From a virus: a stretch of DNA of 64,000 bases. Below, in pieces: positions 1 through 64,000 of this stretch; within the stretch, counting starts at the first letter, position 1; each line of letters starts with the position of its first letter. The translations under genes were made by a program, and so were the position numbers. The stretch is from positions 1-64,000 of IMG/VR virus record IMGVR_UViG_3300009011_000006; one strand, 5' to 3'. Below the pieces are notes generated by a model. It saw only the letters and a list, made by a program, of their open reading frames with translations. It was not told the DNA's origin and did not search any database.

Positions 1-356
1 TCATTCATATCTGAAACCAACGGCAATCCGGTATCTGGATCAACAAAACCTAGACGGATTTCAACGAGTTTGCCGATCATACCATATTCTGCTTCAATAG
101 CATTTAAAAAATCAGGATCAGCAACAGTAATTTTATATTGCTCACGGTCGACAGTTGTGGTCATTTGCGGCGGATCAACAGATACAATAAAGTCGTCAGA
201 AATATAGCTGACATTATTACCTGCTGTAAATGAATTATAAAATGTGGTAGAGGCTCTGTATAGAGAACCATCCCCGTTAAGTATATGCAAAAAGAAGAAA
301 GCTTCTGCCTTTCCTAATGCAATGATTTGTCTAACTTTACTACTAAAGAGTATCAT
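1..356 (-). CDS. Minor tail protein, 3' part beyond the window
   Basis: The reading frame opens with ATG at 356, inside the TAATG overlap with the preceding gene's stop, and runs without a stop to the left edge. About 118 residues are visible. Placed directly after tape measure and distal-tail genes, it should be a tail-tip or hub component, the position held by lambda gpL and similar proteins. I see no diagnostic catalytic motif in the visible part. The assignment rests on gene order and translational coupling. Confidence 0.6.
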   Translation of the reverse strand, partial: MILFSSKVRQIIALGKAEAFFFLHILNGDGSLYRASTTFYNSFTAGNNVSYISDDFIVSVDPPQMTTTVDREQYKITVADPDFLNAIEAEYGMIGKLVEIRLGFVDPDTGLPLVSDMN

Positions 357-949
357 TACAGCCTCTCAATAAGCTTAATAGAGCCGAGGTCCATTAGAAT
401 ACCATCATCGAATACCATACCCATTACAGTATCGGTATCATAAAGACAATTCATAATGACATCGTCGCGATGTGTAAAAGACGTATTTGACACGGCAGTA
501 CGCAAAGTAGGATATATACCCACATTGCCGATTCCTGTTAGATCTGTCGTAGTCATGTACACCTTTGAATGATTAGAGAACCTAATAAAAGTACCTTTAA
601 CAATCCGACCTGCATTGCCAGTGACGGCGAGGGAACTTGCCCCCGCCGCACCAGTTGCTAGAGGAGTGCTAGTAGAGGTACGCCCTTTAATAACACCAAT
701 GTTCTGAGGAACGATAATTGTAACCGCTTCTGAGTACCCATGGGTAATCAAGTTCACGAATAGATCCTGTGCACCGCCAGACAAAGGCTCGAGGCGGGTT
801 TCTAATTCCCACCTCTGAGCCGGACGACGGCTTACAGCCCTCTTCAAGGACAAGGTATCCGATACGAAGACGGGACTATTTGACTTCAGAGTCATAGGTA
901 CGACGAACTGAGCGATAACAACACCGTTTTCGTAGATACCGTAAGCCAT
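356..949 (-). CDS. Distal tail (Dit-like) minor tail protein
   Basis: A 197-residue protein of mixed polar and beta-rich composition. It begins in the stop region of the tape measure gene and ends overlapping the next tail gene by TAATG. In siphoviruses the gene after the tape measure encodes the distal tail protein that links tail tube and baseplate, and the length and composition suit that role. I recognise no specific motif, so the name is positional. A lambda gpM-like minor tail protein is the alternative. Confidence 0.55.
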   Translation of the reverse strand: MAYGIYENGVVIAQFVVPMTLKSNSPVFVSDTLSLKRAVSRRPAQRWELETRLEPLSGGAQDLFVNLITHGYSEAVTIIVPQNIGVIKGRTSTSTPLATGAAGASSLAVTGNAGRIVKGTFIRFSNHSKVYMTTTDLTGIGNVGIYPTLRTAVSNTSFTHRDDVIMNCLYDTDTVMGMVFDDGILMDLGSIKLIERL

Positions 950-3900
950 TACTTTATTCCTTTCTCCTTGTTATGTGCATTAACGCCTGCTGCGATCTCT
1001 GGCAGCATTTCATAGACAGTCCTCTTGGTTTGCTTAGTTACATCCCCGGTGATTCCAAGGTTGATCTCAGTTTTACCAGATGTATTAGCTTTAGGCATTT
1101 TCTTCTCATCAATAGTAGATGTAGTAGGCACTGCAATAATAGAACCGATAGATGAAGAACCTACAATACCACCATCAGCAAACTTAGGAAGTTTATCTTC
1201 GTTAATTGCTACAAGCAACTTACGATACTTCCTAGCTTGTTTAGCTTTAATAATATGTTCATCATTTGAGACTGCGGCAAGGATACTGTCAGAACGGTCG
1301 GAGCCTTTGCCAGAAATCTTACCAGTAGTAGAGATCTGACCGCCATCAGCAAAGAAACCAGCAATCAAGCTACCGAATAGACCGCCGGCAAGCGAGCCAA
1401 GGCCAGCAGCACCACTCGCACCCAATCCGCTAAAGGCGCCCGAAATACCCTTTGAGAGAGAGTCAGTACCTTTGCTAAGAGCATCGCCAATACCGCCAGA
1501 AAGAGCATCTGCACCAGTTCCCAAGGTATCACCAATGGTACTAGCCCCTGAATCCAAACTGCCAAGGACATCCTTACCTAGAAGATCGCCGCCTTTCTTA
1601 AACAGACCAACGCCACTCCCAGCATCTAACGTAGGAAGTGAATTACCAATATTAAGAGAGCTGGCAAATCCACCAACATCAGGCACTACTGTATTCTTAT
1701 CGCCACCTCCGAACAAACCGGAGAAAAGGCCATTATTAATACCATCGCTGCCTTTACCAAATAGGCCACCTATTGCAGAGCCTATTCCACCTCCGCTAGA
1801 GCCACCGCCAAATACAGATCGAATGCCATTTGTGATGACACCATTTTCACCAGTGATCGGCGCCGTAATAGCGCTAGTAGCTTGATGCAGGATATCTTGC
1901 GCAAGACCATCAAAGATTGTAGAGAAGAAATTACCCTTACCGCTAAAAGCGTTGAACAGTGCATCCTGGAAATTCTTATCCAGAGATTGCGCAAATTGTT
2001 CACCCATTTGACGGAAGTTATCACCTGCATGCACAACACGATCCGTAAAACGTTCCATGCTACCTTGTGCAATTTGCAGTGATTTTGCGAGTTTAGAAGT
2101 ATCTTCCCCAGCGGTATCGGCTTGTAGAATTGCTTCATTCAAGCCATCAATACGCTTCTGGTATTGCTCTAGTGTTTGTAACTGAGCTGGCGTGAAGAGA
2201 TCAAGTGTTTTACGATCAATACCACTAGCAGCAAGCGCATCCTTGCGGTTACCTCCATACTGTCTAGTGAAAGTAGAACTCTTCTTTGCTTGGTCGATAA
2301 GATCATAGACTTGAGAGTAACCACGCTCTAGTGGCGTATTCTTTGTCTTAATACCATCAACAACAATCGGAGGCGCCTCTGTGGAATCCACCATTGGTGC
2401 ATTGCGCAAGGCAATATGCCAATTCTTACCGCCATTCTTTGCTGTAGACTTTCGGCTCTCGTCAATAGCCTCAGCAACCGAGTAACCAGCATCTTTAAAT
2501 TTCTTTACGAAATCTTTGAAGGTTATCCCAGCCATCGGCTTGACATCAACAGCGGATACACCGGCTTCCGTGCCAGGAACATGATAAGAGCGATGATGTG
2601 TACCATCAGCATACAACTGGTCGTTACGTGCTTGCGTTCTGGAAAGACCATTTACACGTGCGTTAGGAAACAATCCTGTTACAATACCCTTTAGCTCTGT
2701 ATCAGAGAATGCTTTTCCAGTTGCTACAGGAGGCGTGGCAAATCTATCAACGGCGCTGCTAAATCTATCAACGGCGCTTTCAAATGGTGTAGCATCAAAC
2801 TTAGTCTTAAATTCCTTTTCGAATTCAGTCCTAAAGCGAGACATCACGTCATTTTGATTAGAACCATTGAAGCTGTTAATAATATCTACTAGAGGCTTAG
2901 TTAGATTAGGCAATTCTTGAGCACGATCTAGAGCATCGAGATTAATAGCGCTCTGAGTGACAGACTGACGCTGTTCTGGAGAGAACCTGCGGAACTGCTG
3001 TTCTGTTACACCATAATCAGGAATGATATCTTTAATTTTCTTAAAGGCACTACGAGCACCGCGAATAAAAGCATCATCGATAGACTGCGCCATATCATTA
3101 AACAGCGAGATATATTCACCTTGTTGTTTAATCTCTCGCAGCCAGCCGAAGGAAGCTTTACCTTGAGCAGCCAGCTTAGCCATTTGGGCTTTAATAACAC
3201 CAGCGGCAGAACTGATGTATGCAGCAAACTGTTCACCAAAGAGATCTGTATTAAACAGTTCAAGATTGGTACCAAATATCGAGTTAATACGCTCAGCGTA
3301 TTTATCCATCGAATTGGTAGAGTCTTCAAGGAGTTTTGCACGCTCACGCTCGAGCTTATTCAACTGAGCCATCTTTGCAACATAATCTTCAAGATTAGTT
3401 ACATCATCAGCTTCAAGACGCTTAAGTTGGATACGCTTGTCAAGCTCTACCAGCTGCTTTAGCTTATTTGTAGCGATAGCTTCAATAGAGACTTGATCAC
3501 CGACTCCGCTACGAGACAGAGATTCACCAAGTGCCTTACCAGTTTTATCAAAAGAATCTACCAGCTTTTCACGCATACTGGCCAACAAGTCAGCCTTCTG
3601 CTGCAATAGCGCGGAGACATCTTGAGTAGGCGTAGCATTCTTAAGCTGCTTTTCAATACCATGAATTTGAGAGGCAATAGACTGCAATGAAGATCTAGAT
3701 GTCTGCGAAAGACGCGAAAATCCCATATCAGAGATTTCAACGCCAGCTTCATTTACATCAGCCAGAAGTTCCTTAAAGCCATAGCGATCTTTAACTTCCT
3801 TCTTAGGTGCTTGCCCAAGTTCATTGACACGTTCTCCAATTGCATCCAATCGGATCTTAGCAGCGTCTAGACGGGCAATCTCTGCAGGCGTAACCCCAGT

Positions 3901-6900
3901 AATACCGCCCTTACCATCATAACTGATGCGACTTTCAATACTAGCAGCATCAGCGGCGAGCTTTGCGCGCTCAGAGCCTAGCTTTGACACCTCTCCTGCG
4001 TTACGCTTAAGTGCTCTTGCGTTTGCGCCCAGCCCTGCTGTTTCATTAATTAAACGAGCTCGCAGTGTGGCCGGTATGGCACCAGCGCCGGCAATTTGTG
4101 AAGTAAGTACATTATCAGCTTCAGCCCTAGTGGCTGCCACATTAGCTGCAGCCTTGCGCAACTGTTCTAGAGCAGTTTTTGCACGAGCAGGACCATCGGT
4201 ATCACCGATATGATCCATTGCAACACGAACGTCCTTAGATGCCTTATCCACATCCTTAAGTTCATCAGCCAGCGCTTGGATTTGGTCCGTCGGCAGGTTA
4301 ATGTAGTCCGTCATATCTAGCGAAGGCACTTGAATCTTTTGGAGGGCGTTGTTAATCCCGTCAAAGCTCATATCACTAGGTTGCAGCGCACGCATCTTCG
4401 TTTCAGCTTCAGATACAGCATCTGCAATTTTCTTAAGCTGATCTGGTGTAGCATCCGATGGAGCTTTATCCAACTCAGTCTTAAGACGCAGGTACTCAGC
4501 AGAAGCTTTGCCGAATTCTACGGCAGCCTTTGAACCACTAATTGCAAAATTACGAAGCAATCCTTCATTCGCGCCGTCGCCTAGTGCGCCTGCTTGCTGC
4601 GTTATCTTACTACCCAGCAGCATACGGTCAGCAATCTGCTTATTAAACTCATCAGCAGCTTCCGTTGCACTCTTCATCCATTGTTGTGCAATACGACGTG
4701 CAGTGAAGTCAGAAGCAGCAACAGCTTTTTCAGAGTCCGTAGTAGGATTCAGTCTGGCGTTCGCCTTGTTGAACTGATCTGAATACTTCTTAAAAGCTTC
4801 TACATCAGATTTACCTCCAAAGAACTTTTCACCCTTAGTTCCGAAGTCAGTACCCAGAGCTTTAGTCTTAGTGGTAAAGTCTGCAAGAGAATCATTGAAG
4901 GCCTTTACATCTGCGTTCTTTTGCCCAAGAACACCAAGAGCATCCGAGATACGGCGGTATGCAACTTCAACCTTTGCAAGATGCTGAAGCTCAGCACGAC
5001 GGCGTGCTTCAAAATCGTCCTTGCCTTCGCCAAAACGTTGGCCATCACGATTTGTAGCTGCCACAGTACGAACCGACTGGTCATACTCTGCCCTGGCGTT
5101 GTTAAATACACCTTGTTGCTTAGGAGACAGAAAAGCAAAATTCTTAACAGCCTTTGCTGTAAATTGCTTTTCCCACTCATTGTACATCTTGGTGTCGTTA
5201 ACAGAAGTATCCTGCGCTCGCGCCCGTACAGCATCAAAAGCACCTTGTGCCTTATTACCTACAGCACGACCTGCACGACCAAGCCAACTATTAGAAATGT
5301 AGTCGCCGACTTTATTTAGAGCATGCGCAATAGCGTTCTTTACGTAGTCTGAAGCAGTGTAGATACCTGGCAGCGCTTTCTTCTCCCACCAGTCGCCAAT
5401 ACTAGTGAAGACATTCTTGATGTCTTTCCACATATTAGAGAGCCAGATGGTAAAACCGGTACCGTCACCTTTACCAAAGATAAAACGTCCAAGGTTGCCC
5501 GTAAGCGACGTATCTGGCTTAGCGCGATCAGCTGCATTAATTGCAATCGTATCGCCGATATTTCTTGCAGTAGCCCCCGGCCTGAGAGGATATCTAGCCA
5601 ACATTTCAGAAGAATCTTGCTGCAGCTTTGCAAAACGACGCTTTTGTTCGTCATTGAGCTTACCGCCTTGAGACATAGCTTCGTCATTGAGCTGAGAAAT
5701 CGTATCAGTAATGGTCTGTAGGTAGTTCTGAAGTGCAGCCTGCTGGCCGTCGGAAACTTGACTCAGATCAATATTCTTCAATTGATCTCTAATGTCAAAT
5801 TTCTGTCCAGCAACATCCTTTACACCAAAATCTTTAGCCAGCTTTGCTGCCTTACCGGCGCCGCTCTTTGCGTCCATACCAAAGAAGCCGAGGATGTTAT
5901 CGCCCAACCATTTGATGTTATCAGTGAACGACTCGAAAGGTCCAAAGAACCCTGCGATAAGGCCGGTAGCGATAGTCACCGCGCCAACCAAAGCAATGAT
6001 CTCTGGTCCCAACGCAAGACCAAAGAAACCCAACACAGCTGTCAGACCACGTGCCAGCAGTCCGGCAGCGCTGCCTAGTATTCTAGCAGCAAAGCCTGCA
6101 CCCCGGAAAGCAGCTCCGACCGGTCTGAAAATACGCGCAAGAATACCTGCTTCTCTCGCTGCGCCTGAGACGCCACCAATCAGAATAGGCCCGGTACCAC
6201 CAGAGATAGCACGAGCGCCAGCACCCATACCAACAGCACTACGCAGTGTAACGATAGCCTTGTCGATAATAATAGTCGCGCTTGCCCTACGAGAACCCAG
6301 CAGGGTGCCGAAGAACGTAGAAAAGCCTGCCTTCAAACCTTCGCCAGCTTGCCTCGTCTGATTAAAACGATCCTTAGCATTGCTGAGAGAGTCCGTCAGG
6401 CTGGTTTCGCCCGACATCAGCTTTCCAATACGGTCATTCCACCAGCTAGCGCTAAATACAGTAGCCTTTGACAGATCTTGCAGTCTGCTGGCAAAACCAC
6501 GGATATTAAGTGTTACGGCGTCCCACGCTGCCTTTGTAGCAGCCTGATCAACACCAGAGCGAAGTTCTTGCTCCTTACTGTTGAGCTTCTCCTTAATACC
6601 CTTATTAAGCATTGCGCTGTAAGTACCACGTGATGCGGTGCCAAACTGTTCCATCCGCTGAGCTTTAGACAGCTTGTCAAAGTCCCAAAGCTTGGTTTGG
6701 CGCTTCTCATTAAGACTATCTTTGTAATTCTGCAGCTCACCGCCGATTGCATCATTAACAAAGTCTTTCTTAGTGCTTCTGAAGGTCTTAAAAGCTTGCA
6801 CAGACTTTTGAACTGCTTTAAAGGCAGCGGCCAAGGCAAGCGTAGAAACTACAACGCCGCCAATATTACCGCCAAGATCCGTGAAAGCCTGCCCTGCACC

Positions 6901-9900
6901 AGTAGCTGCATTTGCAGTACTAGCTAGGCCGACAATCAAAGCTCCGGCTGCAGCCAGCAGAAACAGCTTATTCTGCAAAAGTGAAGAAAGACCGCTCAAT
7001 ATTGGTGAAATGGCACTAAAGAAGCCAGAAATACCCGAGCGCAGCCCGCTAAAGATTTGTGCAGAAAACGAGAGCAACACAGTCTTCAAATTAGAAGTAG
7101 CGCCCTTGATTGTCCTGATAGCAGCGCTGCTAGCCTTTGTAACGCCGTCCTTAAGCTTCTTTCCGAAATCACCAAGGCTGGTGTTAGGAGAGATTTGAAG
7201 CTTAGATACACCTTCGCGTAGACTTTTGAAGGAGTCTATAAAGTTAGTATCTGACTGCGGTTGCTGAGGACCATTAGCGCCGACCACACTGCTCTTAAAC
7301 AACGTGCTCTTAAGGTCCAACTCACCATTTGCGTAACGTTCACGATTAGCAGCGATATTGCGAAACATATTTGCAAAATCATCGCCAATAGCTGCCAAGG
7401 CAGTAGCAATAGGGCCACGCTGTTGGTTTGCCACGCGCCTAAAGAGAAGAATAGGGCTAGACAACCATGTAGAAACACGCGCAGTCCAACCAGCAGGAAG
7501 CACAACAGACGCGGCATCTTTCGCCAGTTTGCCTAGCACGCCCGCAAGTAGATTGCTACCCATAACGGTAAGATCTCGCAGCAGGCGAGCGCCGCCGTCT
7601 TTACCAAACATCGCAATCGCAATGAAAGGCAGAGAGGCTTCTACAGCTTCCACCATTCCAAACGCATCAGTCAGACCTAGCGACAGGATGCCAGCGGCAA
7701 TAGCCGCAAACTTAGGCTCATCAATCAGATTCTTAGCAAGGCTGCTGGTAAACTTAACACGAGAGAGTTGCCCCAAAATAGGGCCACTGTAACCTTCAAG
7801 CAGTGCCGGAGCAATACCAGGTTTACGCCTCTTACCTTCTTTACCGTTACCAAACAGCGTCGTGTAGATATCAGAAAACTTCTTCCCCGAAAACTTGCTA
7901 TATGCAATCGTAATTGCTGCAAGTGCTCCGATTACACTATTAGAGAAGATCGGGATAAGATTGCTTACAACATTCAGAGGCCCTTCCATAAATGGCAGAG
8001 CATCCAGGAAGATGCCACGAAGCATTGCAGGGATTGCGTGGCCGATAAGAGCGACACCTTCCATCGCACTCGCGAGCAACTTCTTAATAAACTCATTTGC
8101 GACTACGCCAGCAGCTTGCCCAATAGCTGGAGCTGCATTAGTCAATGCTCCACCAGTTGCTGAGTCTACAATAGACATCAGGTAGGAAGCAGCGAAGAAT
8201 TTAATCGGAGTACTCTTAGAGCGAAGCAACACGAACGAAGCATACAATACGGAGCCAAAAGAAGACGCTAGATTCTTAGCAGTATTACCCCAATCGATGT
8301 CTTGGATAGTCAGCTTAAGGCTACGGAAGGTGCCACCGAAGCGTTGGCCAAATCCTTCGATTTTCTTGTATACGCTTTCAAATGCTGATTTTACAAGATC
8401 ACCAAACTTTTCGATAGCTGACTGCGAATGGAATAGGTTCTTCGTGTAAGCATTAACGTCATCGATCGTGTCCGGCCAGAAGGAGTGTCCAACAACTTCA
8501 TCCCAGATATTGTAGAAAACGTCTTTGATCGTCTTCCCAAAGTTAGAAACAATACGTTCCACCTTGGCAAGTCCACCACTGGCATAAGATTCAACCGTAC
8601 GGATCATATTGATGAAGCTTTGCAGCCCATCACGCGCAGACGCCTTCAAACTATCAAAGATAGCACTGTAATCTACCTGCTGAAGTTGATGCACCAGCTC
8701 TGAGCCGACACCAGCAAACACCCCGACCAGAAAGGCAGGCAGAGTCTTGGCAACACCAACTAGGATGCTAACAATAGTCTTGCCGATCTTAGTGCCTATA
8801 TCATCGGCGTTTGCCACATTATTGAGCAGTTTTCGGGCCACTGTAGCGAGTGTCTTAAGCGCTCCAATAACGCCATTAACCAGAGCTTCTCCCAACGCCT
8901 TGCCTGTTTCAAAGCTAAAAGCTGAAGAGAAGATATCTCGGATGGTCTTGAGGCCAATGTAGACATTTACAGCGGCCTTGTATGCAAAATTACTGAGATC
9001 TGGCAGAACAAGATCATTGAATGCTCGCTTGGCCATATCACCAATGAGACGCATATACTCAATAACGCGATCAAATCGGGTGTCTCGAATACGAACAAGT
9101 TTGTTGTCCATCAAGCCTAGCTGGATTAGCACATCCTGCAGAGGCCACACAGTAAACTCTTTAACCAGTCGTTCTTTTTCACGGATCAGGTACTGCACAC
9201 GATCAATACGGATCAGGTGCCCATCAAAGGTATTATTAAGCCTAGTAAGGTTGTCGGCGAATTCCGAAATATCTTTAGACTTAAAAAGGCTGACCAAAGC
9301 TCTAGGCGCAAAGTTATCTCCAAGGAAACCTACAGACAGCGTTTCTTTAAGGCCTTCTAGTCCACGATTAAGCGGAAGAAGAGCTTTATATACAAATGTA
9401 TCAGCATCATGCGCAGTCTTCGCAACGGTTGCACCGAAACTATCGCGGAAACGAACCATAGGTGCAATGATGACAGGCATACTACGCGCAATATTGCGAG
9501 CAATCAACTCCACGCTACGCGTCATCTGCACAGCAGAATCAGTGAGCGCTTCTACAGTCTTACGCGTGTCGCCTAGATCAAAGAATCCTCGATTGTCTTC
9601 CTTAGTAGGCTTCTTGATACGGCTGAACAGTCGTTGAATGATATTCTGTGGAACATCGATTTGATCTTGCGTCTTGAACAATTCGCGGATTTTATTCACC
9701 GCGTCCTTGGTCTGTGCCCGCATTTGGCTACGCAGCGACAAGGGATTGAAATCAAGGGCTAGCTGCCACTTAAGCCTAAACGAACGGAAGGCATCAAGTG
9801 ACCTGATGTAATTGTCGAAAGCGCGCTGCGTAGTTGCAAGGCGGATAATGATCTTATCAGCACCAAAGCCTACATCATCTGCAATAGACGAAAATACCTT

Positions 9901-10824
9901 ACCTAGAGACTGAGACGCGCCGAGGTAGGTATTGATATCACCAAAGAAGTAGCCAAAAGCCTGCGACATCTTGTTAAGACCAGCAGAGGCGGTAGTGGTC
10001 GTCTTTGTGAAGTCCTTATCAACACTTGCGGCCATCTTTTCAAGTTGCTGAACGAGGAGATCAGTAGTGATCTTACCGTTATTGGCAAACTGCCGAAGCT
10101 GGCCTACGCTGACATTAAGAGACTTAGCTAGTGCAATGCCCAGATAAGGCATTTGCTCCATGACTGAGTTAAATTCTTCGCCACGGAGAACACCGGAGGC
10201 GATCCCCTGGTTCAGCTGAGTAATAGCAGCAGCAATCGATTCTACAGAAGAACCTGAAAGTTGAGCACTCTGCTGGATCGTCTTATTCAGACGAATAATC
10301 TTTTCCTGGCTGGCACCCGTCTGCTCCAAAGATTTGCTGAGCGTAAAATACAGATCAGCATTATTCTTGAGTAAAGTGCGGGTATCTTGCGAAGTCTTAA
10401 ACAAGGCTCGCTGCGACTGAGTAAGCTCTGCGGTACCTTGCGTTACGAGCTTTAAGCGATTTCGAATATTCTCGAGATCATCGCCAACACGCGCGAAGGC
10501 AGTAACACCACGGGTGGCAACAAATGCTGCTGCAACACCAATAATACTACCCTTCAACAGGTTCATATTGGCTACAAGTTTGTTAGTGTCACCGGCGACG
10601 GCGCGGAGGGAGGCCGTACCAGTGGTCCCAAAAGCGCGCAACTGACGGTTAGTGCGGTCAACCTCCTGACCCACTTTCTTAAATTGATCGCTGTCTACAC
10701 CGTTTAGTGCAGTACTAGCTTTATTACCTCTAAGCACTAGATCTGCCAGCGACTTGTTAAGCTGCTTGAGATCAGACCGCGCTTTGTCAGAGCTGGTATC
10801 TACGTCAATAATAACGCCAGACAT
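949..10824 (-). CDS. Tape measure protein with embedded peptidase-like domain
   Basis: A 3,291-residue protein, the largest gene in the window. It has an N-terminal tape-measure domain (roughly residues 1-300), long coiled-coil stretches, and several hydrophobic Ala/Gly/Leu-rich segments around residues 900-1,600. Near residues 2,740-2,805 the sequence shows H2748, D2760 and a Trp-His at H2803, in an arrangement like zinc peptidases of the M15 type, which would suit a cell-wall-cleaving module. The C-terminus is Gly/Ser-rich. I prefer ATG at 10824, seven to eight bases after AAAGGA, over the TTG one codon earlier. At about 1.5 angstrom per residue the tail would be near 490 nm. A hairpin terminator lies just upstream. 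Confidence 0.93.
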   Translation of the reverse strand: MSGVIIDVDTSSDKARSDLKQLNKSLADLVLRGNKASTALNGVDSDQFKKVGQEVDRTNRQLRAFGTTGTASLRAVAGDTNKLVANMNLLKGSIIGVAAAFVATRGVTAFARVGDDLENIRNRLKLVTQGTAELTQSQRALFKTSQDTRTLLKNNADLYFTLSKSLEQTGASQEKIIRLNKTIQQSAQLSGSSVESIAAAITQLNQGIASGVLRGEEFNSVMEQMPYLGIALAKSLNVSVGQLRQFANNGKITTDLLVQQLEKMAASVDKDFTKTTTTASAGLNKMSQAFGYFFGDINTYLGASQSLGKVFSSIADDVGFGADKIIIRLATTQRAFDNYIRSLDAFRSFRLKWQLALDFNPLSLRSQMRAQTKDAVNKIRELFKTQDQIDVPQNIIQRLFSRIKKPTKEDNRGFFDLGDTRKTVEALTDSAVQMTRSVELIARNIARSMPVIIAPMVRFRDSFGATVAKTAHDADTFVYKALLPLNRGLEGLKETLSVGFLGDNFAPRALVSLFKSKDISEFADNLTRLNNTFDGHLIRIDRVQYLIREKERLVKEFTVWPLQDVLIQLGLMDNKLVRIRDTRFDRVIEYMRLIGDMAKRAFNDLVLPDLSNFAYKAAVNVYIGLKTIRDIFSSAFSFETGKALGEALVNGVIGALKTLATVARKLLNNVANADDIGTKIGKTIVSILVGVAKTLPAFLVGVFAGVGSELVHQLQQVDYSAIFDSLKASARDGLQSFINMIRTVESYASGGLAKVERIVSNFGKTIKDVFYNIWDEVVGHSFWPDTIDDVNAYTKNLFHSQSAIEKFGDLVKSAFESVYKKIEGFGQRFGGTFRSLKLTIQDIDWGNTAKNLASSFGSVLYASFVLLRSKSTPIKFFAASYLMSIVDSATGGALTNAAPAIGQAAGVVANEFIKKLLASAMEGVALIGHAIPAMLRGIFLDALPFMEGPLNVVSNLIPIFSNSVIGALAAITIAYSKFSGKKFSDIYTTLFGNGKEGKRRKPGIAPALLEGYSGPILGQLSRVKFTSSLAKNLIDEPKFAAIAAGILSLGLTDAFGMVEAVEASLPFIAIAMFGKDGGARLLRDLTVMGSNLLAGVLGKLAKDAASVVLPAGWTARVSTWLSSPILLFRRVANQQRGPIATALAAIGDDFANMFRNIAANRERYANGELDLKSTLFKSSVVGANGPQQPQSDTNFIDSFKSLREGVSKLQISPNTSLGDFGKKLKDGVTKASSAAIRTIKGATSNLKTVLLSFSAQIFSGLRSGISGFFSAISPILSGLSSLLQNKLFLLAAAGALIVGLASTANAATGAGQAFTDLGGNIGGVVVSTLALAAAFKAVQKSVQAFKTFRSTKKDFVNDAIGGELQNYKDSLNEKRQTKLWDFDKLSKAQRMEQFGTASRGTYSAMLNKGIKEKLNSKEQELRSGVDQAATKAAWDAVTLNIRGFASRLQDLSKATVFSASWWNDRIGKLMSGETSLTDSLSNAKDRFNQTRQAGEGLKAGFSTFFGTLLGSRRASATIIIDKAIVTLRSAVGMGAGARAISGGTGPILIGGVSGAAREAGILARIFRPVGAAFRGAGFAARILGSAAGLLARGLTAVLGFFGLALGPEIIALVGAVTIATGLIAGFFGPFESFTDNIKWLGDNILGFFGMDAKSGAGKAAKLAKDFGVKDVAGQKFDIRDQLKNIDLSQVSDGQQAALQNYLQTITDTISQLNDEAMSQGGKLNDEQKRRFAKLQQDSSEMLARYPLRPGATARNIGDTIAINAADRAKPDTSLTGNLGRFIFGKGDGTGFTIWLSNMWKDIKNVFTSIGDWWEKKALPGIYTASDYVKNAIAHALNKVGDYISNSWLGRAGRAVGNKAQGAFDAVRARAQDTSVNDTKMYNEWEKQFTAKAVKNFAFLSPKQQGVFNNARAEYDQSVRTVAATNRDGQRFGEGKDDFEARRRAELQHLAKVEVAYRRISDALGVLGQKNADVKAFNDSLADFTTKTKALGTDFGTKGEKFFGGKSDVEAFKKYSDQFNKANARLNPTTDSEKAVAASDFTARRIAQQWMKSATEAADEFNKQIADRMLLGSKITQQAGALGDGANEGLLRNFAISGSKAAVEFGKASAEYLRLKTELDKAPSDATPDQLKKIADAVSEAETKMRALQPSDMSFDGINNALQKIQVPSLDMTDYINLPTDQIQALADELKDVDKASKDVRVAMDHIGDTDGPARAKTALEQLRKAAANVAATRAEADNVLTSQIAGAGAIPATLRARLINETAGLGANARALKRNAGEVSKLGSERAKLAADAASIESRISYDGKGGITGVTPAEIARLDAAKIRLDAIGERVNELGQAPKKEVKDRYGFKELLADVNEAGVEISDMGFSRLSQTSRSSLQSIASQIHGIEKQLKNATPTQDVSALLQQKADLLASMREKLVDSFDKTGKALGESLSRSGVGDQVSIEAIATNKLKQLVELDKRIQLKRLEADDVTNLEDYVAKMAQLNKLERERAKLLEDSTNSMDKYAERINSIFGTNLELFNTDLFGEQFAAYISSAAGVIKAQMAKLAAQGKASFGWLREIKQQGEYISLFNDMAQSIDDAFIRGARSAFKKIKDIIPDYGVTEQQFRRFSPEQRQSVTQSAINLDALDRAQELPNLTKPLVDIINSFNGSNQNDVMSRFRTEFEKEFKTKFDATPFESAVDRFSSAVDRFATPPVATGKAFSDTELKGIVTGLFPNARVNGLSRTQARNDQLYADGTHHRSYHVPGTEAGVSAVDVKPMAGITFKDFVKKFKDAGYSVAEAIDESRKSTAKNGGKNWHIALRNAPMVDSTEAPPIVVDGIKTKNTPLERGYSQVYDLIDQAKKSSTFTRQYGGNRKDALAASGIDRKTLDLFTPAQLQTLEQYQKRIDGLNEAILQADTAGEDTSKLAKSLQIAQGSMERFTDRVVHAGDNFRQMGEQFAQSLDKNFQDALFNAFSGKGNFFSTIFDGLAQDILHQATSAITAPITGENGVITNGIRSVFGGGSSGGGIGSAIGGLFGKGSDGINNGLFSGLFGGGDKNTVVPDVGGFASSLNIGNSLPTLDAGSGVGLFKKGGDLLGKDVLGSLDSGASTIGDTLGTGADALSGGIGDALSKGTDSLSKGISGAFSGLGASGAAGLGSLAGGLFGSLIAGFFADGGQISTTGKISGKGSDRSDSILAAVSNDEHIIKAKQARKYRKLLVAINEDKLPKFADGGIVGSSSIGSIIAVPTTSTIDEKKMPKANTSGKTEINLGITGDVTKQTKRTVYEMLPEIAAGVNAHNKEKGIK

Positions 10825-10846
10825 CAATTGATTCCTTTCAAAATTA

Positions 10847-10876
10847 AGCCCCTGCTAGGGCTTCCTAGCAGGGGCT
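10847..10876 (-). terminator. Rho-independent-type hairpin before the tape measure gene
   Basis: The coding strand forms a perfect 12-bp stem (arms 10847-10858 and 10865-10876, 6-nt loop), followed by TTAATTTTG. It falls between the stop of the gp10-like gene and the tape measure ribosome-binding site. It probably terminates only partly, lowering tape measure transcription relative to the tail tube and chaperones. Confidence 0.7.
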
Positions 10877-10880
10877 CAGG

Positions 10881-11183
10881 CTATTGTTGCCTAACGATGG
10901 TTCCACTAGGGGTTATACCCACTTGTGATAACAGTGTCTTTTCAATAAAGTATGCTGGTGCTTGTTCTGACGAGCCGTTATTTAGAGGAATGACATGTTC
11001 CACATCATTCACAATATTACCGGCGTTGTCTCTTTGCCACCCATCGCGAGCTTCTCCAGTATCTACCGGAGTAGCCTCTTTAAGTGCTTCAATTGCCTTG
11101 TCGACGATCTTATCTTTTGCAAGCTCTATAAGCTTACTCAGATCTTTGTTAAGATCGCCTGTCAATCTGACTTTAACCTTCAT
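10881..11183 (-). CDS. HK97 gp10-like tail completion/neck protein
   Basis: A 100-residue protein with the pattern typical of HK97-gp10-like proteins: a helical N-terminus, then PVDTGEARDGW near residues 40-50, then an N-V-x-H-V-I-P-L-x-N-G-S-S segment and a Q-A-P-A-Y-F-I-E motif. This family is involved in neck or tail completion. The ATG overlaps the stop of the frameshifted chaperone product, so the two are translationally coupled. Its place after the chaperones rather than among the connectors is slightly unusual. Confidence 0.65.
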   Translation of the reverse strand: MKVKVRLTGDLNKDLSKLIELAKDKIVDKAIEALKEATPVDTGEARDGWQRDNAGNIVNDVEHVIPLNNGSSEQAPAYFIEKTLLSQVGITPSGTIVRQQ

Positions 11184-11826
11184 AAGTCGATCTTGTCACC
11201 TCCTTGCGCCTTTATCATGGCCTGGAAGAAGAAAGAGCCCTTCAAGCTGTCCATAGGACTGTCAGTTTCACGTGTAGTTCGTTGGTATATCGCTTTGAGG
11301 CTGGGGAACAGCACCCAGGGCTTCTCTTTCACACCGGCGCTTTGAATAATCTTAGACGCACGGTCGTCTTCACGCCATCCTGGAGGACGACGTTCTAGGT
11401 AGTCATACCAGCCTAGCAGTTCATCATAAGGGATTTGTTCTACCTCATGTACAAACTTACCAAGCTGATACGCAATTTCATACAGCGAGATTTCAGCGTC
11501 AGTTAGGGTTACTTTCCCGCGTCTTCACCAATGCCGGAGTACTTCATAATAGCATTCGACAGGTCGCGGAGTTCATCCATCGGCCATTGTTCAAAATGCT
11601 CATCCTGAAGTTCGCTAGCGCCTTCGACGGCCCGGCGAATAACAGTACGGAGAATATCCAGACCGGCTTCTTCATCAGTTTCCAGGTTCTTTGCCTTTTC
11701 CTGGATCTCCTTGACTTCCGAAACGGTAAGCTTGAAGATAGTAACATCTTCGCCAAGGAACTTAACTCGCTTGGACATACGCTTGCCCAGGAGCGCCATG
11801 ATGCCGGTGGTCTTGGTCTCAGTCAT
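11180..11826 (-). CDS. Tail assembly chaperone, long form by -1 frameshift (gpGT-like)
   Basis: The first frame (105 residues) ends with the codons GCG GGA AAG TAA. The run GGGAAAG at 11512-11518 is the same heptamer lambda uses for its G/GT frameshift. A -1 slip continues as GTA ACC CTA and gives 110 more residues to TGA at 11180-11182, a frame that has no sensible start of its own. The fused product would be 215 residues. In lambda-like phages the two products bind the tape measure and tail tube subunits during tail assembly, and the ratio is set by frameshifting. The location just upstream of the tape measure fits. Confidence 0.85.
11509..11826 (-). CDS. Tail assembly chaperone, short form (gpG-like)
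   Basis: The 105-residue product of normal termination at TAA (11509-11511). It is an acidic, helical protein of the kind found between tail tube and tape measure genes. It shares its whole sequence with the N-terminal part of the frameshifted long form and would be made in excess of it. It starts six bases after the preceding small gene. Confidence 0.8.
   Translation of the reverse strand: MTETKTTGIMALLGKRMSKRVKFLGEDVTIFKLTVSEVKEIQEKAKNLETDEEAGLDILRTVIRRAVEGASELQDEHFEQWPMDELRDLSNAIMKYSGIGEDAGK
11512..11518 (-). promoter_or_regulatory. -1 ribosomal frameshift slippery site GGGAAAG
   Basis: The heptamer reads G GGA AAG in the zero frame and lies directly before the TAA stop of the short chaperone. 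The -1 frame is open for 110 codons beyond it. The sequence matches the known lambda G-T slippery site exactly. Confidence 0.85.
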
Positions 11827-11831
11827 TTCTA

Positions 11832-12068
11832 TTATCCCTTAAATTTAGCTGAATTAGTGCGCTGGTATTCATCCAGCCACTTTAGCATCCCGTGGAGGTG
11901 CGCAAGAGTTTCAAAAATCTCTGCCTGCTTGACAGGATCATTTTCAAACTCTGCCTTTCGTTCAAACGTCTTTCGGATGCTGATGTTGACGCTCTTACGA
12001 ATATGCTTTGCCGTCGTTCGAAGGACGTATCCAATATCAAACGGACGGGATTCTTCCGTCTCTGACAT
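11832..12068 (-). CDS. Hypothetical tail-region protein
   Basis: A 78-residue, highly charged, helical protein between the tRNA gene and the tail chaperones. I do not recognise a family. Position suggests a role in tail assembly, perhaps an extra chaperone, but nothing in the sequence shows this directly. Confidence 0.6.
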   Translation of the reverse strand: MSETEESRPFDIGYVLRTTAKHIRKSVNISIRKTFERKAEFENDPVKQAEIFETLAHLHGMLKWLDEYQRTNSAKFKG

Positions 12069-12086
12069 AATTCTTCTTCTCTATAT

Positions 12087-12160
12087 TGGCGGATCCGCTA
12101 GGGGTCGAACCTAGATTGCTGGATTTGGAGACCAGAGTCCTACCATTGGACGACGTACCC
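12087..12160 (-). tRNA. tRNA-Trp (anticodon CCA), CCA end encoded
   Basis: On the minus strand, bases from 12160 to 12087 fold as a cloverleaf. The acceptor stem GGGTACG/CGGATCC has one A-G mismatch and a G-U pair. The D stem is GTCC/GGAC. The anticodon arm has loop CTCCAAA, giving anticodon CCA. The T arm is CTAGG/CCTAG with loop TTCGACC. A discriminator G and a genomically encoded CCA follow. The gene lies between a terminator hairpin and the small tail gene, so it is probably cotranscribed with tail genes and processed out. It reads UGG. Confidence 0.88.
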
Positions 12161-12165
12161 AAAAG

Positions 12166-12191
12166 TCACTCCCCGCCGTAACAGGGAGTGA
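12166..12191 (-). terminator. Hairpin terminator after the tail tube gene
   Basis: An 8-bp stem (TCACTCCC with GGGAGTGA, 10-nt loop) on the coding strand is followed by CTTTT. It sits between the stop of the tail tube gene and the tRNA, and should limit transcription after this highly expressed gene. Confidence 0.7.
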
Positions 12192-12199
12192 TATTTCGA

Positions 12200-12802
12200 T
12201 TAGATCGTGTAAGCGCCGAAGAACGAACCCTGCAGGGTCATCGTCAGCGTAGCCGTGGTGGCATCAGTCAGCTGCGGATTAACCTGCAGAGCTTCGATCT
12301 TACCAACCCAGTAATACTGAGTATTAGGCACGGTACCAAGACCCGATGCAGTCGAAGCGTACTGAGCATTCGTAGTACCAGTCGGAGCCGTAGTCAGAAG
12401 CGTGAAGCGGAAAACACGCTGCACACCGTCACCAACCATACCGCCAAGAATGGTAGGCGTGCCCGACTTATCCCAGTCAGCAGGGACAAAGTTGAGAGTG
12501 ATTTCCAGCGAGGGGGCATCAGCCTGACCCTGAATCTGCGAACTATTGCTCTGGCCATAAGCCGGAACGTTCACAACGTTAGCAGGGGTACCCATAGCAG
12601 GAAATTCGCGCACGTTCTTAATACGAACAAATGCACCAGTAGCCTTAGTACCACCGATATTCTGGATTTCAGTCGCAAACAGAGCCTGGAAGCCTGCAGA
12701 CGAATTAAGGGCACTAAGAGCCGACGCGGTGAGTTCCGACGCCGGAGTGGCAACAGCAAGGTCCGAGAACATGCTGGCGCCGATTGCGGAAATATGAGCC
12801 AT
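12200..12802 (-). CDS. Major tail tube protein
   Basis: A 200-residue protein rich in Thr, Ala, Gly and beta-strand sequence, located between the tail-terminator-like gene and the tail chaperones. This is the standard siphovirus position for the tail tube subunit that polymerises around the tape measure. A terminator directly follows it, as is common for abundant structural proteins. No single diagnostic motif was used; length, composition and position agree. Confidence 0.8.
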   Translation of the reverse strand: MAHISAIGASMFSDLAVATPASELTASALSALNSSAGFQALFATEIQNIGGTKATGAFVRIKNVREFPAMGTPANVVNVPAYGQSNSSQIQGQADAPSLEITLNFVPADWDKSGTPTILGGMVGDGVQRVFRFTLLTTAPTGTTNAQYASTASGLGTVPNTQYYWVGKIEALQVNPQLTDATTATLTMTLQGSFFGAYTI

Positions 12803-12804
12803 TC

Positions 12805-13197
12805 TTATTCTACTCCGAAGAGGTTAAAGGGTATCGTATATTGCGACCTTGCCAAACCTTGGTTATCTTTATCTTTTCCCATAGGAACTAGAGTGCTAAT
12901 TAGCAGTTGCAAATTACCTACAGTTTTCGATTCAAGGTGTCGGTCTAGAATATCAGCGATCTCGAAAGCCCTCGCGGGACCTTGTCCGAAGGCTGTAAAT
13001 ATATCGATGATACAGATACCTGATGCGGAGTTACGATTTATACTCTTCCCAGAAGGTATAATTGTAACGCGGAGAAACTCTTCTCCAGTGTTTGTTGGAA
13101 TAACATCATTAGGGAAAGTCTTTACAGACTCTGCAGCCCAGGCAGTGCTGCCAAAAACAGAGAAGATAGCTGACATAGCGTCAGAAAACCTGCTCAT
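12805..13197 (-). CDS. Tail terminator-like / neck protein
   Basis: A 130-residue protein just before the tail tube gene and overlapping the previous connector gene by four bases. In siphovirus head-to-tail gene order this slot belongs to the tail terminator that caps tube growth and joins the neck. I see no diagnostic motif, so the name rests on order and size. Confidence 0.55.
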   Translation of the reverse strand: MSRFSDAMSAIFSVFGSTAWAAESVKTFPNDVIPTNTGEEFLRVTIIPSGKSINRNSASGICIIDIFTAFGQGPARAFEIADILDRHLESKTVGNLQLLISTLVPMGKDKDNQGLARSQYTIPFNLFGVE

Positions 13198-13544
13198 GCT
13201 TCCTTTTCCCTAAAAATGTTAAATACCCAGACCTTACCACTCTGTTTCAGCACATCACCAATTCGCCAGATATATCCATCTAGCTGCATAGTATCGTACA
13301 AGGAAAAAGAAACCACATCAGCTCCCTTCGCCATGAGTGTACGTGTAATCGTATTTGATTTAGTGACTTCTCCAGTAACTACAATCTTTAATACAAGCGG
13401 TGCTGCTGTTTGATTAGACAGCTGACCTGCATTAAAATCAAAGCTAGAAGAGGTACTCTTAACCAATGTAGCATCAACAGCCAGATCTTTGACTCTTTGA
13501 AAAGCCAAATTGATCTGGCGATCGATCATTGCGGAATAACCCAT
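13194..13544 (-). CDS. Head-tail joining protein
   Basis: A roughly 116-residue beta-rich protein. I chose ATG at 13544, next to the TGA of the preceding gene (13546-13548), instead of a start 69 bases earlier that would overlap it. It sits in the connector series portal-capsid-adaptor-stopper-tail terminator and is probably a stopper or head-closure protein. Function is inferred from position. Confidence 0.55.
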   Translation of the reverse strand: MGYSAMIDRQINLAFQRVKDLAVDATLVKSTSSSFDFNAGQLSNQTAAPLVLKIVVTGEVTKSNTITRTLMAKGADVVSFSLYDTMQLDGYIWRIGDVLKQSGKVWVFNIFREKEA

Positions 13545-13545
13545 T

Positions 13546-14025
13546 TCACCACGCCCTCCAAACAGCTCGAGAGCCTCCATTGATAAGCAAAGGTCTAATA
13601 ATCCGTCGTACATGCGAAGGAATCAGAGAGGGATTGCTGACTGACTTCAAGGTAATATTACCTAGCTGCAGATCATTTACCTCACCAGTGCTGTCCAGGA
13701 GGCCATCGTTATTTAGAAGGTGGTAAGCCAACTCAAACGTAGCCATAGAAATGCGATCAGGCGTTCCATTCATAGAAACAGCCCGACCGAGCCTTGGATC
13801 GAAATATGAGATTATACGAGGAAAGGCAAGTTTCTGAGTATCATCAGAGGCACAGCCCTCCCAGTTAAGCTGGTCGAGCGTAAGGGTTGCCGTTACCAGC
13901 GCCTTAGAACGAGTGTCTGCATCTGTAAGATCATCCCATGCGGCAGCATCTAGTCGAGTCTCGAAGTACTCAACAGCTTCCTCATAGGTGACGTTACAGT
14001 TGACGCCCTTAACCAGCGTAACCAT
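13546..14025 (-). CDS. Head-tail connector / adaptor protein
   Basis: A 159-residue protein directly after the major capsid gene. Its N-terminal half is helical and resembles short phage adaptor proteins often labelled DnaT-like, with a Y-F-x-x-R-L-x-A-x-x-W pattern around residues 20-31. Such proteins bind the portal ring after packaging. I infer adaptor function from this pattern and the position. Confidence 0.6.
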   Translation of the reverse strand: MVTLVKGVNCNVTYEEAVEYFETRLDAAAWDDLTDADTRSKALVTATLTLDQLNWEGCASDDTQKLAFPRIISYFDPRLGRAVSMNGTPDRISMATFELAYHLLNNDGLLDSTGEVNDLQLGNITLKSVSNPSLIPSHVRRIIRPLLINGGSRAVWRAW

Positions 14026-14027
14026 GA

Positions 14028-15215
14028 TTAGCTGTGGAAGACGGGCAGAATGCCGAGCGACAGGGCCGACGTAGTCTTACGCTGCCAGATACCCTTCACG
14101 TTCGCGATGTTAGCATCGACCATGTTAGCAACGGTACGAACCGTGCTGCCATCAAGGACCGAAGCATAGTCAGCGTCCGAAGGGAAAGCTTCTTCTGGGC
14201 CAGCCCAGGTGTAGCCAGCGGGGTGGATCACATAGCCCCAACGGTGCCAGATTTCCTTGGTACCCGAACCCTTATAAGCAGCCGCGCGAGCGTCCACTTC
14301 CACAGGCTCAGGGATATCCAGCTGTTCCATAGCAATAGCGCCAGGAAGCACCAGGAACGAGGTATACTGGCCAACGATATCAACGCCAGCACCGACATTG
14401 ATCTTTGCAAGCTCTGCCGTAGTGAACGAGGTGTTAGCACGAGACAGAATCAGGCGGAACTTACCATTAAAGATGGTTTCAAATTCCAGCTGACCATCAA
14501 CGATCTTATCTTGGTCAATCAGGTTAGCCGAACGAACGCTCGCCAGGATAGCCGGATTAATAACCCAATACATATAGTCGGGTTCGCAATCCTTGAAAGC
14601 CATACCAACAGCACGGAACATAGCTTCTGCACGCTGAGCGCCCTGAGCCGTGGTCGTAGCAGCACCAACCGGAGAGTTAGCACCAAGGTCCACATAGAAA
14701 CCATAACGCTTATCAGTCGGATCGTTGAAGAACGTCTGGCCACCAAGGCCGGCCTGTCCAGTTGCGCTGGCAGCACCATTCAGAAGCTCGGCAACGGCAA
14801 CACCCTTCAGAACAGCCATAAGCGCGTTATGTTCGTCCTGCGCATGATGCTCTGCAAAGCTCTTACCCATCTGGATCAAGTCGTCCTTCTGAGTAATAAG
14901 CTGCTTGAGATTAACCTTCTTTGCGCCCCACGTACGCACAGTCTTAATATACTGCGCCCAGTCGCTGGCAAAATCATTGTAGGAACCGTCAGTCGAGTCC
15001 GTGATAGAAGCAACGTTGATGACGGCATTCATCGGCTTGAACCAGCGCATCTGACCGACAAACGTTTCAGTGTTCTTGTCAATCTGAGGATTACCGCCTA
15101 CAATGGCAGTGCTGGACAGCTTCTTAGCATTAGTGTAGGCCTCATCGCTGTAAGCAGCGAGAGTTTCCTGCAGGACGTAGTTGAGTGCGCCTGCCGGGAT
15201 CGAGGGAGTCGGCAT
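14028..15215 (-). CDS. Major capsid protein
   Basis: A 395-residue protein, directly after the scaffold gene and followed by connector genes. Its composition is typical of HK97-fold capsid subunits, including a C-terminal region with a W-H-R-W-G-Y segment and a P-x-G-Y-T-W motif near residue 330. There is no obvious N-terminal scaffold domain; the scaffold is a separate gene upstream. Codon use is more regular than in accessory genes, as expected for an abundant protein. Confidence 0.85.
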   Translation of the reverse strand: MPTPSIPAGALNYVLQETLAAYSDEAYTNAKKLSSTAIVGGNPQIDKNTETFVGQMRWFKPMNAVINVASITDSTDGSYNDFASDWAQYIKTVRTWGAKKVNLKQLITQKDDLIQMGKSFAEHHAQDEHNALMAVLKGVAVAELLNGAASATGQAGLGGQTFFNDPTDKRYGFYVDLGANSPVGAATTTAQGAQRAEAMFRAVGMAFKDCEPDYMYWVINPAILASVRSANLIDQDKIVDGQLEFETIFNGKFRLILSRANTSFTTAELAKINVGAGVDIVGQYTSFLVLPGAIAMEQLDIPEPVEVDARAAAYKGSGTKEIWHRWGYVIHPAGYTWAGPEEAFPSDADYASVLDGSTVRTVANMVDANIANVKGIWQRKTTSALSLGILPVFHS

Positions 15216-15233
15216 TTTTCAGAGATTCCTTGT

Positions 15234-15920
15234 TTAGCCCCTCGCAGGTTTACCTGCTAGGATGTTCGCAGCAATCTGATCAAAACCCATTTCAAAAATA
15301 GAACCAGGTTTATTTTCAGGTTTGCCGCTGGGTTTAATAGGCTGGCTACCTCCGCCGCTATTACGCTTAGGCTTGAGCAAGTATGAATTATCATCATGCT
15401 CCAGGAAAGCCTTCACATAATCCTCGACAGAACGACCATCCTTGGCCTTCCAAACGCCATCATCACCCTTGATAAGCTCAGAAGTGATTTCATTAACAGC
15501 AGCTTGCTTAGCCTTGGGAGTACGAAACTCTACGTCAACAGACGAGACAGCATCACGCACGTCACGATCACGAGACAGTCGAACGTTACTTTCGCGAAGG
15601 CTAGTAAGCTCCGACTCAAGAGCGGTCTTTTCGAGAGCGTAAGCTTCAGCAAGCTTACCTTCATCCCGCAGTCGGTTAGCCTCACGTTCACGTTCTGCCT
15701 TTTCAAGTGCAGCAGCCTTTTCTTCAGCCTGCTTTACGCGCGCATTCAGATCGTCCATCTTCTTCTTGAAATCGGCCTTGGCCTTATCAAGAGCCTTTTG
15801 AGAGTCAGACACGTCCTCAATAGGACTGCCATCTTCGTTCTTGGTCGGATCATAGTCGGGGTTGTCGATCATCTGACCTTCGTTTTCAGGATCAGGGATC
15901 TGCTTTGGATTCACTAGCAT
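15234..15920 (-). CDS. Capsid scaffolding protein
   Basis: A 228-residue, very charged protein. Residues about 45-115 form a strong Lys/Glu/Ala coiled coil, and the C-terminus is basic, Gly/Pro-rich and flexible. This layout, immediately before the capsid gene, is typical of internal scaffolds with a capsid-binding tail. The candidate promoter at 16029-16044 lies upstream, so the scaffold begins a capsid transcription unit. Confidence 0.8.
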   Translation of the reverse strand: MLVNPKQIPDPENEGQMIDNPDYDPTKNEDGSPIEDVSDSQKALDKAKADFKKKMDDLNARVKQAEEKAAALEKAEREREANRLRDEGKLAEAYALEKTALESELTSLRESNVRLSRDRDVRDAVSSVDVEFRTPKAKQAAVNEITSELIKGDDGVWKAKDGRSVEDYVKAFLEHDDNSYLLKPKRNSGGGSQPIKPSGKPENKPGSIFEMGFDQIAANILAGKPARG

Positions 15921-16020
15921 TCAATATTCCTCTGAGCACAGCTCACTACTTAAGCAACAGTACAACTGTCACTTGAATGGAATGGCGGAAAGGCCACGCT
16001 TGAGCACTGCTTTCTACGTG

Positions 16021-16046
16021 ACCCTACCGGGTTAATTTAACGGGCT
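16021..16046 (-). promoter_or_regulatory. Candidate phage promoter, copy 1 (capsid unit)
   Basis: The coding strand carries CCCGTTAAATTAACCC at 16029-16044, matching three other intergenic copies. Its last bases form a hairpin, ACCC-GGTA-GGGT, at 16021-16032. It lies in the 131-bp gap between the RNA polymerase fusion gene and the scaffold gene. Promoter function is inferred from recurrence and placement only. Confidence 0.6.
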
Positions 16047-16051
16047 CGACT

Positions 16052-19000
16052 TTACCCTACACCGTACCAACCATAGTTATTTTCAAAGTCATACGGTACT
16101 TCTTCAAGCACTTGCTCTTGTGTTAGGATATCGTCTTCTGTAAGTACCTTACCACCAATCACAGACCTTCCTGCGACAGGCACTAGCCCTTTATCAATAG
16201 CGTCATTCAACAGCTGATCATAAATATCTTGAGGCAGACCTCTGTTTTTCATCTCATCCAGCGTCATAATGATAGGATTTTTATCCATAACCTTAGCGTA
16301 GATTTGGCGAAGAGCAGATCTGCCAGGAAGCATATCGGCAATATTAGTAAAGAAAGCGTCATGTACAGTGGAGGTAGCTACATTGTTAGCTTTACCCCAA
16401 AGATGAAACCGCTTAACAATGACAGCATCATTTGAATGGTTTGCATTAACACCAAAAGCAGTGCCGGCTTTGATGGGATTAGCGATGTCATTGATAGTGC
16501 CCGACTTATTAAGTACTTGATCCCACCAGCTCGCTGCTGTCTTTTGTGGAATCATAAGGATATTAGTTTGCCAATTACCATCTTTATCTTTGTAAACTAA
16601 ACGTTCTTCAAATGTTTGCGTGAAGGACTGATTGATTACCTTTCCATCAAAGTTGACAGAGGGTACATAAGTCCAGCTCTTCGGCAAATCATTCATGTTG
16701 GTGTACAGTAGCGTGATTTCAGAAGCCTTTTCAACATCCTTGAAACCAGTCACACCAAACTTTGAGGCGATATCTGCGATTGGTACGCCACCAACGCTAA
16801 GATCTAGCTTAAACAACTTTCGTCCTAGGGCACGTTCGCCTGGCTTTTCAACACCAAGGATTAGGTCTGCTAACCCACTTTCAGGCTTCCAATCAGTAAA
16901 GACCCGCTGCAGCAGTTCTGCTGTAACAGTGGTGTTTGGTGGAAGCCCTAAGTAACGCGCAAGCTCTTTACCGATAGGACCACGTCCTGGGCCTTTACGT
17001 TCACGCCCTGTCAGTGCGTATGAGGCAATTTTCTTCCAATTCAAACTGCTGTCTGATGGCTTGGCATTTGCTAGAAAGGCTTGAGCCATGCGTCTGAAGA
17101 AGGGACTAAACTCCTTTAGGATAGGCACTTGCTCATTCAGATGGTCTGACATGATTCGGGCTACAGCTTCGAAGTCTTTAGGCGTCACGATTTCATCATA
17201 CGCTTGAGACATCTTCTCTACTAGCTCGCGTGTTTTAGGCTCCAGGAACCAGAGTTCTGCCATGATTTCGTCGCCAGGTTGCTGACCTTTATTGAAGACA
17301 TCTACAATATCCTTACGTAATTCGGCAAGCATGTCAGCGCCTTCTGGATCGTATCGAAGCAGACGTGCCCTCCTGGCATCAATCTCATTCAATACGGTCT
17401 GACGTTCTCCGGATGTAACCACAAGAGTATTATCACGTTTACCGAGTACCTTACCAAGCTTTCCTTCTACATTCATGATGCCAGTTCTTTCACCAGCGCC
17501 GTAAAAGGTCACCATATTTTGGGCTTTAGCTGCTTTTTGCAGATCTTTAAGCTTCAACCCCAATCGTTCATTTAGGGTCTTAAAGCGAGGATCATTATAA
17601 GTAGCTGCAGCAATTTCGTCGTATAGACGTCGCTTTTGGCTAGTCGGAACCACGTTAGACAGTGACGCCAGTGCTCTGTTTCTAGTTGTAAGTGCAATAA
17701 TCTGGGCACCCGACGATGATGCGTCCTGCTCCATAGCAAGGCCAGTCATTAGGTTATCTAGCGTTCCGCCACTTGTTACATGGTTCTCTATTTTAGCTGC
17801 TTCAATTGCAAAACGAAAGAACTTACCTAGCTCTTCACCTTCAACTTCGGCAACAATATCGCTTTCTAGGATTGCCCTAATATCTGCAGGCCTAGCAGAC
17901 AACATCTGTTTACCAATGTTTACAAGATCTGGCCACCACTTCTCAGCGATGCGTTGCCTACCTCTGAACGTCAGACTATCATAATTACCCTCAAAGAAAT
18001 CAGCTAGACCACCTAGAAAGCTTCCTATCTGATCTGTGAAGGCATCATACCCTGCTTTTCCCATTGGTTTTAGTGCAGCTGTGTTGAGGAAAGGGCGAAA
18101 GCTTTCACCACTCTGCGCTGAGATATAGCCACGATCGTAGACACGACCACGGTGGTCTACAAACGGCAGATTAGTGAACGTTTTACCGCGCAGCCATTGC
18201 ATTGCTTTAAAACGTTCATAAGCATCGCCGCGAGAGGTAATATACTTACGATAATGATTAAGATCGTCATACTTCTTTGAATTACCTCTATCATCCTTAA
18301 AGTATAGAAGCTTTTCAATGAAGTTATGGAAATCTGAATCAACTGTGTACGCGGCTTTACCAGCCCAATTGAGGGCATCAGCCAAATCTTTATCTACAAA
18401 GTCACGAGTAACTTCTGAAGAAGTAATTGACTGGCGAGTGTTGTACCAGAGGCCGTTTCTTTTAGTGTAGTATGTGGTATAGCCAGGGCGAATCACCAGA
18501 CCATTGTCAAAGGTGGCCGGAATACGCATACCAACTTCAATTTTACGCTCCAAAAGGCCATACTCGATTAGCCGAGGATCCAGCAGCCGGATGTAGTAAG
18601 AGACAGTATCATAGTACGGACCGAAGTATCTACCAGAGACGCTAGAACGCATTCTACGCTTTTGAACACCGAATGTATCAATGTCAAACAAATGTCCGGC
18701 CTTGCGCTCCAACAGCTTAACACCCAGCTCGTACCAATCGCGACGATTGCCATTAAGATTTGCTGTATTATAAAGGCTTCTGCCTAGGTAAACAGCCAGA
18801 GCATCTCTATCGCTGCCCTCTCGAACCAATCTATGAGCAAACTGCTGATAAAATGATTGAAGCTGCGCATCAGATAGACGACGCTTGATCTTCAGTGGAA
18901 TGCCGGGATCGAAGAAGCCTCGCAGCTCGTTTGCAATTGTAGGAGCAACACGGTCTTCCCACTTGTTACGTGCAACAATATTATCAACTAGCCCTTTTTG

Positions 19001-20701
19001 GAGTTCATCAAGCTGAGTTCGACCTAGAACAGGGTCAATATACTCATCTTCCAGAAGCTTCTTAAGAACATCTTTATCACGGCGCAGCTGTGTTTCGATA
19101 GCATCCGAGATATTCATTACATCGAATTTCATCTGGCTATTTAAAACAGCTTTAAGGTTGCCCCAGGGCTGCCCATTCTGCCGAAAGCGGCCAATGACAA
19201 TACGAAGGTTATCAGCAATAACAGAGCGCTCATTCATACCCATCTTCATTGACAGGTCATCCATGACTTGCTTAATAAAAGCTTTATCTTGGTCTTTTAG
19301 AAGATCACTGTCATCCACACGGCGCAAGGCACCTGCGTAGACATCGCCGTTAGGCTGATAAATACGAACGTCATCGTATCTCTGTGTTAGAGGATTGAAG
19401 CGAAGCTGTTCTTCCTTTGGCGGTGTTGAAAGAACTCTATTGCGAGTCAATCGCTTATTACCAAGGTTGATACCACGGTAGGAAGTAAACGAAAGATTAC
19501 CGTTGAGGTCACCTGCTTGAAGGAGGTAGTAATCTACCAGCGTCTTGCGGATATCCTGCAGCTCCTCAGGTCTAGCAGCACCGAGTTGCATCGCGTCCAG
19601 ACGTTGTTTTGCATCAGCAAATTTACGAGTATCACCAGGTACTACGTAATCGGCATCAGTAAGCTGTCGAAGCTCCTTAATACCAATATTATTACCCTTA
19701 GCATTAGTGAATTGGTCAACGGTCAATTCACCACTATTCAACATCTCAACTTTCTTATACTCGCCAAGATGCCTCAATTGAACAGCTACGGGTTGCCTTT
19801 TGAGCCAGTCATTGTAGCTTTCCCGTAACGGCGTCTGACCATCGTAGAACTTTTTCTGTGCTTCTGTGAGCCCTTGTAGGTTTCTCCTACGGACTTCTGC
19901 GACGCTTTCCAGATTCGCGACATCTGACCAACTTTTGAAGACAGGTATGGAAGTAGAGCGACAATTCCAATGAGCTGGAGGAAGATGCTCCACATCACCG
20001 ACCGGGTAGATTGTTCCATCACGATGGGCACACAAGGGAGTAGTACGGCTGTCCAAAACAGCAACGTATTGCCAACCTTGGATTGCTTTTTCGTTAGCTT
20101 TATAGACTTCATGATCAGCCTGATTATGGACAGACGTGATTGACGTTGTTACCAGCGTCTGTGATTGTTGCTTTGTAATGCTGTGAAGGTTGCCTTTACG
20201 AACAGCCAGAGCAATGTCTTGCATGCTATCACCATTAGCGATGCCACGGCGAATGATTTGCTCAATACGCTTGCGTTCATTTACAGAGACGCCCAACCAG
20301 CCTTGCTCTAGAGTCTTATCTGCGTAAAGAGGACGTTCAAGTACAACTTCTTCAGCCACACGTCTAGTCGGCCTCTGTGTGCGCCAAATCTTGCCCATCA
20401 CGTTTTCTACGTTTTGATAAGCAAACGATACTTGGTCATTGAATAGATCTAAAAGCGAGCGACGCATGGTAGAATGGACTTCAGTAAAGGTATCCTGTAG
20501 CTCCTGATCTACAGCCTCTCTAAGACGTGCTAAGCCTTTGTCACTTTTCTCTGCGTCTACTACAAGCTTATCCAGACGAACAGCGTGGCCGTCAAGTACC
20601 AGTTCTACTTTACCCTGGACACGTCGTTCGTATAAGCGGATCATAGCCGCTCTATCAATAACCTTGTCATAAAGTTCAGTATTAGCATTGACGGCCTTCA
20701 T
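16052..20701 (-). CDS. MuF-type head protein fused to single-subunit RNA polymerase
   Basis: One frame of 1,549 residues. The N-terminal part (about 1-265) is a MuF/SPP1-gp7 minor head protein. Residues about 203-263 hold LDSRTTPLC, H-R-D-G-T-I-Y-P and PPAHWNCRST, the Cys/His-rich signature of that family. The rest shows the T7/N4 RNA polymerase series in order: DHRGR at 849-853, motif A Asp993 followed by S-S-S-G, motif B Lys1059 with Tyr1067-Gly1068, and motif C His1447-Asp1448. The 389-residue spacing from B to C exceeds T7 (about 181) and is nearer N4 virion polymerase. All catalytic residues are present. ATG at 20701 has AAGGA six bases upstream; ATG at 20707 is the alternative. It stands between portal and scaffold genes, so a packaged, injected polymerase is likely. 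Confidence 0.9.
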   Translation of the reverse strand: MKAVNANTELYDKVIDRAAMIRLYERRVQGKVELVLDGHAVRLDKLVVDAEKSDKGLARLREAVDQELQDTFTEVHSTMRRSLLDLFNDQVSFAYQNVENVMGKIWRTQRPTRRVAEEVVLERPLYADKTLEQGWLGVSVNERKRIEQIIRRGIANGDSMQDIALAVRKGNLHSITKQQSQTLVTTSITSVHNQADHEVYKANEKAIQGWQYVAVLDSRTTPLCAHRDGTIYPVGDVEHLPPAHWNCRSTSIPVFKSWSDVANLESVAEVRRRNLQGLTEAQKKFYDGQTPLRESYNDWLKRQPVAVQLRHLGEYKKVEMLNSGELTVDQFTNAKGNNIGIKELRQLTDADYVVPGDTRKFADAKQRLDAMQLGAARPEELQDIRKTLVDYYLLQAGDLNGNLSFTSYRGINLGNKRLTRNRVLSTPPKEEQLRFNPLTQRYDDVRIYQPNGDVYAGALRRVDDSDLLKDQDKAFIKQVMDDLSMKMGMNERSVIADNLRIVIGRFRQNGQPWGNLKAVLNSQMKFDVMNISDAIETQLRRDKDVLKKLLEDEYIDPVLGRTQLDELQKGLVDNIVARNKWEDRVAPTIANELRGFFDPGIPLKIKRRLSDAQLQSFYQQFAHRLVREGSDRDALAVYLGRSLYNTANLNGNRRDWYELGVKLLERKAGHLFDIDTFGVQKRRMRSSVSGRYFGPYYDTVSYYIRLLDPRLIEYGLLERKIEVGMRIPATFDNGLVIRPGYTTYYTKRNGLWYNTRQSITSSEVTRDFVDKDLADALNWAGKAAYTVDSDFHNFIEKLLYFKDDRGNSKKYDDLNHYRKYITSRGDAYERFKAMQWLRGKTFTNLPFVDHRGRVYDRGYISAQSGESFRPFLNTAALKPMGKAGYDAFTDQIGSFLGGLADFFEGNYDSLTFRGRQRIAEKWWPDLVNIGKQMLSARPADIRAILESDIVAEVEGEELGKFFRFAIEAAKIENHVTSGGTLDNLMTGLAMEQDASSSGAQIIALTTRNRALASLSNVVPTSQKRRLYDEIAAATYNDPRFKTLNERLGLKLKDLQKAAKAQNMVTFYGAGERTGIMNVEGKLGKVLGKRDNTLVVTSGERQTVLNEIDARRARLLRYDPEGADMLAELRKDIVDVFNKGQQPGDEIMAELWFLEPKTRELVEKMSQAYDEIVTPKDFEAVARIMSDHLNEQVPILKEFSPFFRRMAQAFLANAKPSDSSLNWKKIASYALTGRERKGPGRGPIGKELARYLGLPPNTTVTAELLQRVFTDWKPESGLADLILGVEKPGERALGRKLFKLDLSVGGVPIADIASKFGVTGFKDVEKASEITLLYTNMNDLPKSWTYVPSVNFDGKVINQSFTQTFEERLVYKDKDGNWQTNILMIPQKTAASWWDQVLNKSGTINDIANPIKAGTAFGVNANHSNDAVIVKRFHLWGKANNVATSTVHDAFFTNIADMLPGRSALRQIYAKVMDKNPIIMTLDEMKNRGLPQDIYDQLLNDAIDKGLVPVAGRSVIGGKVLTEDDILTQEQVLEEVPYDFENNYGWYGVG

Positions 20702-20703
20702 TA

Positions 20704-20988
20704 TCATTCCTTATTAGCTAAGCAGTAAGCTTCCAACGGCCAAACTTTTCGCAAAGCGTCTTCACGTGCAAACTTCTCGCCCAATTCCTTATTGTAATTA
20801 ACCGGGTCTACACAAGCACTTTCACCTACAATTTTAAAACCATTACGCAGTTTCAAAATACAAATGGTAAGCGTTTCATCGTAAAAGAATTTAGTATCTA
20901 CGATTAGCGCAGTAATATCATCTAGCGTGATACGCTTGGACGTCTTAGCAACAGCCGCTGCGAGTTGATCACTCTGTTCAATACTCAT
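20704..20988 (-). CDS. N4 Gp49 / Sf6 Gp66-family protein
   Basis: A 94-residue protein with the conserved pattern of this phage family: G-E-S-A-C-V-D-P near residue 57, N-Y-N-K-E-L-G, and a C-terminal A-L-R-K-V-W-P-L-E-A-Y. The molecular function of the family is unknown. It overlaps the RNA polymerase fusion gene and is translationally coupled to it. Confidence 0.7.
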   Translation of the reverse strand: MSIEQSDQLAAAVAKTSKRITLDDITALIVDTKFFYDETLTICILKLRNGFKIVGESACVDPVNYNKELGEKFAREDALRKVWPLEAYCLANKE

Positions 20989-21417
20989 TTAGTACTCCGG
21001 CTCTGGAATATGAAAGCCAATCTTTTGTTTCTCTTCTTTTACATCCTTGACTGTTTTATAGCCAAGGCTTTTCATACAGAATTTCACAAAGCTATCCAAA
21101 AGATAAGCTTGAGCTTCGTGGCTAGGCTTTCGTTCACCAGCATACTCAAAGGTATTTTGGACAGCATGCATGCATTCATGTGCGATGACAGAGGCAGGAC
21201 AGACATCTTCGTCATCCTGCATGTTTTCGGGGAATACCATGAGAACCCAGAAAGCCGTTTCGCTTTCCATAGAGATAGTGACAGCGTAGCCACCATCAGG
21301 ATCAATATAGGGCATTCCTTTACGCTTACAAAAGCGTTTGAGCGCTGCCTCATTGTCTACCACTGCAATATTAACAGGGTAAGGACGGGCTTTCATCTCT
21401 GCCACACGCTTCATCAT
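20989..21417 (-). CDS. Zincin-like metalloprotein
   Basis: A 142-residue protein with HECMH (an HExxH zinc site) near residue 85 and a downstream H-E-A-Q-A-Y-L-L-D segment about 20 residues later, which would give the third ligand. This matches small phage proteins with a zincin fold. Placement between portal and the MuF-RNA polymerase gene suggests a virion or assembly role, perhaps a maturation protease, but the substrate is unknown. All likely metal ligands are present. Confidence 0.65.
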   Translation of the reverse strand: MMKRVAEMKARPYPVNIAVVDNEAALKRFCKRKGMPYIDPDGGYAVTISMESETAFWVLMVFPENMQDDEDVCPASVIAHECMHAVQNTFEYAGERKPSHEAQAYLLDSFVKFCMKSLGYKTVKDVKEEKQKIGFHIPEPEY

Positions 21418-21421
21418 TATT

Positions 21422-23059
21422 TTATGCCTTTAATTTTGCCTTCATCTGCTGGGCAAAGTTGGATTGCTGGGCTGCATGCTGCTCACGAGCAGATACAACA
21501 GTCTCGTCTGCATTGATCTCCTTCTGAGCTTCGTCATCATCAAAGTCAGGAGGAAGCATATCATTTTGCTTGAGGATAAGAAGCCAAGCACTACGAGGGA
21601 TAAGCGCATTCTGATACCATTCAGTGGCCAGCCGAAGCCAGTCAGCACCTTGTGGAATTGGATTGAAATCAGAAGAAAGTTCAAATTCCATATCAGCGGG
21701 ATCAATTTCAAGCGCATACCGCCAGTTAATCATAAAGCAGATAATCTGCCGTAGAGTATTTGAAACCTTAGTATTCAAAGAACCTAGTTGTGCAGTTTGA
21801 GCTGCATTACGTAACTCCAGCGCGACACCCGACTGATTTCCAGTCTCAGGCGCCAGCATCCGAACACCCAGCTTAGCGATTTCTTCGTAGCCTGCTGCAA
21901 TTGCATTCTCCATATGTTCCAAGGCATCTGCAGGCGCCTTTAGAATATCTGCCTTATCTTCAGAGTTAGGCAAATGGATCCAGCTACCTAAACCTCCTTC
22001 TACAACTTCCTCAAACTTATCATCAGACATGCTGGAAGAGAGAACCGGAGTATAAGTAGCTGCGCCGTACATCAAGTGGTTACGACGACTGATCTTATTG
22101 TAGAGGGCAATTTCCTTATCTACAATCGCAGTCAACATTGGCTCCTGGCCTTCAATAGAACCATTGAGAGGCCACGCGGGGATCATCGTCAGCGGCTTAT
22201 CGTGAACTAACACAGGAATTGTGTCGATTAGTTTATAAATAGGATTGTTGGTATTATTGATCTGCTTGTCACCGCCAACGTATGTGACACTGTCAGTAGC
22301 TTCGTCTACTTCAAAGACACGAATTTGGTAAGTACCAGCAGAGCTAAGCTCATGCACCCAGATAGTAGGAACCATCTTAGGGTGGAATTCGTACTGGTCC
22401 TCGTCGTAACGTTCAGTCCAACCCTTCACAACCACGCGGTCTAGGATGGTCTTACCTGCAGAGTCTGTACGAGTGCGAGTATTGATGATGCTCTCTGCCT
22501 GATAAAGCACAGGGTAGGGCTTTGCAGTGGCGTCTACTTCTTCATCTTCAGGTACAACAGGGTAGTCAACAAACACCCATGCCGCGCTGGTCTGCACTTC
22601 CTCCCAGAGAGCTTCGTCCATAAAGGCAGTTAGAGCAGAATCGTCCTTACCAAACTCATGTAGAATCCAGTGGTATGCCTCTTTAGGAACACTATCTGGA
22701 AACTTGATAGTAGGTTGCTTACGCAGCAGACCGCCTACGAGCGTCTTAGAGAACTGTGCAGTGATCCCAGGCAACTCTGCCTCTGCCTTATAAAAGGCAT
22801 ATTGACGAGCAGTCATAGACGGAGAGAAAGGAATGAGCAAATTCGTGAAGTTAACGACATCCAATGTATCATCGAAATCTTTTACGAATTGCTCACCTTT
22901 ACAGACAGCCCTACTCTTTGCGCGAAGATACGAGAAGCTCTCATAAGCAGCAGAAGGATCAGCCACCGTCTTGACAGGCGTGGTTGCTGTATTAGCAACA
23001 GTAGTGGCACGAGACTTTATGGGCGCTGCCGCCAGCCTTTCGAAAGTGGCTTCATCCAT
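21422..23059 (-). CDS. Portal protein (DUF4055-type)
   Basis: A 545-residue protein resembling the DUF4055 portal group: N-terminal segment with F-S-P-S-M-T-A-R-Q-Y, a central beta-rich crown region, and an Asp/Glu-Ala helical C-terminus ending in Q/A/K-rich sequence. Portals form the dodecameric DNA channel at one capsid vertex. The gene precedes the zincin, Gp49-like and MuF genes, the usual portal-MuF neighbourhood. Length is normal for the family. Confidence 0.85.
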   Translation of the reverse strand: MDEATFERLAAAPIKSRATTVANTATTPVKTVADPSAAYESFSYLRAKSRAVCKGEQFVKDFDDTLDVVNFTNLLIPFSPSMTARQYAFYKAEAELPGITAQFSKTLVGGLLRKQPTIKFPDSVPKEAYHWILHEFGKDDSALTAFMDEALWEEVQTSAAWVFVDYPVVPEDEEVDATAKPYPVLYQAESIINTRTRTDSAGKTILDRVVVKGWTERYDEDQYEFHPKMVPTIWVHELSSAGTYQIRVFEVDEATDSVTYVGGDKQINNTNNPIYKLIDTIPVLVHDKPLTMIPAWPLNGSIEGQEPMLTAIVDKEIALYNKISRRNHLMYGAATYTPVLSSSMSDDKFEEVVEGGLGSWIHLPNSEDKADILKAPADALEHMENAIAAGYEEIAKLGVRMLAPETGNQSGVALELRNAAQTAQLGSLNTKVSNTLRQIICFMINWRYALEIDPADMEFELSSDFNPIPQGADWLRLATEWYQNALIPRSAWLLILKQNDMLPPDFDDDEAQKEINADETVVSAREQHAAQQSNFAQQMKAKLKA

Positions 23060-23060
23060 T

Positions 23061-23255
23061 TTAAGCCCTCAGAGCAGCGTTAAATTCAGCGATAGTGCCC
23101 TCAAAACGTTCCTTAGAACCGAAAGCTTCTGCCACGATAAGATCGTCTTCTACAGAAGTGATGCTCCAGTTAGAAGGGCAGCGCTCGACAAGCTTAACTT
23201 CAGGGGTGCTAAGCTCAATATCAAGAGGATTAGTACCAATATTCAAATCAGCCAT
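23061..23255 (-). CDS. Hypothetical virion-region protein
   Basis: A 64-residue acidic protein directly before the portal gene, with one base between its stop and the portal start. I do not recognise a family. Tight spacing in the structural operon suggests a head or fibre accessory protein. Confidence 0.6.
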   Translation of the reverse strand: MADLNIGTNPLDIELSTPEVKLVERCPSNWSITSVEDDLIVAEAFGSKERFEGTIAEFNAALRA

Positions 23256-23264
23256 TTAAATTCC

Positions 23265-23519
23265 TTATGAATCAGGTTGCATACAAGCCAGATGCCCTGG
23301 CCCACGAACCCAAATATTGTTTGCAGTTCCTACTGCTACATTTCCAGCATCAATAGAAACACCGTCTAGGGGTGTAGGCTTACTACCGCCAAAGTAGATG
23401 AAAATCGATTTATCAGAACGATTTTGCATAAGTACTTTAGTACCAGACAAAGCTGGCACCACCGTAGTGATGTCCAGCCAGTCAGAGGTGAGCCTAATGG
23501 TAGGGAAGCTGGTAGCCAT
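23265..23519 (-). CDS. Small beta-rich virion protein
   Basis: An 84-residue protein with alternating hydrophobic strands, a V-L-M-Q-N-R-S-D-K-S segment and a C-terminal N-I-W-V-R-G-P-G motif. These resemble short head-decoration or fibre-head proteins of siphoviruses. The stop/start overlap with the LamG-like gene indicates coupled translation. The assignment is tentative. Confidence 0.5.
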   Translation of the reverse strand: MATSFPTIRLTSDWLDITTVVPALSGTKVLMQNRSDKSIFIYFGGSKPTPLDGVSIDAGNVAVGTANNIWVRGPGHLACMQPDS

Positions 23520-24331
23520 TAGCTAAAGCGCGAAGGATTCTGTGTAATATCAGCTATAATAAGATCAGTGATAGTCTTAGAGCCGGCGACGGTCAGATCC
23601 CACAGCCACAGACGGCCAACAGCACCCTTAGCATCAGTGTTGTTGCCATAGGCACCAATGTACGGTGCACTGCCTGAAGGAACAACCAGGGAACCAGACC
23701 AGGTCTGCGCTGTCGAGGTATACACAAGAATACCATCAATATACACTTTAATCTGGAAAGTGTTTGAGGTATTCGCATACATTTCAAAAGCGTAATGATG
23801 CACAAGCCCATCCGTAGGAATTACGGACTTAATATCCACCACGGCGCCGTTCATTGACAGGTAGATATTATTTGCCAGGCCGGTAGCCTTATCATAGAGC
23901 GCGCGGAGACCATACTGTGCATTAGAACCATTCGTCTGCGACCACCCAAACAGGGATGCATAGGTTGTGCCAGTGCCATTAATGGTAAACCCACTCAGCG
24001 GCACTTTCATAAAGCCACCAATAGCAAAGTGAGAGCAGGTAGATGGCAACTTCCATTCAGTACCTAGGGCAACCTGCGTAGCTGCGCCACTGATAATAAG
24101 CATCCCGCCAGACCAGGCAGGGGTTCCGGCAACAATAGCTACGTTACCACTGCGCCTGTAATTACGCATATTAGTATTAGCAGCCACAGGAGTCGCCATC
24201 GCGGCATAGCCCCACTTGTGGTTAAAATCAAGAAGACTAATACAGCCTGGATCGATAAGCTGATCACGGTAGAGAATACCAACATCAGTTCGACCCGTAG
24301 AAATTCCAACTTGTTCAATAATAGCAGGCAT
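23519..24331 (-). CDS. LamG / concanavalin-like lectin virion protein
   Basis: A 270-residue protein. Residues about 95-260 look like a LamG-type jelly roll: G-G-F-M-K-V-P, H-H-Y-A-F-E-M-Y, then V-Y-I-D-G-I-L-V-Y and a W-x-W-D-L-T-V segment near the C-terminus. Such domains bind glycans. It is coupled to the SGNH-hydrolase gene and with it probably forms the receptor-binding apparatus. Confidence 0.7.
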   Translation of the reverse strand: MPAIIEQVGISTGRTDVGILYRDQLIDPGCISLLDFNHKWGYAAMATPVAANTNMRNYRRSGNVAIVAGTPAWSGGMLIISGAATQVALGTEWKLPSTCSHFAIGGFMKVPLSGFTINGTGTTYASLFGWSQTNGSNAQYGLRALYDKATGLANNIYLSMNGAVVDIKSVIPTDGLVHHYAFEMYANTSNTFQIKVYIDGILVYTSTAQTWSGSLVVPSGSAPYIGAYGNNTDAKGAVGRLWLWDLTVAGSKTITDLIIADITQNPSRFS

Positions 24332-26028
24332 TATTTATCCCATCCTCTGCTCTGAACTGCAGCATACAGAGCATTAGCTTCAATTGTATTACCTGCACTG
24401 TTAGGGTGCAAGAAGTCAATTACAGTGTTATCTGAATCTTTCACACGAAGTGAGCGTGGCGTAATACCATTTGCGATGTCAGCAAGGTCTCCAGCGGAGC
24501 CATCCCCACCATTCTGCAATGGCCCATTAAAATCTACCCAATTATTAGGCCAACGTGCTTTGATAGCATTATTCGTGAAGTCAATAACTGCACGATTAGC
24601 AGTGCCAATTTCATCACCTTCGCCATAGAGACAAAGCGGAATCAGGAATCGTTTAGTAAGCGGTGTTTGCTGAGCAATTTGAAGTGCAATATTCTCAATA
24701 ACGTCGTCTGTCTTATGCACATTATTACGAACAGGCCAGATGATTGCTAGAGCATCCTGGCGATACATAACAATACTACCAGTACCTGCGCCTAGCGGAT
24801 AGAAACGGGTGCCTGCAGGTACTGTAACGTCGGTACCACCTGCGTCTTGCGTCAGGTAGTAGACAGAATCATCGCCCGCCTTTGTAAGAGTAGCATAAGG
24901 TCCTGAAGTGCCAACACGCCCATAGATCTTCAGATTAGGAAGGCCAGGTGTAATTGGATTTTCAGTAATTACTGTAACAGTTGCAGCACCGCTTGCAGGC
25001 AGCAAATTAGAAGCCAAGGTAATATAGAACGGGCGTGCACCCACACGGGACGCAATCTGACGACCATCTTGTCCATTTACACCAAATCCATTTGCAGGCC
25101 AACCCAGGAGAACCCCAAGCTTATACCAGTAGCTATTAGCGGCAATACCGCTAACATACGTCAAACTGTCACCACGAGCATCAATTGCACGGCTGGGGAT
25201 GACAGGCACTTCTAGCGTTAGACCTGTAACGTTCCTTGCAAAGAGATTTGCAGGTGGGCCATTGCTGCGCGTTGACTTGTAAATCGCATAACCATCAGTA
25301 CGAATACCAACAGCCGTATGGTTAGAACCTGCCGGAGACAGCTTAACCATTTTACCAGATGCGCGCTCGATGGAATACACCATAGTATTAGTGCCATCTG
25401 AGATTTCAGCAAGCTCGTATAGCTTATCAGCGTCGACAGCTGCCGTTACTGTAGCAACAGGCTGTGGAGATATAATACGAAAATCAAGGTCAACTACAGC
25501 CTCACTTAAACCGCTGCGTTCATATTCATACACATCGAGTAGTGCAATAGAAACGCCATTCGCAGAAAGACCAGTAGCAATCACGGGTGCCGCAGCAGGA
25601 ACTGCTTTGGTAGCGCCTGCAAGAATCCTATAATCAGCGTCGATGACAGCATATACATAGCCGCTGCGTTCATATTCCTCAGGCAGCATGGAAAGGCCTA
25701 GGGCGGCAACAACGTCAGCGCCGGAAACGATAGGTGTAGGTGTAGCCTTAGTTGCCCCAGCGAGAATCCTATAGTCAGCGTCAATAATAGCGTACGCATA
25801 CCCACTACGCTCATACTCGCCCTGTGTGTCCACACCTAGCGTTGCAATTGCAGCACGCTCGTCGGCGGTCATGATTTTTGCAGTGGAAGTCTCTGTAAGA
25901 GTAGAGATAGGTGCGTTTGGCTGGACAGAGCCTTCAACAGCGTTCTTAAGGTTAGTAAGGTTATTATCCATTTCCGAGTTAGTAAGAGGAGCTCCCTTAC
26001 CAGCACGGGTTACAAGTGTAACAGCCAT
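24331..26028 (-). CDS. Receptor-binding protein with SGNH hydrolase domain
   Basis: A 565-residue protein. The N-terminus resembles phage fibre attachment segments. Residues about 75-195 contain three related repeats centred on YERSGYAYAIIDADYRI. From about residue 280 an SGNH/GDSL hydrolase begins with D-A-R-G-D-S-L, continues with an N-G-Q-D-G-R block, and ends with D-F-L-H-P-N-S-A-G carrying the catalytic Asp and His. The predicted activity is ester cleavage, for example deacetylation of host surface polysaccharide. It overlaps the neighbours at both ends. Confidence 0.8.
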   Translation of the reverse strand: MAVTLVTRAGKGAPLTNSEMDNNLTNLKNAVEGSVQPNAPISTLTETSTAKIMTADERAAIATLGVDTQGEYERSGYAYAIIDADYRILAGATKATPTPIVSGADVVAALGLSMLPEEYERSGYVYAVIDADYRILAGATKAVPAAAPVIATGLSANGVSIALLDVYEYERSGLSEAVVDLDFRIISPQPVATVTAAVDADKLYELAEISDGTNTMVYSIERASGKMVKLSPAGSNHTAVGIRTDGYAIYKSTRSNGPPANLFARNVTGLTLEVPVIPSRAIDARGDSLTYVSGIAANSYWYKLGVLLGWPANGFGVNGQDGRQIASRVGARPFYITLASNLLPASGAATVTVITENPITPGLPNLKIYGRVGTSGPYATLTKAGDDSVYYLTQDAGGTDVTVPAGTRFYPLGAGTGSIVMYRQDALAIIWPVRNNVHKTDDVIENIALQIAQQTPLTKRFLIPLCLYGEGDEIGTANRAVIDFTNNAIKARWPNNWVDFNGPLQNGGDGSAGDLADIANGITPRSLRVKDSDNTVIDFLHPNSAGNTIEANALYAAVQSRGWDK

Positions 26029-26231
26029 TAGGTATATCTCACTATAAAGTCGCTAGCAAAATAATCACCGACGACATAATTAAGGGCACCCGCCAGAATA
26101 GGTGTCGGAAACCATAGTGAGCTGTCCATCTTGACATTCACACCATCTTGGCTTACCTTAGCAATCACAGACGGTATGGTAATGTCAACGGACACGTTAG
26201 GCCCGGTGATGGTCACATTTCTATCAGGCAT
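26028..26231 (-). CDS. Hypothetical virion protein
   Basis: A 67-residue beta-rich protein overlapping the genes on both sides by a few bases. The last part (ILAGALNYVVGDYFASDF) resembles segments of fibre-associated proteins. Function is unknown; position suggests a small fibre or decoration component. Confidence 0.5.
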   Translation of the reverse strand: MPDRNVTITGPNVSVDITIPSVIAKVSQDGVNVKMDSSLWFPTPILAGALNYVVGDYFASDFIVRYT

Positions 26232-26814
26232 CGGGCACTACAGCGGTAGGACTAAACAGCATTTCAATGACGCCCCTGACCGGCTTCCATGTGTGCGCAA
26301 AGCCAGCAGTTACTTCCGTGACACGCAACTCAAAGAAGCCATAAACAGGGCTACCTACCGTAGGTTGCACAGTATAGTTTGCCCCAAGCGAGTCAGGAAA
26401 TTGCACATAGATTTTGTTTAGTGTAGTTACACGCCAATAAGGATCTTGGTCCGGCGTCGTATTGCTAGAGCGATTTACACCAGCGATAAGCTCATAGTAC
26501 ACAGTACCATAAGAAATCACGTCACCGGCAGTATAACCAGTTGCGCTACTCCAGGCGCTCTTGTAAGAAGGCAGTCGTACTACTAGCTTTGACTGTACAC
26601 CCGAAGGGCGAATAGCCGATGGGGTATCAGTCTGACCTTCAACATTTAGAGCTTCCACAACAACAGCTTCGTAAACAAGCCCCTGAGAAGCATCTGCAAC
26701 AAATGATAGCGTAATAGGGAATTCCAGCTGTTCGCCCATAACCATGGACCACAAGATGCTGCCACCATCGCTAATAAGATCGGACTTTACATCCGTAAGT
26801 TTGGAGCGTGCCAT
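26224..26814 (-). CDS. Virion protein with carbohydrate-binding-like segment
   Basis: A 196-residue protein. Residues about 87-130 read S-S-A-T-G-Y-T-A-G-D-V-I-S-Y-G-T-V-Y-Y, followed about 20 residues later by P-Y-W-R. This aromatic and Gly-Asp spacing resembles small carbohydrate-binding (ChtBD3-like) modules. It sits in the receptor-binding gene group. The structural role is inferred. Confidence 0.55.
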   Translation of the reverse strand: MARSKLTDVKSDLISDGGSILWSMVMGEQLEFPITLSFVADASQGLVYEAVVVEALNVEGQTDTPSAIRPSGVQSKLVVRLPSYKSAWSSATGYTAGDVISYGTVYYELIAGVNRSSNTTPDQDPYWRVTTLNKIYVQFPDSLGANYTVQPTVGSPVYGFFELRVTEVTAGFAHTWKPVRGVIEMLFSPTAVVPDA

Positions 26815-26823
26815 TAGGCCTCC

Positions 26824-27093
26824 TTAAAGTGGTAGAGATAATTGACGATGTTTAAGGCTTTCTAGATAATTATACACCAACTCAAAAAGAAGTTGTACAA
26901 TTGGCGCCGACACCTTTATAGTACGCCCGTTTGCCAATTGCAGTGTATGATTCCAGCTAGCATCCTTCCCGTAGCATGCAATAGTGGCCATGCAAAGGTC
27001 TATGAGACCATCTTTGTTAATAGACAGCGGCCCATAAGGGCTGTCGTAAATCCCCTCTGGATTTTCTTCCAGAAGCGCGCTGATCTTTTGCAC
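26824..27093 (-). CDS. Hypothetical protein
   Basis: About 89 residues. GTG at 27093 is preceded by a near-perfect GGAGG seven bases upstream, so I prefer it to a start 18 bases earlier that would place that site inside the gene. The protein contains a short helical N-terminus and a C-terminal hydrophobic helix. No family recognised. It lies between the membrane protein and fibre genes. Confidence 0.6.
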   Translation of the reverse strand: MQKISALLEENPEGIYDSPYGPLSINKDGLIDLCMATIACYGKDASWNHTLQLANGRTIKVSAPIVQLLFELVYNYLESLKHRQLSLPL

Positions 27094-27097
27094 GTTA

Positions 27098-27415
27098 TCA
27101 CCTCCGTTCAATACGTTCGGAGATCTTATCCAGTTTAATGTTGAAGTCCGAGAAGATCTCCTTCAGCTCGACCTTCGTAACATACTGCTTTGCTAGGAGA
27201 AGCTCCAGGTTACCTACACGATCGAGACGATTGAGCAGTTCCCTATGCTTCTCATCAATGTCTGACTTAGGCATATAAGTCTCTGTCACCCTCAATTTAA
27301 AGGCATCAAAGTCCTTTCTATGCTCCTTACTATCAGCCCAAATGGTTTTCATCCACCAGCCGCCTGCGGTCGCAACCAGAGACAGTACAGCTAGCAGGAT
27401 TTGCTCAGTGCTCAT
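27098..27415 (-). CDS. Membrane protein with coiled coil, possible holin-like
   Basis: A 105-residue protein with one N-terminal transmembrane helix (about residues 5-24) followed by a long charged coiled coil. It starts in the TAATG overlap with terminase exon 2. The layout resembles XhlA-type accessory lysis proteins, but single-span coiled-coil proteins also have other roles. No endolysin is visible nearby, so lysis function is only a possibility. Confidence 0.55.
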   Translation of the reverse strand: MSTEQILLAVLSLVATAGGWWMKTIWADSKEHRKDFDAFKLRVTETYMPKSDIDEKHRELLNRLDRVGNLELLLAKQYVTKVELKEIFSDFNIKLDKISERIERR

Positions 27416-27924
27416 TAGAAGTTGAACCCTCTTGCCGTTGCCTTGCGTGCTACCCTGATTGGGTGTAGATACTCTGTAGCGTAACGAACGCCATCAGAGA
27501 AGTGTTCTACACCATCCTTCTTGTCGATGGTGGCAGTATTGGGGTTATTATCCACCCACTTAGTCCGCTCCATAGAGAGGATAAGGTTAGGACACTTAAT
27601 AGGATCAAATAGCATACCTCCATGATGAAGCATGCCGTTGACAGCATTGACGCTGTCCACCATGGATGGTGCTTTATTGTGTGCCAAGCAGCGAATACCA
27701 TGGCTTTCCAGAATGGCAAAGTCAGTACGCCCAACCATAGCAGAAGTCTTGCGAGCTCTACCAGAAGGGTCTGGATAAGCAAAGATACGCCGCTTGCCGT
27801 TGTCGTAGCGCCCTTTGATTGCTACAGCCAACTGTTCTGTATCAGGATGTCCCATGAACTCATCAAGCCATTGCATCTGTTTGCCGCGATGCGCAAAGAC
27901 ACCAGAGGCTTGTATCAAATTGTT
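27415..27924 (-). CDS. terL: Terminase large subunit, exon 2 (nuclease domain)
   Basis: This exon supplies 169 residues of the terminase nuclease. The predicted 3' splice site is after G at 27925, so exon 2 begins AAC AAT TTG. The frame is open from there and joins exon 1 in phase. It contains W-L-D-E-F-M-G-H-P-D-T, Y-P-D-P-S-G-R-A-R near residues 50-58, and a C-terminal D-G-V-R-Y-A, the usual order in terminase nucleases. Without splicing, the only start is a TTG at 27918 and the protein lacks its first active-site Asp. Confidence 0.85.
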   Translation of the reverse strand, partial: NNLIQASGVFAHRGKQMQWLDEFMGHPDTEQLAVAIKGRYDNGKRRIFAYPDPSGRARKTSAMVGRTDFAILESHGIRCLAHNKAPSMVDSVNAVNGMLHHGGMLFDPIKCPNLILSMERTKWVDNNPNTATIDKKDGVEHFSDGVRYATEYLHPIRVARKATARGFNF

Positions 27925-28566
27925 CAGTAGATGGCGTTAACATCTACCCGACTATTGGAGAAGATATGTAGCAGCTTGTGCTAGATTATAGATACTGTCT
28001 TTAAAAGCCCCTAATCCTGTGTTGCAGTGTCCACATAAAATACCACGGATGGTACCAGTTGTATGACAATGATCAACAACAGCAGCGTCGCCTGTATTAT
28101 CCTGCCGACCTGCTCTAAAATGTACAGGATTACGACATATTGCGCAGCAACCGTCTTGCTGTTCTAAAATTGCATCGCGTTCATGAAGCTCTATCCCAAA
28201 TTTACGGCGATAGTACCACTCAGCTTGCTTTTCCTTAGCGCATTGCTTGCAATAAGTCTGTCGGCCATCAGCACGTCTAGCGTGAGGGCCGAAATATTCG
28301 TAAGGCTTTTTAATTTTACAGTAAGTACAAATTTTCAATTTATATCTCCAAAGTCCGCTATATGTTACCATATAGATCAGACTATATCATCAGTTGCCTT
28401 TAGTGACTATTTCTCAAGTCCAGCACTGCCTGGCGCTTCCGTTACACTTGTAACGTACTCCCCTGCGGGATAGTCGTTGCACCTTCCTCTTACGAGGCTT
28501 GGCTCAGAGTTGTCCCATAAGGATATTCTCTGAATTCACCAGGTTTAGTATGTGGGCATACAGTTC
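27925..28566 (-). mobile_element. Group I intron inside terL
   Basis: The 642-nt insertion interrupts the nuclease domain. At the 5' splice site exon 1 ends GTGGGT and pairs with GCCCAC nine bases into the intron, forming P1 with the required U-G wobble at the cleavage point. The catalytic core shows GCAACGACTATC (R element, 28465-28482 region) and GATATAGTC (S element, 28375-28391 region). Their GACTAT and ATAGTC pair as P7. The intron ends in G. It carries a homing endonuclease gene. Exon joining restores a 442-residue terminase. Confidence 0.88.
27952..28338 (-). CDS. Intron-encoded endonuclease VII-like HNH homing endonuclease
   Basis: About 128 residues. The N-terminal zinc ribbon has CTYC and, about 20 residues on, C-K-Q-C. 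The C-terminal half has C-A-I-C, then V-D-H-C-H-T-T-G, R-G-I-L-C-G-H-C-N-T-G-L-G, the signature of T4 endonuclease VII-type HNH enzymes. TTG at 28338 has GGAG seven bases upstream. ATG at 28371 is possible but overlaps the intron core region. It would spread the intron by cutting intron-less terminase genes. Confidence 0.85.
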   Translation of the reverse strand: MKICTYCKIKKPYEYFGPHARRADGRQTYCKQCAKEKQAEWYYRRKFGIELHERDAILEQQDGCCAICRNPVHFRAGRQDNTGDAAVVDHCHTTGTIRGILCGHCNTGLGAFKDSIYNLAQAATYLLQ

Positions 28567-29385
28567 ACCCACGTTAAAGTCGATAGCTACATGCACATCC
28601 TCGTGTTCTCCCAGAGGCTCTAGCGTCTTGTTATGCTTAGCGCGTTCATAGGAGTAGAACACCATATTACCAGAGTCCATGAAGGACGCCATATATTCCG
28701 CAGCAAAGGCCCGTGGATCCATAGTACTCTTCAGCGCTACGATTTCTTCTGGGTCTAGAAAAGGAGAACCAGTATAGTCATAATGATAAGAGTTCCAGGT
28801 AGGGTCTTTCTCGTGGAAATGATGAAGCTCATGAAAGAAATCATAGCCATTAGGTGTAGAAGCAAAGACAGCACGACCAGGACTTCTAGCACCATAGCGA
28901 CGTGCGTTTGCAGGAGACCAGCGGGTGCTGATGCAGGGTCGTACAATAGACTCCCAAGCAGCTTTTGCGCCAATACCCTTAGTGCAGGTGGTGACTTCGT
29001 CCCAGCCAACGAAATAATAGCCCTTACCGCGCATACGCTGTACTGCTTCAAAAGACAGCAGGCGAAGTTCTACATTATTTGGGAGGACAAAGCGGCCTTC
29101 ATCTTGGCTCGCCTTAATGGCAATTTCTTCCAGCCCCATATCCTGAGCCAGGATAGGGTAAAAGATGTCTGTAACCTGATCGTATGTCGGGGCAATAATA
29201 CCTACACGTTTGTTAGGAACGTTTCTAGGTAACGCCATAAGCTCATGCACTGCAGTTGCAGCACAGGCAGAGAGGAAGTATGATTTACCCCAGCCACGAG
29301 CACAGCATACAGACACAAAGCGGTGAGCTTGATCAATAAAGAGATCTTCGTAAGCATCGCTCTGCCCGTAGTGGAGATCAATCAC
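28567..29385 (-). CDS. terL: Terminase large subunit, exon 1 (ATPase domain)
   Basis: 273 codons before the splice site. Walker A is ARGWGKSY at residues 29-36; Walker B is Y-F-V-G-W-D-E, with D129 and E130. The exon ends at I-D-F-N-V-G, the first metal-binding Asp of the nuclease. GTG at 29385 follows GGAG by eight bases; TTG at 29424 is the upstream limit, since a TAA precedes it. Without splicing the frame would continue only about 20 codons into the intron. The enzyme packages DNA through the portal using ATP and cuts concatemers. Confidence 0.88.
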
Positions 29386-29481
29386 ACCTGCAACTCCAAA
29401 GGGCAAGCTTCTTGGCCAGTACAATTACAGCGTTTACAAAACCAATAAGTGGGAAGCCATCGACACAGAAAGGTGCCTGGA

Positions 29482-29676
29482 TTAATCACCACAAAGCAAC
29501 TCCTTAATTTCGCGCTCGATACGCTCTTTCTGCTTGCGCAGCAGCGTGAGGCGGTCCATGAGACCATTACAAGGAGCTGCCAAGCATTCATCCGTAGCGT
29601 CACAATGGCGGCAGACATAGTCAGTAGTTAGAGAAATATCAGATACATCCACTACTACGTGTGATTTATGGATCAT
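29482..29676 (-). CDS. Small Cys-rich protein with helical C-terminus
   Basis: A 64-residue protein starting in an ATGA overlap with the gene before it. It has C-R-H-C, then two more Cys within about 15 residues, suggesting a small zinc site, followed by a charged helix. It lies just before terL. Function unknown. Confidence 0.6.
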   Translation of the reverse strand: MIHKSHVVVDVSDISLTTDYVCRHCDATDECLAAPCNGLMDRLTLLRKQKERIEREIKELLCGD

Positions 29677-29858
29677 ACAGGGATCCTTGCCAGCGCAAGA
29701 GCCAGTGTGCGACAGGCGGATGGCGGAAGAGGAAGCTGCACAGTGATGCCTTCACCACGAACAGTAGCTGTAATAGCACCCTCATCATCTTCATTTACAG
29801 AGATATAGTCAGGGCATGATGTATTGGACATATCAGTCCAAGCTGCGAGATTCTTCAT
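29673..29858 (-). CDS. Hypothetical protein
   Basis: About 61 residues if translation starts at ATG 29858, which has GGGAA eight bases upstream. Longer starts would lie deep in the preceding gene. The protein is acidic in its first half and ends with a hydrophobic Ala/Leu helix. No family recognised. Confidence 0.55.
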   Translation of the reverse strand: MKNLAAWTDMSNTSCPDYISVNEDDEGAITATVRGEGITVQLPLPPSACRTLALALARIPV

Positions 29859-30279
29859 CAACAGTATTCCCATCAGTGTGATAAACTTCACCCTTTTTAC
29901 GGGTGTTGATAATAAGCGGCGGAATAGAAGCCGTTTCCAGCACATTAGTTTCAGGTACACGACCATAGCCATAACGCAACAGCTGTTCTGCGATCTTAAT
30001 CTTTTGTTCAGTAAGCTTGATATAAAGCTCTGGCTTCCAGATGATCACACGACCAGTGTTGGGATTGAGTTCTACAGTAACACCATCACGAAGATCCTCT
30101 TCGCGCTTAATAGCGGCGGACAGTCGATGATGCTCAGTAACCAATTCACCAATGGGGTCATAACGAAGTTGTCTCAGTCGATCCTTAGAGCGCTCAGATC
30201 CTGCGTGGTAGCGACGTCCATCATAGAGTTCACCATCACGAACAGGAGGCTGCTCAATGACTGCATTCTTAAGTGACAT
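29833..30279 (-). CDS. Possible small terminase subunit
   Basis: A 148-residue charged protein, mostly helical, and the first gene of the packaging/virion operon after the regulatory gap. Small terminase subunits commonly precede terL and have this length and a coiled middle. I see no diagnostic helix-turn-helix, so the name is positional. A regulatory protein is the alternative. Confidence 0.4.
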   Translation of the reverse strand: MSLKNAVIEQPPVRDGELYDGRRYHAGSERSKDRLRQLRYDPIGELVTEHHRLSAAIKREEDLRDGVTVELNPNTGRVIIWKPELYIKLTEQKIKIAEQLLRYGYGRVPETNVLETASIPPLIINTRKKGEVYHTDGNTVDEESRSLD

Positions 30280-30604
30280 TATTTCTCCTCTCGGACACTA
30301 AGGCAGCTGCAAAATATCAAGCTGTGCCTGTGTGACCCATCATTAAGCTAACGGTTTCGTGATTATCCCTTTGCACACCTATCTTGTACGCTGCCAGAAA
30401 ACGTTTGTAAATCAACGCTCTCGACGCCCGGCTAAAGGTACACAGGAGGAACACTCCTATAGGGGTAAGGGTATAGGGTATAATATAGGGTCTATCATCT
30501 ATCATCCTCTACCCTTATACTCCCAATCTTGTTACCTAACGGTAACGGAGGACGTAAATATCATTAATTTAACGGGTTGAGCCTCGGATTATTGCCTATA
30601 AAGC
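30280..30604 (-). promoter_or_regulatory. Late-operon regulatory region with promoter motif copy 2
   Basis: About 325 bases without a credible gene. On the coding strand it holds ACCCGTTAAATTAAT at 30563-30578, the second copy of the recurring motif. About 25 bases downstream is a GTTACC-GTTA-GGTAAC hairpin. Further on is an AT-rich stretch near 30470-30490 containing TATATTATACCC. It separates a strong terminator from the packaging genes and probably holds the promoter of the virion operon. Confidence 0.6.
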
Positions 30605-30690
30605 TTAAAAAAAAAAATAAATAAGCCGCCCCTCAGGGAGCATTAACCCTACAGCCCTAAGGCCATAAGATCAATGCTCCCTGAGGGGCG
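30605..30690 (-). terminator. Strong Rho-independent terminator
   Basis: A perfect 18-bp stem (arms 30627-30644 and 30673-30690, 28-nt loop) is followed on the coding strand by GGCTTATTTATTTTTTTTTT. It lies three bases after the stop of the preceding gene and divides the accessory block from the packaging/virion block. Confidence 0.88.
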
Positions 30691-30692
30691 TG

Positions 30693-30878
30693 TCAAATTG
30701 GTTCTTCAATAGCTACAGCGATTACTTGCAACGGTAGATCACGATTGACTGTATACCGCATACGGCTCGTGGCTGGCCCGGTCGTACGATAGAATTGAGC
30801 ATTTTCAAATGTGCTCCATCCTCCACGATGATGCGTGTAAAGTCCTGTTTCTCTATCTTTAATAACGTATAATTTCAT
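30693..30878 (-). CDS. Hypothetical protein
   Basis: A 61-residue protein starting at ATG 30878, which overlaps the last codons of the frameshifted gene upstream. The first residues (MKLYVIKDRETGLY) resemble a small family of single-domain phage proteins that start with a K-D-x-x-T-G-L-Y strand. It is the last gene before a strong terminator. Function unknown. Confidence 0.65.
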   Translation of the reverse strand: MKLYVIKDRETGLYTHHRGGWSTFENAQFYRTTGPATSRMRYTVNRDLPLQVIAVAIEEPI

Positions 30879-31133
30879 CAGCAATATCCGTCTCGTAAAG
30901 TGTCTCAAATTGTTTGCCGGGAATCACTTTCAAAATACCTACATCATTATAAGTAATATAATCACCTACCTTGATCCGGGAGGATTCTACACGCCATCCG
31001 TCATGAAATGAAATACGCCCACTAGTGATTGCCTTCTGCAGCCATTGTGGCGATTCACTGAAACAAAGCGCCCATGTTCATAGTCTATAGAAACAAATTT
31101 AACAGCTTCAACAGGCTTACACCTATACTTCAT
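30859..31133 (-). pseudogene. Frame-disrupted small hypothetical gene
   Basis: ATG at 31133 sits in a TAATG overlap with the preceding gene and opens a frame that ends early at TAG. After codon 20 the -1 frame reads on smoothly (F-S-E-S-P-Q-W-L-Q-K-A-I and onward) to TAA at 30859-30861. It overlaps the next gene's start, exactly as a normal gene would. One extra G in GGG (31071-31073) would join the two parts into one protein of about 91 residues. The break may be a sequencing error, a true mutation or a frameshift. Function unknown. Confidence 0.6.
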
Positions 31134-31414
31134 TAGCTTAGCTCTTTAATACGACGCTTCACAAAAGCCAGTCGGACAATATCCAGATGCTGTGTTTGTC
31201 CCTCTTGTGCGGCTTGGTAGGCTGTACTCCCGAAAGGAAATAAACTTTCACCTGCGTGTATTTCTAGATCTACCTCTACTGAGCAGTTGCCCCAAGTCTT
31301 TGCATTTTCGCAAAGACCACAACGTTTCATAGTCTCTTCATAAGGAACCGTGTAACCGGCGGCAAGGGCTTCAGCTAGATCTAGCCATTCTTTATAGAAG
31401 TCAAGGAGGTCCAT
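31133..31414 (-). CDS. Repeat-unit protein, single unit
   Basis: A 93-residue protein made of one unit of the family expanded here. It has an N-terminal L-L-D-F-Y-K-E-W-L helix, C-G-L-C-E-N-A-K-T-W-G-N-C-S, then F-P-F-G-S-T-A-Y, T-Q-H-L-D and a final V-K-R-R-I-K-E-L. It is closest to the second gene of the cluster. Function is unknown; the Cys residues may bind metal. Confidence 0.75.
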   Translation of the reverse strand: MDLLDFYKEWLDLAEALAAGYTVPYEETMKRCGLCENAKTWGNCSVEVDLEIHAGESLFPFGSTAYQAAQEGQTQHLDIVRLAFVKRRIKELS

Positions 31415-31958
31415 CGGTCAATTCCTTAATACGGCGCTCAACAAAATCAATCCTATTTGGATTTATATTTTGTGTGCCATAATACCAGTCGTACTTGTAC
31501 GCAACCTCTCCAAAAGGGTATATTTGATCACCAAAATGATATTTGATGTCTGCTAGCACAGTAGCACCACAACCCATTTCTTCTGCATTAATACAAAGGC
31601 CAGCCGCCCTGACTGCATACGAAGGATTTTTGCTGTTAGCGTCCGCCAACCATGCTTCATAAAACTTAAGTAGCTCGAGCTCTGTTATACGTTTCCTAAC
31701 AAAAGTTAAACGTTGACAATCTAGATGTTGAGTCCTTCTCGCATGATGATAATTATATCTAGTTTCACCGAAAGGATACTCTGGATCTTTTGTATGAGCA
31801 GCTAGATCATCGTATAGAGCATCGCTGCAGTTTCCCCAAACCTGCGCATTACTGCACAAACCATAATCTTCTAAGAAAAGCGAGTAAGGCACCGCTATAC
31901 CGCTAGCGAGCGCTGTTGCGCGCTCAAGCCATGTTTTGTAAAACTCAAGCAAGTTCAT
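31401..31958 (-). CDS. Repeat-unit protein, two units
   Basis: A 185-residue protein with two copies of the unit. The first (about 1-95) has Y-G-L-C-S-N-A-Q-V-W-G-N-C-S, Y-P-F-G-E-T-R-Y and R-T-Q-H-L-D. The second (about 96-185) has A-G-L-C-I-N-A-E-E-M, Y-P-F-G-E-V-A-Y and the degenerate G-T-Q-N-I-N. It overlaps its neighbours by 14 bases on each side. The internal duplication and flanking paralogues show recent tandem expansion. Function unknown. Confidence 0.75.
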   Translation of the reverse strand: MNLLEFYKTWLERATALASGIAVPYSLFLEDYGLCSNAQVWGNCSDALYDDLAAHTKDPEYPFGETRYNYHHARRTQHLDCQRLTFVRKRITELELLKFYEAWLADANSKNPSYAVRAAGLCINAEEMGCGATVLADIKYHFGDQIYPFGEVAYKYDWYYGTQNINPNRIDFVERRIKELTDGPP

Positions 31959-32217
31959 TGAGTTGTTCCCTCACCCACGCAAGACGCTTCGGATTTCTAT
32001 GAGCAAATCCACCAATGGTTTCTCGTAGGTAATCATAACCGCTTTCGTTGAAAGGATAGGTCTCTTTGAACTTAGGCATAGCCTTAAATACCTCAGGCGC
32101 GTACCTGGCGGCAACAAAGCACAAACCGCCGTGCTTTATATTTTCTTTGAAGCTCTCAGGGTAACTTGCATCACCCTCAGCGGCTGCTAAGTAATCTTTA
32201 AAGAATTCACGAAGCAT
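31945..32217 (-). CDS. Repeat-unit protein, single divergent unit
   Basis: A 90-residue member of the same family: G-G-L-C-F-V-A, T-Y-P-F-N-E-S-G-Y-D-Y, A-H-R-N-P-K-R-L-A-W-V-R. The TQH signature is replaced by AHR, making this the most diverged unit. It overlaps both neighbours. Function unknown. Confidence 0.7.
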   Translation of the reverse strand: MLREFFKDYLAAAEGDASYPESFKENIKHGGLCFVAARYAPEVFKAMPKFKETYPFNESGYDYLRETIGGFAHRNPKRLAWVREQLNELA

Positions 32218-32782
32218 ATAGGCTCTCCAATTTACAGCGGACCCAATCGAGCCGCGTTTGGTTCAAATGCTGTGTTTCTTTTGCCTTTGCGCGCATATAC
32301 TCATGCATATCGTCATGAAAAGGTGCCGCCGTGGTGATATCTAGATTTGCGAGCACATCAGGCCCGCCGTAGGTTTCGGCATTCATGCAGAGGCCACAGG
32401 TTCGCATCGTGCGTAGCCGCTCTTTAATAATCTTTGAGACATCACCACTATTCGCCATAGCCATTGCAATTTCGAGGTATTCCTCAAGAAATTGAATGGT
32501 CTTCAAACGAAGAATCTCGTTGGCAATCCAAGTCAGTCGCTGCTGATTTTCATGCTGTGTGCCTGTATGAGCCGCGCACCAATACTCAGCACCCGATGTG
32601 TTGAATGGCCACTGACTTTTTGTATGAAAACGCTTTAATAGGTCATCACCACCACCGTATAGCACACAAAGACCATGTACACGAACGTCATCAGCAGGTG
32701 ATGCAGGGGTAACGTAACAACCAGCATGCACCGCCTTGACATCTTTTAAGTACTTCTGAAGAAACTGCAAAAGGTTCGACAT
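32207..32782 (-). CDS. Repeat-unit protein, two units
   Basis: A 191-residue protein with two units. The first has H-G-L-C-V-L-Y, Q-W-P-F-N-T-S-G-A-E-Y and G-T-Q-H-E-N-Q-Q-R-L-T-W. The second has C-G-L-C-M-N-A-E-T-Y, A-P-F-H-D-D-M-H-E-Y and E-T-Q-H-L-N-Q-T-R-L-D-W-V. It is the first gene of the four-gene array. I do not recognise the family; conserved Gly-Leu-Cys, Pro-Phe and Thr-Gln-His suggest a compact, possibly metal-binding, fold. Confidence 0.75.
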   Translation of the reverse strand: MSNLLQFLQKYLKDVKAVHAGCYVTPASPADDVRVHGLCVLYGGGDDLLKRFHTKSQWPFNTSGAEYWCAAHTGTQHENQQRLTWIANEILRLKTIQFLEEYLEIAMAMANSGDVSKIIKERLRTMRTCGLCMNAETYGGPDVLANLDITTAAPFHDDMHEYMRAKAKETQHLNQTRLDWVRCKLESLYAS

Positions 32783-32816
32783 AAGATGATCCTACTGTTA
32801 ATCAAGGTTTGACGTG

Positions 32817-32918
32817 TTATCTGACATAAAACTGCAGTTTAGGAATGAGCTCTTCAAGAGTTATTTGTGTATCATCAACTAGAAGATTCACTATAATGGC
32901 AGCCGTGACCTCTCTCAA
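32817..32918 (-). CDS. Candidate 33-residue small protein
   Basis: TTG at 32918 follows directly after the TGA of the preceding gene. The frame reads R-E-V-T-A-A-I-I-V-N-L-L-V-D-D and ends E-E-L-I-P-K-L-Q-F-Y-V-R, a plausible beta-alpha sequence. The use of TTG and the short length make it uncertain. It would otherwise be a 137-base gap with no gene. Confidence 0.35.
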   Translation of the reverse strand: MREVTAAIIVNLLVDDTQITLEELIPKLQFYVR

Positions 32919-33227
32919 TCATTTTGCCAACTCAAAGAGTTGATCACCGTGTTTACTGTCTAATACAGTATCTTCAATCTTCCAGCGCAAAACGTTGAAG
33001 CCCCATGATCGCAGTGTCGTCACCACAAACAGTGTTTCGCGTTTGATCTGATACAAGCTCTTGTGACGTCCCGTGATAAATCCAGTTGGTTCTTTGTCTT
33101 TGTGCATTTCAAAAGTAGCGAGTTTCCAGTTGCTGAAAGCGTCTTCTATACGCTTACCAGCGAGTTCTGTCTCCGCATTTCTTTCAAAATTGACATGGGC
33201 TTCATAATAAAGTCGAGCTTCTCTCAT
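32919..33227 (-). CDS. Hypothetical protein
   Basis: About 102 residues from ATG 33227, which overlaps the stop of the preceding gene (ATGA). An earlier in-frame start would run through that whole gene. It is charged, helical in the first half and contains an F-x-T-x-x-R-x-W-G-F-N-V-L-R-W segment. No family recognised. Confidence 0.6.
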   Translation of the reverse strand: MREARLYYEAHVNFERNAETELAGKRIEDAFSNWKLATFEMHKDKEPTGFITGRHKSLYQIKRETLFVVTTLRSWGFNVLRWKIEDTVLDSKHGDQLFELAK

Positions 33228-33370
33228 TTCTTTACTCTCCTGTAGTTTATAATCGGCGGGCTGTGGAGTACATGCACACCCGCGCCACCACAACCAGGGC
33301 ATGTCCACCACTGCAACCCATACAGTGTAGTTAGCAGAGAACCTGAGCCTTTGCAAACGCTACAGATCAT
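33224..33370 (-). CDS. Small zinc-finger protein, DnaJ-like CxxCxGxG
   Basis: A 48-residue protein starting at ATG 33370, inside the end of the macro domain gene. It has C-S-V-C-K-G-S-G and, about 20 residues on, C-P-G-C-G-G-A-G, two half-sites of a DnaJ-type zinc centre. Such small phage proteins are probably nucleic-acid or protein binders. It ends in an ATGA overlap with the next gene. Confidence 0.65.
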   Translation of the reverse strand: MICSVCKGSGSLLTTLYGLQWWTCPGCGGAGVHVLHSPPIINYRRVKK

Positions 33371-33809
33371 ACACAACCGGCTGTATATGGGTGAATTCCT
33401 CTTCAATAATCTTTTCTACAACAGACCATTCGCCATTCGCTAAGCCACAACCGATACGTGGCAGTGCTATAGCTGCTGTAAAAGGAGCACATTGTTTATT
33501 AACAGTTTCACAGCAAAGCCGCAGTGCGGCGTAGCTAATATAGCGACGTGTCCTATCTCTACCATACATGCGTTGTGTGATTGCATTGATGATCATCTTA
33601 TCGCTGCCATGCGCAATAATAATCTGACCTAAATACAAACGACCACCCTGGTCATTATAGACCTTGTAATATCTTTGATAAGCTTCAGACCACCTGTCTC
33701 GTATAGCTTTCGCTACACCAGATTGCATTACACCTTGTGCGTTGCAACCATGCATGATATATGGCTCTTCGCAATCCAACAGATTGCCTTTCTTGTAGAT
33801 AATCTTCAT
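33360..33809 (-). CDS. Macro domain protein (ADP-ribose-1''-phosphate type)
   Basis: A 149-residue protein that is nearly all one macro domain. Near residue 20 it has H-G-C-N-A-Q-G-V-M-Q-S-G-V-A-K-A-I, the ADP-ribose-binding loop. I-N-A-I-T-Q lies in the middle and L-P-R-I-G-C-G-L-A-N-G-E-W near residue 118. Single-domain members remove phosphate from ADP-ribose-1''-phosphate, made when tRNA ends are healed, or cleave ADP-ribose from targets. With the kinase-like and RNA ligase genes nearby, a role in RNA repair or reversal of ADP-ribosylation is likely. Confidence 0.85.
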   Translation of the reverse strand: MKIIYKKGNLLDCEEPYIMHGCNAQGVMQSGVAKAIRDRWSEAYQRYYKVYNDQGGRLYLGQIIIAHGSDKMIINAITQRMYGRDRTRRYISYAALRLCCETVNKQCAPFTAAIALPRIGCGLANGEWSVVEKIIEEEFTHIQPVVYDL

Positions 33810-33878
33810 TAAGGTAATGCCCTTTACAAGCCTGACTTAACCGCACACGATTATTTATTGATAATCGCTTCTCTCCTG

Positions 33879-34334
33879 TCACCACCCCTTCCACCATTGA
33901 TTGCCGGGAGTCTGCATATCTGCGTAGAAGTTTTGAATAACAGATTCAGGAACTTTATGTTCTTCAGGCCGCTTTGAATTGCGCTCTAACAAAGTTTTAA
34001 GTGACAGATCAAACAGTTTGACGGTGGGTTGAATCCGCAGCTCATTATAAAAGGGTTCTACATTACGCCAATGAATGCCGGTATCACTCAGCAGAACTTC
34101 TTTGTACCAGTGGTAGCCGGCTCGAAGAGCTCCCAGCATGGCTGGTGTAACCACACGAGATTTATTGCTGTAATGCAATGGGTGCTCTTGGTACGCTTGC
34201 CTTGATCCAAAGATGGCTTCTCTAAACTTGTCACGCTCCAGCCTAAGTACATAAGGCCTTGTTGCACAGTATTCATCTGCCCATGTGCTTTTACCAGAGC
34301 CTGGGCATCCAACTGTGACAATAAACTTATTCAT
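33879..34334 (-). CDS. Polynucleotide kinase-like P-loop protein
   Basis: A 151-residue P-loop kinase. Walker A is V-G-C-P-G-S-G-K-S-T at residues 8-17. R-L-E-R-D-K-F-R follows near residue 34, and a lid with Lys/Arg lies near residues 118-125. This matches the 5'-kinase domain of T4 PNK without the C-terminal phosphatase domain. It would phosphorylate 5'-OH RNA ends before ligation. Other small P-loop kinases are possible. It overlaps the next gene and belongs with the macro and RNA ligase genes. Confidence 0.75.
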   Translation of the reverse strand: MNKFIVTVGCPGSGKSTWADEYCATRPYVLRLERDKFREAIFGSRQAYQEHPLHYSNKSRVVTPAMLGALRAGYHWYKEVLLSDTGIHWRNVEPFYNELRIQPTVKLFDLSLKTLLERNSKRPEEHKVPESVIQNFYADMQTPGNQWWKGW

Positions 34335-34497
34335 CTGTCAAATACTCCTCAAGAAAACCATCTTCTATAAGCTTTGCAGTGAATGTCTCTCGTGTCCAGC
34401 CTTCTCCGTACATTTGCTCTCTAAATTTTTCACTGAAATGATCTTTAATCATTTCATCAAGGATATCGTCATCTATAACAAGCGTCTGAACACCCAT
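34327..34497 (-). CDS. Hypothetical acidic protein
   Basis: A 56-residue protein from ATG 34497, in a TAATG overlap with the gene before. It is strongly acidic (D-D-D-I-L-D-E near the start, E-E-Y-L-T-D-E at the end). No family recognised. Confidence 0.6.
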   Translation of the reverse strand: MGVQTLVIDDDILDEMIKDHFSEKFREQMYGEGWTRETFTAKLIEDGFLEEYLTDE

Positions 34498-34697
34498 TAT
34501 TGAGCTTCTCTCCATGCTTTTTCACGACTAAAACGTGTGCTGCCAACTGAACCTTTACGCATACGCTTCTTTACAGCAATGCCGAAAACCTCTGGGTATT
34601 TGTCTCTACCACAAAGAACGCAGCAGAGTGCGTCACCCATACCGCCTCCGCCATCAAGGACACGCGCATGGATGCCCATAAAACACAAAATGTTCAT
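34497..34697 (-). CDS. Small Cys-containing basic protein
   Basis: A 66-residue protein with a C-C-V-L-C-G-R motif after a Gly-rich loop and a basic C-terminus. A zinc knuckle is possible. Function unknown. Confidence 0.6.
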   Translation of the reverse strand: MNILCFMGIHARVLDGGGGMGDALCCVLCGRDKYPEVFGIAVKKRMRKGSVGSTRFSREKAWREAQ

Positions 34698-34706
34698 ATT
34701 TTAATC

Positions 34707-35237
34707 CTATAGTAGACTTTTCAAATCGACAGTACCGCGATACTCTAGAGGGATCTGATCCCAGACCATACTGAACAGCGCTCGATTGCCACGTGTAAGC
34801 ACAGCCATCAGTTGTACTTTTTCAGGAAAGTAAACCCTGCTGAAACCGGGGTCACGTCCGACGATCGTGCGCGTATTGCTGTAGAGGTCTGCTAGCTTGA
34901 TGGTATGAACTTCATCTTGAGCAGCGCCCAGACGATCCCTTGACAAAGCTTTACGAGTTGCTCGGTTACCCTTCTCCATATCCGAAAGCGCCATAACATA
35001 TGACGTCACAACAGGACCAAATACAACCCTAAGCTCAGCTTCAGTCACATTGCAATCTTCAACAACATCGTGGAGGAGAGCCGCCTGCTGCATTTCTACA
35101 GAGCCGCCGAAGTTGCGCACCAGCATCATCACTTCAATAGGGTGCACAATATAGGGTTCGCCCGTGTACTTGCGCTCCTGATCAACGGCGCAATGCGCAG
35201 CAGTGGCGTAAACAAGAGCACGATTAACTTCATTCAT
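34707..35237 (-). CDS. HD hydrolase of the SpoT/MESH1 type
   Basis: A 176-residue protein from ATG 35237, overlapping the end of the RNA ligase gene. It has R-K-Y-T-G-E-P-Y at residues 22-29, I-V-H-P, then L-L-H-D-V-V-E-D at 54-61 and a K-L-A-D near residue 117. This is the full metal-binding set of RelA/SpoT hydrolase domains. There is no synthetase domain. It probably removes the 3' diphosphate of (p)ppGpp or a related alarmone, which could counter stringent response or alarmone-producing defence toxins. Confidence 0.8.
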   Translation of the reverse strand: MNEVNRALVYATAAHCAVDQERKYTGEPYIVHPIEVMMLVRNFGGSVEMQQAALLHDVVEDCNVTEAELRVVFGPVVTSYVMALSDMEKGNRATRKALSRDRLGAAQDEVHTIKLADLYSNTRTIVGRDPGFSRVYFPEKVQLMAVLTRGNRALFSMVWDQIPLEYRGTVDLKSLL

Positions 35238-36242
35238 AATTAGTTTCCTTACAATACGCCGAATTCGTCGTGGACTTGTTTGCCTTAGTGAGAAAGTACC
35301 GCTTAGCGATATCCGAAATAGGTTTACCCAAATCTTTATGAGTAAACCCACTTGCGGCAACACGATCAGACTCTTCTTTCATAACGTCTGCAAACACCCA
35401 ACGAAGGTAGTGTCCGATATTACGCAGCTCAAACGCATGCTCTTGCAAGAATATCTGCAAACCCTGCTCAAGCCGATTTTCAGTAACGATCGCAGCGATC
35501 AAATCATCCTTGCGCGCAATAGCTTCTACGTCAACTTCAACAAGTTTACTTACCTTTGAGACGCTGTGCTTTTCGCCTTTTACCTTAAACCAGTATCTGC
35601 TATCTGAATACTCAGTATCGACGGGCTTCCATACAATACCTTCGCCAATTCCACTAACATCAGCTAGCTGTTTAGCGACAGGGCATTCCGCTTCTACAGC
35701 GGAGGTATATTCTACCAGCCTGTTTTGCACAAGTTCGGGCTGATTGAAATCAATTTCAACCATCCAATTTGGAAAATCATGAATACAATAAATATTATAA
35801 TCACTAAATGCAATTAGACGTAGGTTCCTAATATCTAACCATTCGTCGCCAGCGCGTACTGCAAACACCACAAAGTGTTTAGCGGAAAGATGGTTAATAC
35901 CGACGCCTCTTTGAATGCCAGGTCCGCACCATTCGCCAAAAAGAGTGTATTGCTTAGACTTGCTGTATATACTATGCACCAAGTCGAATACTGCAGGTAG
36001 GACGCTGGTCTCTAGAGTACTCATATACGCGCAAAAGCCAGCATTATCTTGCGATTGAGTAATAACTCGATTTCGCGAAAGGTAGGTGTATGTGGAGCCC
36101 TGATGAATACCGGCGTTTGTACCATGTAGCTTTACTGTCCCATTAAACCAAAGCTTTGGTACAGGTTGCTCTTTGAAAGTACAATGATCACGAATGGCCC
36201 TAACTACATGCCGGTATTGTTCAATAGATGGAACTTATTCAT
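35230..36242 (-). CDS. RNA ligase, frame-disrupted near the start
   Basis: The main frame contains nucleotidyltransferase motif I (V-K-L-H-G-T-N) near 36126, followed by L-F-G-E-W-C-G-P-G, G-E-G-I-V-W-K and F-K-V-K-G-E-K-H, the series of Rnl2-like RNA ligases. The catalytic Lys is present. No ATG precedes motif I in this frame. ATG at 36242, in a TAATG overlap with the gene before, opens the -1 frame as M-N-K-F. One extra base in TTCC (36230-36233) would give MNKFPSIEQYRHVV, an expected start. The first ATG in the uninterrupted frame, 36024, lies after motif I and would yield an inactive protein. Confidence 0.8.
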
Positions 36243-36907
36243 TACCAACCTTCCATGGGAAACTCGAGATAGACCTGCGTTTGCGCCCTAAGTTCATTTG
36301 TAATAGTTTTGACCCTATCAGTGTCGCGGCTGACACGACCGAACCAACGCCAACCAGAACCAACAGCTTTTGTACCGCTATGAAATGTTTGCCAGTCAAA
36401 TTCAATTAATTGGCGATCTGGAGCTTCCCATTGTGCTAGCTTGTTTTCCTCTAGCATCTGCTTAATGCGAGTATCCCAGTCACGATATATCAACCCATTG
36501 ACTTTAGGCAATTCACATTCACCCAAGGCAAATGAAGTAGGAGCTAAATGCGCATTAACCAACCCCATAATATGCCTGCTGTGGTAGGCAGGTGTATCGT
36601 AATCAGGTTGACCAGCTGTGAGAAAATGCTGGCCTACCGGAATAGGCGGGCGTGGAACGTCATCGTGGTGATACCCTGGAATCCCAGGATACCATCCAGA
36701 CATAAGCATATGAACCCTGCTATCAAATACACACGGCACTGATAGCCAATCTTGAGGCATAGATGAGATAAAAGAGCGCGTAATAGGACCGCCCTTTTCA
36801 TACGCAAATTCAAGATCTGAATTGAAGAACATAGGTTCATTCTTCACATCATCACAATATTTTGCAAAAGAATTAAGTAGATATGCACGACTGTTGAAGC
36901 TGTACAT
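36242..36907 (-). CDS. Fe(II)/2-oxoglutarate oxygenase-like protein
   Basis: A 221-residue protein with G-Y-H-H-D-D at residues 78-83, giving an HxD metal pair. A distal F-H-S-G-T-K (H176) is followed 11-15 residues later by Arg187/Arg191, suited to bind 2-oxoglutarate. This is the double-stranded beta-helix layout of this oxygenase class. The substrate could be nucleic acid, nucleotide or protein. It is coupled to the RNA ligase by TAATG. Confidence 0.6.
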   Translation of the reverse strand: MYSFNSRAYLLNSFAKYCDDVKNEPMFFNSDLEFAYEKGGPITRSFISSMPQDWLSVPCVFDSRVHMLMSGWYPGIPGYHHDDVPRPPIPVGQHFLTAGQPDYDTPAYHSRHIMGLVNAHLAPTSFALGECELPKVNGLIYRDWDTRIKQMLEENKLAQWEAPDRQLIEFDWQTFHSGTKAVGSGWRWFGRVSRDTDRVKTITNELRAQTQVYLEFPMEGW

Positions 36908-37268
36908 CTATATTCTCCGTGAAATTTATACCCACTCTGTTTTTAAATAAACTTGCAATACTTTGCTGTTTTGCTAAGTATAAATCGTATAAACTTAATT
37001 CACTCTTAATGTACGATTTCGGAAGATTAAATATAACCTGCCGATATCTTACTTTAATATCAACAGCCTCAAATATACTGACTACAAAGGAGTCATCATA
37101 AAGATTTTCTAGTATTTTGATAGGAAATACATAAAAGAGATCTTCTAATGACGCAAATCCGCAGAATTCTGCATCGTAATCAATGATACCTAAATCAGGT
37201 GAAATCAAATCGCCAGGATAGGTCACCCCATGAGATCTGGAAAGGTTTTGCAAGATTACGTGGCCCAT
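36873..37268 (-). CDS. Hypothetical protein
   Basis: A 131-residue protein preceded by GAGGA. It is rich in Leu, Ile, Tyr and Asp, with no Cys cluster and no membrane segment. No family recognised. It overlaps the oxygenase gene by 35 bases. It could be a local accessory protein of the NAD/RNA repair block. Confidence 0.55.
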   Translation of the reverse strand: MGHVILQNLSRSHGVTYPGDLISPDLGIIDYDAEFCGFASLEDLFYVFPIKILENLYDDSFVVSIFEAVDIKVRYRQVIFNLPKSYIKSELSLYDLYLAKQQSIASLFKNRVGINFTENIDVQLQQSCIST

Positions 37269-37334
37269 ATCACGTCCTCGTCAGGGGCCACGATCTGCAT
37301 GTCCTTTAAGATGTATTCTATATACCTCGGACAT

Positions 37335-38696
37335 TTAGAAATCCTTTGCACGATTGCGGACTTCATCGAAAGTATGCTTAACAAGCAGTTCGCCATCTCG
37401 CCACACAGGCTGCATGAGATCAACAGCATGATGCGAGAGATGATCAGTGCGAATAGCACGATATTGACCGTCGTATTCGATAACAGATTGGCGGCCAGCC
37501 TTGCTTGCCTTTTGGATGCTGCCAGTAGGCGTCTTCTGAACATCCCGCCAGCCATCGCCGTAATTAACAGCATTCATCTTCATGGCAAAGCTGAGTGTAT
37601 CGCGATCGACTTTCTGAAGAAGACCACCGCCCATGCCAAATACGATATTATCCAGCGAGAAGCCGGCATGAATGATATTGCGGATAAGTTCCTCAATAGA
37701 ATCCTCATTCATACCATCGCCTTGAATAACACGTACGTGCGAGTCCAGAACACGGTATCCCTTACTGTTTACAGTACCACCAAAAGCTTCCCACAACTTG
37801 TGCATGATATCGATCGATACCGTCGTAGGGTTGCCGCTATCAGGCCGAACAACAAGAGTGCCATTGCGTTCAAGAATCTCTTCCTTGAGACTATAGCACC
37901 AAGCCTTACGTACGGCACGTTCCAGGTCATAGCTATCCGAAACGATCGATACAAGACCATCAGGAAAACTCTTGAGAATGTGATGATACGCATTGTATTC
38001 GCGTTCACGTCCCCAGCTAGTAATAGTGCTGTGCTCGGCCGCAGGGATATTGAAGCCGGGCATACCAGCCTTGTAATAGTGCTGCGCATGGAGAATGCCA
38101 GCGAGGGTATCCGTGCTGCTGAAATTTAGCAAATGCGCCATGCCACCCAGAGCAGCGCTTTCCCGGCTGCTGGCACCACGAGCACCCATATCGTGCAGTT
38201 TGAATTCGATCTGGCCGTCAGGGTCATCACTGCTGATCAACAGACCGCGATAAATGATCTTACGGCATTTTGCCGACAGCGTAGCAACCGTAGAAGGATA
38301 CCATGTTGTGCGCGTCAAATCCGTGTCGATGAAGTTAGGCAGCCACGGGAAGCGTGGATCTGTGTTGACAACCTCAAATAGCGGTGTACCACAAGGAACT
38401 GCAATCCCTTCAGGCAAGGCGCGGATTTCCAGTGGTAGATAGCCCAGATTTTCCAGATCACGAAAGCCCTTATCATTAAAAGGGATGCCGTGGGCCGCGA
38501 GCACATCTGCGCATTCTTCGATCATATCAAGGTCTGGCGCATCCATACTGTCCATCAACGTAGGTTGCAGACCAAAGAAGATCATGCGATGGCTGAAATT
38601 GTTGATGCGTGCCTCGCCGTAGACAGAAGCGTACTTCATTTCCGGCGGATACTGCATAAAGTGCGAGTGCTTATAGCTATCAACATCAAAAATCAT
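37335..38696 (-). CDS. nadV: Nicotinamide phosphoribosyltransferase
   Basis: A 453-residue protein from ATG 38696, two bases after the stop of the adenylyltransferase gene. It opens with F-D-V-D-S-Y-K-H-S-H-F, has K-L-H-D-M-G-A-R-G near residue 165, P-A-A-E-H-S-T-I-T-S-W-G around 217-228 (catalytic His) and V-R-P-D-S-G-N-P. These are the standard NAMPT motifs. It joins nicotinamide to PRPP to form NMN. Together with the next enzyme it makes NAD in two steps from nicotinamide. Confidence 0.93.
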   Translation of the reverse strand: MIFDVDSYKHSHFMQYPPEMKYASVYGEARINNFSHRMIFFGLQPTLMDSMDAPDLDMIEECADVLAAHGIPFNDKGFRDLENLGYLPLEIRALPEGIAVPCGTPLFEVVNTDPRFPWLPNFIDTDLTRTTWYPSTVATLSAKCRKIIYRGLLISSDDPDGQIEFKLHDMGARGASSRESAALGGMAHLLNFSSTDTLAGILHAQHYYKAGMPGFNIPAAEHSTITSWGREREYNAYHHILKSFPDGLVSIVSDSYDLERAVRKAWCYSLKEEILERNGTLVVRPDSGNPTTVSIDIMHKLWEAFGGTVNSKGYRVLDSHVRVIQGDGMNEDSIEELIRNIIHAGFSLDNIVFGMGGGLLQKVDRDTLSFAMKMNAVNYGDGWRDVQKTPTGSIQKASKAGRQSVIEYDGQYRAIRTDHLSHHAVDLMQPVWRDGELLVKHTFDEVRNRAKDF

Positions 38697-38697
38697 T

Positions 38698-39681
38698 TCA
38701 AAACCCCTTGTAAAAAGCCATGTGGTAGTGGTCTTCAAAGTATTGTGTTGGATGAACTGCGTGCTCATGCATCCAGCCAGCCCAGGATGCATCATCCTTA
38801 CCCTGAGGCGCTGGCATGTCTACGTTGTCAGGAATTTCTATGTAAGCGGCATGAGTGATGATACGCCCTCGCAAGCTGCGTTCAGGATCATCAAAGATAT
38901 GCCAACCAACAATGTATTGCGGATCGATGAGAAGTCCTGTCTCTTCCTCGACTTCTCTAAGCATACCTCTTTCGATACGCTCGTCAGGTTCAAGAAATCC
39001 TCCTGGCGCTGCATATAGGTTTTTACCTACAGCACCGCCGCGCTTGATAAGAAGTCTTTTGTCACGCCAGCGGATAATACCATCAACTGTGACAAAAGGA
39101 CCAGTCCCATATTTAAGGCGATCCTTATCTACACCTTCCTTATAAGACAAGAGCTCCTTGAATGTATCCGTCATCTTGAAATGCTCAAGGAACGTCAAGG
39201 TATTTGGTGTGATGTAGGGAGCAGGGATATGAGGCAGACGCCGAAGGTACACCTCACGAACATCGCTGGCGGAAAAGGTGCCGTAACTACTGCTAATCTG
39301 AATGCTTTCCCACGATGGAAACATATTCAGATAGTAGCTGGATTTGTCTTTGCCGTAGCCGGTCAGATAGATTATATCTTCAGGCTTGGAGCAAGAGCTG
39401 ATGAGATTTTCAACGTTTTGCAGCCAATCCGCGTCGCTGTACGGGTAGTCATCAAGCGGAAGAACCTCCAACCGACCCAGTGCGTGCTCATAAGCAAAGG
39501 CGTTACTGATCAGCGATCGACGTTCTTCATATGTGAAAGGGTTCTTCGGATCTCGGGCTTTATTTGCAGAGCCAACAAGCACAATCAGCCTATCAACCTT
39601 TGAAAGAGCTTCCGAAATGACATGCGCGTGACCGATATGCATCGGCTGAAAGCGCCCGATAAAAACGCCTATTTTGCTCAT
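38698..39681 (-). CDS. nadM: Bifunctional NMN adenylyltransferase / Nudix hydrolase
   Basis: A 327-residue protein. The N-terminal half has G-R-F-Q-P-M-H-I-G-H at residues 9-18 and S-S-Y-G-T-F-S-A-S-D-V-R near 143-154, typical of NMNAT. The C-terminal half is a Nudix domain whose box G-F-L-E-P-D-E-R-I-E-R-G-M-L-R-E-V-E-E-E-T-G has every consensus residue, near 224-246. The first domain makes NAD from NMN and ATP. The second probably hydrolyses ADP-ribose. This two-domain layout is known in NadM/Nudix enzymes. Confidence 0.92.
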   Translation of the reverse strand: MSKIGVFIGRFQPMHIGHAHVISEALSKVDRLIVLVGSANKARDPKNPFTYEERRSLISNAFAYEHALGRLEVLPLDDYPYSDADWLQNVENLISSCSKPEDIIYLTGYGKDKSSYYLNMFPSWESIQISSSYGTFSASDVREVYLRRLPHIPAPYITPNTLTFLEHFKMTDTFKELLSYKEGVDKDRLKYGTGPFVTVDGIIRWRDKRLLIKRGGAVGKNLYAAPGGFLEPDERIERGMLREVEEETGLLIDPQYIVGWHIFDDPERSLRGRIITHAAYIEIPDNVDMPAPQGKDDASWAGWMHEHAVHPTQYFEDHYHMAFYKGF

Positions 39682-39956
39682 AAAATCTCCGGGATGTGAA
39701 CCAGCGAATGCATGGTGAATTCGTAGCGGTTGAAAAGGCTAGCGAGCGTAAATGCTGCATTTGCCTTCTGCGTCTCTTCGGCTGCGTGCGCCTCTGTCAT
39801 TCGGTAACTCTCGCTGTCATGACCACGTTGATCGGCATGAAGAGCGGCCTGCCGTAGTAAACTATTTGCAGAATCACGGTGTTTATCAGCGATACTCCGC
39901 AAGGCGCTCACTACGAGTTCTAACTCATTCTCCGTCAAATCGCGCGATGTCGTCAT
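39678..39956 (-). CDS. Hypothetical helical protein
   Basis: A 92-residue, nearly all-helical protein rich in Ala, Glu, His and Ser. ATG at 39956 follows GGAAAACCTT, so I chose it over a start 12 bases earlier. No family recognised. It overlaps the adenylyltransferase gene by four bases. Confidence 0.6.
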   Translation of the reverse strand: MTTSRDLTENELELVVSALRSIADKHRDSANSLLRQAALHADQRGHDSESYRMTEAHAAEETQKANAAFTLASLFNRYEFTMHSLVHIPEIL

Positions 39957-39968
39957 AAGGTTTTCCAA

Positions 39969-40124
39969 TCACGGATGATTATCAACAAAATCAGCCATCA
40001 GTATGAAATCCAGGGTGTCTGCACAAATTTTAAACTCTGCACAAGTTTTTAAATCAGCCTCGTCATCGTCAGCTAGATTCAGATAAAAGGCCACAACTTT
40101 ATCATAAAAGGCTTCATTAGTCAC
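39969..40124 (-). CDS. Small acidic hypothetical protein
   Basis: A 51-residue protein. GTG at 40124 has GGAG seven bases upstream; an ATG 27 bases earlier would place that site within the gene and overlap the terminator. The sequence is acidic (D-D-D-E-A-D in the middle). Function unknown. Confidence 0.55.
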   Translation of the reverse strand: MTNEAFYDKVVAFYLNLADDDEADLKTCAEFKICADTLDFILMADFVDNHP

Positions 40125-40142
40125 CGAATATCTCCAAAAGAT

Positions 40143-40166
40143 GCTCCCCACCGCTAGGCAGGGAGC
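40143..40166 (-). terminator. Hairpin terminator
   Basis: GCTCCC and GGGAGC pair around a 12-nt loop, and the coding strand continues ATCTTTT. It sits in the 23-bp gap between two genes. Confidence 0.6.
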
Positions 40167-40174
40167 TTCCTAGA

Positions 40175-40570
40175 TTACTCTGACAGCTCAGCCAGTTGGC
40201 GATCGAGGTCTTCGTCCGTCATCTTGCCGATCCTGTCGTCTGCGCGCTTGGCCTTTTCATCCAGCAAACGCATGCGATGCGTACGACGATCCATTGCAGC
40301 AGCTGCCTGGTTCTTCTCGTTGAGCTTCACCGCAATGATATGCTTGACAACTTCAAGACGCAGCTTTGCAATACGCACCGCAGGATCTTCACCTTGCGTA
40401 ACCAGAGACTCGCCTTCAGAGTCCTTAATGAAGCGATTAATCTGGCGTCCGACAGCATCCAGACTGCAAGCACCGGTCAGCGGCAGATCCCAAAGCTGTT
40501 CAGTGCTGAGGCTGCCCTTTTGGCTTTCAAAGCGGAACTTGCTGCGGGTTGCATTTTCAAAAATGTTCAT
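40175..40570 (-). CDS. Conserved phage protein, N-I-F-E-N-A-T-R type
   Basis: A 131-residue protein starting MNIFENATRSKFRF, then L-S-T-E-Q-L-W-D-L-P-L near residue 22. This N-terminal pattern recurs in large phages and is usually uncharacterised. The second half is a charged helix. It lies next to the large Cys-containing protein, with which such genes often occur. Function unknown. Confidence 0.7.
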   Translation of the reverse strand: MNIFENATRSKFRFESQKGSLSTEQLWDLPLTGACSLDAVGRQINRFIKDSEGESLVTQGEDPAVRIAKLRLEVVKHIIAVKLNEKNQAAAAMDRRTHRMRLLDEKAKRADDRIGKMTDEDLDRQLAELSE

Positions 40571-40578
40571 TGTAAATC

Positions 40579-40854
40579 CTATCTAGCTATGCTAAGGGTT
40601 AAGAGAATAAGACTTGTGAATATTACTGTGCCGAAGACAATAGCTGTAAATTCATCGGTACCTCGTCCATTCTGAGAGCCACGTGGTCTATATTCCCACC
40701 CAGCGCGGTAATAGGTACCGTACTCTCCGTACGAGTACCTCACCCTTCTCTCAGCCTTCCCTATAACTACACCATTCATAGTTGGCCTTGGCACAAATAC
40801 AAAACAATTATGCCAACCGTCTGGTGGAGTTTTTCGCTTAAAACTGATATTCAT
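40579..40854 (-). CDS. Small tail-anchored membrane protein
   Basis: A 91-residue protein, ATG at 40854 overlapping the TGA of the gene before. The first 65 residues are basic and aromatic with a Y-S-Y-G-E-Y-G-T-Y-Y stretch. The last about 20 form one transmembrane helix (F-G-T-V-I-F-T-S-L-I-L-L-T). The soluble part probably faces the cytoplasm. Function unknown. Confidence 0.6.
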   Translation of the reverse strand: MNISFKRKTPPDGWHNCFVFVPRPTMNGVVIGKAERRVRYSYGEYGTYYRAGWEYRPRGSQNGRGTDEFTAIVFGTVIFTSLILLTLSIAR

Positions 40855-42815
40855 CAAAACATCAATTCATAGGCGCGGTTGTTGTCGACAATAACGGTAA
40901 CAGTGTCACCACGTGCCCTTGTGAAACCAACACCTGAGAGCTGAGTTTCAGAGACTTCACATTTGGTGCGAGCGCCGAGTACTTCAAACACCTTACGATG
41001 TTCCTGAAGCTCCGGTCGGAGATCCTCGTTATAGAAACCTCGCACAGGATCAGGGTTCTTACAACCCTTCAGCATGAAGAAGAGGTGCTTTGAGCCGAAG
41101 CCGCCTGCGCCATCCCAATGATTCGGGGAAAGTAGCACAGTCTCTACGTCCACCAGAGTATCAGTAGAAAGGCCCCACTTCGTCGCAGAAGCACTAACAG
41201 ACGGAAGGTTGGATTCAAATTTTACAGGCCTTCCGTCCTTCACTGTAACCACGACAGCGTTGACGCGCCCACCATTAGGTACTGCATTATTGTATGTATA
41301 CGTCGTCACCACGCCTTCGAATTCTACATCGATATTAAAGCCAACGTCTACACTTTCGCGTCGTGTAAAATTATGTACGCTAAAGCCGTAGACACCGTCT
41401 TGCAAGCTGTTAAACGCCATATTCTCGACAGCGTCACGTTTATGGCCGCCACCGGCGTTCATATCAACGTCTAGGATACCCATCTTGTTTCGGAAATAGA
41501 TGTGCTCTCCCGAAGGCGCATAACAATGGAGATCGAGATCATCAAAGTTGAACCACGACAACGACACACGGAAGAAAGTATCGGTGCGACCGCCCGCAGC
41601 TTTTACACGCTCCTTAACGCTGTCCTTCACATCGCCATCGTAGGACCATGAAAAGTCATTCTGCCAATTGAACAGACGTCCGGTGCTTTCATGCTGTGGC
41701 GCCGTAATTGACACGAAATTGCCCAAGTGCTTATTGGTCAACTTCAGCTTCAATGAAGAAGCTTGTGGAAGAATAGTGTTGATGAATTGATCTGGATCAA
41801 TCTTCTGTGCATGTGCCAAATCCGGAGCCTTCGCGGGCTTAACATCCAGAGCGAGCAGGTCTTCAATACCACCGCGCATCTTACCTTGCACGGCGTTGTC
41901 GACGAAGAGCACATCGTTCACAGACAAATCTTCAACGGTAGCAAAGCGTCGTTTAATCGACTGCTCCAAACCCAGTGACTCTAGCGTAGCGTTTGCCTGC
42001 TGCACCATTTTCGTAGTGATCGGAGCCGACGAACGACGGAAGTTGCGAGGAGCCATTACAGCATCGTATGCTCGCAAGCAGGCATCAAGATCAAGTCCTT
42101 TGGAAAGATTGATCAAAAGCGTGCCGAAAGCATTGTTGCGGATCCTTGCAACGGGTGTATCACTTTGGCTCCAGGCGAATGCTTCCTTGTCGGCAGAAGC
42201 ATCATAAGCCAGTTTGAAATCTCTGAACTTACGGACAGCGTTTTCGTATTCAGCGCCTCGGTAGAGTTCATTATTATTGATGAGATCGAGCGCTGTATCG
42301 AATGCTTCAATCGTCAGCTCACGAAGACCGCGTTCGAACACTTGTGCTTTCGTGTTAAAATCGCCTCGCGCTTTATCGGCGTCTTTTGAATAATGCCGCT
42401 GAGCGATAACACCATAGAAGTGCGACCATTGCCTATTTGTATGAGCATCGTAGTTATGACGTTCGCCATACCAATTCTGCTTAGTTCTGTAAACGCTCTT
42501 GATTGGCGCTTGCAGGACAAGATCGCTCATTCGTTCAGCAACAGTCTCGTACGGCTCTGGCAGTGCGCCCAGGCCGCCCCATACTGTCATACGCTCGCCG
42601 TTATCATCAAAGGCAATAACGCCGCCCAGATTCTTGATAAAGTTTCGGCAGGTATGACAGGTATGCTCGGTCTCTTTGCGATACAGAGGATCTGTTCCGG
42701 CAGGAAAGGCTGCCAAGTACTTCGCATACAAGTCGTCGAGATCAACCACGAAAAGCTCATTTCGCTTCATGACGTCAAAACGAGCGATAACGGCTTTTGC
42801 AAACTTATCAAACAT
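40854..42815 (-). CDS. Large conserved phage protein with CxxC and DUF2135-like region
   Basis: A 653-residue protein. ATG at 42815 follows AGGA by about nine bases; an upstream GTG lies on that site. Near residue 48 it has H-T-C-H-T-C-R-N-F-I. Around residues 420-450 it has W-F-N-F-D-D-L-D-L-H-C-Y-A-P-S-G and G-I-L-D-V-D-M-N-A-G-G-G, as in YfaP/DUF2135-type domains. This N-terminus occurs in other large phages. Function is unknown; metal binding is plausible. Confidence 0.65.
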   Translation of the reverse strand: MFDKFAKAVIARFDVMKRNELFVVDLDDLYAKYLAAFPAGTDPLYRKETEHTCHTCRNFIKNLGGVIAFDDNGERMTVWGGLGALPEPYETVAERMSDLVLQAPIKSVYRTKQNWYGERHNYDAHTNRQWSHFYGVIAQRHYSKDADKARGDFNTKAQVFERGLRELTIEAFDTALDLINNNELYRGAEYENAVRKFRDFKLAYDASADKEAFAWSQSDTPVARIRNNAFGTLLINLSKGLDLDACLRAYDAVMAPRNFRRSSAPITTKMVQQANATLESLGLEQSIKRRFATVEDLSVNDVLFVDNAVQGKMRGGIEDLLALDVKPAKAPDLAHAQKIDPDQFINTILPQASSLKLKLTNKHLGNFVSITAPQHESTGRLFNWQNDFSWSYDGDVKDSVKERVKAAGGRTDTFFRVSLSWFNFDDLDLHCYAPSGEHIYFRNKMGILDVDMNAGGGHKRDAVENMAFNSLQDGVYGFSVHNFTRRESVDVGFNIDVEFEGVVTTYTYNNAVPNGGRVNAVVVTVKDGRPVKFESNLPSVSASATKWGLSTDTLVDVETVLLSPNHWDGAGGFGSKHLFFMLKGCKNPDPVRGFYNEDLRPELQEHRKVFEVLGARTKCEVSETQLSGVGFTRARGDTVTVIVDNNRAYELMF

Positions 42816-42816
42816 G

Positions 42817-42984
42817 TTAATAATCCTCACTTGAATAAAGATCTTCGATGATCTGTTGGCGATCAGCGTTTGTCAGTCGCTTTTCAATCCAATTCCACTT
42901 ATAAGGCTTTCCAGCCACATGCGTGATATACCAATCATCTATATAGGATTCGGGGATGCCGACATCTGGTTCAGCAGGTTGCAT
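42817..42984 (-). CDS. Small hypothetical protein, start uncertain
   Basis: A 55-residue frame from ATG 42984 to TAA one base before the next gene's start. The protein-like sequence continues upstream in frame (F-L-P-K-G-E-A-D-I-F-V-L-G-G-L-P-V-T-I-C-Y) into the end of the previous gene, but no ATG, GTG or TTG appears there. The true start may therefore be a rare codon, or a base may be missing. It has a D-D-W-Y-I-T-H-V segment. Function unknown. Confidence 0.5.
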   Translation of the reverse strand: MQPAEPDVGIPESYIDDWYITHVAGKPYKWNWIEKRLTNADRQQIIEDLYSSEDY

Positions 42985-43039
42985 CGAGTAACAAATTGTT
43001 ACAGGAAGACCGCCCAGAACAAAGATGTCGGCCTCGCCC

Positions 43040-43351
43040 TTAGGCAGGAAGACCGCCGAAGATATACCGGAGCAGATCTACCGGGTTAGTGCCCTTTGAG
43101 CACGGCAGGCTGATGTACTGCCCTGACTGAAAGAGGTCAATAGCCCGCTCAGCACCGATCCGCCGATTATATCGATCTTTTGGGTTCAAGAAAGTAACGG
43201 CCACATCCATCAGCGTTTGATTGCTCTTTCGCTGAAAAACCAGGGTGCAGCTTCGTGCATGACCACCGAAGGGTCCGTACAGACCGCTGTTATTAACATG
43301 TACAAGAGTAAGGCCGTTTGCTGCAAGCTCAGCTGGAATATCACGCTTCAT
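43040..43351 (-). CDS. Hypothetical protein
   Basis: A 103-residue basic protein with a G-L-Y-G-P-F-G-G-H-A-R loop and an F-L-N-P-K-D-R-Y-N-R segment. No family recognised. It lies in an array of small accessory genes. Confidence 0.55.
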   Translation of the reverse strand: MKRDIPAELAANGLTLVHVNNSGLYGPFGGHARSCTLVFQRKSNQTLMDVAVTFLNPKDRYNRRIGAERAIDLFQSGQYISLPCSKGTNPVDLLRYIFGGLPA

Positions 43352-43362
43352 GATTGATTTCC

Positions 43363-43863
43363 TTAAAGACGAATGCCACGACGCGAAGGAGCGCCACTGC
43401 GACGAGTCTGCGTTACAAGCGCGGGCTTCTCCCTCAACTGCTTGTGATCCACAAGTACTGATCGTTGCCGATCACCGGTGAGCCAATGAATTCGTGGTGT
43501 AATAAGTACAAAGCAGCAGCCATTGCGAGTGATCAGCCTCTCAGTGATAACACCAGAGACACCAGTAACAGGGTCTGTAACCTTTTCCCCGAGATCTACT
43601 GCAAACGGCAGATCCGGAGCCGGCAAACCTGAAGGCGCTGTTCGCTCCAAAATCTCGAGCTGAAAGGCATCAAAGCTTTGGAGATCTGGCACCGTATCCA
43701 GCTTGTCATCACTGCACTTTGGCTGAATTTGCACTTGTACAGAGCCATTGCGTAGCTCTGCAAAGCTGTCGATGATGCCTGTAAAACCTGTGAATTGATC
43801 ACGGACTTTCCATCCGCGCTGCAGAACTTCACCATCGATAGTTGGAATAGCAAAATCAGTCAT
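43363..43863 (-). CDS. Protein with two SH3-like repeats
   Basis: A 166-residue protein with an internal duplication. V-R-D-Q-F-T-G-F-T-G-I-I-D-S (about 20-33) and V-T-D-P-V-T-G-V-S-G-V-I-T-E (about 94-107) each begin a short beta-rich unit, reminiscent of small SH3-like barrels. The C-terminus is basic (S-G-A-P-S-R-R-G). It may bind nucleic acid, but this is inference. Confidence 0.55.
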   Translation of the reverse strand: MTDFAIPTIDGEVLQRGWKVRDQFTGFTGIIDSFAELRNGSVQVQIQPKCSDDKLDTVPDLQSFDAFQLEILERTAPSGLPAPDLPFAVDLGEKVTDPVTGVSGVITERLITRNGCCFVLITPRIHWLTGDRQRSVLVDHKQLREKPALVTQTRRSGAPSRRGIRL

Positions 43864-43878
43864 GTTTATACCTCTTGG

Positions 43879-44142
43879 TTATTTAGGTTTCTTCTGTGCA
43901 GCAAATGCTTGATTTAAACCTGCTCGGCATTCTTCAATCATCTTTGCGCGGATGGCATCCTTGTCAGCGTCTACTGCTAAAATATCAACTGAAACACCTG
44001 CTTCAATCTTGACATTTTCAAAATTTCCAAGATTTACTGTTCTACCAATGCTAAGCGACATTGATCTAATAGCAAATGCATCAGGCTTTTCTACTTCGAG
44101 CCATGGAATAGAGTCGTCTAAAGCTTCTGAAAGTGTGGACAT
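43879..44142 (-). CDS. Hypothetical protein
   Basis: An 87-residue protein with a beta-rich first half (M-S-L-S-I-G-R-T-V-N-L-G-N-F-E-N-V-K-I) and a helical second half. This looks like the group of short phage proteins with a strand-helix layout found near nucleotide genes. Function unknown. Confidence 0.5.
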   Translation of the reverse strand: MSTLSEALDDSIPWLEVEKPDAFAIRSMSLSIGRTVNLGNFENVKIEAGVSVDILAVDADKDAIRAKMIEECRAGLNQAFAAQKKPK

Positions 44143-44149
44143 TGTACCC

Positions 44150-44968
44150 TCACTTATTTACAATAAGTGGCGTGCCCTGCTGAATAAACGTGCAGTTATT
44201 ATCGCCGCAGACTTCTTTAAGTGTATCCAACTTCAGCTTTTCCATATATTGATCGCTGGTCAAACCAAGACCTTGCTGATATGCGCGATCAGCTGCCGCG
44301 CGCTTGGCTTCAGAGATCGCTCGCTGCTCTTCTGCAAGTACTTCCTGCTTCAATGTTTGTACCTTTTGCTGAGAAGCTGCAGTAGCAACACGCTGATCCT
44401 TAATGCTATCCGGCGGGTTAGCCTTACCAAGCGTAAAGCGAACCAAACGAACCGGGAACCGGTTAGCCTTCAAATACGCTTCAATCCGAGTGGATACGTT
44501 ACTATCAATCTCAGCAGCTGCTGTAGTGGCGATCGCCGTCTCGTTCATACCATGCTTCTTGACTTCATCGCGAACATATGAGAGAACTTCACTGTAGATG
44601 TTATTCTCGTACCACTTTGGACCAAAACGCTTGACAAGATCAAGGGCGTCAGTGGTCTGGGTAACAAGCGTAGCGTCAAAATCAAGCGGTACGCCGTCAG
44701 AAGACATGAGATCATTGAATTCAATAGCATGCTGCTGTGGTTGCATATTCACAGCAACACCTTCCGTCGTTCTCCAGGTAAAACTGGTGCCTGGCCCTTT
44801 CAGCGTTTCTGAATAATAACCGCCGGAGCCAAACCATGGCTTTGAAAGTAGTACGACTTCTTCGCCACGATCTGCGGTGACATAATGGGTACTCATACAA
44901 CCAGTGACTAGGAGAAAGAAGGAGAGGACAGCGGCGGCGGCCAGCTTAACAATGATATTATTAGTCAT
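44150..44968 (-). CDS. SPFH (band 7/prohibitin-like) lipoprotein
   Basis: A 272-residue protein. The N-terminus is a hydrophobic segment ending in the lipobox L-L-V-T-G-C with lipidated Cys24. Residues about 30-200 have the SPFH pattern, including the long loop with T-T-E-G-V-A-V-N and L-V-K-R-F-G-P-K-W-Y. A coiled coil with E-A-K-R-A-A-A-D follows. SPFH proteins form membrane-bound oligomers. A phage-encoded, lipid-anchored form is unusual. It may guard the envelope during infection, but no partner is visible. Confidence 0.75.
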   Translation of the reverse strand: MTNNIIVKLAAAAVLSFFLLVTGCMSTHYVTADRGEEVVLLSKPWFGSGGYYSETLKGPGTSFTWRTTEGVAVNMQPQQHAIEFNDLMSSDGVPLDFDATLVTQTTDALDLVKRFGPKWYENNIYSEVLSYVRDEVKKHGMNETAIATTAAAEIDSNVSTRIEAYLKANRFPVRLVRFTLGKANPPDSIKDQRVATAASQQKVQTLKQEVLAEEQRAISEAKRAAADRAYQQGLGLTSDQYMEKLKLDTLKEVCGDNNCTFIQQGTPLIVNK

Positions 44969-44974
44969 AAAACC

Positions 44975-45484
44975 TCAAAGCTTTGTGCGATTAACAACGG
45001 ATTTTTCAAATCTATCAGTGGCTTGCATTACGTATGTAGTCTTTCCTGTTGCATTTGCCAAACGTTCGGCTTCTTTAAGAGCTTTAGAATATGAATTATG
45101 CCCAACTGATGGTGTACTACCGCCTATGACGTAGCACATCCAAAACTTGTCAAGTTCAATATTTGGTATATAATGAAATAACATTTTATCATGATCCATA
45201 AAGCTGACGGTAAGACCCGCCGCGCCCTTTGTGATATTGATTGGCTCACCGATGTTAGGAAACTTCATGATAAGCTCTCGTGATACCCGAGTTGCTTCGT
45301 CATTAGATACGTAATCAGTCAGTTTATCAATTAAAGGACTCATTATTGTTTCCTTATATAGTACATTAAAGATGCGATTGTTACAGCGTCTGTTTAAATC
45401 GTCTGCCAGATCATTCGCTTCTTTCATAGTTTTAACAGGGGCAGTTACAGTCTTAGTGATCGAGTTTTCTACATAATAAGGCAT
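44975..45484 (-). CDS. Hypothetical protein
   Basis: A 169-residue protein with no recognised domain. It starts in a one-base overlap with the previous gene and lies just before the SPFH lipoprotein. It has an internal D-H-D-K-M-L-F-H-Y segment. Function unknown. Confidence 0.55.
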   Translation of the reverse strand: MPYYVENSITKTVTAPVKTMKEANDLADDLNRRCNNRIFNVLYKETIMSPLIDKLTDYVSNDEATRVSRELIMKFPNIGEPINITKGAAGLTVSFMDHDKMLFHYIPNIELDKFWMCYVIGGSTPSVGHNSYSKALKEAERLANATGKTTYVMQATDRFEKSVVNRTKL

Positions 45485-45717
45485 TACATAGCATCCTTTT
45501 GTAAAAGTGCATCTACAACTACAAGACTGTTTACAACAGCTGTCACAGCTTCTGGCGATGTAAACGCGATATAAAAATCTGGCATTGTAGAAGGCTGCAT
45601 AACCTGCTGTACAACACCGTCATTATTGCGTTTCCAAAAACACAATGCAGGGCCTTCAGGCAGCTGCCCGACGCCTACGGTCCATGCGCCGTTTCCGGCG
45701 ATGATCTTATCGTGCAT
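45484..45717 (-). CDS. Hypothetical protein
   Basis: A 77-residue protein with a Gly-rich N-terminal half (G-N-G-A-W-T-V-G-V-G) and a helical C-terminus. It overlaps its neighbours on both sides. No family recognised. Confidence 0.5.
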   Translation of the reverse strand: MHDKIIAGNGAWTVGVGQLPEGPALCFWKRNNDGVVQQVMQPSTMPDFYIAFTSPEAVTAVVNSLVVVDALLQKDAM

Positions 45718-46201
45718 AAAAGAAAGCTACCTGCTGTATGATAAGCGCGGCGCCTACTGCCCAAGTCAATGATCGCCAAAACTTTGTTTCGTTCTTTGGA
45801 ATCATATCAATATCTGCATAATCCCGGATTATATGTTCCCCGGTGTCTACATCTTCAAAGCTGAGACCGATTCTAGCACGTTGGCTAGATGCACCCACCC
45901 AACTGACAAAATATTTATTGTCAATAAAAAAGTCAGAGCGTCGCTCATACATATCTTTATAATATGATGTATTCTCATTGCTCTTTTTAAGAGCAACACT
46001 CAATGTTTGTATAGCATCGTGATCCGCGGCTTTTCGTGTCTTATACGCGTCTGTGATGACACCGAGTTCACTGATAAGTTCTTCAATAAGCATCTCAGCC
46101 GTAAGAGATGAATTGACAACAGTATCATTTACAGCGATACTATAGTATTTACCTTTCTTAATAATCTCTACCGTTGTGCCATTTCTTTCAAACTTAATCA
46201 A
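45707..46201 (-). CDS. Hypothetical tail-anchored membrane protein
   Basis: A 164-residue protein with a charged, partly coiled N-terminal region and one C-terminal transmembrane helix (W-R-S-L-T-W-A-V-G-A-A-L-I-I). The topology suggests a cytoplasmic domain anchored at its C-terminus. Function unknown. Confidence 0.55.
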   Translation of the reverse strand: MIKFERNGTTVEIIKKGKYYSIAVNDTVVNSSLTAEMLIEELISELGVITDAYKTRKAADHDAIQTLSVALKKSNENTSYYKDMYERRSDFFIDNKYFVSWVGASSQRARIGLSFEDVDTGEHIIRDYADIDMIPKNETKFWRSLTWAVGAALIIQQVAFFYAR

Positions 46202-46305
46202 TGGGACAGCCTCCTTGGATCTGGCGGATAATCACCTAGGATAAGCCCAAGTTTAACCTCGCCCATGCCATACGATTTTGCAAAATAATATTTTAGGGTA
46301 TAATA

Positions 46306-46569
46306 CTACCGCCCCCGTTTAATAAAGGCATTTGCCTTCCTCTTTGACACAGCAAACCATTTTGTAGGCCTTTTATCTCTAAGAGCGGTTGCTAGCTCAC
46401 CATCGCAGTAAGCAATAACAGCCATTTCGCTGGTATCGTTAGTGGAGACTAGCGCAATAGGAATTTCTTCTTTATTTTTTAAAACCTTTTTAGCTTCATC
46501 CTTACTTATTTCACGTCCATGATTCCTTAACCATTTTTCCTTCTCTGGAACCTCGACGTAGAAACTCAT
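46306..46569 (-). CDS. Hypothetical protein
   Basis: An 87-residue basic, helical protein ending in TAG at 46306. The same frame beyond the TAG stays open for 34 protein-like codons (46204-46305). No family recognised. Confidence 0.55.
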   Translation of the reverse strand: MSFYVEVPEKEKWLRNHGREISKDEAKKVLKNKEEIPIALVSTNDTSEMAVIAYCDGELATALRDKRPTKWFAVSKRKANAFIKRGR

Positions 46570-46578
46570 AGCAGACTC

Positions 46579-46968
46579 CTAAACGATTAGCAAGATAACA
46601 CTAGACTCCTCTTTAAAGAATTCAGTGTCATTCTCACACAACACACACCCACAAGGTACCACTGGTTCCTTTGGATGTAGCTCTTGGTATAGTTTGTATT
46701 CGTGCGATGGCATTGGTACTACAGTTAGTGTTGACCCAATCATCGCCAAATCTCTCTGCAAGTCATCAACTGCAACCGCAACAGTCCAGCCAACAAAACA
46801 GTCGTATCGGCCTGATCCTCGAATTGAGTCGCGTACTCGCGAGACAACGAAGTCTGGACAACCGTAATCGCCGCAGACTTCGCCAATCTCGAAGTAGCGC
46901 TCCCTGGGAGCCCGTATGCTGATAGCTAGACCAGCCGGATAACCGTAGGGCTTAGGAAGCGCCAACAT
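46579..46968 (-). CDS. Hypothetical Cys-rich protein
   Basis: A 129-residue protein with Cys pairs: C-G-D-Y-G-C near residue 32 and C-G-C-V-L-C near residue 106. A zinc site is possible, though the two groups are far apart. Function unknown. Confidence 0.5.
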   Translation of the reverse strand: MLALPKPYGYPAGLAISIRAPRERYFEIGEVCGDYGCPDFVVSRVRDSIRGSGRYDCFVGWTVAVAVDDLQRDLAMIGSTLTVVPMPSHEYKLYQELHPKEPVVPCGCVLCENDTEFFKEESSVILLIV

Positions 46969-47241
46969 TTATGCGTTTCCTTCGATAGTTTCGAGGGTTC
47001 TCTTAGAAATTGCTACCGGAACACATACCATAGCAACCTCGCCTGCAGCAAGATCAACTGACAATGCCTCTGCAGATGCAGAAGCTCGATCGCCATGCAG
47101 CATAGACTGCCTCACCTCGCCAGCCGCATTGACAACAACAGCAAGTACAGCAGTATGAATAGGACGAGCAGACATTTCAGAGTTCTCCTCTTTAGATAGA
47201 ACAGCTTTACGGAATTCAGAATCGCCACGTAGAATACGCAT
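46969..47241 (-). CDS. Hypothetical protein
   Basis: A 90-residue Ala/Val-rich protein with an alternating strand-helix pattern. It is immediately followed by the Cys-rich gene. No family recognised. Confidence 0.5.
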   Translation of the reverse strand: MRILRGDSEFRKAVLSKEENSEMSARPIHTAVLAVVVNAAGEVRQSMLHGDRASASAEALSVDLAAGEVAMVCVPVAISKRTLETIEGNA

Positions 47242-47282
47242 TGTAGGGTTCTCCTTTCATATAAGATACCCGAGATTGCGCA

Positions 47283-47582
47283 TTACAAAGCATTAGCCCA
47301 GGTGTAAGCCTGAATAGCCGATATAAGTCCAACTTTAAAACCCCTGTACTCTCCATTTTCGAAGAGTACAAGGGTGGGAGCTGCGCGAATATCTACTGCT
47401 TTTGCAACATCAGGATATTTCTCGATATCTACACTTGCTGTCGGTATGCCCTCTAGATTTTCTAATCGCATAAGCATTTCAACAGAAGGAAGCGCCCATT
47501 CAACCCAGAAAAGTACTAGAAGTTTACCTGTACATTCAAGCACATCTTTATTGAAATTTTCTGATGTTATCTCATTAGGCAT
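47283..47582 (-). CDS. Thioredoxin-fold protein without catalytic cysteines
   Basis: A 99-residue protein whose order of elements is that of thioredoxin: F-N-K-D-V-L, K-L-L-V-L-F-W-V-E-W, D-I-E-K-Y-P and the cis-Pro segment A-A-P-T-L-V-L-F. At the active site, W-A-L-P-S replaces the usual W-C-G-P-C, so both redox cysteines are lost. It cannot act as a disulfide reductase and may instead be a binding or scaffold version. The phage has a ribonucleotide reductase that needs reductant, so a non-redox copy is odd. Confidence 0.7.
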   Translation of the reverse strand: MPNEITSENFNKDVLECTGKLLVLFWVEWALPSVEMLMRLENLEGIPTASVDIEKYPDVAKAVDIRAAPTLVLFENGEYRGFKVGLISAIQAYTWANAL

Positions 47583-47865
47583 AGGCCTTCACCTTTTGTT
47601 TACGATCATTTTCGCGGATCTCCACCACGCTTTTGACATAATGCTTAAAGTGGATGCCTAGATGCGTCATTATATACACACCAGAGTCTCCATAGAGACC
47701 TGTGCATTCAATAAGACCTAGCTTTTCAGCAGCCTCAAATGCCTTCGCACTGGGCTTGTAAAGGCTCCAATGATTGTTGGTGAAGGCCCTGTGTGTAGGA
47801 GCCCCTTCGACGATCATCAGAACGCCCATGGACGCCGCTTCCAGCAGCTTTTCGTAACCAACCAT
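47575..47865 (-). CDS. Winged-helix-like hypothetical protein
   Basis: A 96-residue helical protein with a central G-L-I-E-C-T-G segment, as in the beta wing of small winged-helix proteins. I did not recognise a specific family. It overlaps the thioredoxin-like gene by eight bases. Confidence 0.45.
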   Translation of the reverse strand: MVGYEKLLEAASMGVLMIVEGAPTHRAFTNNHWSLYKPSAKAFEAAEKLGLIECTGLYGDSGVYIMTHLGIHFKHYVKSVVEIRENDRKQKVKAYA

Positions 47866-47908
47866 TATATACTTCCTTTAAACAAAAGAATGTGGAGTCC
47901 GCATGCTG

Positions 47909-48220
47909 CTAATCGATTTCTACAGCAATACGCTCCTCAAGTGGAATTGATGTACTTTCATCGACAATAGCGGTGAAACGATTTTCATTGAAGTGATTTC
48001 TCGGAAAATTATCCATGGAGTCACGGCATCGCCTGATATACCCTTGGATATTCTTTTCAGAAAACACATCGACCAAAGCCTTAAGATCATCTGGCAACCC
48101 ATGTTCTAGTATTTCTACCAAAACATCTGCTGCAATGTCTTCTGCAACATCAAAGGTCATACCTTTGGGCAAAAGTGTTGCAATATTTTCATTGGTCTTA
48201 ATCACTTGTGACAATTGCAT
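47909..48220 (-). CDS. Hypothetical acidic protein
   Basis: A 103-residue acidic protein with helical segments (D-I-A-A-D-V-L-V-E-I-L) and a short R-R-C-R patch. No family recognised. Confidence 0.5.
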   Translation of the reverse strand: MQLSQVIKTNENIATLLPKGMTFDVAEDIAADVLVEILEHGLPDDLKALVDVFSEKNIQGYIRRCRDSMDNFPRNHFNENRFTAIVDESTSIPLEERIAVEID

Positions 48221-48259
48221 TTCACCCTCCCAGATCGATTGTAAATAGCATGAATCACA

Positions 48260-48610
48260 TTATATACTTTCCTCCCATGTAAATCCTCTTACTTTCGCCC
48301 AGTCCTGAATATCATTCCAGCAACCGATCATGAGCATGAAGATTAGGTAAGCCTCATTATCGTCGCGCGCGTTTGCTGCAGCGGCTTCTTGCGTAGAAAT
48401 GCGGTAAGTTCCGCAGTTCAGCGTAGACTCGATGCCACAAACTACAATTTTTGCTTTTGCAGGTACATAGCTATCTTCTCGAAGCTTCATAGCTCTAAGT
48501 ACACGTACAGCCAGATTATCGTAGTCTGAACCTAGGTTTTCTTGATCAGTGAAGCAAACCCTCGGAAGCGCCTGGTTGTCGTTTGATTGCTGCAAAGTCA
48601 ACTGCCTCAT
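48260..48610 (-). CDS. Hypothetical protein
   Basis: A 116-residue protein that overlaps the gene upstream by 65 bases, so its true start may lie further in. It has a central V-C-G-I-E-S-T-L-N-C-G-T-Y and a hydrophobic helix with M-L-M-I-G-C-W. Function unknown. Confidence 0.5.
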   Translation of the reverse strand: MRQLTLQQSNDNQALPRVCFTDQENLGSDYDNLAVRVLRAMKLREDSYVPAKAKIVVCGIESTLNCGTYRISTQEAAAANARDDNEAYLIFMLMIGCWNDIQDWAKVRGFTWEESI

Positions 48611-48797
48611 TACTGTAAGTATTAAAGGTTACCACGCGAGTGGTTTTGGGTGTATGATTGACTTTGGTCTCACTTGAGCGAAAAGAACGTGTAAGATTGT
48701 ATTGATCGACACTAAATTCTACAATTTGGCCATTGAACGCAACAGTTGCGTCAGGGTCCATATGTTCTAGTAGTCGAATCAGTTGATCTACTCGCAC
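48546..48797 (-). CDS. Small conserved-type phage protein
   Basis: An 83-residue protein starting V-D-Q-L-I-R-L-L-E-H-M-D-P-D-A-T-V. This helix plus D-P-D-A-x-V strand start is frequent in small phage proteins of unknown function. It follows a terminator hairpin. Confidence 0.6.
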   Translation of the reverse strand: MRVDQLIRLLEHMDPDATVAFNGQIVEFSVDQYNLTRSFRSSETKVNHTPKTTRVVTFNTYSNEAVDFAAIKRQPGASEGLLH

Positions 48798-48818
48798 GTG
48801 TTTCCAATCAATTTAAAA

Positions 48819-48842
48819 GGAGCAGGCCCGAAGGCCCACTCC
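48819..48842 (-). terminator. Hairpin terminator
   Basis: On the coding strand, GGAG/CTCC and GGCC/GGCC pair around a short loop, separated by a CA/CA internal loop, and TTTTAAATT follows. It lies between two genes. Confidence 0.65.
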
Positions 48843-48850
48843 AGTGGTGA

Positions 48851-49075
48851 TTACAAAGTTTCCAAGACAGCCTTGAGACTAGTCTTCAGCGGATGATCAG
48901 CCGCCTTAAGGGCAGCTTCAACAACCGTCTTACGTTGCTCAGATGGCATCTCAACGCCAAGCAGCGCAACAGTCACCTGCTGAATATCTTCTACCTTATT
49001 TTCAGGATGCGCCTTGAAATGCGCCGTCATGATTTCGGTGGCGGTATCAGCAGCAGGTTCAAATTCAACAGCCAT
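48851..49075 (-). CDS. Hypothetical helical protein
   Basis: A 74-residue Ala/Glu-rich helical protein. The start lies at the stop of the previous gene and the stop at a terminator. No family recognised. Confidence 0.55.
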   Translation of the reverse strand: MAVEFEPAADTATEIMTAHFKAHPENKVEDIQQVTVALLGVEMPSEQRKTVVEAALKAADHPLKTSLKAVLETL

Positions 49076-49269
49076 TATTTTACTCCTTCGTAGATTGGTT
49101 CATCGCGCATAGGCAGCTTATCTTCAAAAGGTGCTACACGAAATGCGTCGTAGCCCGCATACCATTCAAGACCACGACTGGGCGGAGACTGGCGAATAGC
49201 GCCGCTAAAAGCAGCATTCCAGCCATACATAAAATCTGTGCTAAACGGCGGCTTATAGACCAAAGTCAA
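49075..49269 (-). CDS. Hypothetical protein
   Basis: A 64-residue protein with a G-W-N-A-A-F segment and a Y-A-G-Y-D-A-F segment. This aromatic-Gly pattern is seen in several small phage proteins. Function unknown. Confidence 0.55.
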   Translation of the reverse strand: MTLVYKPPFSTDFMYGWNAAFSGAIRQSPPSRGLEWYAGYDAFRVAPFEDKLPMRDEPIYEGVK

Positions 49270-49944
49270 TATCCTTAGCCGAAGTTACCTTCTTTACAGA
49301 AGGTGTTACAAAGTTGCCAGGTTTAACGGGTACAAAAATATCGCTGAGATCAATTTTATTTTTACTTTCGATTGGCTTTAGATGCGGCAAGATCCAGTCA
49401 GGCACCTCAGTCAGCCAATGCTTACCTTGTATCTTCTCAGCAATATAGTACGCCCTGTAGCTGGCGACAGGATCTTTTTGTTTATACATATCTGGCATAC
49501 AGAGTACCGGTGTTGTGATACTCTCGAAAGGCGATGGTTTTACAAACTCTTTCAAGTGCTCTAGAATATTTCTAGGCTTAAGAAATTTGAACTCGCGAGG
49601 GTTTGGATATCTGATGTCGAATTGTGCAAGCAATGCTGCCATGTGACATAGCAACCACCAAACATTCGCTTCAGATTCTTCTAACCATAAGGTGCATGGA
49701 TGATTATCCACGCTCTTTGGTCTGCCTGACCATCCTTGTGCTTTTGGTGAACCATCAATAATAGGTGGCGGAGTGGGCAAATCACGTTTCTCAGCCCAAG
49801 CTGATAACATTTGAGAACATTCACTAATCATCTTGACAATATGCTGGTCGTGCTGGTAGCCGGCCCTGGCAAATGATGTAGAAAGAATATATTCACGTGT
49901 GTACGCCCTGCTTGAATCTCGCTTAGAGTGTACTCGGGTGTCAT
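49253..49944 (-). CDS. Conserved phage protein, glycosylase-like, frame-disrupted
   Basis: From ATG 49831 the frame gives 192 residues with H-P-C-T-L-W near residue 44, then L-C-M-P-D-M-Y-K, P-V-A-S-Y-R-A-Y-Y-I-A-E-K. These motifs recur in a phage protein group sometimes likened to pyrimidine-dimer glycosylases. The same frame is open upstream with R-A-G-Y-Q-H-D-Q-H-I-V-K-M, the expected family N-terminus, but it has no start codon. ATG at 49944 (TAATG overlap) is in the -1 frame. One extra C in CCC at 49936-49938 would join them as M-T-P-R-V-H-S-K-R-D. The function is uncertain. Confidence 0.6.
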
Positions 49945-50144
49945 TAAATTTTCAATACAAGCGGGCCTGGCTGCATTTCTTTAATTTTTGCAGCGACTGT
50001 TTTATAACTTTCATTAACTACAACAGCGTCTGAGCTACCCAAATAGAGTATGGCATTAGTGCCGTTGCTTTGAAGTTTACGAAACTTTCTGAGATTGATC
50101 AGTATAGGACGCTGTGTATAGTAGTCAGTAAGTTCAATATACAT
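49944..50144 (-). CDS. FlbD-like small protein
   Basis: A 66-residue protein matching the FlbD layout: an initial M-Y-I-E-L-T strand, I-L-I-N, A-I-L-Y-L-G, then a V-V-N-E-S-Y-K-T-V-A-A-K-I ending. Such proteins are found in bacteria near flagellar genes and also in phages. The role here is unknown. Confidence 0.6.
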   Translation of the reverse strand: MYIELTDYYTQRPILINLRKFRKLQSNGTNAILYLGSSDAVVVNESYKTVAAKIKEMQPGPLVLKI

Positions 50145-50147
50145 AGA

Positions 50148-50708
50148 TCACCCTGGAAAAGAGGCACTGTTATTATGGTATTGCGACGAGTGCACAAAAC
50201 CATTATCAGTATGGAAACCCCAATCTTTTTCTTTCTTGAAGGTTCCAAAAAGACTAACACAATCAGGAGATGTTTCTACAATAGCATGAACACTATCTGC
50301 TGAGCGAACAACAACATCGCCCACCTTTCGAATACGTGATGCGATTAGTTTATTTGTACCTGATTCATAGCAATGCTCACGGTAGTAACCGCGAACAACT
50401 AGTGTCATGTTTGCCCATGGATGACAATGAGGGTCGTCTTTATCACTACGATCATAACGATGTAGATACAGGTTTTCCAGTTCACTTGGAATAAAACCAA
50501 GGGTACCACCTAGAGTTTGCCACGCAGGGTCATCATACACAGGTACAGCAGCTTTACGTGACAGCATCCAACGGCTAATATACGGTTCACTATGTCGCTT
50601 AATCAATTGATTAGGTTCACGTGATGCCATTACGTATTCGCAACCCGCAGTGATAAGTTTCATCAATTCAGGAAGAATTGCGTTAGTAAACGATTGAAAG
50701 TCTTGCAT
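50148..50708 (-). CDS. Cupin-like protein
   Basis: A 186-residue protein from ATG 50708; an earlier in-frame start would run through the gene before. Residues about 88-150 have L-H-R-Y-D-R-S, D-P-H-C-H-P-W-A-N (the HxH pair of cupin motif 1), V-R-G-Y-Y-R-E-H, and a later S-V-H-A-I (distal His). A metal-binding beta barrel is likely. The substrate is unknown. It overlaps the preceding small gene by 26 bases. Confidence 0.65.
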   Translation of the reverse strand: MQDFQSFTNAILPELMKLITAGCEYVMASREPNQLIKRHSEPYISRWMLSRKAAVPVYDDPAWQTLGGTLGFIPSELENLYLHRYDRSDKDDPHCHPWANMTLVVRGYYREHCYESGTNKLIASRIRKVGDVVVRSADSVHAIVETSPDCVSLFGTFKKEKDWGFHTDNGFVHSSQYHNNSASFPG

Positions 50709-50955
50709 TATTAGCCTTAACCATTTCTTTGATAGTTTCAACAGAACGCTTAAGTGGCGGCGGGAGGTCTTCGGGTGTGGGGTGCACGAAAGCAAGACGC
50801 ACAGAAGGATTTTCTGCAAGAATTGCATTACGAGCTCGTACTAGGATTTGAATTTCAGTACTGTAGAAGTAATTATCACCAGTATCGGCACCCAGCTTTT
50901 TACGAGCAGCCACAATCTTATCAGATATCTCTTGCAGTTCTTCAATAGCTGCCAT
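50683..50955 (-). CDS. Hypothetical protein
   Basis: A 90-residue helical protein with a Pro-rich P-T-P-E-D-L-P-P-P-L hinge. It lies downstream of a terminator hairpin and a structured non-coding stretch. Function unknown. Confidence 0.6.
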   Translation of the reverse strand: MAAIEELQEISDKIVAARKKLGADTGDNYFYSTEIQILVRARNAILAENPSVRLAFVHPTPEDLPPPLKRSVETIKEMVKANNARLSIVY

Positions 50956-50977
50956 ACTCTATCTTTCACAAAATAAA

Positions 50978-50995
50978 ACCTCCCCGAAGGGAGGT
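50978..50995 (-). terminator. Hairpin terminator
   Basis: ACCTCCC and GGGAGGT pair with a 4-nt loop, and the coding strand continues TTTATTTTG. It ends the transcript of the high-expression gene at 51124-51729. Confidence 0.75.
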
Positions 50996-51123
50996 AACTG
51001 CATCAGGGCATGAATTTGGGGACCGGACAGACCTCGGCTTTCATCATTTAAGAGTTGTTAGCTACAACAACACCCCTGTTACAGTAGACAGTTTATTGAC
51101 TTGTCTAGGTCTCACAAAGCCTC
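50996..51123 (-). other. Structured non-coding segment
   Basis: About 128 bases with no gene lie between the stop at 51124 and the terminator at 50978. On the coding strand it contains GTTGTT-GTAGCT-AACAAC near 51055-51075 and complementary GGGG and CCCC tracts, and could fold as a compact RNA. It does not form a canonical tRNA. It may be a 3' untranslated structure or a small RNA. Confidence 0.35.
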
Positions 51124-51729
51124 TTAGGCTTCGGCGCTCTCTGCTGCAGCAGCCTCACGGGCAGCCTTTTCAGCGGCCTGCTTAGCGCGGTATTCAGCTA
51201 GAGCATTGGTAGCATTCGGCGACACAGGGCGCGTGGGCTTCGCAGCCTTGTACGCTTCCGTAATCGCTTCACGGTTTTCGACGATATAAGCAGCGAGCTT
51301 TTCGTTCTCGCTCGCTTCCGTCAGAACGCGAACCATTTCAGCAGCCTTCGCAGCGTCGTCCATACGCTTCACAGCCGGCCAGCGGAAGCCTTCAAAGGCA
51401 ACCACAAGGTTTTCAGCCATAAAAGGCATAGCCTTGGCAAAAGCCTTACCTTCAGGAGTTTCCAGGAATGCGGGAGCGGCTTCCACATCCTTTTCGATCT
51501 TCTTCAGTTCCGACTTGGTAACACGCTTGATGGTACCGACTTCGAAGGCACCTTCAACGGCTTCTTGGTTTTCCACAAGCCAATCGATAAGACGGTCAGC
51601 CTGTTCGCCCGTACCAACAGTGGCACGAAGGGCGTCTACGATCTTGGGACGACGGACAAAGGCTTCAGCTTCAGCCTTGGTGTCGAAAAAGCGATCGCCA
51701 ACCTTGAAAACCTGGGTGAGTTCGGTCAT
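51124..51729 (-). CDS. Abundant early-type helical protein
   Basis: A 201-residue, charged, almost entirely helical protein with an Ala/Glu-rich C-terminus. It has a V-F-K-V-G-D-R-F-F-D-T-K-A-E-A-E start. It stands alone downstream of two candidate promoters and before a terminator, and its base composition is smoother than the neighbours'. These suggest strong expression. Function is unknown. Confidence 0.75.
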   Translation of the reverse strand: MTELTQVFKVGDRFFDTKAEAEAFVRRPKIVDALRATVGTGEQADRLIDWLVENQEAVEGAFEVGTIKRVTKSELKKIEKDVEAAPAFLETPEGKAFAKAMPFMAENLVVAFEGFRWPAVKRMDDAAKAAEMVRVLTEASENEKLAAYIVENREAITEAYKAAKPTRPVSPNATNALAEYRAKQAAEKAAREAAAAESAEA

Positions 51730-51772
51730 GTATAATTCCTTCTGTATAATGGCGTTCTGAAAAGGCTGAGTG

Positions 51773-51798
51773 CCCTTTCAGGGTTAATTTAACGGGTT
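51773..51798 (-). promoter_or_regulatory. Candidate phage promoter, copy 3
   Basis: The coding strand has AACCCGTTAAATTAACCC (51781-51798). Its last bases begin a hairpin CCCT-GAA-AGGG (51773-51783) with a 3-nt loop. It lies 44 bases before the gene at 51729. The short stem with a 3-nt purine-rich loop recalls N4 virion polymerase promoters. Function is inferred. Confidence 0.65.
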
Positions 51799-51818
51799 GA
51801 TTATGCCCGGTCAACCGT

Positions 51819-51846
51819 CCCTTTTCAAGGGTTAATTTAACGGGTT
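51819..51846 (-). promoter_or_regulatory. Candidate phage promoter, copy 4
   Basis: A second copy 48 bases upstream of copy 3: AACCCGTTAAATTAACCC at 51829-51846, with hairpin CCCTT-GAA-AAGGG at 51819-51831 in the same relative position. The tandem arrangement suggests a strong or regulated start site. Function is inferred. Confidence 0.65.
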
Positions 51847-51972
51847 AAACCGGGCTGTTTGACGAAAGTGTCGTCAGAAGTGCCTGAAATTTGCACCTGG
51901 AGAGCCGCTGGAGACCGTTCGTCCGGCGCAGTAGATTCCCGTGCGCGCGGGTCGCCAGCAGCCCTGTCTACG

Positions 51973-52359
51973 TCAATCAACGCTAATGCACGCGGATTGT
52001 CCCTCCTTATTTTCTTGAATAAAGGTTGCCTGCAGACGCCCAAGCAGCCCATTCTTAATCTGCAGCGAATAATGAATAACCTTACGTTCAGAACCCCATG
52101 CATCCGCCGGGAAGTGCTTTTGTACAAATTCCCAAACAACAGCAACACGAGCATAATCCATTGGTTTTCTGAGGTTATAAAATGTTTCATCAAAGTCTCT
52201 GAACAAAATTCCTTTAACGTAGCTTTCAGGAATTTCGCCATGAGCAATATAACGCAGCAGATCAGAACGAGCGTCTTGTGGTATAACCAGCCCACCGTTT
52301 TCACTGGCAAACATACCAAGACGTTTCTTCCAAGCTAGTTCAAAGAGTGGGCTAATCAT
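51973..52359 (-). CDS. Hypothetical protein
   Basis: A 128-residue protein, last of its transcription block before the promoter pair. It has a R-D-F-D-E-T-F-Y-N-L-R segment and an aromatic C-terminal half. No family recognised. The stretch 51850-51972 downstream holds no clear gene. Confidence 0.6.
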   Translation of the reverse strand: MISPLFELAWKKRLGMFASENGGLVIPQDARSDLLRYIAHGEIPESYVKGILFRDFDETFYNLRKPMDYARVAVVWEFVQKHFPADAWGSERKVIHYSLQIKNGLLGRLQATFIQENKEGQSACISVD

Positions 52360-52363
52360 ATTC

Positions 52364-52708
52364 TTATCCTTGTTTCAAATATTTGGACATTCGCTCGTGA
52401 ACGTCAACAGCGATCATATGCCAAGTCTGTGGGGATACAAGCCCTTTGAACTCAGGATCGGCGGGTCCAGGGTTATTTTCTGAAGCTGTCTTTGCATAAT
52501 GACGTATAGCTTCAATAATGAAAATCTGCCCCAATCCACCGAATGGCGAACAGTTCATCAGATTTTCAATAAAGTTCATATTAGAATGAAACTGTGTTTG
52601 AGGTTCTTCTACCTTTGGTAACACCAAATTCTTTCCACGCTCTTCCGGAGGTTTTTCCAGTTCCATGCGACGAACATCGCCTAGATTTGGTGTCTTATTA
52701 ATTTTCAT
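52364..52708 (-). CDS. Hypothetical protein
   Basis: A 114-residue protein with a Lys/Pro-rich N-terminus and a helical domain (I-F-I-I-E-A-I-R-H-Y-A). No family recognised; several phages encode similar small helical proteins. It overlaps the preceding gene by four bases. Confidence 0.6.
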   Translation of the reverse strand: MKINKTPNLGDVRRMELEKPPEERGKNLVLPKVEEPQTQFHSNMNFIENLMNCSPFGGLGQIFIIEAIRHYAKTASENNPGPADPEFKGLVSPQTWHMIAVDVHERMSKYLKQG

Positions 52709-52959
52709 TTAAACTCCTCAGGACGGATATAACCCATTAGAATACCATCATACAGCCATAAGCCATAGCCTCTGGCAAAGATATCTTCACAACTAACCCC
52801 TGCACTATTTGGTTCGTCTGGATGCTTAAATCTCCAACAATACCAAAAGTGAGCAGGTCTTGTACAGAATCTTTGTATCAAATGGTATACATCAGCTCTT
52901 TTCGGAAACGATATCAAGTGGGTGGCGGATTTGAGGTTTGATATATGTTCCATCGCCAT
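52705..52959 (-). CDS. Hypothetical protein, start uncertain
   Basis: Up to 84 residues. The first 22 overlap the previous gene, and the ATG at 52959 has a weak ribosome-binding site, so a TTG further in may be used. The middle is aromatic (F-W-Y-C-W-R-F) and the end has G-Y-G-L-W-L-Y-D-G-I-L-M-G-Y. Function unknown. Confidence 0.45.
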   Translation of the reverse strand: MAMEHISNLKSATHLISFPKRADVYHLIQRFCTRPAHFWYCWRFKHPDEPNSAGVSCEDIFARGYGLWLYDGILMGYIRPEEFK

Positions 52960-53113
52960 TGTAGCGTTCTAGTTTACCTTCTACTGAAACAATGAAGTCA
53001 CACATACGGGAAGCTTTTACGAAGTTGCCTCCATTATCCTTAAGCAAAGGACGCAGTACTATAACTTTACGACCGTCACGTGTAAAGCCTTCAAAACCCA
53101 AATGTAGCTTCAT
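52892..53113 (-). CDS. Hypothetical protein
   Basis: A 73-residue beta-rich protein from ATG 53113, one base after the stop of the preceding gene. Pattern: L-H-L-G-F-E-G-F-T-R-D-G-R-K-V-I-V-L. No family recognised. Confidence 0.6.
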   Translation of the reverse strand: MKLHLGFEGFTRDGRKVIVLRPLLKDNGGNFVKASRMCDFIVSVEGKLERYNGDGTYIKPQIRHPLDIVSEKS

Positions 53114-53114
53114 A

Positions 53115-53429
53115 TCAACCCTTCGTACTTTCACGAGCAGTTTTTGCAAGCTTAACAGCACGCATAGAGCGATAAATATGGTTTCCCTTAAGATTTAGGA
53201 TTTCATCAAGTGCATTACGATAGGTATCTCCCCTAAAGCGTAGCGTACTTACTACCTTCCTAAATGCTTCAATTTCTTGAGTCTTGTCGTCAATAGTTTG
53301 ATTTTTGGTATTCAGCAACTCAGCGTAGTTTTCAATAGTACTCTTTTGATTTGTAATAGTTTCGCGATAATGACTCACCAGACAGCCGGTGATCAATCCA
53401 AGAAGACTAATAAGGATAATAGAGATCAT
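53115..53429 (-). CDS. Membrane-anchored coiled-coil protein
   Basis: A 104-residue protein with one N-terminal transmembrane helix (I-I-L-I-S-L-L-G-L-I-T-G-C) and then a coiled coil of about 50 residues with K/E/Q repeats. The topology resembles phage spanin or Rz-type subunits, but no companion lipoprotein or endolysin is adjacent. Function unknown. Confidence 0.55.
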   Translation of the reverse strand: MISIILISLLGLITGCLVSHYRETITNQKSTIENYAELLNTKNQTIDDKTQEIEAFRKVVSTLRFRGDTYRNALDEILNLKGNHIYRSMRAVKLAKTARESTKG

Positions 53430-53431
53430 AA

Positions 53432-53638
53432 TTATAGGTGTCCAGTCTGTTTGTTGTACTCTGCGATAAGCAGATTGCGTTTACGCGGGCACATTACCCG
53501 CTCTTTGATGACGTTAGTGAAGATATCACCATCTTCGTACGTCTTTCCGAAGATCATGACAGGAGAAAATATTCGGACCTTAATTTCACGTTCGACAGTC
53601 ACATAGGCGTCGCTAACGAAAATTGATCTAATGGTCAT
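53432..53638 (-). CDS. Hypothetical protein
   Basis: A 68-residue beta-rich, basic protein. The gap to the next gene is two bases. Function unknown. Confidence 0.55.
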   Translation of the reverse strand: MTIRSIFVSDAYVTVEREIKVRIFSPVMIFGKTYEDGDIFTNVIKERVMCPRKRNLLIAEYNKQTGHL

Positions 53639-53649
53639 CTGAAATTCTT

Positions 53650-53910
53650 TCAGAACCTACTGAAGAGTCTCTGCAGTAGGGTAGGTTTGTTGATGATAAC
53701 TAAACGGCCTGAGTATTTACATTTGATATTACGGTTACTATTTGGCGCTGTATGCCAAACATCATCACCGCTGATACCTGTAATAATTCTAACATCAATC
53801 AAAGGATTAATAGCCGAGCCTGCTGGCTTGATGACAGTCATACCTACGCTGAGTTTCTTACCAAAATAGTCACAGCCATCATTAATATAATTACGAGTGG
53901 TATTTTTCAT
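53650..53910 (-). CDS. Hypothetical protein
   Basis: An 86-residue protein; ATG 53910 overlaps the ligase stop as TGATG. A basic C-terminus (L-L-Q-R-L-F-S-R-F) follows a beta-rich core with V-G-M-T-V-I-K-P-A-G. No family recognised. Confidence 0.55.
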   Translation of the reverse strand: MKNTTRNYINDGCDYFGKKLSVGMTVIKPAGSAINPLIDVRIITGISGDDVWHTAPNSNRNIKCKYSGRLVIINKPTLLQRLFSRF

Positions 53911-54833
53911 CACAGATCCATCTTACTGCGGAAACCGAGAGCACGAGCTTGGCGATATTTATCTTTTGCACCATGTGGGAAGTGACGGTATTTAATCAAT
54001 CGGCCTTTATCTCTTGGCCAATTGTCCCAAATATCCTGCAACTGTTCATGAGTGAACATGCCGGGGGCACAGCTGAATTCGTCTTCTGCGGAAGTGCCAA
54101 GCTTAAATTTACCTACTGTTCCTGCAGGCACGAGATTTTCGGAAGCCTTGCTGCGCTTCGCAGCGCCAAGGGCATCGCGCTCTTGCTCATTATTATTGAT
54201 AACACGCTCAACAAGACGGTACAAAGGTGCTTCAGCGTCTTCCTCATTCTTCAACTTGTAGCTGATATTTTCCAACCACGTACTTCGGCCAGGCTTATAG
54301 CGTCCACTAGCAGACTTTGATATACTGCCTTCATAACCATCTTCGATGAATTCGCTGTGAGCTTCCATCATTTCGGTAGCAGTAGTAACACGCTTTTGAG
54401 GAACCATGTAAATACCTGGCACACCTTCAGCCAGACGCGCTGCCTCTGCATAGCGTTCTTCAAATGGCCTATTCAACCATTCAGGATGACAGTAATCGAA
54501 GACATAAAAAGCCAGCAATGGTGATGGCTTATCAAAAGCCATGACATGTGATTGCGTCTTGTTGTATACAGCCGGATCTGTAGGCTCGCCTGCAATTGCC
54601 TCACCATCAAGAAATGGAATTGATGTGAAATACTGCTGCAATTGCCTTGAACGCAAAGGCTCAAGCTTTCGGCTGTAAGCCACCTGATCATACCCAATCA
54701 GACACCGAATACCGTCAATCTTGGGGCTTATCAGCTGCGGTCCACGAGATACAATAGTTTCGCAGTACAAAGGCGTCTTAGCCAGACTATGGCTATTACA
54801 GCAAAGGCTTGGTTTACTTAGAAAGCTGCTCAT
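53910..54833 (-). CDS. ATP-dependent DNA ligase
   Basis: A 307-residue enzyme from ATG 54833; AAGGA precedes it, and a start 51 bases earlier would overlap the previous gene further. Motif I is P-K-I-D-G-I-R (catalytic Lys near residue 37), motif III F-L-D-G-E-A-I, motif IV E-D-G-Y-E-G-S-I, motif V Y-K-L-K. A C-terminal OB-fold-like part follows. It seals nicks, for example between Okazaki fragments. The size is that of T7-type small ligases. Confidence 0.88.
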   Translation of the reverse strand: MSSFLSKPSLCCNSHSLAKTPLYCETIVSRGPQLISPKIDGIRCLIGYDQVAYSRKLEPLRSRQLQQYFTSIPFLDGEAIAGEPTDPAVYNKTQSHVMAFDKPSPLLAFYVFDYCHPEWLNRPFEERYAEAARLAEGVPGIYMVPQKRVTTATEMMEAHSEFIEDGYEGSISKSASGRYKPGRSTWLENISYKLKNEEDAEAPLYRLVERVINNNEQERDALGAAKRSKASENLVPAGTVGKFKLGTSAEDEFSCAPGMFTHEQLQDIWDNWPRDKGRLIKYRHFPHGAKDKYRQARALGFRSKMDL

Positions 54834-55128
54834 GCCATTCCTTATGAAATTTGAACTTCTTCTGCCCACGTGCTGCAATATCATTTATCGACAAATCATA
54901 ACGATTTATCAAATGCTGCAATGTGCTGAAAACATCGGCGACTTCGTCTTGAAGCCATTTACGATTGGTGATGTCCTCGCCAGGTACCTGAGCATCAATT
55001 CCTTGAATAAGGATTCGGCTAATTACTGTAGCGCACTCATTCAGCTCTTCAGCAGCCTTGCCGAGGATGGCAATATCGACTTTATCAGTCATAGGCTGCC
55101 AGATATCGTTTGTAAGCCGATCAGTCAT
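54814..55128 (-). CDS. MazG-like NTP pyrophosphohydrolase
   Basis: A 104-residue all-helical protein with E-E-L-N-E-C near residue 28 and, about 35 residues on, L-Q-D-E-V-A-D-V-F. These are the two acidic metal-binding pairs of MazG-type pyrophosphohydrolases. It probably removes unwanted nucleoside triphosphates and may affect alarmone levels. It lies next to the DNA ligase and the ribonucleotide reductase genes. Confidence 0.7.
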   Translation of the reverse strand: MTDRLTNDIWQPMTDKVDIAILGKAAEELNECATVISRILIQGIDAQVPGEDITNRKWLQDEVADVFSTLQHLINRYDLSINDIAARGQKKFKFHKEWHEQLSK

Positions 55129-55432
55129 TAATAATACGTCCCATATTCACATTGATATCGCCGTATTCATGTTTATACTTATACAACTTTCTTTTAAAGT
55201 TGTAATAAGATTGAATAGGTGCTCTGAAGACCTGCTGCGGGTTGCTTTGAATTGTAATCAGCAGATCGCCGCCATTTGATGGGTTCAGCTGGAAGTTACG
55301 GGTGGCAATGGTTATATCTATTGCACCTTTAATCTCCTCTAAAATAGCCTCCATAGGCTTTCTTGCGGTGGCGTACTGAAACTGTACAGCCCTGGTGTTT
55401 ACATCACGATATACTACAAACTTTCGGCTCAT
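55121..55432 (-). CDS. Hypothetical protein
   Basis: A 103-residue protein with a strand-rich start (K-F-V-V-Y-R-D-V-N-T-R) and a Tyr/Lys-rich end. No family recognised. A hairpin lies just upstream. Confidence 0.55.
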   Translation of the reverse strand: MSRKFVVYRDVNTRAVQFQYATARKPMEAILEEIKGAIDITIATRNFQLNPSNGGDLLITIQSNPQQVFRAPIQSYYNFKRKLYKYKHEYGDINVNMGRIIND

Positions 55433-55447
55433 ATGCTGTCCGTTAAA

Positions 55448-55467
55448 GGGCGGCTCATCGGCCGCCC
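55448..55467 (-). terminator. GC-rich hairpin, possible weak terminator
   Basis: GGGCGGC and GCCGCCC pair with a 6-nt loop. The coding strand continues TTTAACGG, so the U tract is short and termination would be weak. It sits in the gap between two genes. Confidence 0.5.
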
Positions 55468-55470
55468 ATA

Positions 55471-55833
55471 TTACCCACGCATAGCTACGTATATCTGTTT
55501 AAGGATTTGCTCAACATCGTAATTGTCTAGCGCTAGGATTCCAGCCATATCTAGACGGTACCCGTCAACGAGCAGTACACGCGTCAGCAAATACGCCTTC
55601 TGATGAGCAGGCGCTTTTTGATTTGCTGCAATAACATCCTCATAAGTAGCCCTATAAAATTCGGCTAATTGCCCTGAGTGCAGCACCCGACTCCCAATAA
55701 GCTTAGAGCCAGGAACTCGATCCGGGCGAAGTCCTTCAGCTTCCTGCCTTATAAAGAACTTAGGAGGCTTTATATACTCATCAACAGGAATTGTTAGGAC
55801 TAAGCGCAAACCAAGCGCTTTATAAATATCCAT
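55471..55833 (-). CDS. Hypothetical protein
   Basis: A 120-residue protein from ATG 55833, overlapping the nrdB stop. It has G-L-R-P-D-R-V-P-G-S-K-L-I-G-S near residue 34 and ends in a helix. No family recognised; coupling to nrdB suggests a link with nucleotide metabolism. Confidence 0.6.
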   Translation of the reverse strand: MDIYKALGLRLVLTIPVDEYIKPPKFFIRQEAEGLRPDRVPGSKLIGSRVLHSGQLAEFYRATYEDVIAANQKAPAHQKAYLLTRVLLVDGYRLDMAGILALDNYDVEQILKQIYVAMRG

Positions 55834-55834
55834 T

Positions 55835-56812
55835 TCATTCCTTCTTGTAAGCACCCCACACATTTCCCCAGCTGCCTGTCAAGGCTGCCTTTGCGTACGA
55901 GGTTGCTCGTGTTTCAAAGAAATTCTCATGATTTTGCGAAGAAATCATGTCATCAAACCAACCCAGAGGATCAGTCAATTCCTTGTACACTGGCGGTATA
56001 CCCATGCGGATAAGTCGCTTATTGACCGTATACCTGATAAATCGCTTCAGGTCTTTCTTATGCAAACCTCGGATTTCATCGCGGCCAGCATAACTGTATT
56101 CAATAAAATCCATTTCCATTTCAGCCATAAGCTGACCAATTGCGGAAATCTCTTCTTCTACCTCTGGCGTCCAAGAGTCAGGATCTTCTTCCTTCATCTT
56201 ATCCAGCAGATACATTAGACCTTCTACGTGTTTCTGCTCATCTAGAACAGACCATGATACGATCTGACCCATACCCTTCATCAGCCCGTTACGGGGATAA
56301 TTCATAAGCATCGCAAATGAAGAGAATAGGAACATACCCTCTGTAAAAGCGCTGATACCAGCAATCTTGATAGGCAGTGCACCATCAGTGCCAGAGATCA
56401 CCTTTTCAAAGAACTCATGCTTAGCCGCCATAACAGGCACTTTGAGGAATTCTTCGTAAAAGCTATCAGTCTTGCCCAGCGATTCATTCAAATAGCTGTA
56501 AGCATCGATATGAACAGCTTCTCTGGCAGCAAAACTCAAGAGCATCATACGGATTTCAGGATGCTCAAAGTGGGGTAGGTAGTCATGAATATATCCGCCG
56601 GACACATCGACATCGCCCTGCGTAAATAGCCTTAAGATATCGTCTAGGTAATTACGATCATAGTCGTCGAGCTTATTACGCCAGTCACGTGTGTCTTCAT
56701 GCAAGTTTACCTCGCGTGGAAGCCAATGCATCTGCTCGTGTTCAAGCCAAATATTATAAGCCTCCGGATACAAGAATGGCTTATAAGTCTTGCGCTTATC
56801 AAAAATTTTCAA
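55835..56812 (-). CDS. nrdB: Ribonucleotide reductase class I, beta subunit
   Basis: A 325-residue radical-generating subunit. The diiron ligands are visible: Asp in T-Q-G-D-V-D (67/69), Glu98, His101, Glu158, Glu192 and His195. Tyr105, seven residues after Glu98, fits the radical tyrosine. It starts with TTG at 56812, overlapping the stop of the small membrane protein, with GGAG about nine bases upstream. It works with NrdA to make deoxyribonucleotides. Confidence 0.93.
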   Translation of the reverse strand: MKIFDKRKTYKPFLYPEAYNIWLEHEQMHWLPREVNLHEDTRDWRNKLDDYDRNYLDDILRLFTQGDVDVSGGYIHDYLPHFEHPEIRMMLLSFAAREAVHIDAYSYLNESLGKTDSFYEEFLKVPVMAAKHEFFEKVISGTDGALPIKIAGISAFTEGMFLFSSFAMLMNYPRNGLMKGMGQIVSWSVLDEQKHVEGLMYLLDKMKEEDPDSWTPEVEEEISAIGQLMAEMEMDFIEYSYAGRDEIRGLHKKDLKRFIRYTVNKRLIRMGIPPVYKELTDPLGWFDDMISSQNHENFFETRATSYAKAALTGSWGNVWGAYKKE

Positions 56813-56952
56813 AGCTTATTTCTCCACTTGCGAATTTGATAATCAGCACTTGCATACAAACAAATCAAAAGAATCGCAAGAATCCCAGCCATTGTGACTA
56901 AGATTGGAAAAATCTGAACAAAGCAGTAAACAGCCAATATAAAAGCAGGCAT
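56809..56952 (-). CDS. 47-residue membrane protein between nrdA and nrdB
   Basis: ATG at 56952 overlaps the nrdA stop (TAATG) and GAGGGA lies just before it. The product has two adjacent hydrophobic segments (F-I-L-A-V-Y-C-F-V and M-A-G-I-L-A-I-L-L-I-C-L) and a short basic tail. Its stop overlaps the nrdB TTG. The coupling at both ends shows it is a real gene. Function unknown. Confidence 0.7.
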   Translation of the reverse strand: MPAFILAVYCFVQIFPILVTMAGILAILLICLYASADYQIRKWRNKL

Positions 56953-58730
56953 TATCCCTCACACGCAATACAGCCCTCATCGAGGGTCTGCTGGAAATTG
57001 TGAACAACCTTGCGACGCTGATTTCCCTCACCACTGTACAGCTTATCCGAGCGACAATAGTAAAGAGTCTTCAATCCCTTCTTCCATGCCATAAAATGCA
57101 CATGGTGGAGGTACTCTACCGAAACGTCTGCCTTAAAGAAGATATTAATTGACTGAGCTTGGTCAATAAACTTCTGCCGATCAGCTGCAAATTCAATAAT
57201 CCACATCTGGTCAAGTTCGGAGGCTGTCTTGAAGATATTACGCTCACGCTCAGTTAGCTCTTCGTCAAGATGCTGCACGGAGCCCGCATTCTTAACAATG
57301 CTACGCCAGATTTCGTCGTAGTAGTCGCCTGTGCCGAAACGGTTCTTAAGAATTTCGTCTAGACGGCGATTCTTAAGGATAAAAGAACCAGACAAGGTGT
57401 CTTGCCTGACTGCATTTGCTCGAATGGGTTCTACAGATGCAGACGTATTATTCATTACAATCGAAGTAGACGCATTTGGTGCTACTGCCATCTTGCAACT
57501 AAATCGTTCCATCACACCGTAATCAGCAGCATCTGGACATGGGCCACGCGCATGAGCCAGTCGAACGCTGCACGCATCAAGAGACTTACGGATATGCTGA
57601 AAGATCGTAATGTTCAAACCCTTTGCCATCGGGCTTTCAAATGCAATCATCTTCTTCTGGAGCAGCGCATGAAATCCGATCGCGCCAACTCCAATAGCAC
57701 GTTCACGCATTGCCGAGTAGGCAGCTCTCTTAGCACGTTCACTTGCGTTATCAATATAGTATTGCAGGCAGTTATCTAGGAATTCTCCAAGATCATCAAG
57801 GAATAATGGATCATTCTTCCAATCATCCCAATACTCTAGATTTGGCGAACTCAAACAGCAAACAGCAGTCCGGTCTTTATCGGTTGGAAGAGTGATCTCG
57901 GTACAGATATTTGACTGTACAATTTTGAGACCCTTTGCCTGTTGATACCAAGGCATCGCACGATTACTGGCGTCGATGAAATGCATAAAGGGTTCACCAG
58001 TACGCATCCTAGTTTCCAGCATCTGTTCCCAAGTGTTTCTAACAGACACTACTTCCTTAACAGCGCCTGTATGCGGATCTCGCAGTTCCCATCGATCGTC
58101 AGCGTCTGGATCCATCATGCAGGCTTCTACACGCTGCATAAAGTCATCGCTGATGTTGAACGCATGGTGCAATTCCATACAACGCTTGGACTGATCCCCT
58201 GTAGGCTTTCGCAGATCAAGGTGGTCTTGCATATTCGGATGATCAATATCAAGGTAGCCCGCAAAAGAACCTCGCCGCGTTTTACCTTGGCGATACGCCA
58301 GGCTTACAGCTTCAAATACTTTTTGGTGAGGACCGATACCTACAGACTTGCTGTCTTCAGAACGAATACCAAGCCCGATACCTACGCCGCCGCCGCCCAT
58401 AGACAGCACGGCGATTTCAGCAAGGGCGTCTACCAAGCCTTCCTTACTATCGTGCACATAGGAAAGGAAACAGCTGATAGGCATTCCTTCCTTACTACCC
58501 TTGAAAGCTAGAATAGGAGTTGCAAAGGAAACCCAATGCCGACTTGCGTAATTGTACATGCGCTTTGCATGAGCCTCGTTACTGGCAAACGCGGCTGATA
58601 CATACGCAAATCGTTCTTGTGGGCTGGTCTCATCATCTGCGAGATAGGAGTCTCGCAGACGACGCATACCCATTTCTTCAAAAAGGTCATCGCGGGAATA
58701 GTCAATTTCAATTGGATATTGTGGCTTCAT
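56952..58730 (-). CDS. nrdA: Ribonucleotide reductase class I, alpha subunit
   Basis: A 592-residue catalytic subunit, shorter than the usual roughly 750 because no N-terminal ATP-cone is present. Active site: C87, N274-I-C276-T-E278, and the second disulfide Cys at 291-292. Tyr557-Tyr558 for radical transfer and the C-terminal C587-I-A-C590 redox pair are all present. Loss of the cone suggests the enzyme is not shut down by dATP through that site. It lies between primase-helicase and nrdB. Confidence 0.94.
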   Translation of the reverse strand: MKPQYPIEIDYSRDDLFEEMGMRRLRDSYLADDETSPQERFAYVSAAFASNEAHAKRMYNYASRHWVSFATPILAFKGSKEGMPISCFLSYVHDSKEGLVDALAEIAVLSMGGGGVGIGLGIRSEDSKSVGIGPHQKVFEAVSLAYRQGKTRRGSFAGYLDIDHPNMQDHLDLRKPTGDQSKRCMELHHAFNISDDFMQRVEACMMDPDADDRWELRDPHTGAVKEVVSVRNTWEQMLETRMRTGEPFMHFIDASNRAMPWYQQAKGLKIVQSNICTEITLPTDKDRTAVCCLSSPNLEYWDDWKNDPLFLDDLGEFLDNCLQYYIDNASERAKRAAYSAMRERAIGVGAIGFHALLQKKMIAFESPMAKGLNITIFQHIRKSLDACSVRLAHARGPCPDAADYGVMERFSCKMAVAPNASTSIVMNNTSASVEPIRANAVRQDTLSGSFILKNRRLDEILKNRFGTGDYYDEIWRSIVKNAGSVQHLDEELTERERNIFKTASELDQMWIIEFAADRQKFIDQAQSINIFFKADVSVEYLHHVHFMAWKKGLKTLYYCRSDKLYSGEGNQRRKVVHNFQQTLDEGCIACEG

Positions 58731-58731
58731 A

Positions 58732-60456
58732 TTATTTCTTCACCCAGGTCGTCTCGAGTTTTTCGGTGCTCCCGCCTTTGCTAAAACCTTCATCGCTGTC
58801 AGACAAGGAGTCATCGTCTGCAGCAGTAAGCCGTCCTGTTTCGTAATCGTAGATGGCTCCGATACACCTCCCTGTCAATCCGACAGTTCGGCATTTCAGC
58901 ACAGCCATCTTGATTGTATTTCGTGTTTTTTCTTCCGCAGCATTCATATTACGGGCGAATGCAATAATATCAAACGAGATCTGCTTAATTGAACCGGAAC
59001 CTTTAATATCATCCATAGAAGGCAGCTTTCCTTCTTCAAAGCTAGTCTGCCCCTGACCCACCTTACGCAAGTGTGAAACCAGACCGATCCAAACAGGGTA
59101 ACGCTTAACGATAGACAGCAGCGCATTCATAATCTTATCTTGGGCTTCGTTGCCTTGCAGATTATCAATACCCTCTGACACTAGAATGGTGATGTGGTCA
59201 ATCAAAATATATCGGCAGCCCATCAAGCACATATACTCGATCTTGTCAATGATCGATGTGTCATTCATAGAGCCTTCGTGATCGAGCATGAGGATGCGCT
59301 CTTCTTCGTCCTCAGTGCCAAATAGTTCATCAAATCCTTGCTCAAGGGTTTCGAAGTCTAGTTCTTCACGAGCTGTGTTGCGGTTTAGCTGCATACCAGA
59401 CATTCGACGAGCTTCGGCTTCTGGGCTTTCTTCCAGAGCGCAGATACCAATCTTATGCTCAAGCGGTGCGGTTCGCTTGATCTCTAGGATAATCTCGCGG
59501 AGAAGCGTTGACTTGCCAGAGCCGGTGCCAGATGTGAATAGAGTAATTTCGCCAAAGCGCATACCCTTTGCTTTGCTATTTACGCCAGCCATACAATCAG
59601 GGTAAGGCAGCGCAACTACGCTATTGAGCAGCCGCATCCGCTCTTTGAGATCTTTGCGAGATATGATGCCACCAGGTTTGACGCGTTCAGCATCAAAGAC
59701 TGGTTTAAGAATATTTTCCCAACCAGCCTTTAGGTGTACTTCATTTGCATCTTTGAATTCAGAGTGTTTGGCAACTTTTACCTTGTCGAAGCCAATGATT
59801 CTTACAGCTTTTTCTAAAGCAGCTTTACCAGCTTTATCGCTGTCCATCCACAAGACGACTTCGTCATAGGAGCGAATCCACTCGCGATTCTGCGCCAGCA
59901 GCTCAATATTGCTAGCAGACCCCATAGTAACAACAGGGTAAATCCTATCCCACTTCCGCTTTGAAGCATAGGCAATCGACAACATGTCGATCTCACCCTC
60001 AGTGATGATAAGACGCTTACCACCTGCTGAGAACTTCTCTTGACCGCACAGTTCGGATTTGCGTCCTACTGTGTAAAACTTTTTATCAGCTACAACACGA
60101 ACATTATAGCCTTCACCATAAGGGTAAAAGTGTTGGTCAATTTCGCCCTTACCATCAAAGGAGACTCTGATACCGAAGAATTCACAGATATCACGAGGGA
60201 TACCGCGTTTTTGAAACCCCTTCACAGGCAGCTCATGGATCTCTGCCAAAGAGATTTGTTTCTTTACGCGTTTAAAACCTTCAACCTCGTCCACTGAATT
60301 CCCTTTAGTAGGCGCCCCGTCTACTTCTTCTTTTTTCCAAAAGTTTTGGCATACGAAGCAGAAGCCATCTCCTCCCTCGTATACCTGCATACCATCACTT
60401 GATCGGCATTTCACTTGATCTGGGCAAGGTTGATTCTTAATTGCGATTGCACCCAA
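58732..60456 (-). CDS. DNA primase-helicase (T7 gp4 / Twinkle type)
   Basis: A 574-residue bifunctional protein. A short N-terminal zinc motif uses C11, C17, C33 and C36. The TOPRIM primase core has T-E-G-E-I-D at 152-157 and D205-S-D207. The helicase part has Walker A S-G-T-G-S-G-K-S-T at 309-317 and M-C-L-M-G-C-R-Y-I-L-I-D-H-I further on. It unwinds DNA and makes RNA primers for the T7-type DNA polymerase upstream. Confidence 0.92.
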   Translation of the reverse strand: MGAIAIKNQPCPDQVKCRSSDGMQVYEGGDGFCFVCQNFWKKEEVDGAPTKGNSVDEVEGFKRVKKQISLAEIHELPVKGFQKRGIPRDICEFFGIRVSFDGKGEIDQHFYPYGEGYNVRVVADKKFYTVGRKSELCGQEKFSAGGKRLIITEGEIDMLSIAYASKRKWDRIYPVVTMGSASNIELLAQNREWIRSYDEVVLWMDSDKAGKAALEKAVRIIGFDKVKVAKHSEFKDANEVHLKAGWENILKPVFDAERVKPGGIISRKDLKERMRLLNSVVALPYPDCMAGVNSKAKGMRFGEITLFTSGTGSGKSTLLREIILEIKRTAPLEHKIGICALEESPEAEARRMSGMQLNRNTAREELDFETLEQGFDELFGTEDEEERILMLDHEGSMNDTSIIDKIEYMCLMGCRYILIDHITILVSEGIDNLQGNEAQDKIMNALLSIVKRYPVWIGLVSHLRKVGQGQTSFEEGKLPSMDDIKGSGSIKQISFDIIAFARNMNAAEEKTRNTIKMAVLKCRTVGLTGRCIGAIYDYETGRLTAADDDSLSDSDEGFSKGGSTEKLETTWVKK

Positions 60457-60459
60457 ACC

Positions 60460-60984
60460 TTACTCTCCAATAAAATCGTGCATTGTCACTACTTTGTTAA
60501 GACGTTCTATATGTCGCGGAGTTACATCGTTCTTCACTGACCATGTAATCTCTTCTACGCGCTTATTGTACCACTTAGGGTCTAGTGGCGCTTTTACAGA
60601 AACCAGACCCCAAGTTTCAGCCCAACCTACATCACCTCTGGATGTATATTCTTCCAAGACAATGCATTCAAATTCGTGCCAAGGTCTCTCTTTTAACATC
60701 GTTGCTAACGTGCCTGAAGAGGACTTATAGGTTCGCCAGTCAGATTCTACCCATTTTCTAGTAGTTTTATCTCGTTTCTGATAAAACTTCTTACCCATGT
60801 AAAAGCGGCTTAGGTAAGGATCTCGTATAATATACACGAATCCTACGACACCTTTGCGCTTCCCCATAGGCTCTGGGAAAGACCAGTGGCCATTTACACG
60901 ATGATCTGTTCTAGCCTCAACGGCTGCCAGAGCGGCGGTGACCTTGACCAGGGGTATATTTGGGATCTCCCCTTCGAATTTCAT
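60460..60984 (-). CDS. GIY-YIG-like endonuclease
   Basis: A 174-residue protein. F-V-Y-I-I (residues about 48-52), then F-Y-M-G-K-K about 10 residues later, take the place of the GIY and YIG motifs. W-R-T-Y-K-S-S-S follows, and later a Glu and a Tyr-Asn suit the catalytic order. It is a free-standing nuclease of the Seg or homing type. Some consensus residues differ, so activity is uncertain. Confidence 0.6.
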   Translation of the reverse strand: MKFEGEIPNIPLVKVTAALAAVEARTDHRVNGHWSFPEPMGKRKGVVGFVYIIRDPYLSRFYMGKKFYQKRDKTTRKWVESDWRTYKSSSGTLATMLKERPWHEFECIVLEEYTSRGDVGWAETWGLVSVKAPLDPKWYNKRVEEITWSVKNDVTPRHIERLNKVVTMHDFIGE

Positions 60985-61162
60985 TAAGTGTATTCCATCT
61001 ATCAGTCAACTCCTGCTCAACACCTCCGGGATCATAGCCCAATTCTGGATGCTCTTCGCCTATTACGACAACTTTGCAGTTGTCACATAAAATCGATGGT
61101 GTTCGATTTTTGCTGTACACCATTGTTGGCTTTTGCCGGCACAGTCTGCACACGAAGATCAT
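60917..61162 (-). CDS. Small zinc-ribbon protein (Lar-like)
   Basis: Up to 81 residues with C-R-L-C and C-D-N-C about 20 residues apart, then D-R-W-N-T-L, a pattern like Lar-type restriction-alleviation proteins. It fills the 98-bp gap between exonuclease and GIY-YIG genes and overlaps both. The start may be ATG 61123 instead. Function is inferred only from similarity of layout. Confidence 0.5.
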   Translation of the reverse strand: MIFVCRLCRQKPTMVYSKNRTPSILCDNCKVVVIGEEHPELGYDPGGVEQELTDRWNTLNEIRRGDPKYTPGQGHRRSGSR

Positions 61163-61997
61163 GGTCTAGCTCCTGAGCTACTGGCCAATCGTGAAGATCG
61201 AACCAGTCGTTTTCATAACGCTGGATATGAATCATTTTACCATTAGACAGCAGCCAATTTCGCCAGTCATCACCGTAGGTACTAATATACATACCTACCA
61301 CAGTTTCTTGGTACTCTTTTACAGTTTTACAATTTGCCAGAGCCTTGGTGGCTTTTACAGGGCCTACACCAGGAAGACCTGGAATATTGTCAACTGGATC
61401 CCCTTTAATCAACTGCTCAAAATAAAGGCGATCTGCGTCTTCTTGCGTAACAGTGATGTATTCATCTTTTCGGATGTTATAATGCTTTCCTGGAATACAT
61501 AGTAGATCTTTGTCATTAGACGCGATGATGACTTCTTGGCCTACAGCAGCTGCTTCCAAAGCCCACCAACGAAGCAGATCGTCTGCTTCACAACCTGTTG
61601 AAGGCACAGCCAGGCCACTCTGAACGGCAAGCTTTCTAAGAATAGGAAGAAACTTAGTGTATTCATTTGGTTTATTCGTCCGTCCACTAGACATCTTATA
61701 CTCTGGGTACATCTTGGCGCGGTAATTATTAGGCCCCTGCACAGCAACCATTGCTTCATCACAAAACAATTTTTCCTGGATGTCTAAGACTTTATCTTGA
61801 AATCTCTGCCAGGTTTCTTTCAAATATGCTGCGTCTTCTTCTTTCGTATACGTCTTTTCAATCCGCATTGGACGACCGGAAAGCGGATCAAGCTGCGTAA
61901 CAGCAACACCCTGAGGCGTTACATTGTTTAGCCATCTTGGCTCAAAGGAGAGGTAACACAAAACGTCACCATCAATTAGAGCAATCTTTTTAGCCAA
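61083..61997 (-). CDS. 5'-3' exonuclease (flap/T7 gp6 type)
   Basis: A 304-residue nuclease of the PIN/FEN group: I-A-L-I-D-G-D-V-L near residue 5, C-E-A-D-D-L-L-R near residue 140, I-A-S-N-D-K-D-L-L, then G-D-P-V-D-N-I-P-G-L-P-G-V-G-P, the helix-hairpin-helix DNA-binding part. All metal-binding Asp are visible. It removes RNA primers and degrades host DNA. It lies next to the polymerase. Confidence 0.9.
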   Translation of the reverse strand: MAKKIALIDGDVLCYLSFEPRWLNNVTPQGVAVTQLDPLSGRPMRIEKTYTKEEDAAYLKETWQRFQDKVLDIQEKLFCDEAMVAVQGPNNYRAKMYPEYKMSSGRTNKPNEYTKFLPILRKLAVQSGLAVPSTGCEADDLLRWWALEAAAVGQEVIIASNDKDLLCIPGKHYNIRKDEYITVTQEDADRLYFEQLIKGDPVDNIPGLPGVGPVKATKALANCKTVKEYQETVVGMYISTYGDDWRNWLLSNGKMIHIQRYENDWFDLHDWPVAQELDHDLRVQTVPAKANNGVQQKSNTIDFM

Positions 61998-62020
61998 GCT
62001 TATCCTTTAGAAAAAAAAAG

Positions 62021-62044
62021 AGGGTTGCACACTCGCACAACCCT
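62021..62044 (-). terminator. Strong Rho-independent terminator
   Basis: AGGGTTG and CAACCCT pair around a 10-nt loop, followed on the coding strand by CTTTTTTTTT. It lies between the protein following DNA polymerase and the exonuclease. Confidence 0.88.
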
Positions 62045-62052
62045 TTGATAGT

Positions 62053-62511
62053 TTAATCGTCGTAGTCAGAGAGGCCACGCATAGCCTCGCTGTACCATTC
62101 CCAATTATCAACACCGTTTGCTTCCAAAGCTGACAGCTTCTTTTCAGCAGCTTCCAATTCTTTGAGGCGCTCTTCAGTGATAGTACGCATACCCATGTTG
62201 TCAACCTTAACTATAATCAGTTGTCTGGAGAGTATCATCTTGTAGATGCTATCATAGTCATGATGTCTTTCATAATCATTTACACAAAACACAGTAGCGC
62301 CTTGATGAACACCTAGCAGTTGCCGTGGGCTGTTCACAAATTTAGCATTATTGTGGTTTATGGAAAATAAATTTAGGAATGACTGGAAATCATAACGATT
62401 TCTGGCACAAACAAGATAAAAGTTAGATGTACGCATACGCACAGAACCAACATGTTTTGGAGTGTACAGATGTGGGCTTTTACATTTCCAGCAAAGATTA
62501 ATGGATTTCAT
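62053..62511 (-). CDS. Hypothetical protein with N-terminal CxxC
   Basis: About 152 residues from ATG 62511, which overlaps the DNA polymerase stop by 14 bases. C-W-K-C near residue 7 suggests a zinc or redox site. The second half is a coiled coil (E-E-R-L-K-E-L-E-A-A-E-K-K-L). ATG 62199 is an alternative start that would leave only the coiled-coil part. It ends before a terminator. Confidence 0.6.
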   Translation of the reverse strand: MKSINLCWKCKSPHLYTPKHVGSVRMRTSNFYLVCARNRYDFQSFLNLFSINHNNAKFVNSPRQLLGVHQGATVFCVNDYERHHDYDSIYKMILSRQLIIVKVDNMGMRTITEERLKELEAAEKKLSALEANGVDNWEWYSEAMRGLSDYDD

Positions 62512-64000
62512 ACCAATTAGCCCCAAGCTTCGGATCACCGCCATCCATAATATCAACCCCAAACATAGCTGGCCCGTCTTTAAAGCATTGGCGCCCGATC
62601 TCACCAGCTCTTTGTGCGAACGCGTCAGGCACCAGGAAGTCGGCTTCGTCATGCATAAAGATGCAAGGAATAAACGGAATTCCCTCTGCTTCCAGGCGTT
62701 CCATCAACAGCATAATGGCTGCGCCACACGTTATCTTTTCTGTTGATTGCAGGAGATAGACGAGAAGTTTATGGAAGCTGTCTACATATACACGTGTTCC
62801 AGCTAACGAGGGAATATATCCTTCGCCTCGCTTGCTTGTGCTGCTGTAAATACTATCCAGACGCTTCATCAAGTTCTGGAACCCAGGAACTGCTTTAGTA
62901 AATCCGGTCTTAAAGCGGGTTCCTTTTTGGTGGTCCTGAACGTCGAAAATATAGCTCCACAGCTTTTTACCTGAAGCACCAAACAAGAATGCATACAGGA
63001 TTCGCTTAGCGCGTCCGCGTTTGGCCTTCGCAATAGCCTTCAGTGCATTTGGAGAACCTGATTGCAACCAGGCCTTTTTAGTCTTGTGGCCTTCCCAGCT
63101 GTCTGGGTCGTCTTCCGGAATCTTATTGTTTTCAATCAGCCACGAAGACCAATCCACATTCATATTAGCCAGCACAGCATCTGCTTTGTCGGCATTATAC
63201 ATGTGAATATCGCCATTCAGCAGGATATCTGTGTACTCTTCATTGCCTAGAAAATGCGCCAGGCCACGTGCCTGATTACCAGCTGAGTCACAACCTACAA
63301 GAGTCCATCCTGGAATGGATTTAAAGAGCTCTCGCATTTCACGGCCGTATCTAGCATCACCCGATGGGATATTGACAATAATACTGTGAGTTGCTCGCAT
63401 TGATGGAGTGCCGATTGTTCGGCATTGCCCATGTACGCGACCATTTTCATCAGTATTTTCTAGGAAGCCTTTAAGGATACCGTGGCGGCTTACAGCAGTG
63501 AGGTATTCTTTGTAGAGCTTACCGTCGCCACCCAAGAACTCAAGGCTATCCTCGGAGATCTTCGGTGATGTCTCGACTTTGCGCCCTAACTCCGGATCCC
63601 ACTTAAAATTAAATTCAGTAGGCACCCAACCGTTGCGAAATAGGAAAGTTTTAACATCGGCGTTAGACGACAGCTTTAGAGGTTCAATCGTCAAACGGCA
63701 ATACTCACCAGCAAGCGGCCTCTCTTCGCCTTCAAAGCCGGAGCAGACGTCTACACCAAACCAATTGGCGGTGTGTACATCATAAAAGCCATTCTTCACC
63801 CACTTAGGGTACTTGCTGATAGCTTCACCAGCTTTCTTATCCTTTGCGACCGCTTTGAAACCCAAACGGGCTTCTAGTTTTTCAGTGATAGACGCCTTTT
63901 CAGCTAGAAGAATTTCTTCTAGCTGGAGGCCCTTCTCTGTATCAAACGGCCAACCATGCTCGTAGCACATCGCACACCAGCGAGCAACAGCATGTTCAAC
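62498..64000 (-). CDS. DNA polymerase, family A (T7-type), 5' end outside window
   Basis: The frame is open to the right edge, so the N-terminal part is missing. About 500 residues are visible and contain the polymerase domain. Motif A is G-C-D-S-A-G-N-Q-A-R-G with H-F-L-G-N-E-E-Y and I-L-N-G-D-I-H. Motif B is K-R-I-L-Y-A-F-L-F-G-A. Motif C is M-H-D-E. These match T7 DNA polymerase in order. An exonuclease domain is expected upstream but not visible here. Confidence 0.92.
   Translation of the reverse strand, partial: VEHAVARWCAMCYEHGWPFDTEKGLQLEEILLAEKASITEKLEARLGFKAVAKDKKAGEAISKYPKWVKNGFYDVHTANWFGVDVCSGFEGEERPLAGEYCRLTIEPLKLSSNADVKTFLFRNGWVPTEFNFKWDPELGRKVETSPKISEDSLEFLGGDGKLYKEYLTAVSRHGILKGFLENTDENGRVHGQCRTIGTPSMRATHSIIVNIPSGDARYGREMRELFKSIPGWTLVGCDSAGNQARGLAHFLGNEEYTDILLNGDIHMYNADKADAVLANMNVDWSSWLIENNKIPEDDPDSWEGHKTKKAWLQSGSPNALKAIAKAKRGRAKRILYAFLFGASGKKLWSYIFDVQDHQKGTRFKTGFTKAVPGFQNLMKRLDSIYSSTSKRGEGYIPSLAGTRVYVDSFHKLLVYLLQSTEKITCGAAIMLLMERLEAEGIPFIPCIFMHDEADFLVPDAFAQRAGEIGRQCFKDGPAMFGVDIMDGGDPKLGANWYEIH

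Follow-up and report, generated by a model that had tools for sequence, protein, structure and literature searches.

A MuF head protein fused to a T7-family RNA polymerase in long-tailed phages, a likely virion-carried enzyme for early transcription

Background

Can a phage load an RNA polymerase into its virion on a MuF head protein and use it to transcribe its first genes? This question is raised by a gene in the 64,000-nt stretch of phage DNA analyzed here (hereafter the window), which corresponds to positions 1-64000 of a virus record 79,024 nt long. Virion-carried RNA polymerases have so far been demonstrated in few phage groups. Phage N4 brings in gp50, a virion RNA polymerase of the T7-like single-subunit family, and later uses a second T7-family enzyme, RNAP II. 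According to Iyer et al. 2017 (PMC5512222), N4-type virion polymerases are confined to N4-like phages. Thermus phage P23-45 possesses a virion RNA polymerase fused to the tape measure protein (gp96) and a non-virion polymerase (gp64); its two-polymerase, two-promoter scheme was demonstrated experimentally, and relatives that lack the fusion also lack the early motif (PMC10770324). MuF domains fused to toxins or effectors are known as polyvalent proteins, with passengers including RNases, kinases and RelA/SpoT; a polymerase on MuF is not described in the bearing sections of that work (Iyer et al. 2017, PMC5512222).

Results

One frame encodes a MuF domain and a single-subunit RNA polymerase

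The fusion gene is a single uninterrupted frame on the minus strand with an ATG start, 1,551 codons and a stop (Table 1). A first-pass annotation of the window had reported one continuous MuF and polymerase frame of 1,549 codons (16052-20701) with D849, D993, K1059, Y1067 and H1447-D1448 as catalytic residues. The continuity of the frame held and all these residues are present; the proposed start is in fact the third codon, so every residue number was 2 too low, and the correct positions are D851, D995, K1061, Y1069 and H1449-D1450. A plus-strand reading at the same coordinates is full of stops and was rejected.

The MuF family PF04233 matched residues 147-252 with E 3e-16 (60.5 bits, curated cut-off 29.6), and the head morphogenesis family phrog_241 covered residues 3-350 (E 1.6e-63). 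For the C-terminal part, the RNA_pol family PF00940 was found with E 7e-6 (25.5 bits, curated cut-off 22), and the RNA polymerase family phrog_414 also matched the fusion (E 6e-16). The product is a MuF head protein joined to a T7-family single-subunit RNA polymerase with intact catalytic residues, and the occurrence of such a fused frame is far beyond chance.

Table 1 Features of the fusion locus and promoter-like motifs (window positions unless marked as genome)
Feature	Position	Strand	Basis
MuF-RNA polymerase fusion gene	16052..20707	-	Open reading frame, profile matches, full-length homologues
MuF domain core, residues 147-252, invariant C226, H246, C249	19952..20269	-	PF04233, alignment
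Single-subunit RNA polymerase module, residues 380-1551	16055..19570	-	AlphaFold, Foldseek, HMM match to T7 RNA polymerase
D851 in DxRGRxY motif (here DHRGRVY)	18155..18157	-	Invariant; aligned with T7 DWRGRVY
Motif A, EQDASSSG, catalytic D995	17708..17731	-	Invariant; T7 alignment
Motif B, KAAKAQNMVTFYG, K1061 and Y1069	17498..17536	-	Invariant
Motif C, TVHDAFF, H1449-D1450	16349..16369	-	Invariant; T7 alignment
Portal protein	21422..23059	-	phrog_145, E 3e-55
Head scaffolding protein	15234..15920	-	phrog_206, E 4e-11
Major head protein	14028..15215	-	phrog_247, E 3e-20
Tail tape measure protein, 3,292 aa; long-tailed virion	949..10827	-	PHROG
Class E promoter-like motif	47258..47281	-	Motif scan
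Class E motif, three copies outside the window	genome 70523-70546, 70693-70716, 72869-72892		Motif scan
Class L motif after the fusion gene, before scaffold/capsid genes; same place in many relatives	16029..16044	-	
Class L promoter-like motif	51781..51796	-	
Class L promoter-like motif	51829..51844	-	
Variant class L motif without the ACCC part	30564..30576	-	

The catalytic core, claimed to be intact from sequence alone, also held on a wider basis: D851, D995, K1061, Y1069, H1449 and D1450 were invariant in 62/62 sequences of the family alignment, including the Naomviridae homologues at 32-33% identity. The last five are the equivalents of D537, K631, Y639, H811 and D812 of T7 RNA polymerase. 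When the single fusion sequence was run against the PDB with phmmer, no meaningful match was obtained; only the family profile built from the 62 sequences reached T7 RNA polymerase (E 7e-4), with DWRGRVY, motif A and the HD of motif C in alignment.

Structure prediction of both parts had been proposed as a check. The AlphaFold model of residues 380-1551 (pLDDT 84, pTM 0.81) retrieved mitochondrial (POLRMT) and T7 RNA polymerases in Foldseek with E 1e-14 to 1e-17, and many phage polymerases were matched as well. The single-subunit, right-hand polymerase fold expected for this part therefore held, and RNA synthesis activity is inferred. For the MuF part the fold search against the PDB was uninformative, with no match below E 0.1, and it was not established whether the PDB contains any MuF structure.

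The fusion is widespread and present in cultured phages

Almost the whole gene set of the phage is encoded on the minus strand. An exact 123-nt direct repeat is found at the genome ends (window 1-123; genome 78902-79024), and IMG/VR classes the record as linear. Because of this exact terminal repeat the record is likely closed and probably represents a complete genome.

The search for homologous fusions, also recommended by the first-pass annotation, found them both in isolates and in many IMG/VR contigs. Among annotated phages, the full-length fusion was detected only in EBPR siphovirus 1 (52% identity; gp47/gp49, split by an HNH-containing insert) and in the Naomviridae DSS3_VP1 and DSS3_PM1 (~32% identity), which are direct members of the fusion family. 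These homologues are annotated merely as head (morphogenesis) proteins in GenBank; the architecture is already present in GenBank records, apparently unrecognized. Dozens of IMG/VR contigs encode the full-length fusion with 47-69% identity. A single query found 111 IMG/VR stretches encoding relatives of the fusion, and an alignment query at least 579. Prophage origin was rejected, as a scan of bacterial-genome contigs yielded only one MAG, on a contig that equals an IMG/VR virus contig in length and is apparently a phage contig binned with it.

No description of a MuF-polymerase fusion was found in the literature searched, and a mention in the paper describing the Naomviridae cannot be excluded. 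The architecture, which the first-pass annotation did not know as an established, characterized system, also occurs outside this genome.

No MuF protein besides the fusion in 16 records

In 16/16 records checked, the fusion was the sole MuF protein, and the MuF domain was conserved across 75 aligned sequences. Its gene is located between the portal gene and the scaffold and major head genes, the usual position of a MuF gene. Since there is no other MuF protein and the position is the usual one, the fusion is most simply the head protein itself rather than an extra copy. Sole-MuF status and gene order are the main evidence for a location in the virion; this evidence is indirect and virion presence is inferred.

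A second T7-like polymerase accompanies the fusion

The genome also encodes a canonical T7-like RNA polymerase (genome ~69460-66513), whose gene contains a group I intron carrying an HNH gene. A second T7-like polymerase was present in 15/16 relatives of a first sample, in 13/13 records of a second sample and in DSS3_VP1. The only relative of the first sample without it is a 43-kb fragment (G016), and it was not seen in the EBPR siphovirus 1 record, which is partial (54 kb); the few records lacking the second polymerase are fragments. The profile of this second family matched T7 RNA polymerase with E 6e-75. When the polymerase part of the fusion was compared with the second polymerase by hhalign, the D851 motif and motif A were correctly aligned, with a probability of 10% and E 0.003. 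Because this probability is low, we make no claim that one polymerase descends from the other.

Two classes of promoter-like motifs

Two classes of promoter-like motifs, defined by sequence only, were found on the coding strand of these genomes. The early class (class E) is the 26-nt motif GCGgAAAAnnnGGTATCTTATATGAA. It occurred in 1-4 copies in 17/17 IMG/VR genomes, always on the coding strand, and the reversed pattern used as a control gave 0 matches. For about 30 of the 38 copies, the second-polymerase gene follows at a distance of roughly 1-5 kb downstream, some gene starts being approximate. In the relatives, the class E logo spans ~28 contiguous positions and is conserved through the spacer, without a sigma-70 -35 box; the logo was anchored only on the 3' core, and conservation runs ~18 nt further upstream. 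RNA downstream of class E tends to start with a hairpin (mean z -1.2 relative to mononucleotide shuffles), a weak trend, and hairpins of the N4 type (~5-bp stem, 3-nt loop) were found at 7/148 class E sites versus 9.4 expected from shuffles.

In this phage, two class E copies look like sigma-70 promoters as well (TTGAC-N17-TATATG). Sigma-70-like sites in early regions were not above shuffles. Host sigma-70 promoters were consequently rejected as drivers of the early block, although these two copies remain compatible with them.

The second class (class L) is the motif CCCGTTAAATTAACCC, followed in the 4 full copies of the present genome by a short spacer and GGG. We take it to be like the T3 promoter (AATTAACCCTCACTAAAGGGAGA). 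Class L precedes the scaffold and capsid genes directly after the fusion gene and occurs at other middle and late positions; matches were found in 16/17 IMG/VR genomes, nearly all on the coding strand.

To examine the linkage between class E and the fusion, IMG/VR was probed with the class E pattern alone and 20 long records were retrieved. The fusion was encoded in 19 of them. The remaining 60-kb record is probably a fragment, because it has no MuF gene but does have a split second polymerase. Linkage of motif and fusion by shared ancestry alone, without recognition, cannot be ruled out.

Promoter motifs have diverged in the DSS3 phages. The early block of DSS3_VP1 contains a class E-related motif, AGAAAACTAAGGCATCTATAATGA, in 2 copies (0 expected), which includes TATAAT. 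Elsewhere in that genome, ~15 copies of the motif RATAGGKTACGTTAAAGARGG were found, which we take to be SP6-like; the interval from the early block to the second polymerase of DSS3_VP1 has no such site. In this comparison, the early motif stayed similar while the second class changed.

Discussion

A proposed transcription cascade

We consider it likely that the fused polymerase is carried in the virion and transcribes the early genes, including the gene for the second polymerase. Virion packaging, ejection, activity and promoter assignment are all inferred here. During assembly, the MuF part would anchor a few copies of the fusion inside the head near the portal, as inferred from MuF biology and gene order. 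The fusion protein, or only its polymerase part, would then be ejected together with the DNA. Inside the cell, the fused polymerase would read class E and produce early transcripts, including that of the second-polymerase gene 1-5 kb downstream; the motif, its position and its linkage are shown, its recognition is not. From class L, the second polymerase would in turn transcribe genes of the middle and late phases, scaffold and capsid among them; here too motif and position are shown and recognition is inferred.

The assignment of polymerases to motifs rests solely on timing. As long as the second polymerase has not been made, only the host enzyme or a polymerase brought by the virion could act, so the fused polymerase is the best candidate for class E. 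It is preferred over the host enzyme because in the relatives the motif does not look like a sigma-70 promoter, and sites of that type are no more frequent in the early regions than expected by chance. Early transcription by the fusion is further supported by the existence of a second RNA polymerase, the two motif classes and the linkage of class E to the fusion.

The first-pass annotation had already suggested a virion-packaged early polymerase analogous to that of N4 on a different carrier. Genomic evidence supports this: gene architecture, catalytic residues, gene order, the second polymerase and the linked motif classes are shown. No proteomic or biochemical data stand behind virion presence and ejection, which are still inferred, and a ~170-kDa protein would need unfolding to exit via a long tail.

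A bolder reading would be that a widespread, unrecognized group of long-tailed phages runs the whole infection on two T7-type polymerases without host polymerase, a tail-ejected MuF fusion reading a new linear promoter class and thereby making the second enzyme. We consider this reading more likely than not.

Alternative explanations

The alternative that survives best, though unlikely, is that the fusion is in the virion but host RNA polymerase reads class E, while the fused polymerase has another task, such as pulling in DNA by transcription or priming. T7 RNA polymerase is known to pull DNA into the cell. Also in favor are the two own class E copies that fit TTGAC-N17-TATATG and the TATAAT in the DSS3_VP1 version. 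Against it, the class E logo of the relatives lacks a -35 box and is conserved in the spacer, sigma-70-like sites do not exceed chance, and even in divergent phages the motif goes together with the fusion. For this particular phage, given its two sigma-70-like copies, a contribution of host polymerase remains possible and is not excluded.

Very unlikely is a role of the fused polymerase late or in assembly (packaging or late transcription) without delivery to the next cell. The fusion gene does lie in the structural module, and MuF proteins have a role in building the head (PMC5512222). However, the second polymerase and the class L sites before late genes already cover late transcription, and class E sites precede the second-polymerase gene.

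That the polymerase part is a degenerate, inactive passenger is all but excluded. The similarity to T7 is weak (25.5 bits for PF00940; E 7e-4 for the T7 profile match), but the catalytic residues do not vary among 62 homologues, even at 32% identity, the frames have kept their full length, and group I introns of relatives sit near motifs B and C, as expected of conserved essential sites. An assembly artefact or chimaeric contig, for which no tool result speaks and only the uncultivated status of the IMG/VR record could be cited, is refuted by the same fusion in the isolates DSS3_VP1 and DSS3_PM1 and in many independent contigs, and the genome itself closes with its 123-nt terminal repeat.

Relation to known systems

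With the virion-carried fused polymerase as the preferred reading, the system is closest in logic to two known ones. As in N4, a virion polymerase of the T7 family would be followed by a second T7-family polymerase, an analogy in which virion presence is inferred here. N4 differs in being short-tailed, in placing its polymerase in a giant protein with a metallopeptidase instead of MuF, and in using hairpin promoters. No Pfam match to the metallopeptidase or other domains of the N4 polyprotein was found in the fusion. Membership of the N4 type fails on polyprotein domains and hairpin promoters; the analogy stands.

Like P23-45, the phage is predicted to use a polymerase fused to a structural protein for the first genes, including that of a second polymerase, with two promoter classes and a fusion-linked early motif. 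The polymerases of P23-45 are two-barrel enzymes of the cellular type and the carrier is the tape measure protein, whereas the present phage has two T7-type polymerases, unrelated to those, and a MuF head protein as carrier. Of the P23-45-type traits, the phage has the second, non-virion polymerase and, judged by motif sequence only, the pair of promoter classes, but not a two-barrel tape-measure fusion; the tape measure protein matched only tape-measure PHROGs and no polymerase family.

The known MuF-effector fusions share the N-terminal MuF carrier, the C-terminal enzyme and the predicted delivery. T7, T3 and SP6 have the polymerase fold and the catalytic motifs in common with the fusion. 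Class L is similar to the T3 promoter, and the second class of DSS3 to that of SP6. The polymerases of these phages, in contrast, are not virion proteins, and class E is unlike any of their promoters.

Altogether, the fusion is real, conserved and widespread, and it would put the virion RNA polymerase principle on a new carrier, probably together with a promoter class that is also new. If this is true, the MuF head protein is a further loading route besides the giant protein of N4 and the tape measure of P23-45, in a large, little-studied group seen at no fewer than 579 places in IMG/VR. MuF, so far a suspected carrier of effectors, would become a delivery system that can be put to the test with a large enzyme. 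Promoter sequences are ready, and with the cultured members DSS3_VP1 and DSS3_PM1 a host-independent transcription cascade can be tested in an existing marine phage system, possibly yielding a new polymerase-promoter pair.

Intervening sequences and other genes

Group I introns (Rfam RF00028) were detected in the terminase gene (window 28358-28586, minus strand) and inside motif B of the second polymerase (genome 67737-67970, minus strand), each with an HNH-type gene alongside. Intron-like breaks of the fusion gene in five relatives (L057, L060, L047, L030 and L001, the last being EBPR) cluster at motif B (Y1069), at motif C (1450/1451) and nearby; group I introns in the fusion gene were confirmed for L057 (two) and L030 (one). 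In two further records (G035, G022) the fusion gene falls into four or five parts, which points to multiple intervening sequences. Three relatives (L034, L046, L050) have optional in-frame inserts of ~150-235 aa near fusion residues 980 and 1092 without a Pfam match; two inserts at different sites share a KVTExLL stretch. Inteins were rejected for these inserts, as there was no match to a splicing domain and no typical junctions.

Genes for NAD salvage, encoding a nicotinamide phosphoribosyltransferase and an adenylyltransferase-Nudix protein, are located at window 37335-38795 and 38698-39681 (minus strand) and are partly common to DSS3_VP1. A macro-domain-like protein (judged by eye), an HD-domain protein and an RNA ligase are encoded at window 33360-33809, 34707-35363 and 35230-36024 (minus strand), a stretch that might possibly serve counter-defence or RNA repair. 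The large 658-aa protein of unknown function at window 40854-42830 (minus strand) is conserved in phages (phrog_1735, E 1e-216). A tail-fibre-like protein encoded at window 24331-26028 (minus strand) contains three imperfect YERSGxxxAxxDxDxRI repeats.
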